Shown here: one piece after another, positions 1 to 36,059 of the stretch
How the letters are laid out: each line of letters opens with the position of its first letter
Numbering within the stretch: position 1 is the stretch's first letter
From: Solirubrobacterales bacterium
Lineage (GTDB): Bacteria > Actinomycetota > Thermoleophilia > Solirubrobacterales > Solirubrobacteraceae
Direction of reading: 5' to 3'
Assembly (NCBI GenBank): GCA_027451345.1
Contig: DAIDJO010000121.1
Span: forward strand, 1 to 36,059
Length of the DNA: 36,059 nucleotides
Notes under the pieces: generated by a model
Database searches by the model: none
Told to the model about the DNA's origin: nothing
Seen by the model: only the letters and a program-made list of their open reading frames with translations
Position numbers and translations under genes: made by a program

Positions 1-361
1 CGCCGTCGTCGAGCTCCACGACATACAGCGGGAAGCCGGTGGCGCCGGCGTAGCGCATGATCCCCTGGACGAGGTCGCGCAGACCCCGCGGGCCGTGGAT
101 GTGCAGGGGGCGGGCGCGGTCGCGCAGGTCGAAGGTCTTCAGCATCCCGGGCAGGCCGAGCCAGTGATCGGCGTGCAGGTGCGTGATCAGGATCTCGTCG
201 ACGTCGGTCAGGCCGATCGAGCGCAGCAGCTGGCGCTGAGTGCCCTCGCCGCAGTCGACGAGGATCCGCTCGCCGCCGCGGCGAACGAGCAGACCCGGCA
301 GGCCGCGCCGCTGGCTCGGCAACGAGCCGCCGGTGCCGGCGAAGAAGACGGACAGTTCCAT
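1..361 (-). CDS. rnz: Ribonuclease Z, N-terminal part (cut by window edge)
   Basis: Metallo-beta-lactamase-fold endonuclease that trims the 3' trailer of tRNA precursors. The 120 visible codons begin MELSVFFAGTGGSLPS and contain the zinc-binding motif HLHADH followed by WLGLPG, both typical of the RNase Z/ElaC family. The next segment (GLRDLVQGIMRYAG) also matches this family. The C-terminal two thirds, including the remaining metal ligands, lie outside the window. The ATG at 361 is the only sensible start: no ribosome binding site is seen, but the hexamer CAGACT lies 9 nt upstream on the coding strand, so the mRNA may be leaderless. The gene is divergent from the small membrane protein at 430. 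A related arylsulfatase-type MBL protein is possible but less likely. Confidence 0.9.
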   Translation of the reverse strand, partial: MELSVFFAGTGGSLPSQRRGLPGLLVRRGGERILVDCGEGTQRQLLRSIGLTDVDEILITHLHADHWLGLPGMLKTFDLRDRARPLHIHGPRGLRDLVQGIMRYAGATGFPLYVVELDDG

Positions 362-416
362 GACGCCGTCAGTCTGCCAGGGGTCGGTGGGAACGGGGGC
401 CCGCCCCGGAGCCGGA

Positions 417-422
417 TACCCT
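417..422 (+). promoter_or_regulatory. Leaderless -10 element (TACCCT)
   Basis: TACCCT ends 7 nt before the GTG at 430. This fits a -10 hexamer whose transcript starts at the start codon, and no Shine-Dalgarno sequence is present. It supports GTG 430 over the in-frame GTG nine bases downstream. Confidence 0.45.
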
Positions 423-429
423 CAGGGAC

Positions 430-987
430 GTGTCGGCGGTGAATGACTCGGGCGGGGGACGCACCCCGCGCCGCGGCGGGTTCCGGTTCCGCTCCCTGCC
501 GCTGTGGGCGCAGTGGGTGCTGCCGTTCTCGGTGGCCGGGGCGATCGTGCTGGCCGTCGTGCTCTTCGTGCAGTACCAGACCAACCAGGTGCCCGCGATC
601 GCCGGCCCCAACAGTGCCGCCGCGGTGGCCGAGCAGAACCGGGAGGCCACGATCCTCGTGCGTCAGCAGCAGGCACCGCATCGGGCGAGGCTGCGACCCG
701 GTCAGTCGCCGGCGGCCGGTCTGCGCACGGCGGTGGTGGCCTACCTGAGCCATCAGATCACCGTCGGGAACATGGACGGCCCGGTCGAGCGCTCCTCGTG
801 CCACCCGGCCGCCGGGAGTACGGGCGTGCGCCAGGTCTTCCGCTGCAGCGTCACCGCCTCCAAGCAGATGGTGACCTACCCGTTCGACGGTGTCGTGCAG
901 CCCGCCTCGGGCCGGATCACCTACTGCCAGCGGATCACGCCACCGGTGCCGAGCGTCAATGTGCCGGTGAGCCGGCGCTGCACCTGA
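430..987 (+). CDS. Single-pass membrane protein of unknown function
   Basis: 185 residues. A basic, Gly/Arg-rich N-terminus (1-22) precedes one hydrophobic helix (about 28-48, WVLPFSVAGAIVLAVVLFV) and a soluble, probably extracytoplasmic domain. That domain has four cysteines (in SSCHP, FRCSV, TYCQR and the C-terminal RRCT) which could form two disulfides. I recognise no enzyme motif. The topology (positive-inside N-terminus, one helix, Cys-containing exterior) resembles many actinobacterial DUF membrane proteins. The GTG start is chosen because a -10-like TACCCT lies 7 nt upstream, as for other leaderless genes here. The gene is monocistronic; the gene downstream is convergent. A short direct repeat begins at its stop codon. 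Confidence 0.75.
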   Translation: MSAVNDSGGGRTPRRGGFRFRSLPLWAQWVLPFSVAGAIVLAVVLFVQYQTNQVPAIAGPNSAAAVAEQNREATILVRQQQAPHRARLRPGQSPAAGLRTAVVAYLSHQITVGNMDGPVERSSCHPAAGSTGVRQVFRCSVTASKQMVTYPFDGVVQPASGRITYCQRITPPVPSVNVPVSRRCT

Positions 988-1020
988 GGCACGGCCGGCG
1001 TCAGTGAGGCACGGCCGGCG
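985..1020. repeat. 16-bp direct repeat, 20-bp period, at a stop codon
   Basis: The 16-mer TGAGGCACGGCCGGCG occurs at 985-1000 and again at 1005-1020. The first copy begins with the stop codon of the upstream gene. It looks like a small tandem duplication in the spacer between convergent genes. Confidence 0.8.
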
Positions 1021-1050
1021 CTGGGGCTGACGGACGGGGCGCCGCGGGCT

Positions 1051-1893
1051 TCAGCCGAGCAGGGCGGCGGCGAGCGCGCGCCACTCCTCCGCCGGGACAC
1101 CGTCGCCGCCGGCGGCCTGGAGCGTCTGTACGCAGACGTGATCGGCCCCGGCCTCGAGATGCGCCCGGATCGCCAGGGCGACCTCCGCGGCGGAGCCCTG
1201 CGGCACGAGCTCGTCGACCAGCGACGGCGCCGCGTCGGTGATCGCCCGGTCGTCGTATCCGAAGCGTCGCAGGTTCGTCGTGTAGTTGGTGAGGCGCAGG
1301 TAGAACTCGGCGTACTCGCGAGCGACCTCGTGCGCCGCGGCCCGGTCGCCCCGATCGATGACGACGGCCTGCTCGGGCGCGACGAGCGCCCCCGGCCCCA
1401 GCCGCTCCCGCGCGAAGCGGGTGTGGGCGGGCGGGGTGAAGTACGGGTGCGTACCGAGCGTGCGCTCGGCGCTCAGGTCGAGCATCCGCGGACCCAGCGC
1501 GGCGAGTGCCATCCGCTCGCGCGGCACCGGATGGTCCGAGGCGGCGATGCCGTCGAGGAACGAGCGCGTCTTGGTGAGCGGCCGCTCGTACAGGGCGGTC
1601 GCCTCCGGGTGGCCGATGCCGAGACCGAGGAGCACGCGACCGGGGAAGTCCGCCTCGAGCTCGGCGAACTCGCGCGCCAGCTCCGGCGGGTCGTAGGCCC
1701 AGAGGTTGACGATGCCGGACGCGATCACGATCCGCTCGCTCGCCTCGAGCATCGGCCGCAGGCGCGCCAACCGGGGTGAGCCCCCGAGCCAGAGCGCGCC
1801 GAAGCCGAGCTCCTCGGCCAGTCGCGCCGCCTCGCCGTGATGCTCGCGGCCGAGCGATCGCCCGATCCACAGTCCGAACCTGGTGAGCTCCAT
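1051..1893 (-). CDS. LLM-class F420-dependent oxidoreductase
   Basis: 280-residue bacterial-luciferase-like TIM-barrel enzyme, predicted to use the deazaflavin F420; substrate unknown. It opens with MELTRFGLWIG and continues with EAARLAEELGFGALWLGG, ASGIVNLWAYDP and GRVLLGLGIGHPE. These are the hallmark segments of the luciferase-like (TIGR03620-type) subfamily found in mycobacteria and Thermoleophilia. The C-terminal LEAGADHVCVQTL helix-strand is also typical. ATG 1893 matches the family N-terminus and has AAGG 8 nt upstream; a GTG 18 bases upstream (1911) preceded by GAGG is a possible alternative. The gene is convergent with the membrane protein gene at 430. F420 use is inferred from the family rather than from a unique motif. 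Confidence 0.85.
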   Translation of the reverse strand: MELTRFGLWIGRSLGREHHGEAARLAEELGFGALWLGGSPRLARLRPMLEASERIVIASGIVNLWAYDPPELAREFAELEADFPGRVLLGLGIGHPEATALYERPLTKTRSFLDGIAASDHPVPRERMALAALGPRMLDLSAERTLGTHPYFTPPAHTRFARERLGPGALVAPEQAVVIDRGDRAAAHEVAREYAEFYLRLTNYTTNLRRFGYDDRAITDAAPSLVDELVPQGSAAEVALAIRAHLEAGADHVCVQTLQAAGGDGVPAEEWRALAAALLG

Positions 1894-1931
1894 GCCAACA
1901 GCCTTGCACACCGTTCCTCGCCATGCCGCGG

Positions 1932-1961
1932 TTCACGTCGGCCGCCCCGGACCGCTAAGCT
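1932..1961 (+). promoter_or_regulatory. Promoter of tRNA-Arg
   Basis: TTCACG (1932-1937) and TAAGCT (1956-1961) are separated by 18 bp, a plausible -35/-10 pair 25 bp before the mature tRNA 5' end. The same -10 hexamer TAAGCT precedes msrA. Confidence 0.5.
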
Positions 1962-1986
1962 CGCCCTTGGCATCCCCGCCACACGA

Positions 1987-2059
1987 GCGCCCGTAGCTCA
2001 GGGGATAGAGCGTTCGCCTCCGGAGCGAAAGGCCGCAGGTTCAAATCCTGCCGGGCGCG
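1987..2059 (+). tRNA. tRNA-Arg (anticodon CCG)
   Basis: A 73-nt cloverleaf read by eye. The acceptor GCGCCCG (1987-1993) pairs with CGGGCGC (2052-2058), with discriminator G2059. The D arm is GCTC/GAGC. The anticodon stem TTCGC/GCGAA encloses loop CTCCGGA with anticodon CCG at 2020-2022. The T arm GCAGG/CCTGC holds TTCAAAT. CCA is not encoded. The gene decodes the Arg codon CGG, common in this GC-rich genome. Confidence 0.97.
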
Positions 2060-2064
2060 TCGAT

Positions 2065-2108
2065 CGCCGTCGATGGCCATATCCCTCGCCGTCGATGGCT
2101 CATCGACG
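2065..2108 (+). terminator. Direct repeat and hairpin after tRNA-Arg (possible terminator)
   Basis: The 13-mer CGCCGTCGATGGC is present at 2065-2077 and 2087-2099 (22-bp period). The second copy also forms the 5' arm of a short hairpin, CGTCGATG (2090-2097), loop GCT, CATCGACG (2101-2108). There is no T tract, so termination is only inferred from its place right after the tRNA. Confidence 0.4.
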
Positions 2109-2160
2109 ACGGGGACGGGGCGAGCCTCAAGCGCGACGCACCCTGCGCCGATGCAGTCGG

Positions 2161-3504
2161 GTGCCCGAGATCGCGCTCTCCGACGTCATCGGCTCGCTCT
2201 CCTACGCGCTCGACATCGTCGAGGGTCAGCCGCCCGGGCACGCGGTCCGTTCCTGCCTGATCGGCATGCGCCTGGCGGCGGAGCTCGAGCTCGACCCGCA
2301 GGCCCGCTCCGACCTCTTCTACGCGCTGCTGCTGAAGGACGCCGGGTGCTCGGCGAACTCGAGCCGGATGGCGGCCGTGTTCGCCTCCGATGACATCGCC
2401 GCGAAGGCCTCCTCGAAACTGATCGACTGGACCAACGGCCGCGCCTCGGCCGTCTGGGCCATCCGCACCGCCGCGTCCGAGGACTCGGTTCGTCGCCGGG
2501 TCCAGACGCTTCGGGCGATGCGCGGCGAGGGCGAGCTCACCCGCCAGTTCATGGAGGCGCGGTGCGACCGGGGGGCGGAGATCGCGCGCATGCTCTTCCT
2601 CTCCGAGACCACGGCGCTCGCCATCCGCAGCCTCGACGAGCACTGGGACGGTCGCGGGATGCCCGACGGGCTCGCGGGCGAGGAGATCCCGCTGGCCGCG
2701 CGCATCCTCTGCCTGGCCCAGACGGTCGAGATCTTCCACCGCGAGCGCGGCCTCCGGGCCGCGCGGGAGGTCGCGGTGCAACGCCGCGGCACCTGGTTCG
2801 ATCCCGCGCTCGTCGACCGCCTCCTCGCGTTCTGTGACGACGACGGCTTCTGGTCCTCGCTCGAGCGGCCCGACGTCTCCGCGTGGGAGCCCGGTGAGCT
2901 GCCGCTCTCCGCCGACGACGCCCGGCTCGACCGGATCGCCGAGGCCTTCGCGCGCGTGATCGACGCGAAGTCGCCGTTCACCGCCCGGCATTCCGAGCGT
3001 GTGGCGGAGATCGCGGTCGGCACCGCGGCGGTGCTCGGGTTCGATGGGGCGGCCCGGCGGACGCTCCGGCGCGCCGGTCTGCTGCATGACATCGGCAAGC
3101 TCGCCATCTCCAACCGGATCCTCGACAAGCCGGGGTCGCTCACGGAGGAGGAGTTCCGGGCGATCCGCACCCACCCCACGTTCACCCTGCGGATCCTCGA
3201 GCGCGCGCCCTGCTTCGCCGAGTTCGCCGAGCTCGCCGCCAACCATCACGAGAAGCTCGATGGCAGCGGGTACCCGCGGGGCCTGAGCGCGAAGGACCTC
3301 GACCTGCCGATGCGGATCCTCGCCGTCGCCGACATCTACGAGGCGCTCACCGCCCGGCGGCCGTACCGGGAGCCGCTGTCGCCCGCCGCGGCCCTCGCGA
3401 TCATCGACCGGGACATCCCGGGCAAGCTCGACGGTGACGTCCGGCACGCGCTGGGGCAGCACGTGCACTCCGCGGAGGCGGACTGGCAACCGCGTGCCGC
3501 GTGA
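2161..3504 (+). CDS. HD-GYP domain phosphohydrolase with degenerate N-terminal HD-like domain
   Basis: 447 residues. The C-terminal half is a complete HD-GYP domain: the HDIGK motif with H309 and D310, HHEKLDGSGYPRGL with GYP at 370-372, then RILAVADIYEALTARRPYR. This family hydrolyses cyclic-di-GMP or related cyclic dinucleotides. The N-terminal half (1-150) looks like a second, decayed HD fold: EGQPPGHAVRSCLIGMRLA is followed by LLKDAGC where LLHDIGC would be expected, so the metal-binding His is Lys59. No membrane segment or receiver domain is present, so it is probably cytosolic. GTG 2161 fits the family N-terminus (VPEIALSDVI); an in-frame ATG at 2095 would add 22 Arg-rich residues. It follows tRNA-Arg on the same strand. 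The exact substrate is unknown. Confidence 0.85.
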   Translation: MPEIALSDVIGSLSYALDIVEGQPPGHAVRSCLIGMRLAAELELDPQARSDLFYALLLKDAGCSANSSRMAAVFASDDIAAKASSKLIDWTNGRASAVWAIRTAASEDSVRRRVQTLRAMRGEGELTRQFMEARCDRGAEIARMLFLSETTALAIRSLDEHWDGRGMPDGLAGEEIPLAARILCLAQTVEIFHRERGLRAAREVAVQRRGTWFDPALVDRLLAFCDDDGFWSSLERPDVSAWEPGELPLSADDARLDRIAEAFARVIDAKSPFTARHSERVAEIAVGTAAVLGFDGAARRTLRRAGLLHDIGKLAISNRILDKPGSLTEEEFRAIRTHPTFTLRILERAPCFAEFAELAANHHEKLDGSGYPRGLSAKDLDLPMRILAVADIYEALTARRPYREPLSPAAALAIIDRDIPGKLDGDVRHALGQHVHSAEADWQPRAA

Positions 3505-3603
3505 GCCCGCCGGTGCGGGGAGCTTGAGCAATTCGACCGATCGAGCGAAACTCCCGGCGCCCGTCGGTGTCTATCCGGTTGACGTCGCCGACGTTCTCAC
3601 CCG

Positions 3604-4392
3604 ATGAAGCGAGCCTGCCTCACTCTGTCCCTTCTCGCCGCGCTGGCGGGTCCGGCCGACGCCCTCGCGGCGCCGCGGATGGGCATCCCGCTCACCCCGG
3701 TCCGCTCGACGCGCGCGACGAGCAGCGCCGTCTCGGCGAAGCTCACCCCGAACGAGCAATCCAATCGCCGGATGCTCTTCGCCTACGCGAACTATCTGAA
3801 CTCCCTGCTCGTCCAGGTGCCGACCGGCGAGGCCAACGATGCGGCCTTCGTGGCGCTCATCTCCTCCCAGTGCAAGGCGGCCCTGACTCCGCTCACCCAG
3901 CCCCCGAACGACGTCAGCACCACCGCCCAGCACACGCTGCAGGCCCTCGGTCGTGAGATGGGGGACGATCTGTCGATCAGCTTCGATTCCGCGGCCTCCT
4001 CCGCGTTCGCGCGCTTTGCTCAGGTGCTCGGGGCCCTGCGCTGGACGAAGGCGAGCGGAGCGGCGGGGGTCATCCGCCGTTACGTGAACGCCGAGACGGC
4101 GGTCCTCGCGTTCACGCCGAGCAACCTCTGCCTCAACGCCTCCGACGCCGAGCTCAGGCCCGATGTCGTGCCGGACGCCACCCACACCTTCCTTCGCGCC
4201 TACGCCGCCGCCTCACGGGAGGCGAATCAGGCGTTGGTGAGTCTTCGGGACCTGATGCAGTCCCTGGAGGTCCCCCAGGAGAGGGCGCTGATCGCCCGGA
4301 TCTCGTCCCTGGCCGCGCAGCTCTCCGCTCAGATGAAGGCCGGGCTCCTCCAGAGCGCCACGAGCCTGACGAGCGTGCTCGAGTCCAACTGA
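3604..4392 (+). CDS. Secreted protein of unknown function
   Basis: 262 residues. A classical signal peptide (MKR, then a Leu/Ala core, likely cleaved after ADALA near residue 22) is followed by an all-helical, Ala/Ser-rich protein with no recognisable domain. Two cysteines (SSQCKAAL and SNLCLNAS) could form a disulfide. The rest has repeated amphipathic helices, for example NRRMLFAYANYLNSLL and ALIARISSLAAQLSAQM. No enzyme motif or lipobox is seen. ATG 3604 is the natural start because it begins the signal peptide, although no ribosome binding site precedes it. It lies 99 bp after the HD-GYP gene and 69 bp before msrA, so it may be its own transcription unit. Confidence 0.75.
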   Translation: MKRACLTLSLLAALAGPADALAAPRMGIPLTPVRSTRATSSAVSAKLTPNEQSNRRMLFAYANYLNSLLVQVPTGEANDAAFVALISSQCKAALTPLTQPPNDVSTTAQHTLQALGREMGDDLSISFDSAASSAFARFAQVLGALRWTKASGAAGVIRRYVNAETAVLAFTPSNLCLNASDAELRPDVVPDATHTFLRAYAAASREANQALVSLRDLMQSLEVPQERALIARISSLAAQLSAQMKAGLLQSATSLTSVLESN

Positions 4393-4421
4393 GTGGCCCC
4401 GGGCCGACTGCGTGGCCCCGG
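4393..4421. repeat. 10-bp direct repeat after a stop codon
   Basis: GTGGCCCCGG occurs at 4393-4402, immediately after the TGA of the secreted protein gene, and again at 4412-4421 (19-bp period). It is short and could be chance, but resembles the duplications after other gene ends in this window. Confidence 0.5.
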
Positions 4422-4448
4422 CCTGACCGGGCGGCGCCGGGGCGGGAC

Positions 4449-4454
4449 TAAGCT
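4449..4454 (+). promoter_or_regulatory. Leaderless -10 element of msrA (TAAGCT)
   Basis: TAAGCT ends 7 nt before ATG 4462 with no ribosome binding site in between, the spacing expected for a leaderless actinobacterial mRNA. Confidence 0.55.
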
Positions 4455-4461
4455 TGTCCCC

Positions 4462-5151
4462 ATGTTCGAACTCTTTCGTGAAAAGACGCGGATGATCGAT
4501 CCGCAGCGGGCTCTGCCGGGCCGCGCGCAGGAACTGCCGGTGGCCGCCGCGCACACGGTGCTCGGCGCACCGCTGAAGCCGCCGTTCCCCGATGGCCTGC
4601 AGACGGCCGTGGTGGCCCTCGGCTGCTTCTGGGGCGCGGAGCGCGCCTTCTGGACGCTCCCGGGCGTCTACACGACCGCCGTCGGCTACGCGGGCGGCTA
4701 CACGCCCAACCCGACGTACGAGGAGGTCTGCAGCGGCAGCACGGGACATGCCGAGGCGGTGCTCGTCGTCTTCGACCCCGCGCGGATCTCCTACGAGGAG
4801 GTGCTGGCGCACTTCTGGGAGAGCCATGACCCGACCCAGGGGATGCGGCAGGGCAATGACGTGGGCACCCAGTACCGCTCCGCCATCTACTGCGCTGACG
4901 ACGAGCAGCGGCGGATCGCGGAGGCGTCCCGGGCCGCCTACGCCGAACGGCTTCGCGCGGCGGGGTACGGCGAGGTCACCACCGAGATCGCACCGGCCGG
5001 ACCGTTCTACTACGCCGAGGATTACCACCAGCAGTACCTCGACAAGAACCCGGGCGGGTATTGCGGCCTCGGCGGAACCGGTGTCAGCTGCCCGATCGGA
5101 CTGCCCCTCGAGGCCGACGTCTCCCCCGTCTCCACCGGGCCACTGAGCTGA
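4462..5151 (+). CDS. msrA: Peptide-methionine (S)-S-oxide reductase MsrA
   Basis: 229 residues. Cytosolic enzyme that repairs oxidised methionine by reducing methionine-S-sulfoxide. The catalytic motif GCFWGAE has the nucleophilic Cys at residue 55. Other family blocks are present: [61 protein letters not shown] and [17 protein letters not shown], the last with candidate resolving cysteines. The protein has an N-terminal extension of about 45 residues before the catalytic domain, as in E. coli-type long MsrA. ATG 4462 is set by the leaderless -10 at 4449. The HAD gene follows 23 bp later on the same strand and is probably co-transcribed. Confidence 0.96.
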
Positions 5152-5174
5152 CCGCGCGCCACGGCGGGGCGACC

Positions 5175-5801
5175 ATGCCCGACGCAACCGATGCGGTCCG
5201 CATCGTGCTGTTCGACATCGGCGGGGTCCTCGCCCGTTTCCGCGGGCTCGAGGTCCTCCGCGAGCTGACCGGAGCGGGGTCGGAGCACGAGGTCGCCGCG
5301 CGCTGGCTGATGAGCCCGTGGGTGCGGCGGTTCGAATCGGGCGGCTGCACCGACGAGGAGTTCGCCCTCGGGGTCGTCCAGGAGTGGCAGCTGCCCTACA
5401 GCGCGACCGAGTTCCTGGACCGTTTCCCCGACTGGCTCGACGAGCCCTTCGAGGGGGCGGAGCGCATGGTGCGGGAGACGGCGGAGCGCATCCCGGTGGG
5501 GTGCCTGAGCAACACCAACGCCCTGCAGTGGCGGACCAAGATCTCCCATTGGACGCTCGCCGAGCGCTTCACCCACCGCTTCCTGTCCTTCGAGCTCGGT
5601 GCCGTGAAGCCCGACCGCCTGATCTACGAGCGCGTGATCGAGCGTCTGCCCGCTGCGCCCGACCTGGTGCTCTTCCTCGACGACAACCCGCTGAACGTCG
5701 AGGGCGCACGCGCCGCCGGCCTGCGGGCGGAGCAGGCCGAGGGGGTGGCGCAGGCCCGCGCCGCGTTGGCCCGCCACGGGGTGCGGCTCGACGATTCCTA
5801 G
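5175..5801 (+). CDS. HAD-family (YihX-like) hydrolase
   Basis: 208-residue haloacid-dehalogenase-like protein, subfamily IA variant 3. It contains motif I (VLFDIGGVL, nucleophile Asp near residue 14), motif II (GCLSNTN), motif III Lys (LGAVKPDRLIYE) and motif IV (LFLDDNPLNVEGA). The second motif-I Asp, the usual acid/base, is Gly here (DIGG), as in YihX-type and epoxide-hydrolase N-domain relatives. It is therefore probably a sugar-phosphate phosphatase with modified chemistry, or a non-phosphatase HAD. Start ATG 5175 has GCGGGGCG upstream, a weak ribosome binding site. It lies 23 bp after msrA, likely in one transcript. Its stop codon shares the palindrome CTAG (5798-5801) with the convergent DoxX gene. 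Confidence 0.85.
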   Translation: MPDATDAVRIVLFDIGGVLARFRGLEVLRELTGAGSEHEVAARWLMSPWVRRFESGGCTDEEFALGVVQEWQLPYSATEFLDRFPDWLDEPFEGAERMVRETAERIPVGCLSNTNALQWRTKISHWTLAERFTHRFLSFELGAVKPDRLIYERVIERLPAAPDLVLFLDDNPLNVEGARAAGLRAEQAEGVAQARAALARHGVRLDDS

Positions 5802-6214
5802 AGGCCCGGGGCCGCCTCGCCCCCAGGCGCTCCCGGCGGGCGGCCGGCGGCAAGCACCCAGGCGAGGAACAGTCCCTGCAGCGGCAGGCGCCAACGGAGC
5901 GCGCGCGCCCCGCCGGGCACCCGCGGGAAGTCCTCGGGATGGCGCGCCATGTGGACGTTGGCCGGAAAGACCGCGAGCAGCGTCGCGACCAGCCACCAGC
6001 GCGCGCGGCTCCGCGTGCCGGGGAGCATCAGCCCGATCCCGCCACCCACCTCCGCCACGCCGCTGAGGAAGACGAGCGCGCCGGGGGCGGGCAGGTACGG
6101 CGGCACGATCCGCCGGTAGAACCCCGGCTTGAGGAAGTGCAGGACCCCGGCCACCACGAAGGTCGGGCCGCAGAGCCGCCGCAGCAGGCCGGCTCCCCAC
6201 CCCCCTCTCGTCAC
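5798..6214 (-). CDS. DoxX-family membrane protein
   Basis: 138 residues with about four hydrophobic helices and the DoxX signature pattern: FVVAGVLHFLKPGFYRRIVPPYLP, then FLSGVAEVGGGIGLMLPG, ANVHMARHPED and a last helix LFLAWVLAAG. DoxX proteins sit in the membrane and have been tied to thiosulfate:quinone oxidoreductases and, in mycobacteria, to a thiol-oxidative-stress complex with a sulfurtransferase. The start GTG overlaps the stop of the sulfur carrier gene (GTGA at 6214-6211), so translation is probably coupled. It is the third gene of the SAM-riboswitch operon, which fits a sulfur or redox role, though its reaction is unknown. Confidence 0.8.
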   Translation of the reverse strand: MTRGGWGAGLLRRLCGPTFVVAGVLHFLKPGFYRRIVPPYLPAPGALVFLSGVAEVGGGIGLMLPGTRSRARWWLVATLLAVFPANVHMARHPEDFPRVPGGARALRWRLPLQGLFLAWVLAAGRPPGAPGGEAAPGL

Positions 6215-6486
6215 TGCCCGCCGGCGACGGCGGGCAGGATCGTCACCTCCGCCCCATCGGCGACCGCCGTCGCGAGCCCGTCGAGGAAGCGGATGTCCTC
6301 CCCGCCGACGTACACGTTGACGAAGCGTCGCAGGCCGTCGTCGTCCGCGATCCGCGCCTTCAGATCCCCGAACCGCTCGTACAGCGCGTCGAGCACCTCG
6401 GCGACGGTCGTGCCGTCGACGACCGCGACCGCCTCACCGTCGGTGGCCGCGCGCAGCTGGGTCGGGATCTTCACGTTCACTGGCAT
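6211..6486 (-). CDS. MoaD/ThiS-family sulfur carrier, CysO-like, with Gly-Gly-Gln end
   Basis: 91-residue ubiquitin-fold sulfur carrier. The C-terminal half (RFVNVYVGGEDIRFLDGLAT, then VTILPAVAGG) is nearly the consensus of mycobacterial CysO, which carries sulfur as a C-terminal thiocarboxylate for cysteine synthesis. Unlike CysO, the reading frame continues one codon past the diglycine, ending GGQ. The carboxylate to be activated would therefore be buried unless the Gln is removed, as JAMM-type proteases do for some carriers. ATG 6486 is chosen from the family N-terminus (MPVNVKIPT); AGGAGA lies 13 nt upstream, a long spacing. It is the second gene of the riboswitch operon, 22 bp after thrC, and its TGA overlaps the doxX GTG. 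No E1-like activase or JAMM protease is in the window. Confidence 0.9.
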   Translation of the reverse strand: MPVNVKIPTQLRAATDGEAVAVVDGTTVAEVLDALYERFGDLKARIADDDGLRRFVNVYVGGEDIRFLDGLATAVADGAEVTILPAVAGGQ

Positions 6487-6508
6487 CTGAGACTCGTTTC
6501 TCCTGGGG

Positions 6509-7747
6509 TCATGCGGCCACGGCACCCAGCCGCGACTCGTGCGCCTGCTCGAAGGATTCGGCCCGGGCATCGATCTCCCACGCCTCGAAGGTGCCGCGAG
6601 CACACTCGAGCGTCTTCAGTCCCTCGCCCGTGATCACGGCGACGACTCGCTCGCTCGCGTCGATGTCCCCTCGCTCGGCGAGCGCGCGCAGCACCGCGAT
6701 CGTCACGCCGCCGGCCGTCTCGGTGAAGATGCCCGTCGTCTGCGCGAGCAGCCGGATCCCGTCGACGATCTCCTCGTCTGTGACGGCGTCGATCGACCCG
6801 CCCGTCCGGCGCGCCAGATCGAGCGCGTAGGGGCCGTCGGCGGGGTTGCCGATGGCCAGCGACTTGGCGATCGTCTCCGGCTTGACCGGACGGCAGTGAT
6901 CGCGTCCCTCGGCGAAGGCCGTCGCCACCGGCGAGCACCCCGCGGCCTGCGCGCCGTTGAACGTCGGCAGCGAGCCCTCCAGCAGGCCGGCCTCGATCCA
7001 CTCCTCGAAGCCGCGGGCCAGCTTCGTGAACAGCGAGCCGGACGCAATCGGCCCGACGACGCGGTCGGGCAGGGCGAAGCCGAGCTGCTCGGCGATCTCG
7101 AAGGCGAGCGTCTTGGATCCCTCCGCGTAGTAGGGCCGCATGTTGATGTTGACGAAGGCCCACTCGTGCTCACCCGCGAGCTCCGTGCAGAGACGGTTGA
7201 CGTCGTCATAGTTGCCCCGGACCGCCACGAGGTTGGTCCCGTAGATGCCGGTCGCGAGCACCTTCTGCTCCTCCAGGTCGGAGGGGATGAAGACGAACGA
7301 CTCGAGGCCCGCCGCGGACGCGTGGGCGGCGACCGCGTTGGCCAGGTTGCCGGTCGAGGCGCAGGCGATCGTGGTGAAGCCGAGCTCCTGAGCGCGCGCG
7401 AGCGCGACGGAGACGACGCGGTCCTTGAAGGAGTGGGTCGGGTTCGCCGCGTCGTTCTTGACCCAGAGCTCACCGAGGCCGAGCTCCCGCGCCAGGCGGT
7501 CGGCCCGGATCAGCGGCGTCCACCCGGCGGCGAGGGCGGAATGCGGGTGTTCCACCGGCAGGAAGTCGGCGTACCGCCACATCGAATACGGTCCGGCCTC
7601 GATCCGTCGCCTCAGCTCGGCCGGGTCCAACCCGGCCCGCGAGGCGTAGCGGACCTCGAGCGGACCGAAGCACTGCTCGCACACGTACCGTGCCTCGAGC
7701 GGGTACTCGGTCCTGCATTCCTTGCATCTGAGCGCTTCTGGCGGCAT
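6509..7747 (-). CDS. thrC: Threonine synthase-like PLP enzyme under a SAM riboswitch
   Basis: 412-residue fold-type II PLP enzyme. An N-terminal zinc ribbon (C8, C11, C23, C26) is followed by the PLP site NPTHSFKDR (Schiff-base Lys108), STGNLANAVAAHA, the phosphate loop region VGPIASGSLFTK and ETAGGVTIAVL. By family it converts O-phosphohomoserine to threonine. Two facts question that as its only role: it is preceded by a SAM-I riboswitch, and it is followed by a CysO-like sulfur carrier. An alternative is a beta- or gamma-replacement forming homocysteine or cysteine from a thiocarboxylate. Start ATG 7747 is firm, with GGAGGT 8 nt upstream. A hairpin that can hide this ribosome binding site lies in the leader. 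Confidence 0.9.
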   Translation of the reverse strand: MPPEALRCKECRTEYPLEARYVCEQCFGPLEVRYASRAGLDPAELRRRIEAGPYSMWRYADFLPVEHPHSALAAGWTPLIRADRLARELGLGELWVKNDAANPTHSFKDRVVSVALARAQELGFTTIACASTGNLANAVAAHASAAGLESFVFIPSDLEEQKVLATGIYGTNLVAVRGNYDDVNRLCTELAGEHEWAFVNINMRPYYAEGSKTLAFEIAEQLGFALPDRVVGPIASGSLFTKLARGFEEWIEAGLLEGSLPTFNGAQAAGCSPVATAFAEGRDHCRPVKPETIAKSLAIGNPADGPYALDLARRTGGSIDAVTDEEIVDGIRLLAQTTGIFTETAGGVTIAVLRALAERGDIDASERVVAVITGEGLKTLECARGTFEAWEIDARAESFEQAHESRLGAVAA

Positions 7748-7756
7748 ATGAGAACA

Positions 7757-7783
7757 CCTCCGCCGGGTATCAGTGGTCGGAGG
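7757..7783 (-). promoter_or_regulatory. Shine-Dalgarno-sequestering hairpin (riboswitch expression platform)
   Basis: On the coding strand CCTCCG (7783-7778) can pair perfectly with CGGAGG (7762-7757), closing a 15-nt loop. The 3' arm includes the GGAGG ribosome binding site of thrC. This is the geometry of a translational SAM riboswitch platform. The antisequestering pairing was not worked out. Confidence 0.55.
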
Positions 7784-7799
7784 GTGAAACCGCCCTACC

Positions 7800-7905
7800 C
7801 ACATCTCCCAGGCTTGTCGTTGGAGCCTGATGGAATTGGCACCGTTTCCTTGCGGTCGGTTGCCGGGGCTTCGTAGGGCCATTTCCCTCCACCCCTCTGG
7901 ATGCG
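7800..7905 (-). ncRNA. SAM-I (S-box) riboswitch aptamer
   Basis: Read on the minus strand, the aptamer contains the conserved S-box core in order: AGAGGGGUGGAGGGA, GGCCC, GAAGCCCCGGCAACC, GGUGCCAAUUCC, a P4 helix AGGCU/AGCCU, then GGGAGAUG. The P1 strands CGCAUC (7905-7900) and GAUGUG (7805-7800) pair. All four helices of the junction can be drawn. S-box aptamers bind S-adenosylmethionine and normally switch genes off when SAM is plentiful. The next gene downstream is the thrC-like gene. Aptamer identity is firm; the sign of control is by family analogy. Confidence 0.95.
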
Positions 7906-7923
7906 TACTGCTATGTGCGCGGC

Positions 7924-7931
7924 AGTATAGG
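7924..7931. promoter_or_regulatory. Overlapping divergent -10 elements
   Basis: On the minus strand TATACT (7929-7924) lies just upstream of the riboswitch 5' end and would start transcription near 7917. On the plus strand TATAGG (7926-7931) could serve the lipid kinase. The two hexamers overlap, so the two promoters may compete. No convincing -35 was found. Confidence 0.45.
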
Positions 7932-8001
7932 GATCGGCGGCGACGTCGAGAGCTTGAGTCGCCCGCCGGCGTCGCGCGCCGGTTTGCCAGACTCTCGCTC
8001 C

Positions 8002-9006
8002 GTGAACGCGACCGGATACGACCCCGGCCTTGAGCTGCTCGCGCAGGCCGGGGACGCCGAGGAGGCGGATCGCCGGCGCCTGCTGATGATCGTCAACCCG
8101 TACGCCACCACGGTGTCGGCTCGGCTGCGCAACCTCGTGATCTCGGCGCTGCGCGGCAGCTACCTGGTTGACGCGATCGACACCGAGCGCCGCGACCACG
8201 CCACTGAGATCTGCCGCGAGGCGGCACAGGAGGGGTACGACGCCGTGGTGGCCTTCGGTGGAGACGGCACCGTCAACGAGGCGGCAAACGGCCTGGCCGG
8301 AACCGGAACCCCGCTCACGTGCCTGCCGGGAGGGCGGGCCAACGTCTACTGCCGGATGCTCGGGATCCCCGCCGATGTGATCGAGGCCACCGAGCATCTC
8401 CTCGGGCTCGCCGCCGACTGGCGCCCGCGCAAGGTCGACCTCGGGCGCGTGGACGAGCGCTTCTTCCTCTTCTCCGCCGGAATCGGGCTCGACGCGAGCG
8501 TGGTGGCCCGCGTCGACGCCCACCCGCGCCTCAAGGCGCGGCTCGGCGAGTGGTACTACGCGTGGGTGGCGACCACGACGTTCGCCCGCCGCTATCTGTA
8601 CCGACCCCCGCGCCTGTCGGCCGCGATCGAGGCGAGCCCCACGACCGGCGCCGGACGCGTCGAGGGGGTGACCGTCCTGGTCCAGAACGCGCACCCGTAC
8701 ACCTACTTCGGGGAGCGCGCCGTCGAGATGGCGGAGGGAGCGGCCCTGCAGAGCGGTGACCTGGCCGGTCTCGTCCTCACCCGCACGAGCCCGCTCGATG
8801 TCCCCTCGATCGCCTGGCGGGCGCTCTCGCCGCGGCGGCGCGTGGCCGACCACCGCCGCATCGAGCCGTTCCGGGCGACACGACGGCTGCACATCCACTC
8901 CGTGGACGGACGCGCCCTGCCCCTGCAGGTGGACGGCGACTTCATCGGCCACACGCACGAGGCGACGTTCACGGTCGCCCCGGGCGCGCTGGCGATCATC
9001 GCCTGA
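8002..9006 (+). CDS. Diacylglycerol/sphingosine kinase-like lipid kinase (YegS/DgkB type)
   Basis: 334 residues. The N-terminal DAGK catalytic domain has the nucleotide-binding opening RRLLMIVNPYA (about 26-35), then VAFGGDGTVNEAANGL with GGDGT at 86-90 and LPGGRANVYCRMLG. The C-terminal beta-sandwich ends in the family pattern LPLQVDGDFIGH. It is expected to phosphorylate a lipid alcohol such as diacylglycerol at the inner membrane face, using ATP and Mg2+. GTG 8002 is chosen because it directly precedes the conserved domain; no ribosome binding site is seen, and CAGACT 8 nt upstream resembles the leaderless -10 of neighbouring genes. The frame stays open upstream to 7915. Its 3' end is convergent with the dioxygenase, and both stop codons lie in one inverted repeat. 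Confidence 0.88.
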   Translation: MNATGYDPGLELLAQAGDAEEADRRRLLMIVNPYATTVSARLRNLVISALRGSYLVDAIDTERRDHATEICREAAQEGYDAVVAFGGDGTVNEAANGLAGTGTPLTCLPGGRANVYCRMLGIPADVIEATEHLLGLAADWRPRKVDLGRVDERFFLFSAGIGLDASVVARVDAHPRLKARLGEWYYAWVATTTFARRYLYRPPRLSAAIEASPTTGAGRVEGVTVLVQNAHPYTYFGERAVEMAEGAALQSGDLAGLVLTRTSPLDVPSIAWRALSPRRRVADHRRIEPFRATRRLHIHSVDGRALPLQVDGDFIGHTHEATFTVAPGALAIIA

Positions 9007-9034
9007 GCGGGCCGCCTCGGGCCGGCCTCAGGCG
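9000..9034. terminator. Inverted repeat spanning two convergent stop codons
   Basis: CGCCTGAG (9000-9007) and CTCAGGCG (9027-9034) are perfect complements around a GC-rich centre. Each arm contains the stop codon of one of the two convergent genes, so one hairpin could end transcription from both sides. There is no T tract. Confidence 0.45.
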
Positions 9035-9924
9035 CCGTCGGGCGCGAGCACGATGTCGAACCGCACCCGCGTCCAGGCGCGGTCGCCCAGCTCACGGCTG
9101 TCCGGCGTCGGCGTTCCCGGCGCCTGGCGCAGGAACTCCCGCACGAGCGATTCCCGCACCCCGAACACCGCGTCGCCGGCGGTGCGCAGCGCCTCCCCGG
9201 CGACGAAGATGTGCGTGATCAGCGTGCGCCGCCCCGGCGCCTGCACGAGGAAGTGCAGGTGCGGCGCCCGCATCGGCGAGCGTGCGGTGGCGGCGAGCAG
9301 CGCGCCCACGGGCCCGTCATGCGGGATCGGGTACGGCACGGGAGTGAGCGCCCAGAAGCGGAAGGCCCCCTGGGCGTCGGCCACCAGGCGCCCGCGGGCC
9401 GCGGTTCGCTCGCCGTCGTACTGGACGTCGTAGAGGCCGTTCTCGTCGCACTCCCACACCTCGAGCCGCGCCCCCGGCACCGGGCTCCCGTCGGTGTCGC
9501 GCACGCATCCGTGCACCCAGCAGGGCTCGCCCGGCGCGCCCTGCGCGATGTCGCCGCCGAGCGGGATCTCCGGCGCGCCCTCGACGAAGAACGGTCCGAG
9601 CACCGTGGCCTCGGTCGCCGCGGCACACGCGGGGTTGTTGATCGTCACCGTCTGCATCGACACCCCGAGCACGTCGGAGAGCAGCACGAACTCCTGACGG
9701 CGCGCGTCGCACATCTGCCCCGTCGCGGTGAGGAACTCGATGCCGGCGCGCCACTCCTCCTCGGTCAGGCGGGTGTCCCGCAGGAACGCGTGCAGGTGTC
9801 GGGTGAGCGACTCGAGCACGACGCGCAGGCGGGGGTCGGGTGTGGTCCGCAGCGACCGCAGCACCGCATCGGTCACCGCCTCCTCCCGGGCCCGTTGCTC
9901 GGGCGTGGCGTCGCCATCCTCCAT
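9028..9924 (-). CDS. Intradiol ring-cleavage dioxygenase (hydroxyquinol/catechol 1,2-dioxygenase type)
   Basis: 298 residues. Non-haem Fe(III) enzyme that cleaves an ortho-dihydroxylated aromatic ring between the hydroxyls. An N-terminal helical dimerisation domain (about 15-105) precedes the beta-sandwich. The four expected iron ligands are visible: Y165 (LYDVQYD), Y198 (VPYPIP), H222 and H224 (APHLHFLV). GCVRDTDGSPVPGARLEVWECDENG is the standard intradiol core. Length and the dimerisation domain favour the catechol/hydroxyquinol 1,2-dioxygenase class over protocatechuate 3,4-dioxygenase; the exact substrate cannot be read from sequence. No other aromatic-degradation gene is nearby, so it is an orphan. 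It is transcribed away from the replication-relaxation gene, and a small palindrome lies in the 98-bp divergent spacer. Confidence 0.92.
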   Translation of the reverse strand: MEDGDATPEQRAREEAVTDAVLRSLRTTPDPRLRVVLESLTRHLHAFLRDTRLTEEEWRAGIEFLTATGQMCDARRQEFVLLSDVLGVSMQTVTINNPACAAATEATVLGPFFVEGAPEIPLGGDIAQGAPGEPCWVHGCVRDTDGSPVPGARLEVWECDENGLYDVQYDGERTAARGRLVADAQGAFRFWALTPVPYPIPHDGPVGALLAATARSPMRAPHLHFLVQAPGRRTLITHIFVAGEALRTAGDAVFGVRESLVREFLRQAPGTPTPDSRELGDRAWTRVRFDIVLAPDGA

Positions 9925-9955
9925 GTCCGCGCCAAGTCTCGCAGGTCACAAACGA

Positions 9956-9968
9956 CCGCTCCGAGCGG
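9956..9968. promoter_or_regulatory. Operator-like palindrome in divergent spacer
   Basis: CCGCTC (9956-9961), one central base, then GAGCGG (9963-9968). It sits between the divergent dioxygenase and replication-relaxation genes and could be a regulator site. GC-rich palindromes this short can occur by chance. Confidence 0.3.
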
Positions 9969-10022
9969 ACAAAACGTCGCGGCGGGGGGGTCCGCACGGC
10001 CTCCCCGCCGCCTCCATTGATC

Positions 10023-10847
10023 ATGACGCCCTCCCCCACCCCGTTCACCGACCGGGATCTCTCGGTGCTCGGCCCGCTGGCCGAGCACCGGTTCCTGACC
10101 GTCGCGCAGGTCGCCCTGCTGCTCGCCGTCAGCGACCGCACCGCGCTGCGGCGGCTCCGCGCGCTCGAGCAGCACGGCCTGGTGGCGGTGCGGCCGGTCT
10201 TCCACGGCCTGCCCCGGGCGGCCTGGATCGAGCGCCGTGGGTTGCGTGCGCTCGAGTCGCCCCTGGCCGCCCCCCAGGTGAACCTCAACGAGTACCGCCA
10301 CGACGTCGGCGTCGGCTGGCTCTGGCTCGCCGCCCGGGCCGGCGCTCTCGGAGAGCTTCGCGAGGTGACCACGGAACGTCGGATGCAGGTGGAGGATGCG
10401 GCGGCCGCCGCCGCCGGCGATCCGCCCGCGTGGGGCATCGGGGTCGGGGTGTTCTCAAGCCACGGAACCCCGCAGCGGCACTATCCCGACCTGCTCCTGC
10501 GGACGGCGGCCGGGCACCGCGTCGCCGTCGAGCTCGAGCTGACGGCCAAGAGCGCCGGCCGGCTGGGCCGGATCATGGCCGCCTACGCCGGCGACGCCCG
10601 CGTCGACCATGTGCTCTACCTGGCGGCGACCCCGGCGATCGCCGCGCGCGTCCGGGGGGAGGCTCGGCGCGCCGGCATCGCCGATCGGGTGCACGTTCAG
10701 CTGCTCGCCCGCGACGGGATCGCCGGGGCCGCGATCGGGCGGGCGCCGGCCGCGCGCTCCGTCGCGGCGGAGCGGTCGGGGGCCGCCGCGCCGGGCCGAT
10801 CCCGGACGGCCTCGCCGGCGCGGGGACGGGACGGGCTCGCGCGATGA
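10023..10847 (+). CDS. Replication-relaxation family winged-helix protein
   Basis: 274 residues. The N-terminus has a winged helix-turn-helix: FTDRDLSVLGPLAEHRFLTVAQVALLL, then TALRRLRALEQHGLV. A middle domain resembles the actinobacterial replication-relaxation family (PF13814), including a conserved HYPDLLLRTAAGHRVAVELELTAKS strand pair. That strand pattern (D, then ELE...K) recalls nuclease-like folds, but catalysis is not shown. The last 45 residues are low-complexity Ala/Arg/Pro. Family members are mostly found on plasmids and integrative elements. The stop overlaps the start of the ATPase gene (ATGA at 10844-10847), so the two are translationally coupled. ATG 10023 lacks a ribosome binding site. 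Confidence 0.8.
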   Translation: MTPSPTPFTDRDLSVLGPLAEHRFLTVAQVALLLAVSDRTALRRLRALEQHGLVAVRPVFHGLPRAAWIERRGLRALESPLAAPQVNLNEYRHDVGVGWLWLAARAGALGELREVTTERRMQVEDAAAAAAGDPPAWGIGVGVFSSHGTPQRHYPDLLLRTAAGHRVAVELELTAKSAGRLGRIMAAYAGDARVDHVLYLAATPAIAARVRGEARRAGIADRVHVQLLARDGIAGAAIGRAPAARSVAAERSGAAAPGRSRTASPARGRDGLAR

Positions 10848-12328
10848 GCCCGGACCCGCCGCCGCCCCGCGACCTGCGGCCGCGCCCGTGGATCTGGGCC
10901 CTCATCGGGTTCCTCGCCCTGATGGCCACGCCCCCGATCCTCGCCCTCGCCCTGCTCGCTGCCGGGCTGCTCGTCCGCGGCGGCTGGAGCGTCGTGCGCC
11001 ACGCCCGCGACGGCGGGGAGGCGGTGCGGCGCCGCGTCGAGGACGGGCCGCTGGTCACCATCGGACGCGACGACGCCGGCCGCGTCGTCCGCGTTCCCGA
11101 GCGGACGCTGGCGGCGCACGGGCTGATCCTCGGCGCGACCGGCGCGGGCAAGTCGACGACCCTGCTGACGCTGCTCGAGCAGCAGATCCTTCGCGGCCGG
11201 GGCGTGGTGGCGATCGACCTGAAGGGCAGCCCCGCCTTCGCCGACGAGCTGCGAGCGGCCGCCACGGCGGCCGCTCGCCCCTTCCGGCTGTGGACCCCGG
11301 ACGGCCCGACGCACTGGAACCCCCTCGCCACCGGCAACGCCACCGAGCTGAAGGACAAGTTGCTGAGCACCGAGCGCTTCACCGAACCGCACTATCGCCG
11401 GGCCGCGGAGCGCTACCTGCAGCTCGCCATCCAGATCGCCCAGGAGGGCGAGCCCGACCGGCCGGTCACCCTCGCCCGCGTCGTCGAGCTCCTCTCGCCA
11501 CCGCGGCTGGTCGCCGCGAGCCGCCGGACCCCACGAGGGCGGGCGGACCATGTGCGCGAGTACGTCGCCGCGCTGACGGGCGATCAGCTGAGCGCGGTCC
11601 GTGGCCTCGCCGCACGGCTCGCCATCCTCAGCGAGTCGCACACCGGCCCGCTGCTGGAGCCCGGCCCGCCGGAGCGGACGCTCGATCTGCGGCGTGCCCT
11701 GCACGGCGGCGAGGTCACCCTGTTCAGCCTGAACTCGAGCACGTACGGCTCCCTGGCCGCGATGCTGGGGACCCTCGCCGTCCAGGACGTGGTCGCGGCC
11801 ACCGGGGCGCGGCTCCGCGAGCGGGCGGGGGGTGGCCTGGCCGCGCTGGTCGCGATCGACGAGTTCTCCGCGCTCGAGTCGGGCAACGTCCTCGCCCTGC
11901 TCGCCCGGGGTCGCGAGGCCGGGGTCGGGGTTCTGCTGGCCACGCAGGAGCTGGCGGATCTCGAGCGCGCCGGGCGCGGTCTGCGCGACCAGATCCTCGG
12001 CAACACCGCCCTGAAGATCGCGCACCGTCAGGACGTGCCCGAGAGCGCCGAGCGCGTCGCCCGGCTCGCGGGGACGGCGCGCGTCTGGCAGCGAAGCTAC
12101 GACCGCCGCACCCCGACCGGGCTGTTCGGGCCGCTCGGGAGCCACTGGGGCGGGGTCGGGGGCAGTGTCGGGACGAGCGCCCGGCTCGTCGAGCGCCACC
12201 GGATCGACCCGGAGCGGGTGAGCACGATGGCGACCGGGGAGGCGCTCGTCGTGATCAAGTCGCCGCGATCGAGCGCGCACCTCACCCGTGTGCAGCGGTC
12301 GGCGCCGGGCCGCGGGACGGGGCGCTGA
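10844..12328 (+). CDS. VirD4/TraG-like (type IV coupling protein-like) membrane ATPase
   Basis: 494 residues. One or two N-terminal membrane helices (about 15-45, WIWALIGFLALMATPP and LALALLAAGLLV) precede a RecA-like motor domain. Walker A is GATGAGKST (97-105) and Walker B is LAALVAIDEFSAL (332-344). GVVAIDLKGSP and VGVLLATQELADL are coupling-protein/FtsK-HerA blocks. The NTALKIAHRQDVPESAERVARLAGT stretch is typical of TraG/VirD4-type DNA pumps. In conjugation such proteins bring DNA to a secretion channel, but no relaxase, channel or integrase gene is present here. It overlaps the upstream winged-helix gene by four bases, so the pair is one unit. Its current job is unknown: remnant transfer gene, or a stand-alone DNA-handling system. 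Confidence 0.85.
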   Translation: MSPDPPPPRDLRPRPWIWALIGFLALMATPPILALALLAAGLLVRGGWSVVRHARDGGEAVRRRVEDGPLVTIGRDDAGRVVRVPERTLAAHGLILGATGAGKSTTLLTLLEQQILRGRGVVAIDLKGSPAFADELRAAATAAARPFRLWTPDGPTHWNPLATGNATELKDKLLSTERFTEPHYRRAAERYLQLAIQIAQEGEPDRPVTLARVVELLSPPRLVAASRRTPRGRADHVREYVAALTGDQLSAVRGLAARLAILSESHTGPLLEPGPPERTLDLRRALHGGEVTLFSLNSSTYGSLAAMLGTLAVQDVVAATGARLRERAGGGLAALVAIDEFSALESGNVLALLARGREAGVGVLLATQELADLERAGRGLRDQILGNTALKIAHRQDVPESAERVARLAGTARVWQRSYDRRTPTGLFGPLGSHWGGVGGSVGTSARLVERHRIDPERVSTMATGEALVVIKSPRSSAHLTRVQRSAPGRGTGR

Positions 12329-12343
12329 CCCGGGCGGAGCGCC
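12321..12343 (+). terminator. Short hairpin at the end of the ATPase gene
   Basis: GGCGCT (12321-12326) and AGCGCC (12338-12343) pair around the stop codon of the coupling-protein-like gene. It is weak and lacks a T tract. It lies in the 40-bp spacer before the convergent relA 3' end. Confidence 0.3.
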
Positions 12344-12346
12344 GGG

Positions 12347-12380
12347 CTCAGCCGGTCGCACCCGGACCTCAGCCGGTCGC
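12347..12380. repeat. 13-bp direct repeat, 21-bp period, at relA stop codon
   Basis: CTCAGCCGGTCGC occurs at 12347-12359 and 12368-12380. The second copy contains the relA stop codon (TCA at 12369-12371 on the plus strand). The first copy repeats it in frame seven codons further along the transcript. Confidence 0.75.
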
Positions 12381-14717
12381 GCCGGGCGTGACCCGGTAGG
12401 CGTCAAACACGTTGTCGATGTTGCGCAGCCGCGTGATCGCCTGATCGAGCGTGCGGGTGTCCCCCACCTCGACCACGAACTGGTTGCGGATCATCGGGTG
12501 GTTGACGGTGCACCGCGCCTCGATGATGTTGATGCCCGCCTCGGCGAAGGTGCGGGACATGTCCTCGAGCAGTCGGTGGCGGTCCCATCCCTGCACCTCG
12601 ATCTCGACCTGGAAGGAGGTCTCGGCGTCCCCGTCCCAGGAGACGGGCGTGAAACGGTCGGGATCCTTGCGCAGGACCTGCGCGTTCGGGCAGTCCTCAC
12701 GGTGGATCGTGATCCCCCGGCCGAGCGAGATGTAGCCGACGATCGCGTCCCCCGGGACCGGGTGGCAGCACTTGGCCATGCGCAGCATCACCTCGTCGAT
12801 GCCGTCGACCGTGATGCCGTACCGGTTGGAGGAGGTCGTGGAGCGGGAGCGGCGGCGCCCGGCGGACATCAGATCGGCCGCCGCGGTCTGCTGGGTCTCG
12901 GCCGCCTCCCCCGCCTTGAGCCGCTGCATCACCTTGTTGATCACCGTCTGCGGTGAGATCTTCGCCGCGCCGAGGGCGATGTAGAAGTCGTCGCCCTTGC
13001 GGAAGCCCATCTCCCGGATCACCTCGGCCATCAGCGGCGAGGCGACGATCTTCTGGGAGGGCAGCCCCTGCTTGCGCAGGTGCTCCTGCAGCAGTTCGCG
13101 ACCGGCGTGCTCGGTGTCCTTGCGGCTCTCGGCCTTGTACCAGGCCTTGATCTTGTTGCGCGCCCGCGTCGTCTTGACGAGGGAGAGCCAGTCGCGGGAC
13201 GGCCCGCGCTCGCGCTTGGAGGTGAGGACCTCGACGATGTCCCCGGAGCGCAGCTGGTAGGAGAGCGGGACGATCTTGCCGTTCACCTTCGCACCGACGC
13301 AGCGGTGACCGACGTCGGTGTGGACGTCGTAGGCGAAGTCCAGCGGGGTCGCCCCCGCGGCCAGCGACTTCACCTCACCCTTGGGGGTGAACACGAAGAC
13401 ATCGTCCTCGAACAGGTCGACCTTCAGCGTCTCGACGAACTCACGGGGGTCCGAGACGTCCTTCTGCCAGTCGACGAGCGAGCGCAGCCACTTCAGCTTG
13501 CCGTCGGGGTCACGCAGCGCCGCGTCACCGCCGGCCTTGCCGGGGGCGCGGCCCGCGGGCGTTCCGCCCTCCTTGTACATCCAGTGCGCGGCGATACCGA
13601 ACTCGGCCAGGTCGTGCATCGCACGGGTGCGGATCTGGATCTCGAGCGGCCGTCCCTCGGGCCCGATCACCGTCGTGTGCAGCGACTGGTACATGTTGAA
13701 CTTCGGCATCGCGATGAAGTCCTTGAAGCGGCCGGGCAGCGGCTTCCACAGCGAGTGGATGACGCCGACGGTGCCGTAGCAGTCCTTCACCGATCCGACG
13801 ATCACGCGCATCGCGGTGAGGTCGTAGATCTCGTTGAACTCCCGGCCCTTCTTCGTCATCTTCGAGTAGATCGAGTAGAAGTGCTTGGCCCGTCCGGAGA
13901 TCTCGGCGGTGATGCCGACCTCCCCGAGCTCGTCGGCCAGGTACTGCCCGGCGGCGTTGACGTAGCGCTCGCGATCGTCGCGGTGCTGGGCCACGAGGGT
14001 CTTGATCTCGTTGTACTTGCGGGGATGCAGTGCCTGGAAGGCGAGGTCCTCGAGCTCCCACTTGATCGCGTGGATGCCGAGGCGGTGCGCGATCGGCGCG
14101 TAGATGTCGAGCGTCTCGCGCGCCTTGTCGATCTGCTTCTGCTTCGGCATCGCGTCGATCGTGCGCATGTTGTGCAGCCGGTCGGCGAGCTTGATCAGGA
14201 TGACCCGGATGTCCGAGGCCATCGCGACGACCATCTTGCGGTAGTTCTCCGCCTGCGCCTCGTCGCGCGACTGGAACGTCAGTTCCGTCAGCTTCGTCAC
14301 GCCGTCGACGAGCCCCGCCACCTCCTCGCCGAACCGCTCGCGGATGTCCTCGAGCGAGGCGTGGGTGTCCTCGACGGTGTCGTGCAGCAGCGCGGCGCAG
14401 AGCGTCTCGGTGTCCAGGCGCATCCCGGCACAGATCTTCGCGACGCTCACCGGGTGGACGATGAACTCCTCGCCCGACCGGCGGAACTGGTGGGCGTGAT
14501 GCCGGCAGGCGTAGACGAAGGCGGCCCGCACGCGCTCACGGTCGACCGCGATGGCCGCCTCGTCGGCGTGCTCCTCGACAACGGCGAAGAGGTCGCCGAG
14601 CAGTCCCTGCTCGAACTCGCTCAGCGCCTCGGCCGCGCGTTCGGTCACGGGCGCGGGCTCGGATGGCGATCCTGCGAGCGGCGCGCCGCCCCCGACGGCC
14701 GGACCGTCGGCCAGCAT
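12369..14717 (-). CDS. relA: Bifunctional (p)ppGpp synthetase/hydrolase Rel
   Basis: 782 residues. Stringent-response enzyme of the long RSH type. The order is HD hydrolase domain with intact HDTVED (112-117), synthetase domain (DLTAMRVIVGSVKDCYG, RFKDFIAMPK, NMYQSLHTTV), TGS domain (VFTPKGEVKSLAAGATPLDFAY), a conserved helical/zinc-finger region (MLRMAKCCHPVPGD) and a C-terminal ACT domain (ETSFQVEIEVQGWDRHRLLEDMSRTFAEAGINI). With both catalytic halves complete it should make and degrade (p)ppGpp. It is last in a minus-strand run after recJ, with a 101-bp spacer, so it may also have its own promoter. The first 35 residues are poorly conserved, so the true start could lie slightly downstream of ATG 14717. 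Confidence 0.97.
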   Translation of the reverse strand: MLADGPAVGGGAPLAGSPSEPAPVTERAAEALSEFEQGLLGDLFAVVEEHADEAAIAVDRERVRAAFVYACRHHAHQFRRSGEEFIVHPVSVAKICAGMRLDTETLCAALLHDTVEDTHASLEDIRERFGEEVAGLVDGVTKLTELTFQSRDEAQAENYRKMVVAMASDIRVILIKLADRLHNMRTIDAMPKQKQIDKARETLDIYAPIAHRLGIHAIKWELEDLAFQALHPRKYNEIKTLVAQHRDDRERYVNAAGQYLADELGEVGITAEISGRAKHFYSIYSKMTKKGREFNEIYDLTAMRVIVGSVKDCYGTVGVIHSLWKPLPGRFKDFIAMPKFNMYQSLHTTVIGPEGRPLEIQIRTRAMHDLAEFGIAAHWMYKEGGTPAGRAPGKAGGDAALRDPDGKLKWLRSLVDWQKDVSDPREFVETLKVDLFEDDVFVFTPKGEVKSLAAGATPLDFAYDVHTDVGHRCVGAKVNGKIVPLSYQLRSGDIVEVLTSKRERGPSRDWLSLVKTTRARNKIKAWYKAESRKDTEHAGRELLQEHLRKQGLPSQKIVASPLMAEVIREMGFRKGDDFYIALGAAKISPQTVINKVMQRLKAGEAAETQQTAAADLMSAGRRRSRSTTSSNRYGITVDGIDEVMLRMAKCCHPVPGDAIVGYISLGRGITIHREDCPNAQVLRKDPDRFTPVSWDGDAETSFQVEIEVQGWDRHRLLEDMSRTFAEAGINIIEARCTVNHPMIRNQFVVEVGDTRTLDQAITRLRNIDNVFDAYRVTPGATG

Positions 14718-14818
14718 GGCCCCGTCGGTCAGCGTCGCGCCATCGGCGCGACGGGGATCCTCGCGACCGTTGTCACCGGTTGGCGACGGCGTGACGCGGC
14801 CGTTCGCCCGCTGGGGGC

Positions 14819-17332
14819 TCAGGTCGCTCGCCGGAATCTCAATGCGCTCAGGAATCGCTGGCCGTCCTCATACCGTTTCGTGTACGCCCCGTAGGCCGGC
14901 GAACGCTCGAGCTCCGTCGGCGTGGCGCTGGCGACCTCCAGGGCCGGCAGATCCGGATCGAGGTTGACGAGCTCCAGCTCCGTGAGCACCCGCACGAGGC
15001 GCCCGGCCAGCCGTGCTGACCGCGCGTGCCCGCCGTCGCCCCGGAGCAGTTGCTCGAGCCCTTCCCCGGTGGCCCTCCCCTGTTCCCGCAGGGCTCGGTA
15101 GAGGGCCACGAGCGAAGCGCGGAGACCGTACTCCAGCTCATGTATCTGCTGAGCAAAGCGTAGCTCAGCCTCGCCCCAGGCCAGGTGGGTGTAGCCCGCG
15201 CCCAGCCGGATCACCGCCTCCTGCTCGGGCGAGGACGGGGGGTCGAGGACCACGACGTGCTCGTACTCCCCCACGATTTCCGGTTCCTCGAGCGCCGCCT
15301 CGTGACCGAGCAGAGCGAAGCCGCCGCGGCGGCCGGCCAGGCCGGCGAGTCGCCGGGGCACGTCGGCACAGAGCAGGAGGACCGGCTGCTCGGGGCCGGA
15401 GACGGCCTGCACGTCGGTGATCGTCGCCAGCGGGCTGCGTCCCCGCCAGTCGAGCACCCGCCGCTCGCTCTCCGGCGCGCAGTCATACGCGACACCGCCG
15501 TCCGGATCCACGTCGTCGGCGAGGTCGCGGTCGAACTCCATCAGCACGCTCGCGAGGTAGTCCTCCGGCTCGCCGAGGACGTGGATGGGCGACGGGACGC
15601 ACGGCGCGCAGCGCTGCAGGATCAGGCGCGGTTCGACCACGCCGTTCCAGACGTTGCGCTCGAGGCGGAAGCTCGCATCGACCGGGCCGCCGTCGGCGCC
15701 GGCGATCCGCCCGTCACAGCCGAAGGCCACCGCGTTGGCCCGGGCCCCGCCGGAGTTGACGTTGAAGCGCACGTGCTGACCGCTTTCGCCCATCGCGCGG
15801 ACCCCGTCGAACGTCGCCGCGGCGACGTACAGGCGGACCTCCGGGTTGCCGCTTCCGAACGGCGCGAGCGTCTGCAGCGACTCGGCGAGCTCGAGCGACA
15901 GGTCCGCCGCGGAGACCACGGCGTCGGCGCGTTCCACCGGGCGCAGCAGCTCCGGGGTGAGCCGCTCGGCGGCATAGCGCTCGAAGGCGTCGCGGAAGGC
16001 CGGGATCGCCTCGGGGGCGATGCTCAGCCCGGCGGCCGCCCGGTGCCCACCATAGGTGAGGAGGTGCTCTCCGGTGGCCTCGAGGGCGCCGAGCAGGTCG
16101 AATCCGGGGATGCTGCGGCCGGAGCCGTGCGCCGCCGCGGCCGGATCGGCGGGATCGAGCGCCAGCATGATCGCCGGCCGGTGGTGACGCTCGACGATCC
16201 GCGAGGCGACGATCCCGATCACCCCGGCGTGCCAGCCCGGCGCGGCGAGCACGTAGGCGCTGCGCTCGCCCATCTCGGCGGCGATGGCCTCGGCCTCCCA
16301 GGCGATCCGCTGCTCGGTCGCGCGGCGCTCCGCGTTCACCGCGTCGAGCTCCTGCGCGATCCGCTGCGCGCGCGCCGGGTCGTCGGTGAGCAACAGCTCA
16401 AGACCCGCGTCAGCGCGTCGCATCCGCCCGGCCGCGTTGATCCGCGGCGCGAGCCGGAAGGCGAGACAGGCGGCGTCGAGCGCGCTCGGATCGGTGCGCG
16501 AAACGGCCATCAGTGCCCTCAGCCCCGGACGGCGGGTGCCCGCCATCTGGTTCAGTCCGTCCCGCACGATCCGCCGGTTCTCCCCCTGCAGCGGCATGAG
16601 GTCGGCGACGGTGGCGAGCGCGACGAGCTCGAGGTCCTCGGCGGCCGTCGGCGCCCCGAGCGCCTCGGCCAGCTTGTGCGCGACCGCGGTGCCGCACAGG
16701 TCCGGCGTCGGGTAGCGGCAGATGGCGGGGTGCACGATCGGACAGTCCGGCAGGGCGCCATCACCGCGCGGGGCGTGATGGTCGGTGACGACCACGTCGA
16801 GGCCGAGGGACGCCGCCGTCTGCACCGGTTCCACGGCGGTGATCCCGCAGTCGACCGTCACGAGCAGCCGGCCCCCGGCTTGCGCCAGGCGCTCGACCGT
16901 CGTCACCGACAGTCCGTACCCATCCTCGCTGCGGCTCGGCAGATACCAGCCGACGTCGGCCCCGAGCGCCTGCAGCGCCCGGACGAGCACGGCGGTGGCG
17001 CAGACCCCGTCGACGTCGTAATCGCCGTGCACGATGATCCGCCCGCCGCCGCGGACGTGTCGCCAGATGACGTCGAGAGCGTCGGTGAGCCCGGCGAACA
17101 GCGCCGGGTCGTGTCGCTCGTCGGCGGCCAGGAAGGCCCGCGCGGCGTCGGGATCGGCGAGGCCGCGGCGCACGAGGATCTGCGAGAGCACGTGGCTGAC
17201 CCCGAGCTCCCGCTCGAGCGCCAGCGCCGCCTCCAGCTCGTACCCGGGCAGCTCGAGCCGCGGACCGGCGAGCTCAGGGGCGAGCGGCGGATCGGCGGCG
17301 ATGGACGGAGAACGGACGCTGAGGCTGGCCAC
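14819..17332 (-). CDS. recJ: Single-stranded-DNA-specific exonuclease RecJ
   Basis: 837 residues. 5'-3' ssDNA exonuclease of mismatch repair and RecF-type recombination. DHH motifs: HGDYDVDG (102-109), VTVDCGI (D161), VVTDHHAPRGD (DHH 184-186) and LAPRINAAGRM. The DHHA1 domain has GWHAGVIGIVASRI and GGHRAAAGLSI. After the OB-fold region comes a C-terminal extension of roughly 250 residues (from about ESERRVLDWRGRSP to the end) resembling the extra domain of long Gram-positive RecJ proteins. GTG 17332 is chosen because TACTCT lies 6 nt upstream on the coding strand (leaderless) and it starts directly before the conserved region; the frame stays open far upstream. It lies between the small membrane protein gene and relA. 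Confidence 0.95.
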   Translation of the reverse strand: MASLSVRSPSIAADPPLAPELAGPRLELPGYELEAALALERELGVSHVLSQILVRRGLADPDAARAFLAADERHDPALFAGLTDALDVIWRHVRGGGRIIVHGDYDVDGVCATAVLVRALQALGADVGWYLPSRSEDGYGLSVTTVERLAQAGGRLLVTVDCGITAVEPVQTAASLGLDVVVTDHHAPRGDGALPDCPIVHPAICRYPTPDLCGTAVAHKLAEALGAPTAAEDLELVALATVADLMPLQGENRRIVRDGLNQMAGTRRPGLRALMAVSRTDPSALDAACLAFRLAPRINAAGRMRRADAGLELLLTDDPARAQRIAQELDAVNAERRATEQRIAWEAEAIAAEMGERSAYVLAAPGWHAGVIGIVASRIVERHHRPAIMLALDPADPAAAAHGSGRSIPGFDLLGALEATGEHLLTYGGHRAAAGLSIAPEAIPAFRDAFERYAAERLTPELLRPVERADAVVSAADLSLELAESLQTLAPFGSGNPEVRLYVAAATFDGVRAMGESGQHVRFNVNSGGARANAVAFGCDGRIAGADGGPVDASFRLERNVWNGVVEPRLILQRCAPCVPSPIHVLGEPEDYLASVLMEFDRDLADDVDPDGGVAYDCAPESERRVLDWRGRSPLATITDVQAVSGPEQPVLLLCADVPRRLAGLAGRRGGFALLGHEAALEEPEIVGEYEHVVVLDPPSSPEQEAVIRLGAGYTHLAWGEAELRFAQQIHELEYGLRASLVALYRALREQGRATGEGLEQLLRGDGGHARSARLAGRLVRVLTELELVNLDPDLPALEVASATPTELERSPAYGAYTKRYEDGQRFLSALRFRRAT

Positions 17333-17338
17333 CGACCC

Positions 17339-17344
17339 AGAGTA
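17339..17344 (-). promoter_or_regulatory. Leaderless -10 element of recJ (TACTCT)
   Basis: TACTCT on the minus strand ends 6 nt before GTG 17332; no ribosome binding site is present. It suggests recJ can be transcribed apart from the secDF genes. Confidence 0.5.
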
Positions 17345-17373
17345 GGTGGCGGCTCCGACGGAAGCGGCCGGGC

Positions 17374-17658
17374 TCAGGCGAGGCTCGCGGCGGCCCCGGC
17401 GCCGCGCTCGCGCCGGATCCCCTCGGCGTAGATCAGCCCGATGCCGATCACCGAGCCGGGAATCCCCTCGAGCGCCGTCACCAGGTGAGTGGTGTGCGGC
17501 CCGGGGACGCTGAACCCGTGGATGGCGAGACCGACCAGCACCGCGCCGACCAGCGAGCCGAGGAACGCACCGACGATCCCACCCCAGTAGTGGTCGGGCA
17601 GCCAGATCGTGAAGTGCCAGATGGCGAGTCCCATCATCGCCCAGGCGAGCAGCCCCAT
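17374..17658 (-). CDS. Small membrane protein of unknown function
   Basis: 94 residues with two strong hydrophobic helices (1-20, LLAWAMMGLAIWHFTIWL; about 27-47, GIVGAFLGSLVGAVLVGLAIHG) and a possible third (about 68-80, GSVIGIGLIYAEG). The glycine-zipper second helix resembles transglycosylase-associated (YeaQ-like) small proteins, but I would not assign that family firmly. Start ATG 17658 is certain: AGGAGG lies 5 nt upstream and the codon overlaps the secDF stop (ATGA). It is therefore translationally coupled to secDF and might be an accessory of the export machinery or only a passenger. Confidence 0.8.
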   Translation of the reverse strand: MGLLAWAMMGLAIWHFTIWLPDHYWGGIVGAFLGSLVGAVLVGLAIHGFSVPGPHTTHLVTALEGIPGSVIGIGLIYAEGIRRERGAGAAASLA

Positions 17659-20600
17659 CAGCGCCTCCTGCCGTGCCGGCGGTTGCGGGTCTTCGCGCGC
17701 CGGGCGGCGGGGGGCGTCGGGTTGGCGACCCCGTCGTTCTCCGGTTCATCCGGGGCCGGGGTCACCGCGTCGCCCCGACCGGGGGCCTGCGCGTCTCCTG
17801 GACCCACGGCATCTCCCGATCCCGGGACAGGCTCGCTCGCCGGCGGGGTCTCGGTGACATCGAGCGCGTCGTCGGCGGGAGCGCTCGGTCCGATCGAGGG
17901 AAGCGGCGCGGGGGCCGGCTCCGCCGGCGGCGTCGGCGCGCTGGGCCGCGGGCGGGAGGTCAGGGTCGAGCTGCCACGGGACCCGCGGCGCGGCGCGGCG
18001 GGGGCGGGCTCGTCCTCCTCGGTCACGTGCGCGGTCCGCTCGGCGAGCCGGGAGGGCCGCTGCCGGGGGCCGTCGTCCTCGAGCCCGAGGTCGCGCTTCA
18101 TCTGCTCGAACTCGGCGTTGGAGACGTTCTCTCCCGGCGGCGCGGTCAGGCGGCCGGTCGAGCGCGTGCGGCGCGGGGTCGGGTCGACGTCGCCGCCGTC
18201 GGCGTAGGCCGGGACGTGGCCGACGTCGGCGATGATCCGCAGCCGGCGGGCGCGGTAGGCGTGCTCACGCTCCTTCCAGTGCGTCAGCACCGGCGAGGCG
18301 ATGAAGATCGACGAGTAGGCGCCGGAGGCGACACCGATCAGCAGCGCGAAGGCGAAGTCCTGGAGGGTGGCGCCACCGAAGAGGAGCAGCGCGATCACGG
18401 GCAGCAGGGTGCACGAGGTGGTGATGAGCGACCGGGTCAGCACCTCGGACATCGACCGGTTGACCACCTGTGAGAACGCCGCCCGCGGCATGCGCGGCAC
18501 GTTCTCCCGCACCCGGTCGAAGACGATGATCGTGTCGTAGAGCGAGTAGCCGAGGATCGTCAGCAGCGCCGCGACCGTGTTGGCGGTCACCGTGCGCCCC
18601 ACCAGGGCGTAGACACCGGCGGTGATCAGCAGGTCATGCATCAGCGCGATCAGCACGGGCACCGTGAACTTCCACTCGAAGCGGAGCGCCACATACAGCG
18701 AGATGACGATCAGGGAGACGATGATCGCGACCACGGCGCTGTGGGTGATCGTCGAGCCGAAGGCCGGGCCGACCGAGGTGGCGTTGAAGCCCTTCGTGCC
18801 CCCGTGGATCCCGAAGCGCTGCTCGAGCGTGGTGCGCAGCTGCTCGTAGTGGCCCTGCGAGAGGTACTTCGAGGTGATCTGGTAGCCGTAGGCGCCGAGC
18901 GTCTTTGAGTGGTGGACGGCCTGCACGGTCACGTCGCTGCCGCCGGACTTGGTCACGAGCGTCTTGACGGTGGCGACGCTCGCGCTGTGCTGCAGGCCGA
19001 CCGAGATCTGGGTGCCGCCGGTGAAGTCGATGCCGAGCTTCAGGCCGCGGCCGCCGATCGCCAGCGCGCCGATGAGCAGGATGACGCCCGACATCGAGAA
19101 GAAGTACCGGCTCGCGCCCATGAAGTCGAAGCGCCAGTGGCGTCGCTCGCCGCCCGCCCCGAGCGCCGACGGGCTCTGGATCGCGCGCGAATCGCCCATC
19201 GTGGTGAGGATCGCCTGCGTGGCGAGCACCGCCGTGAAGAGCGAGACGAACGTGCCGATGCCGAGCGTGAAGGCGAAGCCCTTCACGTCGGAGGTGGCGA
19301 GCACGAAGAGGATGAACGCGGTCATGATCGTGACCACGTTGGCGTCGATGATCGCGGTGATGCCCTTGCGGTAGCCGGTGACGATCCCCTGGCGGATCGA
19401 GCGCCCGCCGCGGATCTCCTCCTTGACCCGCTCGAAGATGACGACGTTCGCGTCCGCGGCCACGCCGATCGTCAGGATCAGGCCGGCGATCCCGGCGAGC
19501 GTCATCGTGATGGGGATCAGCTTGATCAGCGCGTAGAAGTAGATGCCGTACGCGATCAGGCCACCGACGGCGATCACGCCGAGCACCCGGTAGTACCCGA
19601 TCAGCAGCAGCACGACGACGGCGAGGCGGACGAGGCCGGCCACGAGCCCCTGGTGGAGCGCCGTGGCACCGAGCGTTGCGGACACCTGGTTCTCGGAGAT
19701 CTGCACGAGCCGCACGGGCAGGGCGCCGAGCCGCAGCTGCGTGGCGAGCTGGGCCGCGGTGGTGGTGGTGAACCCGCCGAAGATCTCGCTGCCGCCGCTC
19801 GACGGGATGCCCTGCGGGAACTGGTTGTAGTCGATCGAGGCGACGCTGATCAGCTGGTTGTCGAGCGCGATGGCGAAGTGCTGCTTGATCGACTGGCCCG
19901 GCGGGCTGTCGAGCTTCCCGCGCTCGGCGATCGTCCCCGTCACGCTCTGGAAGATGTTCGCCCCGCCGTTCTTGAAGCCGAACGTGACGTCCGGGGATCC
20001 GCTCGAGTCGGTCCCGGACTGCGGGTTGGTGATCTTGTCGCCGGTGAGGGCGACGTCATCGCGCACCACGTAGTACCCGGCGTTCGGCGTGCCGTACTTC
20101 GGCCAGTTGGCGAAGTTGCTCGGGGTTGCCTGCAGGACCTGCGTGCCCTGGGGCACGACGAGGGTCTGGGTGCCGGCGGTCTCGGCCGGGGTGAGGTTCG
20201 CCTTCAGCTGTGCCTCGGCGGCGGCGTGGCTGACCCCGATCGGCGCCGTCAGCTGCGCGATCAGGCAGTGCACGCCCTGCTGCACCTTCGTCCCCTGCGC
20301 CGCGGCGGCGGCGGCGCAGGCCGAGCTGCCCGGCGCTCCGAACAGGAAGTACTGGTTGCCGAAGCCCGAGGTGTGCTTGTCGTTGCGGATGAGCTTCTGC
20401 TGGGAGCCGAGCTTCACCGCCTGGTAGAAGCCGAGCGCACCGGCCGCGGGCGACGGGGAGCCGGCCTGGGCCGAGGCACCGGCGAGCGCCAGCGCCTGGG
20501 GGTTGCTCGTCAGGATCCCGGCCGCGGCCGGCGTGCCGGACGGCGTGAGGACGTTCGCCTCCCAGTCGTAGAAGAAGAGCTGCGAGGTCTTGCCGACGAG

Positions 20601-20912
20601 CTTCTCGGCCTGGGCCACGTTCTGGACGTCCGGCAGCTGGACGTCGATCAGGTCGGTGCCGGTGGTGGTGATCTGCGGCTGGGAGACACCGAGCTGGTTG
20701 ACCCGGTTGTTCATCACGTCGACCGCACGCTGGAGCGCGGCCGGGGTGATCACCGGCGTCGACGGCGTGCGCTCGGCCCGGTAGACGAGCTCGACGCCGC
20801 CCTTCAGGTCGAGACCGAGCCGCGTCGGCCGAGTCGCGATCAGCGCGACCGATGCGGCGATCAGCCCGGCCACGAGCAGCAGGACGAATCCGTGGCGTTG
20901 GCGGTCGGTCAT
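17658..20912 (-). CDS. secDF: Fused protein translocase subunit SecDF
   Basis: 1084 residues. Accessory subunit of the Sec translocon that uses the proton gradient to pull proteins out of the cytoplasm. SecD half: N-terminal helix, LGLDLKGGVELVY, a large periplasmic domain with an Ala/Cys-rich insertion, then LILTIGVAADANVVIFERVKEE. SecF half: LKLGIDFTGGTQI, then LTILGYSLYDTIIVFDRVRENV. Both conserved D4 signatures are present. The protein continues about 190 residues past the last helix as a Pro/Ala/acidic, probably disordered cytosolic tail ending in a strongly basic cluster (RRAKTRNRRHGRRR). ATG 20912 has TAGCAT 9 nt upstream. It heads the run secDF, small membrane gene, recJ, relA. Confidence 0.95.
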   Translation of the reverse strand: MTDRQRHGFVLLLVAGLIAASVALIATRPTRLGLDLKGGVELVYRAERTPSTPVITPAALQRAVDVMNNRVNQLGVSQPQITTTGTDLIDVQLPDVQNVAQAEKLVGKTSQLFFYDWEANVLTPSGTPAAAGILTSNPQALALAGASAQAGSPSPAAGALGFYQAVKLGSQQKLIRNDKHTSGFGNQYFLFGAPGSSACAAAAAAQGTKVQQGVHCLIAQLTAPIGVSHAAAEAQLKANLTPAETAGTQTLVVPQGTQVLQATPSNFANWPKYGTPNAGYYVVRDDVALTGDKITNPQSGTDSSGSPDVTFGFKNGGANIFQSVTGTIAERGKLDSPPGQSIKQHFAIALDNQLISVASIDYNQFPQGIPSSGGSEIFGGFTTTTAAQLATQLRLGALPVRLVQISENQVSATLGATALHQGLVAGLVRLAVVVLLLIGYYRVLGVIAVGGLIAYGIYFYALIKLIPITMTLAGIAGLILTIGVAADANVVIFERVKEEIRGGRSIRQGIVTGYRKGITAIIDANVVTIMTAFILFVLATSDVKGFAFTLGIGTFVSLFTAVLATQAILTTMGDSRAIQSPSALGAGGERRHWRFDFMGASRYFFSMSGVILLIGALAIGGRGLKLGIDFTGGTQISVGLQHSASVATVKTLVTKSGGSDVTVQAVHHSKTLGAYGYQITSKYLSQGHYEQLRTTLEQRFGIHGGTKGFNATSVGPAFGSTITHSAVVAIIVSLIVISLYVALRFEWKFTVPVLIALMHDLLITAGVYALVGRTVTANTVAALLTILGYSLYDTIIVFDRVRENVPRMPRAAFSQVVNRSMSEVLTRSLITTSCTLLPVIALLLFGGATLQDFAFALLIGVASGAYSSIFIASPVLTHWKEREHAYRARRLRIIADVGHVPAYADGGDVDPTPRRTRSTGRLTAPPGENVSNAEFEQMKRDLGLEDDGPRQRPSRLAERTAHVTEEDEPAPAAPRRGSRGSSTLTSRPRPSAPTPPAEPAPAPLPSIGPSAPADDALDVTETPPASEPVPGSGDAVGPGDAQAPGRGDAVTPAPDEPENDGVANPTPPAARRAKTRNRRHGRRR

Positions 20913-20921
20913 CGCGGGTGG

Positions 20922-20927
20922 ATGCTA
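20922..20927 (-). promoter_or_regulatory. Leaderless -10 element of secDF (TAGCAT)
   Basis: TAGCAT on the minus strand ends 9 nt before ATG 20912, without a ribosome binding site between. Confidence 0.45.
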
Positions 20928-20959
20928 GAAGAGGATCGGTGTAGACGCGGTTAGGCCGC

Positions 20960-21421
20960 TCAACGCCCGTTCGTGGGCGTCAGCACGAGGAGCACGCCGC
21001 CCTCCTCGTCATCGTACGCGGGAAAGATGTCGGCCACGGCCGAAGCGCGCTCCGCGCCAGCGCGAACGACCACCGGCTTGCCGCTGACGCGAACCTCCCA
21101 CTCGAGCGCCGTGGCGATGTGGTCGACGCCGTCAGGGAAGCTCAGCTCGAGCGCCGTCTGCACCGGCTGTCCGATCGCCGACTCGGTGCGCAGGCCGGTG
21201 AGCTCGAAGGAGCCGCGCCCGCAGTCGACGATCCGCCCCTCGGCGTCGCAGGCGAAGAAGGCGGCCGCCGGGGCCGGGTAGTAGTCGTCGAGCAGCTCGA
21301 AGAGATAGGCGAACCCGCACTTCTCGCACCCGCGCGCCTCCCGCCGGAAGCCGGCGTTGCGGTCGGTGCCCATCGACCGGTTCCCGCAGTGCGGGCAGAT
21401 GAAGTAGTGCTCGTGCGACAT
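20960..21421 (-). CDS. Zinc-ribbon plus PAS domain protein
   Basis: 153 residues. N-terminal zinc ribbon with C9-C12 (FICPHCGNRS) and C32-C35 (GCEKCGFAYL). It is followed by a short PAS-like fold: FFACDAEGRIVDCGRGSFELTG (PAS core entry), AIGQPVQTAL, then EWEVRVSGKPVVVRAGAERASAVADIFPAYDDEEGGVLLVLTP. No kinase, cyclase or other output domain is attached. I infer a small cytosolic sensor or adaptor whose zinc ribbon may bind protein or nucleic acid; ligand and partner are unknown. ATG 21421 is leaderless (TATCCT 7 nt upstream). A 12-bp palindrome sits right next to the -10. It lies between ruvB and secDF. Confidence 0.8.
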   Translation of the reverse strand: MSHEHYFICPHCGNRSMGTDRNAGFRREARGCEKCGFAYLFELLDDYYPAPAAAFFACDAEGRIVDCGRGSFELTGLRTESAIGQPVQTALELSFPDGVDHIATALEWEVRVSGKPVVVRAGAERASAVADIFPAYDDEEGGVLLVLTPTNGR

Positions 21422-21428
21422 GTGGCGC

Positions 21429-21447
21429 AGGATAGTCAGTCGACTGA
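21429..21447 (-). promoter_or_regulatory. Leaderless -10 and adjoining 12-bp palindrome
   Basis: On the minus strand TATCCT (21434-21429) lies 7 nt before ATG 21421. Immediately upstream of it the perfect palindrome TCAGTCGACTGA (21436-21447) occupies the -10/-35 spacer, the usual position for an operator. Confidence 0.55.
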
Positions 21448-21465
21448 AGGGGTCGGCGCCCGGCG

Positions 21466-22473
21466 CTACAGCAGACCGAGCTGCGCGGCGGGGGGCTCGA
21501 GCCCGAGGTGCTCATAGGCGCGGCGCGTCGCCGCCCGGCCGCGCGGGGTCCGTTCGATCAGCCCCCGCTGCAGCAGGTAGGGCTCGTACACGTCCTCCAC
21601 CGTGTCCTGCTCCTCGCCGATCGACGCGGCGAGCGTGGAGAGGCCGACGGGGCCCCCGCCGAACTTCTCGCAGATCGTGCGCAGGATCTCTCGATCGAGA
21701 CGGTCCAGACCGGCGTGGTCGACCTCGAGGAGATCGAGCGCGGCGGCGGCGATCGCGGCTGTCACGACCCCGGCGCCGCGCACCTCGGCGAAGTCGCGCA
21801 CACGCTTGAGCAGCCGGTTGGCGACGCGCGGGGTCCCCCGCGAGCGTGACGCGACGGCGAGCGCTCCGCCATCCTCGATCGTGACGCCGAGCAGCCGCGC
21901 CGAGCGGCGCACGATGCGGGCCAGCTCGGACGGGCCGTAGTGGTCGAGGCGGTGCTGGATCCCGAAGCGGTCCCGCAGCGGCGTGCTGAGCAGGCCGGTC
22001 CGCGTGGTGGCCCCGATCAGCGTGAAGGGCGGCAGGTCGATCGTCACCACCCGCGCGCCGGCGCCCTGGCCGACCGTGATCGGCAGGCAGTGGTCCTCCA
22101 TCGCCGGGTAGAAGGTCTCCTCGAGCGCGCGCGGCAGGCGGTGGATCTCATCGACGAAGAACACCGACCGGGGCTCGAGCGCCGTGAGGAAGGCGGCGAC
22201 GTCCCCCTTGCGCTCGAGCGCCGGCCCGGCCGTCTGCACGAAGGGGACGCCGAGCTCGGCGGCGACGATCTGGGCCAGGGAGGTCTTGCCGAGACCCGGG
22301 GGGCCGGCGAGCAGCACGTGGTCGAGCGCCTCCTCGCGGGAGGAGGCCGCGGCGATCGACACGGCGAGCTGGTCCTTCAGGGCCTCCTGGCCGATGAAGT
22401 CCTCGAGCCGACGCGGCCGCAGCGAGCGGTCAACGTCGTCCTCGGGCAGTTGCTCGGCGGTGAGGATGGTCAT
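21466..22473 (-). CDS. ruvB: Holliday junction branch migration ATPase RuvB
   Basis: 335-residue AAA+ motor that drives branch migration with RuvA. Walker A is GPPGLGKTS (57-65), Walker B is [10 protein letters not shown], sensor 1 is [12 protein letters not shown] and the arginine-finger region is [10 protein letters not shown]-terminal winged helix follows ([34 protein letters not shown]). Start ATG 22473 overlaps the ruvA stop (ATGA), which decides against longer upstream starts and indicates coupled translation. Confidence 0.98.
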
Positions 22474-23048
22474 CGACGCGCCGCCCGCAGCGCCTCGGAG
22501 ATCAGGTCCTCGGGCGCGTCGCCGCTGCACCCGTCGAGCAGCGAGTCGGCCTCCTGCGGGCTGTACCCGAGGCCGATCAGGCCCTCCCGCGCGATCGCGC
22601 GCGGGTCGTCGCTGCGCATCACGCTGATCACCGGCTCCGGCAGGCTGACGCCGACCTTCTCCCGCAGCTCGACGATGATCCGCTCGGCCGTCCGCTTGCC
22701 GACGCCCTTCACCGCCTGGAAGCGCGCCGTGTCACCGGCGGCGATGGCGGCGAGCAGCTCACGCGCGGGACCGCCGGAGAGCACGTCGAGGGCCACCTTC
22801 GGCCCGACCGACTGCACGCCGAGCAGCAGCAGGAACAGGTCGCGCTCCTCCTCGGTGGCGAACCCGTAGAGCAGCAGCGCGTCCTCACGGGTGACCAGAT
22901 GGGTGTGCAGCAGCACCTGATGCCCGACGGCGGGCACCTGGCGAAGCGTCTCACTCGAGACGGCGAGCCGGTAGCCGACGCCGCCGCAGTCAACGACGAC
23001 ATGGTCGGCCCGGCGCACGGCCACGGCCCCGCTCACGAGCGCGATCAC
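22470..23048 (-). CDS. ruvA: Holliday junction DNA-binding protein RuvA
   Basis: 192 residues. It binds four-way junctions as a tetramer and loads RuvB. An OB-fold N-terminus ([28 protein letters not shown]) precedes two helix-hairpin-helix motifs, [15 protein letters not shown] and [19 protein letters not shown]. The C-terminal domain that contacts RuvB ends ALRAARR. GTG 23048 overlaps the ruvC stop (GTGA), with GGAGGCGGG as ribosome binding site. It is the middle gene of ruvC-ruvA-ruvB. Confidence 0.97.
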
Positions 23049-23545
23049 CGGCCCGCCTCCGCGATCGCGCCGGCCAGCGGCGCCCGGTTGAGCTCGCAGA
23101 GCGCGACGGCCAGCGCGTCGGCGGCGTGATCGGGGGTGGGCGGGGCGGCGAGCCCGAGCAGCCGCGCGACCATCCGCGCGACCTGCTGCTTGTCCGCCCG
23201 GCCGCTGCCGCAGACCGCGCCCTTCACCTGCTGGGGCGTGAAGGCATGCACCGGGATCCCGCTCTGCCCGGCGGCGAGCAGCACCACCCCGCGCGCCTGG
23301 CCCACGGCCATCGCGCTGACGACGTTGGCGCCGAAATAGAGATCCTCGACGGCGACCGCCTCGACCTCGTGGCGGCGGATGAGCTCGCCGACGTCGGCGT
23401 GGATCTCGGCCAGCCGCGCCTCCGGCGCCGCCGAGGCCGGGGTGTCGATCACGCCGTACTCGAGCGCCCGCAGACGCGAGCCGAGACCCGCGACGATGCC
23501 GTACCCGGTGTTCGCGATGCCGGGATCGATGCCGAGGACGATCAT
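23045..23545 (-). CDS. ruvC: Holliday junction resolvase RuvC
   Basis: 166-residue RNase H-fold endonuclease that cuts Holliday junctions. Acidic residues: D7 (VLGIDPGIANTGYG), E67 (AVEDLYFG) and D143 in PDHAADALAVAL. The third ligand position is His140, as in Thermus RuvC, rather than the Asp of E. coli. FTPQQVKGAVCGSGRADKQQV is the usual DNA-contact segment. It is the first gene of the ruvCAB operon. In many bacteria yebC lies directly upstream; here the DUF427 and FKBP genes intervene. Confidence 0.97.
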   Translation of the reverse strand: MIVLGIDPGIANTGYGIVAGLGSRLRALEYGVIDTPASAAPEARLAEIHADVGELIRRHEVEAVAVEDLYFGANVVSAMAVGQARGVVLLAAGQSGIPVHAFTPQQVKGAVCGSGRADKQQVARMVARLLGLAAPPTPDHAADALAVALCELNRAPLAGAIAEAGR

Positions 23546-23598
23546 GTGTTCGCCTATTCAACCCGGGCGGTCGGACACCTCCCGCCGGGCGCCACGGA

Positions 23599-23617
23599 CC
23601 GGCCGGGAAACGGCCGG
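23599..23617. repeat. Perfect 7-bp inverted repeat in ruvC/DUF427 spacer
   Basis: CCGGCCG (23599-23605), loop GGAAA... ending at 23610, CGGCCGG (23611-23617). It lies in the divergent promoter region about 10 bp before the TAACGT hexamer, so it is more likely regulatory than a terminator. Confidence 0.45.
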
Positions 23618-23625
23618 CCGAGCTC

Positions 23626-23631
23626 TAACGT
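23626..23631 (+). promoter_or_regulatory. Putative -10 of the DUF427 gene (TAACGT)
   Basis: TAACGT lies 40 bp before ATG 23672, which has its own AAGGAGA ribosome binding site, so this mRNA would carry a leader. The -35 is not evident. Confidence 0.35.
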
Positions 23632-23671
23632 TGAGGGGACCGACCGAGCGCGAACCAAGGAGACAGCACCG

Positions 23672-24061
23672 ATGAGCGTTTCGCAGGAACCCCGCCTTCC
23701 GGGGCCGGACCACCCGATCACCGTCGAGCCGTTCCACGGCCGGGTGAGGGTCGGCTTCGCCGGGCACACGGTCGCCGAGACGAGCCGCGCGCTCGAGCTG
23801 CGCGAAGCGTCGTATCCACCGGTGTACTACGTCCCCCTCGCCGACGTGGACCACGCCGCGCTGCGGCCGAGCGAGACGACGACCCGCTGTCCGTACAAGG
23901 GCCAGGCCTCGTACTACGACGTGATCGACCCGCACACGCTGCAGGCCGTCAACGACGCCGTCTGGCACTACCGCGACCCGTACCCATCGGTGCGCGAGAT
24001 CGCCGAGTACGTGGCGTTCTACCCCGACCGGGTCGAGCTCGAGGTCACCCCGGCGAGCTGA
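23672..24061 (+). CDS. DUF427 family protein
   Basis: 129 residues matching the DUF427 (PF04248) fold: ITVEPFHGRVRVGFAGHTVAETSRALELRE, then YPPVYYVPLADVDHAAL, TTRCPYKGQASYYDV and the end VREIAEYVAFYPDRVEL. Family members are small beta-rich proteins, common in actinobacteria; function is unknown. The conserved CPYKG and YPDRVE segments are present. ATG 23672 has a good ribosome binding site (AAGGAGA, 8 nt spacing). It is the only plus-strand gene in the yebC-to-relA block, divergent from ruvC and convergent with the FKBP gene, so it looks like an insertion into an otherwise co-directional block. Confidence 0.85.
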   Translation: MSVSQEPRLPGPDHPITVEPFHGRVRVGFAGHTVAETSRALELREASYPPVYYVPLADVDHAALRPSETTTRCPYKGQASYYDVIDPHTLQAVNDAVWHYRDPYPSVREIAEYVAFYPDRVELEVTPAS

Positions 24062-24072
24062 ACGCACCCGGG

Positions 24073-24101
24073 CCGGCCGGCTCCAGCGGGAGCCCGGCCG
24101 G
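24073..24101. terminator. First of two hairpins between convergent genes
   Basis: Arms CCGGCCGGCTCC (24073-24084) and GGGAGCCCGGCCGG (24088-24101) pair with one bulge, just after the DUF427 stop. Probably a terminator for the plus strand. Confidence 0.5.
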
Positions 24102-24108
24102 GGTTACC

Positions 24109-24133
24109 GCGGCTGCCCAAGCGGGGCAGCCGC
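24109..24133. terminator. Second hairpin between convergent genes
   Basis: GCGGCTGCCC (24109-24118) and GGGCAGCCGC (24124-24133) form a perfect 10-bp stem with loop AAGCG, 13 bp from the FKBP stop codon. Being symmetrical it can act in both directions; no long T tract. Confidence 0.6.
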
Positions 24134-24145
24134 CGTATCAGCACA

Positions 24146-24730
24146 CTATTTCGTGACCTTGATCAGGTCGACGACGAACACGAGCGTCGAGTTCGGCGGG
24201 ATCGTCGAACCGCTTCCCGACGCGCCGTACGCGAGCGCGGGCGGGATGATCAGCTCGCGGCGCCCGCCGACCTTCATGCCGGCGACGCCCTCGTCCCAGC
24301 CATTGATCACCTGGCCGGCGCCGAGCTTGAAGCTGAACGTCTTGCCGGGCGTGTCGCGCCACGACGCGTCGAAGATCTTGCCGTTCTTGTACAGCTCGCC
24401 GACGTAGTTGACGTAGACGGTGTCGCCGGCGACGGCGGTCGCGCCGGTGCCCGTGATCAGGTTGATCGTCTTCAGCTTCGTCGGCGCGGGGCCGCTCGGC
24501 CGCTTGATCGTCGGCTCCTTGGCGAGCGGACCGCTCGTCGGCGTCGGGACCGCTGCGGGGGTGGTCGTGGAACTCGTGGTGGGAACCGTGGTGGCGGTGA
24601 TCGTCGTGTTGGTGGGGCCGCCGCCCGGGGCGAGCACGACGCCGCCCGCCCGGCTGCTGCCGCCGCACGCGGCCAGGCCGAGGGCCGTCGCCGCCGCCGC
24701 GACGGCCGTGATCGAAGCTTTCAGTGTCAT
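24146..24730 (-). CDS. FKBP-type peptidyl-prolyl isomerase lipoprotein
   Basis: 194 residues. A lipoprotein signal peptide with lipobox LAAC (Cys22) is followed by a Thr/Pro-rich linker (about 30-80) and an FKBP domain: GDTVYVNYVGELYKNGKIFDAS, GAGQVINGWDEGVAGMKVGGRRELIIPPALAYG, STLVFVVDLIKV. It should isomerise X-Pro bonds of exported proteins at the outer face of the cytoplasmic membrane. ATG 24730 begins the signal peptide and has TACCCT 9 nt upstream (leaderless). It lies 43 bp after yebC on the same strand. Its export role fits loosely with the nearby secDF. Confidence 0.93.
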   Translation of the reverse strand: MTLKASITAVAAAATALGLAACGGSSRAGGVVLAPGGGPTNTTITATTVPTTSSTTTPAAVPTPTSGPLAKEPTIKRPSGPAPTKLKTINLITGTGATAVAGDTVYVNYVGELYKNGKIFDASWRDTPGKTFSFKLGAGQVINGWDEGVAGMKVGGRRELIIPPALAYGASGSGSTIPPNSTLVFVVDLIKVTK

Positions 24731-24739
24731 CGCGGTGCG

Positions 24740-24745
24740 AGGGTA
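24740..24745 (-). promoter_or_regulatory. Leaderless -10 element of the FKBP gene (TACCCT)
   Basis: TACCCT on the minus strand ends 9 nt before ATG 24730; no ribosome binding site. The same hexamer precedes the gene at 430. Confidence 0.45.
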
Positions 24746-24773
24746 GCGGGAGTCGAGGGGCGGCGCGGCGCCG

Positions 24774-25523
24774 TCAGCCGGCGATCCGCTCGAGAACCTC
24801 GACGTCAACGTCGTAATTGGCGTGCACCGCACCGACGTCGTCTGAGTCCTCGAGGGCATCGATGAGTTTCATAAGTTTCGCCGCGTCCTCCTCGGAGAGC
24901 GGGACGCGGGACTTCGGGCGCTGGGTGACGTCGGCGCTCTCGATCTCGATCCCGGCGCCGACGAGCGCGTCGCGCACGCCGGAGAGCTCACCGGGCTCGG
25001 TGATGATCTCGTACACGTCGTCGTCGAGCACGATGTCCTGCGCACCGGCGTCGATGGCGACGATCAGGTCGTCCTCGCCGTAGCGCTCGCCGTCCACGAC
25101 GATCACCCCCTGCTTGTCGAACAGGTAGGCGACCGACCCGGGCTCGCCGAGGGAGCCGCCGTGCTTGCCGACGATGTGGCGCACGTCCGCGGCGGTGCGG
25201 TTGCGGTTGTCGGTGAGCGCCTCGATCAGCATCGCGACGCCGCCCGGCCCATAGCCCTCGTAGAGGACGGTGTCGTAGTTCTCGGCGTCCGCCCCCGCGC
25301 CGGTCCCCTTCTGGATGGCGCGCTCGATGTTGTCCTTCGGCATCGAGGCATCCCGGGCCTTCTGGATGGCCAGCGCGAGTGCGGGATTGCCGTCCGGGTC
25401 CCCCCCGCCCTCCTTCGCCGCGACCGTGATCGCACGCGCGAGCTTGGTGAAGTGCTGGCCGCGACGAGCGTCGACGACGGCCTTCTTGTGCTTGATCGAT
25501 GCCCATTTGGAATGCCCTGACAT
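24774..25523 (-). CDS. yebC: YebC/PmpR family protein
   Basis: 249 residues, full length for the YebC/TACO1 family. N-terminal signature SGHSKWASIKHKKAVVDARRG, then GGGDPDGNPALALAIQKARDASMPKDNIERAI, YDTVLYEGYGPGGVAMLIEALTDNRNRTAADVRH and GSLGEPGSVAYLFDKQG. These proteins are described as transcription regulators and, for some members, as factors relieving ribosome stalling; which applies here cannot be read from sequence. ATG 25523 is leaderless (TAGACT 8 nt upstream), divergent from the phosphomannomutase gene across a 48-bp spacer. Confidence 0.96.
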   Translation of the reverse strand: MSGHSKWASIKHKKAVVDARRGQHFTKLARAITVAAKEGGGDPDGNPALALAIQKARDASMPKDNIERAIQKGTGAGADAENYDTVLYEGYGPGGVAMLIEALTDNRNRTAADVRHIVGKHGGSLGEPGSVAYLFDKQGVIVVDGERYGEDDLIVAIDAGAQDIVLDDDVYEIITEPGELSGVRDALVGAGIEIESADVTQRPKSRVPLSEEDAAKLMKLIDALEDSDDVGAVHANYDVDVEVLERIAG

Positions 25524-25531
25524 GGGTACCC

Positions 25532-25563
25532 AGTCTAAGACGTCCCGACCGGGCGGGTAGGAT
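25532..25563. promoter_or_regulatory. Divergent pair of leaderless promoters
   Basis: In the 48-bp spacer, TAGACT on the minus strand (25537-25532) is 8 nt from the yebC ATG. TAGGAT on the plus strand (25558-25563) is 8 nt from the phosphomannomutase ATG. Each promoter's upstream half must overlap the other, so the two probably exclude each other. Confidence 0.6.
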
Positions 25564-25571
25564 CAGCGCCG

Positions 25572-26936
25572 ATGACCAATCCAGAGATCTTCAAGGCCTA
25601 TGACATCCGCGGCATCCACGGCCGCGACCTCGACGCCACCGGCGCGCGAGAGATCGGACGCGCCTTCGCCCGGGTGATCGCCCAGCTCGAGGGCAGGCCG
25701 GTGGGCGAGCTCCGCCTCGGGCTCGGGCGCGACATGCGGCTCACCGCGCCGGAGATGGCCGCCGCCTACGCGGACGGAATGTCCGCCGAGGGCGCCCATG
25801 TGCTCGACGCCGGGCAGGTGGGGACCGAGATGCTCTATTTCCTCGTCGGATCCCGGGACCTCGACGGCGGCCTCATGTGCACCGCCTCGCACAACCCGAA
25901 GGCCTACACCGGCGCGAAGCTCGTCCGGCGCGGCGCCATCGCCCTCTCCGGCGACGAGGGCATCGGGGACGTCAGGGCCCTGGTCGCCGACGGCATGGGC
26001 GATGCCCCCGGCGGCGGCAGCGTGGAGTCGGTCGAGATCTACGACGAGTTCCACCGCCACGTCATGGGGTTCATCGACCCCGCGACCGTGCGCCCGCTGA
26101 AGGTCGTCGTCGACGGCGGCAACGGCATGGCCGGCCCGATGGTCGGGCCCCTGCTCGAACGGCTCGGCCTCGACCTCGTCACCGCCTACTGGACGCCGAA
26201 CGGAGCGTTTCCCGACCACGAGCCCAACCCGCTGCTGCCGGAGAACCGCGAGTTCATCATGGCCGAGGTCCGGCGTCAGGGCGCCGACCTGGGGATCGCA
26301 TGGGACGGCGACGCGGACCGCTGCTTCTTCATCGACGACACCGGCTCGTTCGTCGACGGTGACTTCCTCACCGCGATTCTCGCCAGCTCGATGCTGCGCA
26401 AGCAGCCGGGCGCCACGATCCTCTACGACATCCGGGCCAGCCGCGCCGTCCCCGACACCGTGACGGCCGCCGGTGGCACGGCGCTCGTCAACCGCGTCGG
26501 GCACGCGTTCTTCAAGTCGCGGATGCGCTCGGAGGGCGGGATCTTCGGCGGCGAGGTGTCGGGGCACTATTACTTCCGCGACTTCTACTGCGCCGACTCG
26601 GGCACGATCCCGGCGCTGCTCATCCTCGAGGAGCTCTCCCAGCGGGGCGCCCGGCTCTCGGAGCTGCTCGCACCGATGCGCAGCCGCTACTTCATCTCGG
26701 GCGAGATCAACTCCGAGGTCGCCGACTGGCCGGCGAAGATGGATGAGCTCGCGGCCCGCTACGCCGACGCGGAACAGCAGCGGCTCGATGGCATCTCGAT
26801 CGACTACCCGGACTGGCACTTCAACGTCCGCGCCTCGAACACCGAGCCGCTCCTGCGCCTGTGCCTGGAGTCCCTCGTCTCGGAGGCCGACATGGCGGCC
26901 AAGCGTGACGAGGTCCTGGCCCTGATCCGCGAGTGA
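25572..26936 (+). CDS. Phosphomannomutase/phosphoglucomutase
   Basis: 454 residues, four-domain alpha-D-phosphohexomutase interconverting hexose 6- and 1-phosphates for GDP-mannose or other sugar-nucleotide synthesis. N-terminal FKAYDIRG; phosphoserine loop MCTASHNPK (Ser106); metal site WDGDADR (Asp245, 247, 249); sugar loop GGEVSGHYYFRD (Glu328-His332); C-terminal phosphate loop RASNTEPLLRL. All catalytic parts are intact. Mannose versus glucose preference cannot be settled, although GEVSGH with YYFRD is typical of the bacterial ManB/CpsG group. The start is fixed by the leaderless -10 at 25558. The stop overlaps the start of the next gene (GTGA). Confidence 0.95.
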   Translation: MTNPEIFKAYDIRGIHGRDLDATGAREIGRAFARVIAQLEGRPVGELRLGLGRDMRLTAPEMAAAYADGMSAEGAHVLDAGQVGTEMLYFLVGSRDLDGGLMCTASHNPKAYTGAKLVRRGAIALSGDEGIGDVRALVADGMGDAPGGGSVESVEIYDEFHRHVMGFIDPATVRPLKVVVDGGNGMAGPMVGPLLERLGLDLVTAYWTPNGAFPDHEPNPLLPENREFIMAEVRRQGADLGIAWDGDADRCFFIDDTGSFVDGDFLTAILASSMLRKQPGATILYDIRASRAVPDTVTAAGGTALVNRVGHAFFKSRMRSEGGIFGGEVSGHYYFRDFYCADSGTIPALLILEELSQRGARLSELLAPMRSRYFISGEINSEVADWPAKMDELAARYADAEQQRLDGISIDYPDWHFNVRASNTEPLLRLCLESLVSEADMAAKRDEVLALIRE

Positions 26937-27931
26937 GCGTCGGCACGCTCACCGAGCCGCTCGCGCCCGGCGTCCACCGCATCGCGGTGCCGACCCCGTT
27001 CGCCGTCGGCGAGGTGAACTGCTACCTGCTCACCGGGGACCCGCTCACGCTGATCGACACGGGCCCGAACTCCGGCACCGGCCTCGACCACCTCGAGCGT
27101 GCGCTCGCCGAGCACGGACGGCGCGTCGAGGACCTCGAGCTGGTCGTCCTCACCCACCAGCACATGGACCATGAGGGGTTGCTCGAGATCCTCGAGCGCC
27201 GGTCCGGGGCGGAGGTCGCGGCCCTCGCGGCCCTCGCACCGTGGCTCGCCGACTACCGGGCCAGCGCACGGGCGGACGACGCCTACGCCCAGGCGGTCAT
27301 GCGCCGGAACGGCATCCCGCAGGACATCAACACGCTCCTGGGGGTCCTGAGCGCGGGGTTGCACAGCTACGGCTCGGCCGGGACGGTCACTCGGCCGCTC
27401 GAGGACGGCGACCGCATCACGATGGGCGGGCGCGAGTACAGCGTCCACCACCGGCCCGGCCACAGCCCCTCCGACATCGTGCTGTTCGACGCCGACCGGG
27501 GCCTGCTGTTCGGCGGCGACCATCTGCTGGGCCACATCTCCTCCAACGCCCTCGTCAGCCGTCCGCTCGACGGCCGACTCGAGGGACCCCGGCCGACTCC
27601 GCTGATCGATTACGGGCGCTCGCTGCGCGCCACCGCGCAGATGTCGGCTCGGCTCGTGGCCACCGGCCACGGCGAGGCGATCAGCGATCCGGCGACCCTG
27701 GTCGACACGCGCCTGCGCGACCAGGAGCGGCGCGCCCGCAAGATCCTGTCGCTGATCACCGAGCAGCCGCGCACGGCGCACGAGGTCGCCCAGCAGATGT
27801 GGGGCGAGATCGCCATCAAGCAGGCGTACCTGACGCTGTCGGAGGTGCTCGGCCACCTCGACCTCCTGCTCGCCGCCGGGACGGCGGGCGAGATCGAGGC
27901 CGACGGGGTCACCCGCTTCCTCGCCGTCTGA
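26933..27931 (+). CDS. MBL-fold metallohydrolase with C-terminal winged helix (LACTB2-like)
   Basis: 332 residues. The metallo-beta-lactamase fold has LTLIDTGPNSG, the dinuclear metal site LTHQHMDHEGL (75-80), HHRPGHSPSDIVL, LLFGGDHLLG and VATGHGEAI. It is followed by a helical, winged-helix-like C-terminus (ITEQPRTAHEVAQQMWG ... LTLSEVLGHLDLLLAAG), as in LACTB2 and related hydrolases/RNases. The substrate is unknown; thioesters, lactones or RNA are all possible in this group. GTG 26933 overlaps the mutase stop (GTGA), so the two genes are translationally coupled although no functional link is known. Confidence 0.88.
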   Translation: MSVGTLTEPLAPGVHRIAVPTPFAVGEVNCYLLTGDPLTLIDTGPNSGTGLDHLERALAEHGRRVEDLELVVLTHQHMDHEGLLEILERRSGAEVAALAALAPWLADYRASARADDAYAQAVMRRNGIPQDINTLLGVLSAGLHSYGSAGTVTRPLEDGDRITMGGREYSVHHRPGHSPSDIVLFDADRGLLFGGDHLLGHISSNALVSRPLDGRLEGPRPTPLIDYGRSLRATAQMSARLVATGHGEAISDPATLVDTRLRDQERRARKILSLITEQPRTAHEVAQQMWGEIAIKQAYLTLSEVLGHLDLLLAAGTAGEIEADGVTRFLAV

Positions 27932-27971
27932 CCGGACACGCCCCGCGGACGCGTGCGCCCGAGCCGCTCGG

Positions 27972-28715
27972 CTAGGACAATCCCGAACCGCCGTTGGCCG
28001 TCGAGGTGCCGGAGCCGCCCGACCCGATCCCGGACTGCCCGCCACCGCCCTGACCGGCCAGGGCGCTCGTTCCCGGCAGCAACGGCGAGACGGTGGCCCT
28101 GCCGCAGGCGGCGATGCCCGGAACGGCGACCTTCATCGTCGCAGTGTCGTTGGGCGCGATGATCTGCAGCGCGCTCGCCGTCGGGCACGTGCCGCCACCC
28201 GTGGCCATGTCGCTGGCCACCATCGGGAAGGACGCCGACTGCCCCGGGTCGAGCGTGAGCACGTTGGCGGGCGTCGGCCCCACGACGTCTCCGGTGGTCC
28301 GCGTCGCGTGGGTCGGCAGCTCGGCGCCGGAGGAGGAGAGGAAGGCGACGCCGGGCCAGCCGTAGGTGTGGCAGGTCGTCGACCCGGTGTTCCTCAGGGC
28401 GAAGCCGAGCACGATCGTCCCGGTGGCGCCGTTTGAGCCGAGATACGTCGGTGTGAGGTCGGCGGCCGTGCACGGGGAGCTGACCGCGCCGGGCGTGGTC
28501 CCGGTCTTGGTCGCGACGGTGTCGGTCTGGGGTCCGGTGTCGGTCGGAGTCTGCGTCCGCGTCGGGACCGTCTCGGTGATCGTGCGGGTCACGGTCGTGA
28601 CCGAGCCGCCGCCCCCGGTTCGATTCGAGGTGTTGTTCGACCCGCCACAGGCGGCGAGACCCGCGGCGCAGAGGACCGCTGCGGCCGCGCAGCGAACGTT
28701 GAGGCGACGCCGCAT
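27972..28715 (-). CDS. DUF4232-type lipoprotein
   Basis: 247 residues. The lipoprotein signal has lipobox LAAC (Cys23). A low-complexity Thr/Gly linker (about 30-78) precedes a beta-rich domain with the DUF4232 pattern: CTAADLTPTYLGSNGATGTIVLGFALRNTGSTTCHTYGWPGVAFL, later SFPMVASDMATGGGTC and VPGIAACG. The C-terminus is a Gly/Ser-rich repeat tail. It is expected to be anchored outside the cytoplasmic membrane; function unknown. Its ATG directly abuts the pdxT stop codon (TAG then ATG, no gap), so it is the third gene of the PLP-synthase operon with no separate promoter visible. Confidence 0.85.
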   Translation of the reverse strand: MRRRLNVRCAAAAVLCAAGLAACGGSNNTSNRTGGGGSVTTVTRTITETVPTRTQTPTDTGPQTDTVATKTGTTPGAVSSPCTAADLTPTYLGSNGATGTIVLGFALRNTGSTTCHTYGWPGVAFLSSSGAELPTHATRTTGDVVGPTPANVLTLDPGQSASFPMVASDMATGGGTCPTASALQIIAPNDTATMKVAVPGIAACGRATVSPLLPGTSALAGQGGGGQSGIGSGGSGTSTANGGSGLS

Positions 28716-29333
28716 CTAGGTCTCCTTCGCCGTGGGTTCGCCGAATCCTGCCAGCGACAGGAAGAACCGGTGCAGGCGGTCCTCGCCGGTGAGCTCGGGG
28801 TGGAAGGACAGGGCGAGGATCCGGCCCTGTCGGATGGCGACCGGGTGCCCGTCGACCTCGGCGAGCACCGTGACGTCGGGGCCGTGCTCGGCGATCCACG
28901 GGGCGCGGATGAAGATCGCGTGCACGGGCCCGCCGTCGACGCCGTCGACCTCGAAGGACGCCTCGAACGAGTGCAGCTGTCGGCCAAAGGCGTTGCGCTG
29001 CGCGAGGACGTCGAGGATGCCGAGGTGCGCCCGGTCGAGCATGATCATTCCGGCGCAGGTGCCGAGGATCGGCGTCCCCCCGGCGGCGAGACGGCAGAGC
29101 GGCTCCTTCAGTCCCTCCCGTTCGACCCCGAGCGTCATCACCGTCGACTCGCCGCCGGGCAGCACGAGCGCGTCGATCCCCTCGAGGTCGGTGGGAACGC
29201 GCACCTGCCGGGTGCGCGCGCCGAGTCGGCGGAGCACTCGCTCATGCGCCTCGAACCCGCCCTGCAGGGCGAGGATCCCGACGAGTGGGGCCGGGCGGCC
29301 CGTCGCCTGCTCCGCGCCCGTCGCCGGACTCAC
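28716..29333 (-). CDS. pdxT: Pyridoxal 5'-phosphate synthase glutaminase subunit PdxT
   Basis: 205-residue class-I glutamine amidotransferase that supplies ammonia to PdxS. Triad: Cys93 in GTCAGMIML, His178 and Glu180 in [11 protein letters not shown]. Also [24 protein letters not shown] and [11 protein letters not shown], all characteristic. GTG 29333 overlaps the pdxS stop (GTGA), so translation is coupled. An N-terminal extension of about 15 residues precedes the conserved strand. Confidence 0.96.
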
Positions 29334-30235
29334 CAGCCGCGCGGCGAGAGCAGCTGCTCGGTGTCGAGCTTCGAGGTCTCGATGCTCTCCATCGCCGCGC
29401 CGAGGCCCGTCGAGGCCGCCGCCACCCGCGCCGGATCGGCGTAGTGCGTGGTCGCCTCGACGATCGCGCGCGCGCGGCGCTCCGGATCCGAGGACTTGAA
29501 GATGCCCGAGCCCACGAACACGCCCTCGGCGCCGAGCTGCATCACGAGCGACGCGTCAGCGGGCGTCGCGATGCCCCCCGCGCAGAAGAGGACGACCGGC
29601 AGCTTGCCGTCGGCGGCGACCTGGCGCACGAGCGGCAGCGGCGCCTGAAGCTCCTTGGCCGCGGAGGCGAGCTCCTCGGGACCGAGCTGCGTGAGCCAGC
29701 GGATCTCCGAGCGGATCTTGCGCAGGTGCGTGACGGCGTTGACGATGTCCCCCGTGCCCGCCTCGCCCTTCGAGCGGATCATCGCGGCGCCCTCGCCGAT
29801 GCGCCGCAGCGCCTCGCCGAGGTTCGTCGCGCCACACACGAACGGCGCCTTGAAGGCCCACTTGTCGATGTGGTTGACGGTGTCGGCCGGCGTGAGCACC
29901 TCGGACTCGTCGATGTAGTCGACCTCGAGCGCCTCGAGCACCTGGGCCTCGGCGAAGTGGCCGATCCGGGCCTTGGCCATCACCGGGATCGTCACCGCCT
30001 CCTGGATGCCCCGGATCATCTCCGGATCCGACATCCGGGCGACGCCGCCGTCGCGACGGATGTCCGCCGGGACGCGCTCGAGCGCCATCACCGCGGCGGC
30101 CCCCGCCTCCTCGGCGATCTTCGCCTGCTCGGGCGTGACGACGTCCATGATCACGCCGCCCTTCAACATTTCGGCGAGCCCGGCCTTGACGGTGAAGGTG
30201 GACTCGTCGCGTGCGATGTGACCGTTCGTGCTCAT
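29330..30235 (-). CDS. pdxS: Pyridoxal 5'-phosphate synthase subunit PdxS
   Basis: 301 residues. TIM-barrel synthase that makes PLP from ribose 5-phosphate, glyceraldehyde 3-phosphate and ammonia. Catalytic lysines: K88 in VMAKARIGH and K156 in [13 protein letters not shown]; also Asp31 in [11 protein letters not shown] and the phosphate loop [14 protein letters not shown] 30235 is preceded by TACACT at 6 nt (leaderless), which excludes an upstream in-frame start. It is the first gene of pdxS-pdxT-lipoprotein. A PLP-dependent enzyme (thrC-like) lies elsewhere in the window, but there is no direct link. Confidence 0.98.
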
Positions 30236-30241
30236 GCAGCG

Positions 30242-30307
30242 AGTGTAACTCGGCCGACGTTCGCCGGATCGGCAGAACCTCGCCCGACTCCACACTCCAG
30301 ATAGCCT
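30242..30307. promoter_or_regulatory. Two divergent leaderless -10 elements (pdxS and thioesterase)
   Basis: TACACT on the minus strand (30247-30242) lies 6 nt before the pdxS ATG. TAGCCT on the plus strand (30302-30307) lies 8 nt before GTG 30316. The word ACACTC also occurs in opposite orientations near each promoter (30246-30241 and 30292-30297). Confidence 0.5.
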
Positions 30308-30315
30308 GAGACACC

Positions 30316-31098
30316 GTGCAGGCGGCCATCTTCGAACGCCACGACGGCCACTACGTCGCGACCGAGCTCGCCCGCGGTCCGTGGAACCCCGACGCGCAGC
30401 ACGGCGGCGCGCCCGCGGCGCTGCTCGCCGGCGAGCTCGAGCGCCTCGCTCCCGACCCCGCCCTGCGGATCGCCCGGATCACCTACGAGCTCCTGCGCCC
30501 GGTGCCGCTCGGCGAGCTCCACGTCCGCACCGAGATGAGTCGCCCCGGCCGGCGCGTCCAGCTGCTCGAGGCCACGCTGCAGGCGCCCGACGGGACGGTG
30601 CTCGTGCGCGCCCGTGCCGTGCGCGTCGCGCGCGCCCCGGTGACCGCCGGCTCGGCCCCCGAGCCGGCCCCGACGCCGCCGCACGGCCTGCCTGCCGCCA
30701 CGGCGCCACGCTGGGGCCGGGCCACCCTGCCGGGGGGCGCCGTCGAGATCCGCTACGCCGACGGCGATCCCTCGCAGACCGGTCCGCACACGGCGTGGTT
30801 TCGCCTGAAGGTCCCGGTCGTCGCCGGCGAGGTGCCGACGCCGCTCCAGCGCCTGATGGTCGCCGCGGATTTCCCGAACGGCATCAGCAATGTGCTGCCC
30901 TGGGGCGAGTGGATCTACATCAACCCCGACCTCACCGTCTACATCGAGCGCGAGCCGCGCTCGGAATGGGTCGCCCTGCAGGCGCACACCCGGATGACCG
31001 AGGGCGACGGAGCGCTCGCCCAGGCCGCGCTCTTCGACACCGAGGGCCGCATCGGTCGCTCGCTGCAGTCCCTCTACGTCGCCCCGGCCGGGCGCTGA
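30316..31098 (+). CDS. Acyl-CoA thioesterase-like (double hotdog) protein
   Basis: 260 residues in two hotdog halves. The N-terminal half has [43 protein letters not shown] and [28 protein letters not shown] Pro/Ala linker (about 118-130) leads to a second half ending [37 protein letters not shown]. This layout matches TesB-like thioesterase family proteins common in actinobacteria, likely hydrolysing acyl-CoA in the cytosol; chain-length preference unknown. GTG 30316 is fixed by the leaderless -10 TAGCCT. It is monocistronic and convergent with the RpiR gene. Confidence 0.85.
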
Positions 31099-31132
31099 GC
31101 GAGGCGCGACGAGCCGCAGGGCGGGCAGCGAG

Positions 31133-31153
31133 GCGGGCGCCCGGCGCGCCCGC
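31133..31153. terminator. Hairpin between convergent thioesterase and rpiR-type genes
   Basis: GCGGGCGC (31133-31140), loop CCGGC, GCGCCCGC (31146-31153): a perfect 8-bp GC stem placed between two convergent stop codons, so usable from both sides. Confidence 0.55.
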
Positions 31154-31160
31154 GCTCGAG

Positions 31161-32039
31161 CTACTTCAGCCGGAACGCCTTGATGCGCACGTCGTAGGAC
31201 TGCGCGTCGCGGCTGTACACGCCGTAGGCGAGCGCCTGGATGATCGACAGCAGCGCGGTGTGCGAGCGCACGAAGGCCGGCGTGTTGGACGAGTAGTAGA
31301 GGCGGATGCGGGCGAGCCGGGCCACCTCGGAGAGGGTCGCGTCGGTGATGGCGAGCGTCGTGGCCCGGCGGTGGCGCGCCAGCTTCATCGTGCGCGTGAT
31401 CAGCGGGTGCGGCCGCCCCGCCGACAGCCCGATGACGAGCGTCCGCTCATCGATCCGCGACAACCGGCCGAGCGCCTCCTGCGATGGGCTGGCCACGATC
31501 TCCGCGCGCACGTCGAGCAGCATCAGGAGGTGGCGCAGATAGCTGGCGAAGAACGCCATCTGGTCGGTCCCGGCGATCAGCACCTTCTCCGCCGAGACGA
31601 TCGCGTCGATCGCCGCCTCGACCTCGGAGCGGGAGAGCTTGTGCGCCGTGTCCTCGACGTTGACGTGATCGGCGGCGAGCGAGGACTCGAATTCGGTGTG
31701 ATCGAGGGAGAACAGCGGCGCGCCGGAGCCGAACGCATCGGCGGCGCCGCCCGCCGTGCGACGGCGATACTCGTCGCGTGCGGCCTGCTGCAGCTCGGGG
31801 AAGCCTTCGAAGCCGAGGGCCTGGGAGAAGCGCACGACGGTGCTCGAGGAGGTGTTCGCGCGCCGAGCGAGCTCCTCGGCCGTCTGAAAGGCGGCCTCAT
31901 CGAGGTGGTCGACGATGTACTGCGCTACGTCCTTCTGCGACCGCGAGAACTCGTCGAAACGAGCCGTGATGTACGCGGAGAGGGCCTGATGGCCGTGGGG
32001 CGCCTCGGGCGCCGCGGTGGGAGCTGATGCTGGCTTCAT
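31161..32039 (-). CDS. MurR/RpiR family transcriptional regulator
   Basis: 292 residues. An N-terminal HTH_6 domain (about 18-95: FSRSQKDVAQYIVDHLDEAAFQTAEELARRANTSSSTVVRFSQALGFEGFPELQ) is followed by a SIS sugar-phosphate-binding domain (about 125-270: VLIAGTDQMAFFASYL, VIGLSAGRPHPLITRTMKLARHRRATTLAITD). It should bind DNA and respond to a phosphosugar or similar ligand. No sugar-catabolism gene is adjacent, so its target is unknown. ATG 32039 lacks a ribosome binding site. A better-placed ATG (32070) with AAGGAA upstream lies out of frame, so the start or the leader is unusual. Confidence 0.9.
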   Translation of the reverse strand: MKPASAPTAAPEAPHGHQALSAYITARFDEFSRSQKDVAQYIVDHLDEAAFQTAEELARRANTSSSTVVRFSQALGFEGFPELQQAARDEYRRRTAGGAADAFGSGAPLFSLDHTEFESSLAADHVNVEDTAHKLSRSEVEAAIDAIVSAEKVLIAGTDQMAFFASYLRHLLMLLDVRAEIVASPSQEALGRLSRIDERTLVIGLSAGRPHPLITRTMKLARHRRATTLAITDATLSEVARLARIRLYYSSNTPAFVRSHTALLSIIQALAYGVYSRDAQSYDVRIKAFRLK

Positions 32040-32098
32040 GGGCAGCGTCTGATTCGACGCCGGCCGCCATCGTTCCTTCCCGCCGCTTTATCCGGCGT

Positions 32099-32323
32099 TC
32101 ACGACGCGGTGCGGCGCCCGGACTCGTGCCGAGCATCGTACTCGCGCGCACGCTCCTGGTTCTGCTTGCGCTCGACCATGACGGCGCTGATGATGTACCC
32201 CACGAGGAAGTTCACGACGCCGCCCATGACGACGAAGAAGATGAGGATCAGCGCGAGCGTCTGCCCGAAGGAGCTGGGAGATTGGCCGAGACCGAGGATG
32301 CCGGACGCGATCACGAGGTGCAT
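32099..32323 (-). CDS. Small single-helix membrane protein
   Basis: 74 residues. A short N-terminal segment (MHLVIASGILGLGQSPSSFG) precedes one long hydrophobic helix (about 22-48, LALILIFFVVMGGVVNFLVGYIISAVM) and a charged, basic C-terminal tail (ERKQNQERAREYDARHESGRR). No family recognised. ATG 32323 is chosen over a start 39 bases upstream because the consensus-like -10 TATGAT lies 7 nt before it. It lies upstream of the rpiR-type gene on the same strand with a 59-bp gap. Confidence 0.7.
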   Translation of the reverse strand: MHLVIASGILGLGQSPSSFGQTLALILIFFVVMGGVVNFLVGYIISAVMVERKQNQERAREYDARHESGRRTAS

Positions 32324-32330
32324 GGCCCGG

Positions 32331-32336
32331 ATCATA
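32331..32336 (-). promoter_or_regulatory. Leaderless -10 element (TATGAT)
   Basis: TATGAT, one base from the TATAAT consensus, ends 7 nt before ATG 32323 on the minus strand; it decides the start of the small membrane protein. Confidence 0.6.
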
Positions 32337-32444
32337 CGGCGCCCGCGCGACGGACGCGCCACCGCCGGGGGGCTCGCCGCTGCTTCGCCGCCGGATCCGC
32401 GGCGGGTTGGCCGGCGTTCGGGGAACCGATACCGTGCTCGCGGC

Positions 32445-32517
32445 GGCCCTGTAGCTCAGCGGTCAGAGCACCCGGCTCATAACCGGCGAGACGCAAGTTC
32501 GAATCTTGCCAGGGCTA
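32445..32517 (+). tRNA. tRNA with CAU anticodon (probably elongator tRNA-Met)
   Basis: A 73-nt cloverleaf. The acceptor GGCCCTG (32445-32451) pairs with CAGGGCT (32510-32516), with G1-U72 wobble and discriminator A32517. The D arm is GCTC/GAGC, the anticodon loop CTCATAA has CAT at 32478-32480, and the T arm GCAAG/CTTGC holds TTCGAAT. The anticodon stem CCCGG/CCGGC has a C27-C43 mismatch. It lacks the three G-C pairs of an initiator. tRNA-Ile with lysidine-modified CAU is the alternative. CCA not encoded; an AT-rich tail (ATTTATTA) follows. Confidence 0.92.
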
Positions 32518-32587
32518 TTTATTACCGCCGCCGGTCGTGAGCCGGTAGCCAGCCCGGCCGCGCCCAGCCGCACGGACGCGATGCCAG

Positions 32588-33214
32588 TCACGGTCGCACG
32601 TCTGGATCGTGGCCCGGTGAGCCCATGGCCGGCTGCGCCGCGGACGCCTCCTTCCGTGGCAGCGGTGGCGCCAGCACCCAGACGACCTCCGACTCCTCGT
32701 CGAGCGGGTTGTGCCAGCTGTGCAGGGTCCGTCCGGCGAACGTCGTCGAGTCGCCCACGCTGAGCTCATACTCACGCGCACCAACCTGGAGGTGCAGGCC
32801 ACCACGGATGACGATCACGAAGATCGTGTCGCAGTCCAGCCGATAGGTTCCCCCCGAGCCACCGTGCGGATCCATGACGGTCCGCATCACCTCGATGCGC
32901 TGCTCGGTCGCGGGCGTCAGCAGGTACTCCTGGAGATCACGGCCGCCCATGTCAAACGGGGTGCCACGGCCTCGCACCACCTCGCTGGCGGGAAAGTCGA
33001 ACAGATCAGCGACCTGCACGTCCAGAACTGAGCAGAGGTTCAGCAGCGTCGGTACCGCCACCGACTTGTGGCCGCGCTCAAAGAGACTCAGGAATCCCTT
33101 GGTCAGGCCGGCTTCCTCCGCCACCCGCTCGAGCGTCAGCTGCCGCTCCTGGCGAATCGTACGGATGCGCTTGCCGAGGTTGGCCAGGCGCGCATTGTTG
33201 TCAGCGGTTGACAT
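32588..33214 (-). CDS. XRE-family regulator with C-terminal cupin domain
   Basis: 208 residues. The N-terminal Cro/CI helix-turn-helix (about 13-70: LGKRIRTIRQERQLTLERVAEEAGLTKGFLSLFERGHKSVAVPTLLNLCSVLDV) is joined to a cupin barrel (about 110-185: GTYRLDCDTIFVIVIRGGLHLQVG, ELSVGDSTTFAGRTLHSWHNP). Regulators of this build commonly control amine, amino-acid or alcohol catabolism genes next to them and sense the substrate through the cupin. It is divergent from the dehydrogenase-permease pair. Two AGGTTTACC repeats in the 66-bp spacer are likely its operators. ATG 33214 has only a very short leader after the likely -10 TATATG. Confidence 0.9.
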   Translation of the reverse strand: MSTADNNARLANLGKRIRTIRQERQLTLERVAEEAGLTKGFLSLFERGHKSVAVPTLLNLCSVLDVQVADLFDFPASEVVRGRGTPFDMGGRDLQEYLLTPATEQRIEVMRTVMDPHGGSGGTYRLDCDTIFVIVIRGGLHLQVGAREYELSVGDSTTFAGRTLHSWHNPLDEESEVVWVLAPPLPRKEASAAQPAMGSPGHDPDVRP

Positions 33215-33219
33215 CCAGC

Positions 33220-33258
33220 AGGTTTACCCATATAAAACGCACCCGCGCGAGGTTTACC
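33220..33258. promoter_or_regulatory. Paired operator-like repeats and divergent -10 elements
   Basis: AGGTTTACC occurs at 33220-33228 and 33250-33258, exactly 30 bp (about three helical turns) apart; each contains the dyad GGT-TT-ACC. Between them CATATAAA provides -10 hexamers for both strands (TATAAA 33231-33236 plus; TATATG 33234-33229 minus). Regulator binding at the repeats would cover both transcription starts. Confidence 0.65.
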
Positions 33259-33280
33259 ACCGGATACGCGTAAGGAGAGG

Positions 33281-34429
33281 ATGAGAGTGGAGAATACGGT
33301 ACGGGCTGCCGTCCTCAGCGGCGATGCGACACGCCCGGACATCGTCGAGGTGGAACTGGCACCGCCGGGGCACGGCGAGGTGGAGGTCATCATCTCCGCT
33401 GCCGGCGTATGCGGCTCGGACCTTCACGTGGCCCGGCACGACTGGGACGTACCCAAGCCCGTCGTCATGGGGCACGAGGGCGCCGGAGTCGTGAGCGCGA
33501 TCGGCCCGGGCGTCACCTCACTGAAGCCCGGTGATCACGTCGTTCTGTCCTGGGTGCCGAGCTGCGGCAACTGCCGTCAGTGTCTGCGAGGCCGACCCTG
33601 GCAGTGCGAGCTCGCCGCCAGCGTCGTCGCCGTCGGCGGCGTCCTCTTCGATGGCACGAGCCGCTGGCACCGCCATGGCGAGACTCTCCACCATTACCTG
33701 GGCGTCTCGTCCTTCGCCGAGCGCGTCGTGGTGCCGGAAACCGGCGCGATCCGGATTCGTGAGGACGCGCCACTGGACCTCGTCACAATCGTCGGGTGCG
33801 CGGTGGCCACCGGCGTCGGCGCCGTGCAGAACACGGCAAAGGTGGAAGCCGGAGCGACGGTTGCCGTGATCGGCGCAGGGGGTGTCGGCCTCTCCGTGAT
33901 CCAGGGCGCCAGACTGGCGCAGGCCTCCAGGATCGTGGCGGTCGACAGCAACCCCATGAAGTTCGACGTCGCCAGGCGCCTCGGTGCAACCGACACGCTC
34001 GACTCGAGCTCGGTCCCGGACCCGGCCGCTGCGCTGAGAGCGATCGTCCCGGAAGGACTTGATTACGTCTTTGACGCGGTCGGCCTCACCCAGACCACCG
34101 AGCTGGCCATCGCTGCCCTCGGCCTGGGTGGCGCGGCCGTCATCGTCGGCCTGCCGCCGCAGGGAACACACGCGAGCTTCGATCCGCTTGCGCTGGCGGA
34201 GGCCAACCAACGCATCCTCGGATCCAACTACGGGTCGGTCGACCCACACCGGGACATCCCGCGGCTCGTCGACCTGCACATGGAAGGACGGCTTGACCTG
34301 GAGGCGATGGTCTCCGGGAGACGCCCGCTGGAGGAGGCCGCGTCTGCCCTGGACGACCTTGAGCAGGGCCGGGCGCTGCGGACGCTGTTGGTGATGGACG
34401 CGCCAGGAACCTCCGGCGCGAATGGGTGA
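33281..34429 (+). CDS. Zinc-dependent medium-chain alcohol dehydrogenase
   Basis: 382 residues. GroES-like catalytic domain with catalytic zinc ligands C44 (GVCGSDLHV) and H65 (MGHEGAGVV). The structural zinc lobe has C95, C98, C101 and C109. The Rossmann domain is VAVIGAGGVGLSVIQGARLA, binding NAD(P) or another nicotinamide carrier. The C-terminal pattern GSNYGSVDPHRDIPRLVDLHMEGRL resembles the S-(hydroxymethyl)thiol/NDMA-dependent class III group. The substrate is unknown, but pairing with an APC permease suggests an amino alcohol or amine-derived alcohol or aldehyde. AAGGAG lies only 3 nt before ATG 33281 but 9 nt before an in-frame GTG at 33287, so the true start may be the GTG. The permease gene follows 33 bp later. 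Confidence 0.92.
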   Translation: MRVENTVRAAVLSGDATRPDIVEVELAPPGHGEVEVIISAAGVCGSDLHVARHDWDVPKPVVMGHEGAGVVSAIGPGVTSLKPGDHVVLSWVPSCGNCRQCLRGRPWQCELAASVVAVGGVLFDGTSRWHRHGETLHHYLGVSSFAERVVVPETGAIRIREDAPLDLVTIVGCAVATGVGAVQNTAKVEAGATVAVIGAGGVGLSVIQGARLAQASRIVAVDSNPMKFDVARRLGATDTLDSSSVPDPAAALRAIVPEGLDYVFDAVGLTQTTELAIAALGLGGAAVIVGLPPQGTHASFDPLALAEANQRILGSNYGSVDPHRDIPRLVDLHMEGRLDLEAMVSGRRPLEEAASALDDLEQGRALRTLLVMDAPGTSGANG

Positions 34430-34462
34430 TGGGGCTCAGCCAAAACGAATAGGAGAGGGAAC

Positions 34463-35917
34463 ATGGCTCTACAGGCGCCGGCGGGCGGCGAGGGGATCCA
34501 ACTGACGCATGGCAGCGGCCTGGCCGCAAAGAGCGTCAACAGCTTTGAGGTGACCGCACAGAGCGTGGCGAACGTGGCGCCGAGCGCGGTGATCGCTTTC
34601 GGTCCGGCGGCGATGGCCGCGACGGCAGCCTATGGGGCGTGGTTCGCGTGGATCATCGCGTCCGCGGGCGTGTTCGCGATCGCATACTGCATCAACCTCT
34701 TTGCCAAGCGCCGCGCGAGCGTCGGATCGCTCTACGCGCTGGCGCGACTGTCGCTCGGACCGTCATGGACGTTCATCACCGGCTGGGCACTGGTGGTCGG
34801 GGTGATCGCGATCGCCAGCGGGTCGCTGGCCGGTGTCGGCTACTTCATCGGTCAGTTCTTCTCGAGCATCGGGGTCTCATCGCTCGAGCAGCCCGGCTGG
34901 CAGGCGTTGCTCGACATGATCATGATTGGGGTCGCGCTGTTCCTGACGATCACCAGCGTCCGACGCGCGGCCGTGGTGGCCGCGACGCTTGAGGTGATCT
35001 CGATCACCCTGATCGTGATCATCTCGCTCCTGGTCCTGGTCAAGCACGGGAACATCTTCGACAGCCGCCAGCTGTCACTGAAGGGCGCCACCAGCAGCGG
35101 CGTCATCTCCGCGATCGTGATCGCGGTACTTGGCTTCGTCGGCTTTGAGTCAGCCGCGGCACTCGGTGAAGAGGCGCAGGATCCGATCAAGGCGGTGCCA
35201 CGCGCTATCTGGCGTGCCGCGATCCTGGCTGCCGTGCTCTACACGTTCGCCACCTACGTCCAGGTGCTGGGTTTCGGGTCCGCGTCGAAGCTGGCGACAG
35301 ACGCGTCACCGATGGACTACCTCGTCGGGTATGCCGGCGTGAGTTGGATGCGCGGATTCATGGACATCGGCTTCACCTCGTCGTTCTTCGCCGTCGTTGT
35401 GGCCTGCATGAACGTCGCCGGGCGCATCTGGTTCGGGATGGCGCGCGAGGGGATCATGCCCAAGCGCTTCGGCACGGCCCATGCGAGCCATAGGACCCCC
35501 AGCTTCGCGCTGATGGTCACCATCCCCCTGGTGGCGATCCCGGCCGTGGCACTGGTGGCGAACGGCAACGCGCCGTTGTCGGTGACGACCTGGGTCGATG
35601 AGGTGGGCGTCTACGGGTACATGCTCAGCTACGCGCTGATCTGCGTCGCAGCGCCGCTGTTCATGCACAAGCTCAAGGACGCCAAGCAGATCGTGATTGC
35701 CTGGTCGGCCGCGATCGTGGGTCTGATCGTGATGGCCTACACGTTCTGGAAGCAGATCTACCCCGCTCCCGCCTATCCGCTGGACATCCTCCCCTACATC
35801 TTCATCGGCGGGCTGATGGTCGGCGTCATCGGGTACGCGTACGTCTACCTGCGCGACCCGGAGACGGCGCGGAGGGCCGGCACCTACGCCGACGACCTGA
35901 ATACGGCCGCGGCGTAG
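34463..35917 (+). CDS. APC superfamily amino acid/amine permease
   Basis: 484 residues with about 12 hydrophobic helices. The start of the transport core, VANVAPSAVIAFGPAAMAATAAYG, and GFVGFESAAALGEEAQDPIKAVPRAIW (helix 6 to loop) are APC-family hallmarks; the rest (GRIWFGMAREGIMPKRFG) also fits amino acid/polyamine/organocation importers. Substrate not assigned. It has a strong ribosome binding site, AGGAGAGGG, 3-4 nt upstream of the AAC before ATG 34463. It is co-transcribed with the alcohol dehydrogenase and followed by a strong hairpin terminator. Codon use here looks less GC-extreme than in the housekeeping block (visual impression). Confidence 0.93.
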   Translation: MALQAPAGGEGIQLTHGSGLAAKSVNSFEVTAQSVANVAPSAVIAFGPAAMAATAAYGAWFAWIIASAGVFAIAYCINLFAKRRASVGSLYALARLSLGPSWTFITGWALVVGVIAIASGSLAGVGYFIGQFFSSIGVSSLEQPGWQALLDMIMIGVALFLTITSVRRAAVVAATLEVISITLIVIISLLVLVKHGNIFDSRQLSLKGATSSGVISAIVIAVLGFVGFESAAALGEEAQDPIKAVPRAIWRAAILAAVLYTFATYVQVLGFGSASKLATDASPMDYLVGYAGVSWMRGFMDIGFTSSFFAVVVACMNVAGRIWFGMAREGIMPKRFGTAHASHRTPSFALMVTIPLVAIPAVALVANGNAPLSVTTWVDEVGVYGYMLSYALICVAAPLFMHKLKDAKQIVIAWSAAIVGLIVMAYTFWKQIYPAPAYPLDILPYIFIGGLMVGVIGYAYVYLRDPETARRAGTYADDLNTAAA

Positions 35918-35935
35918 CACGGTCGCTCCTGCACT

Positions 35936-35975
35936 CCTGGGGTTGGGCGGCCCGGCGAGGCCGCCCAACCCCAGG
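35936..35975 (+). terminator. Strong 17-bp hairpin terminator
   Basis: Perfect 17-bp arms (35936-35952 and 35959-35975, CCTGGGGTTGGGCGGCC and its complement) with loop CGGCGA, 19 bp after the permease stop. No T tract follows, as is usual in actinobacteria. Nothing recognisable remains in the last 84 bases. Confidence 0.8.
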
Positions 35976-36059
35976 CCATCCCGCCGCGACCTGCGCGGGT
36001 TGCGTGACGGCGTACGAGCGTGCAGCCGCAGCGCATCGACGAGGCGGTGGCAGGTCCAG

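Follow-up and report, generated by a model that had tools for sequence, protein, structure and literature searches.

The CysO-CysM-JAMM system yields cysteine, and the HcyS/MetY system of Wolinella makes homocysteine from a protein thiocarboxylate. The available text of PMC12172450 credits Hasebe et al. 2024 with MetM as a homocysteine synthase in Streptomyces, names metO in S. albulus, and places a SAM riboswitch upstream of metM in that species. The same text describes a ThrC from Microcystis aeruginosa that shares 51.6% identity with S. albulus MetM and whose gene adjoins a metO-like gene and is given as having no SAM riboswitch; in vitro this enzyme made threonine from O-phosphohomoserine and also deaminated threonine, an unassigned peak near methionine appeared when Na2S was tried as sulfur source, and its authors conclude that in those cells the protein seems not to fill the whole role of MetM (PMC12172450). 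Operons with a carrier, a JAB gene and an O-acetylhomoserine sulfhydrylase are listed in PMC1779556 (row 4e), in the available text of which 'threonine synthase' does not occur, and in the accessible portions of PMC3766115 and PMC12452182 no thrC linked to a carrier is described together with a SAM riboswitch. No literature on the present operon in the host's class was found in a search that covered subscription journals thinly and leaves absence unproven.

The window, by which we mean the whole 36,059-nucleotide stretch of Solirubrobacterales DNA that was analysed, contains a SAM-I aptamer followed by three genes (Table 1), and sequence comparison makes it very probable that these form a SAM-controlled MetM/MetO unit, in which a homocysteine synthase dependent on O-phosphohomoserine takes its sulfur from a carrier. 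An earlier note had put the locus forward as a candidate for an undescribed pathway; the pathway was published for Streptomyces in 2024 (PMC12172450), and the window would be a further case of the MetM/MetO system as set out in the available text. The likeness, drawn from that published description and not from alignment with S. albulus sequences, lies in the ThrC homologue, the adjacent carrier gene, the upstream SAM riboswitch and the proposed O-phosphohomoserine substrate, whereas the class of Actinomycetota, a residue after the GG and the overlapping DoxX-like gene set the window apart. As in the CysO-CysM-JAMM operons (PMC1779556, rows 4c and 4d, in the available text), a fold-type II PLP enzyme is combined with a GG-ending carrier, but that system has a CysM-type enzyme, and such a cluster is separately present in the window genome. 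The proposed route resembles that of Wolinella in forming homocysteine from a carrier thiocarboxylate; HcyS/MetY, however, uses a PF01053-type enzyme and an acylhomoserine, and the window enzyme is of the PALP/threonine synthase family.

Table 1. Features of the operon and its leader, in window coordinates
Feature	Position	Strand	Details
SAM-I (S-box) aptamer	7798..7907	minus	RF00162, 82.8 bits, E 2.9e-18, full length (model 1-108)
Predicted anti-sequester helix	7773..7802	minus	GTGG (7802-7799, P1 3' strand) + CCAC (7776-7773)
Expression-platform hairpin (SD hairpin) CACCCTCCG / CGGAGGTG	7755..7786	minus	3' arm carries Shine-Dalgarno GGAGG (7761-7757)
metM-like gene	6509..7747	minus	ATG at 7747, 412 aa, threonine synthase family
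metO-like carrier gene	6211..6486	minus	91 aa, ThiS/MoaD-type, ends ...PAVAGGQ
DoxX-like membrane protein gene	5798..6214	minus	138 aa, PF07681 sub-threshold

The aptamer, gene order and reading frames described earlier are all confirmed, the covariance-model score of 82.8 bits comparing with an RF00162 gathering score of 44.4. The 3' end of the aptamer is 50 nt from the metM-like ATG, a gap of 22 nt separates the metM-like stop from the metO-like start, and the GTG start of the DoxX-like gene overlaps the metO-like stop; positions 5700-8050 contain no consensus promoter or terminator (shuffled sequence averaged 0.1 and 0.5). The predicted anti-sequester is mutually exclusive both with P1 and with the SD hairpin, and at least three of its four pairs are predicted in all 21 leaders folded (the window's and 20 from the same genus), as segments ending ahead of the 3' arm of the SD hairpin. 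The hairpin motif is present in all 20 same-genus relatives, 15 of which have a terminator-like T-run, and the window hairpin is without a T-run and one base off the strict motif; an automatic terminator scan gave 25 loci, but L134 and L136 look spurious and the same-genus count alone is used. When the entire window leader is folded without constraints, the minimum-energy structure lacks the aptamer fold; the switch model is therefore based on the segment folds and the Rfam match, from which we infer that the leader may alternate between anti-sequester and SD hairpin.

The first gene was earlier assigned by family as a threonine synthase, and the family assignment stands: its product scores 294 bits against TIGR00260 (cut-off 167) and also matches Pfam PALP, it is a member of the fold-type II PLP enzymes with an N-terminal cysteine motif, and threonine synthase models score far above CysK/M models. 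By sequence it shares a family with the threonine synthases of PDB entries 2d1f, 1uim and 6cgq, but it differs from 2d1f in lying in a separate clade and in being only 34% identical to it, as against 60% for the ThrC of a relative (G015). In a quick tree, with six long-branched 'mid' rows between the two clades, the window enzyme falls inside a 57-row MetM-type clade and apart from 20 ThrC rows, both with SH-aLRT support of 100. The MetM-type clade also takes in other actinobacterial and cyanobacterial homologues, and the M. novacekii homologue, 58.6% identical to the window enzyme, is in the same clade. The two types are fixed differently at 25 sites, several of which belong to the motifs surrounding the GNAG loop and the SFKDR lysine. 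The arginines that 21/21 ThrC rows have at 2d1f sites 169 and 251 are replaced by tyrosine and alanine in 57/57 MetM-type rows. The window enzyme passes the TIGR00260 cut-off but is outside the housekeeping ThrC clade and without its fixed residues. A viral scan with this enzyme gave seven pattern matches and no true relatives.

The metO-like protein is of the ThiS family (PF02597, 56.4 bits) and scores 68.3 bits against the SAMP1-type model NF041918 (cut-off 60), with PDB matches to 4n6e_B and 3dwg_C, which we take to be CysO chains. The protein, formerly described as CysO-like, is not CysO itself: a separate CysO-type carrier, 47% identical to it, adjoins a cysM-type gene on another contig (C107) of the same genome. 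A carrier lies behind the MetM-type gene in 34 of the 36 checkable loci of the order (the window counted), in 28/31 loci of the phylum sample and in 78/80 named loci, two MetO assignments in the latter counts (L192, L226) being weak or out of frame; the nearest named loci are those of Conexibacter, Solirubrobacteraceae and Thermoleophilaceae. The window protein ends in GGQ and not GG, so trimming would be needed, and one or two residues extend beyond the GG in 14 of 34 complete carriers, the window's included.

The order sample comprises 41 genomes, the window's and 40 of its order, 26 of them rated good quality. The SAM-I switch is directly upstream of the MetM-type gene in 37 of these, and both are missing in four. 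Since 37 of the 40 SAM-I matches in these genomes precede a thrC-family match by no more than 600 nt, the window riboswitch is not a chance placement. Another TIGR00260 gene, without a switch, is found in 35/37 switch-bearing genomes (that of G003 is a 450-base fragment only), and of the 39 genomes in which thrB is matched, 33 have it no more than 600 nt from the other thrC-family gene. O-phosphohomoserine requires homoserine kinase, which is matched (E 1e-10) in all 26 good genomes, with 35 of the 41 over the cut-off. At E 1e-20, PF01053 (metB/C/Y/Z) has no match in 10 of the 26 good genomes, all 10 of which have the switch and the MetM-type gene. Enzymes of acylhomoserine formation are rare: a MetA-type gene (PF04204) is present in 8/41 genomes, accompanying a PF01053 gene in eight genomes of the window's genus, and a MetX-like match above 400 bits in 2/41; as the TIGR01392 cut-off of 500 bits is uninformative (reached in 0/7 matching control genomes), only the matches of 427 and 451 bits, in G002 and G035 and with a PF01053 gene next to each, were taken as MetX, and four weaker candidates score 105-142 bits (G003, G005, G011, G016). 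A second SAM-I match is located at the metH 5' end in G029 and G032 (43.9 and 45.7 bits), both near the gathering score of 44.4 and one just under it; a further RF00162 site (L137, in G031) is without a clear target gene. In the phylum sample a MetM-type gene occurs in 54/149 genomes, with SAM-I within 500 nt of 33 of the 54 and none for 21; ten of these 21 loci (L182-L186, L192-L195 and L197) were scanned for other riboswitch classes, with none at gathering score.

Contig C107 of the window genome carries a cluster of moeZ-type, cysO-type, cysM-type and JAMM genes. The genome also has a CBS gene and two PF01053 genes, one nearest to a cystathionine gamma-synthase model though below its cut-off, and these leave room for forward transsulfuration, which may operate. 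The 85% complete assembly contains no second thrC above E 1e-20, no thrB match, and no hom match with the one query used, which had no positive control. In the genus, 23 genomes have a thrB match, and in 22 of them it sits no more than 600 nt from the other thrC; with thrB and hom missing here as well, the absence of thrC is more likely to reflect a gap in the assembly.

From the aptamer, gene order, clade, carrier linkage, and the MoeZ-type and JAMM genes of the genome, we infer a substrate, sulfur donor, partners and switch mechanics as follows. At low SAM the riboswitch would keep the ribosome site accessible, allowing synthesis of MetM and MetO. The C-terminal GG of MetO would be converted to a thiocarboxylate, probably by the rhodanese-E1 MoeZ-type protein of C107, and the PLP enzyme MetM would take the phosphate off O-phosphohomoserine and join the carrier sulfur to the gamma carbon, homocysteine being formed directly or once a JAMM protease frees it, and then methylated by methionine synthase. 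At high SAM, P1 would take the anti-sequester strand, the SD hairpin would form and expression would cease. The earlier proposal of carrier-sulfur transfer to an activated homoserine is partly supported: its core fits the regulation, linkage and genome context, with corrections on the novelty of the pathway, the DoxX-like gene and CysO, and its puzzle of a SAM-off switch on a thrC-like gene would be resolved because the gene is very probably of the homocysteine-making MetM type. If so, many actinobacterial 'threonine synthase' annotations (54/149 genomes of the phylum sample) would belong to methionine synthesis, homocysteine supply would be explained in genomes without a metX, metA or metB/C/Y/Z match, and the 2024 Streptomyces pathway would reach another class with strong regulatory support.

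Several observations count against the MetM reading, among them the threonine made by the M. aeruginosa ThrC (as described in the available source) together with the placing of the window protein in a clade with the M. novacekii homologue, the GGQ end, the CBS and PF01053 genes and single thrC of the window assembly, and the MetA-type genes beside PF01053 genes in eight genomes. So do the two genomes without MetO (G012 and G024), the 21/54 phylum genes without SAM-I, the 4/41 genomes lacking both switch and enzyme, and the sub-threshold metH site. An unlikely alternative is a bifunctional enzyme that turns the shared O-phosphohomoserine pool into both threonine and homocysteine, or acts on threonine as a deaminase too, with SAM tuning the split; the TIGR00260 score and the threonine synthase and deaminase activities of the cyanobacterial ThrC matched to MetM (PMC12172450, available text) speak for it, but 35/37 switch-bearing genomes keep another thrC-family gene, the two ThrC arginines are replaced in every MetM-type row, and SAM control would seem ill-suited to a genome's threonine supply. 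That the enzyme is a plain threonine synthase, with threonine flux curbed by the riboswitch for some indirect reason, agrees with the family annotation and with its being the sole thrC-family gene above E 1e-20 in the window assembly, but is made very improbable by the separate clade, the other thrC-family gene of the relatives, the sulfur-carrier linkage and the two further SAM-I sites at metH.

Resemblance of the carrier to CysO-type PDB chains could suggest that the enzyme forms cysteine from O-phosphoserine, as CysM does with CysO; with a cysM-type/cysO-type/moeZ-type/JAMM cluster already in the genome, SAM control of the operon, and threonine synthase scores far above those of CysK/M models, we consider this very improbable. 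It is also quite unlikely that MetM uses free sulfide in vivo with MetO as an aid or serving another partner: the consistent carrier linkage (34/36, 28/31 and 78/80 loci) argues against this, although in G012 and G024 the riboswitch and a MetM-type gene occur with no MetO-type carrier, and the cyanobacterial enzyme gave its unassigned peak with Na2S (PMC12172450, available text). For these two genomes we speculate, and think it unlikely, that CysO feeds both CysM and MetM from one pool released by their one JAMM protein, and that the tails of one or two residues elsewhere make MetO a pro-carrier which JAMM must open. Natural MetO-less genomes are test cases for such carrier sharing.

The third gene is present as first described, but its product falls short of the PF07681 gathering score (19.8 bits, E 0.0013, against 23.6). 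Conservation of the trio holds for the enzyme-carrier pair (34/36) but not for this gene, for which tblastn at E 0.01 gave no match in 40 other stretches, 37 of these metM loci; at least 500 nt are available behind MetO in 31/34 other MetO-bearing loci. DoxX as a conserved partner was rejected, and the gene, seen at the window locus only among the stretches searched, is a local addition outside the conserved enzyme-carrier unit. Behind MetO at the G008 locus are a HAD gene and then msrA, on the opposite strand.

The elements described in the earlier note, a SAM-I aptamer followed by a thrC-like gene (metM, a proposed homocysteine synthase), a carrier gene (metO) and a third gene, are present as stated, and their positions are listed below with those of neighboring genes. 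The idea that DoxX forms part of a conserved gene trio is not borne out: the DoxX-like protein of the window was unmatched at E 0.01 in 40 other stretches, 37 of which are metM loci, and of the 34 other loci where metO is present, 31 include at least 500 nt of sequence behind it; we regard the DoxX-like gene as a local addition. The msrA and HAD hydrolase genes are also found behind metM in the relatives G008 (L121), G012 (L127) and G024 (L125), and an msrA match occurs in 10 more metM loci.

Positions of the operon and of nearby genes in the window
Feature	Position	Strand	Basis or remark
SAM-I aptamer, full	7907-7798	minus	RF00162, 82.8 bits, E 2.9e-18
Threonine-synthase-family gene, 412 aa	ATG at 7747	minus	family match
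ThiS/MoaD-type carrier gene, 91 aa	22 nt beyond threonine-synthase-family gene	minus	family match
DoxX-like gene, 138 aa	overlaps carrier gene	minus	weak match, 19.8 bits (cut-off 23.6)
msrA and HAD hydrolase genes	4393-5801		converge on the operon
Diacylglycerol/lipid kinase gene, then catechol dioxygenase family gene	7915-9924		kinase gene divergent from the operon
RelA/SpoT, RecJ, SecD/SecF fusion and PdxS-type (SOR/SNZ) genes	12369-20912 and 29330-30295		PdxS-type gene last of the group; family of PLP synthesis

Matches to the threonine synthase model TIGR00260 occur in all 41 genomes searched (that of the window, 24 of its genus and 16 of its order), and in 37 of these the match coordinates place a SAM-I aptamer no more than 600 nt upstream of such a gene. 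An additional TIGR00260 gene without an aptamer is present in 35 of the 37 switch-bearing genomes, in G003 only as a 450-base fragment, and the ThrC-type gene stands alone in the four riboswitch-free genomes (G014, G017, G020 and G022). Of the 39 genomes in which thrB was matched, 33 have it within 600 nt of the unswitched thrC (22 of 23 within the genus), and in the remaining six thrB is 3 kb away (G035) or on a different contig; hom adjoins this thrC in G012 and is about 5 kb off in G015. The threonine-synthase-family gene of the window is a thrC paralogue. Neither the window's genome nor G005 yielded a second TIGR00260 gene or a thrB match, and a search with the G012 hom query, run without a positive control, did not find hom in the window's genome. 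Because the thrB and hom matches are absent as well and the assembly is 85% complete, the missing second thrC of the window's genome is probably an assembly gap.

A quick maximum-likelihood tree was built from 83 rows; in it 20 ThrC rows and 57 MetM-type rows form two clades, each with an SH-aLRT of 100, and six long-branched rows are placed between them. Besides the window and its order, the MetM-type clade includes further actinobacteria and 12 cyanobacteria, one of them Microcystis novacekii. The six intermediate rows (L295-L300) represent threonine-synthase-like proteins that branch deeply, and several of these carry an N-terminal cysteine motif. Identity to 2d1f, the M. tuberculosis enzyme of solved structure, is 60% for the ThrC of G015 and 34% for the window protein. 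A comparison of the 57 MetM-type rows with 21 ThrC rows, the intermediate rows excluded, gave 25 columns in which each group is fixed, at 93% or more, to a residue of its own. These sites, presumably located at the cofactor or substrate, include those that directly follow the SFKDR lysine motif; in MetM-type proteins the ThrC GNAG loop reads ASGS, PASA reads TAGG, and the ThrC arginines at 2d1f sites 169 and 251 are replaced by Tyr and Ala. Matches to the order profile in a phylum sample of 149 genomes also split, into those of at least 469 bits (54 genomes) and those of at most 290 bits.

According to PMC12172450, the homocysteine synthase MetM was identified in Streptomyces by Hasebe et al. 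2024 and has cyanobacterial homologues; the paper also names S. albulus metO as the match of a carrier gene beside Microcystis thrC, and notes that S. albulus metM is preceded by a SAM riboswitch. The window operon is therefore very probably, on sequence grounds, a further member of this described MetM/MetO system. The sulfur-transfer proposal of the earlier note appears essentially right in its mechanism, by sequence and context, and PMC12172450 removes its claim to an undescribed pathway. The main evidence against reading the window enzyme as MetM is the behavior of Microcystis ThrC, which is 51.6% identical to MetM, formed threonine and deaminated threonine, and was doubted by the authors to have full MetM function (PMC12172450).

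Other routes to homocysteine were compared across the genomes, 26 of which have a completeness of 90% or more and contamination of no more than 5%. All 26 have a homoserine kinase match (a fragment in G002, and just below the cut-off in G027 and G033). MetA-type genes (PF04204) are found in 8 of the 41 genomes and 2 of the 26, and MetX-like genes above 400 bits in two of the 41, both among the 26. Thus 21 of the 26 have a SAM-controlled MetM-type gene without either acyl-homoserine enzyme, with weaker MetX-like matches (105-142 bits; four genomes, two among the 26) excluded from these counts. PF01053 was unmatched at E 1e-20 in 10 of the 26, all ten of which carry the riboswitch and a MetM-type gene. 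Eight genomes of the same genus (G001, G004, G005, G006, G007, G018, G022 and G023) have the MetA-type gene next to a PF01053 gene, and there the pair constitutes a putative second homocysteine route; riboswitch-linked MetM is absent from the G022 assembly. Neither MetA-type PF04204 nor a MetX-like gene above 400 bits was found in the window's genome, in which a cystathionine beta-synthase gene (569 bits, cut-off 510) adjoins a PF01053 gene closest to the cystathionine gamma-synthase model and under its cut-off (L161, contig C119, 2845-5357). This pair fits reverse transsulfuration; a second PF01053 gene is present, and the genome may have a forward transsulfuration route.

In the work of Hasebe and colleagues metO reportedly adjoins metM, with O-phosphohomoserine and the MetO thiocarboxylate said to give homocysteine. 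MetO is found behind metM in 34 of 37 riboswitch-linked loci, including the window, and behind the MetM-type gene in 28 of the 31 loci from the phylum sample. It also follows in 78 of 80 named loci (the best 80 of 591 relatives), where one of the two misses is a stretch too short; in the phylum and named sets together, the calls at L192 and L226 are weak. In G012 and G024 the riboswitch and metM are present and metO is absent, and the only carriers elsewhere in the genome are 45-47% identical (CysO-type) and 35% identical; in G011 the contig ends within metM, and a second metM piece, on contig C20, is followed by MetO. Among 34 complete MetO proteins (the window, 32 other riboswitch-linked loci and a second copy in G023), GG is the C-terminus of 20, and the other 14 extend one or two residues further, that of the window by a Q. 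A JAMM gene is present in 38 of the 41 genomes, and on contig C107 of the window's genome it is clustered with genes for a rhodanese-E1 (MoeZ-type) protein, a CysO-type carrier ending in GGAR and a CysM-type enzyme (L160, 1721-4680); an activating enzyme and a protease therefore exist in this genome.

Of the 40 SAM-I matches in the 41 genomes, 37 are upstream of a MetM-type gene. Two more, in G032 (L138, 45.7 bits) and G029 (L139, 43.9 bits, just under the gathering score of 44.4), are at the 5′ end of metH, whose product has the domains of cobalamin-dependent methionine synthase, with an overlap of about 25 nt between the aptamer 3′ end and the first of the start codons listed. One in G031 (L137, 3501-3591, 58.1 bits) has no clear downstream target gene. 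In the phylum sample an aptamer lies within 500 nt of the MetM-type gene in 33 of 54 cases, and at least three of the other 21 genes begin near a contig end.

Three helices that exclude one another are predicted for the window leader: P1, a GTGG-CCAC pairing in which GTGG belongs to the P1 3′ strand, and a hairpin with the Shine-Dalgarno GGAGG as its 3′ arm. When the window leader was folded whole and without constraints, the aptamer did not appear; this leader and 20 from the same genus were folded as segments. At least three of the four GTGG-CCAC pairs are predicted in all 21 when the segment ends before the hairpin 3′ arm; with that arm included and the P1 5′ strand omitted, four or five of the five GGAGG bases are paired in 15 of the 21, three in the window and none in leaders L110 and L113. 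The hairpin motif is present in all 20 relatives, 15 of them with a terminator-like T-run. The window hairpin has one extra C and lacks the T-run, which makes translation control the likelier mode predicted for its leader.
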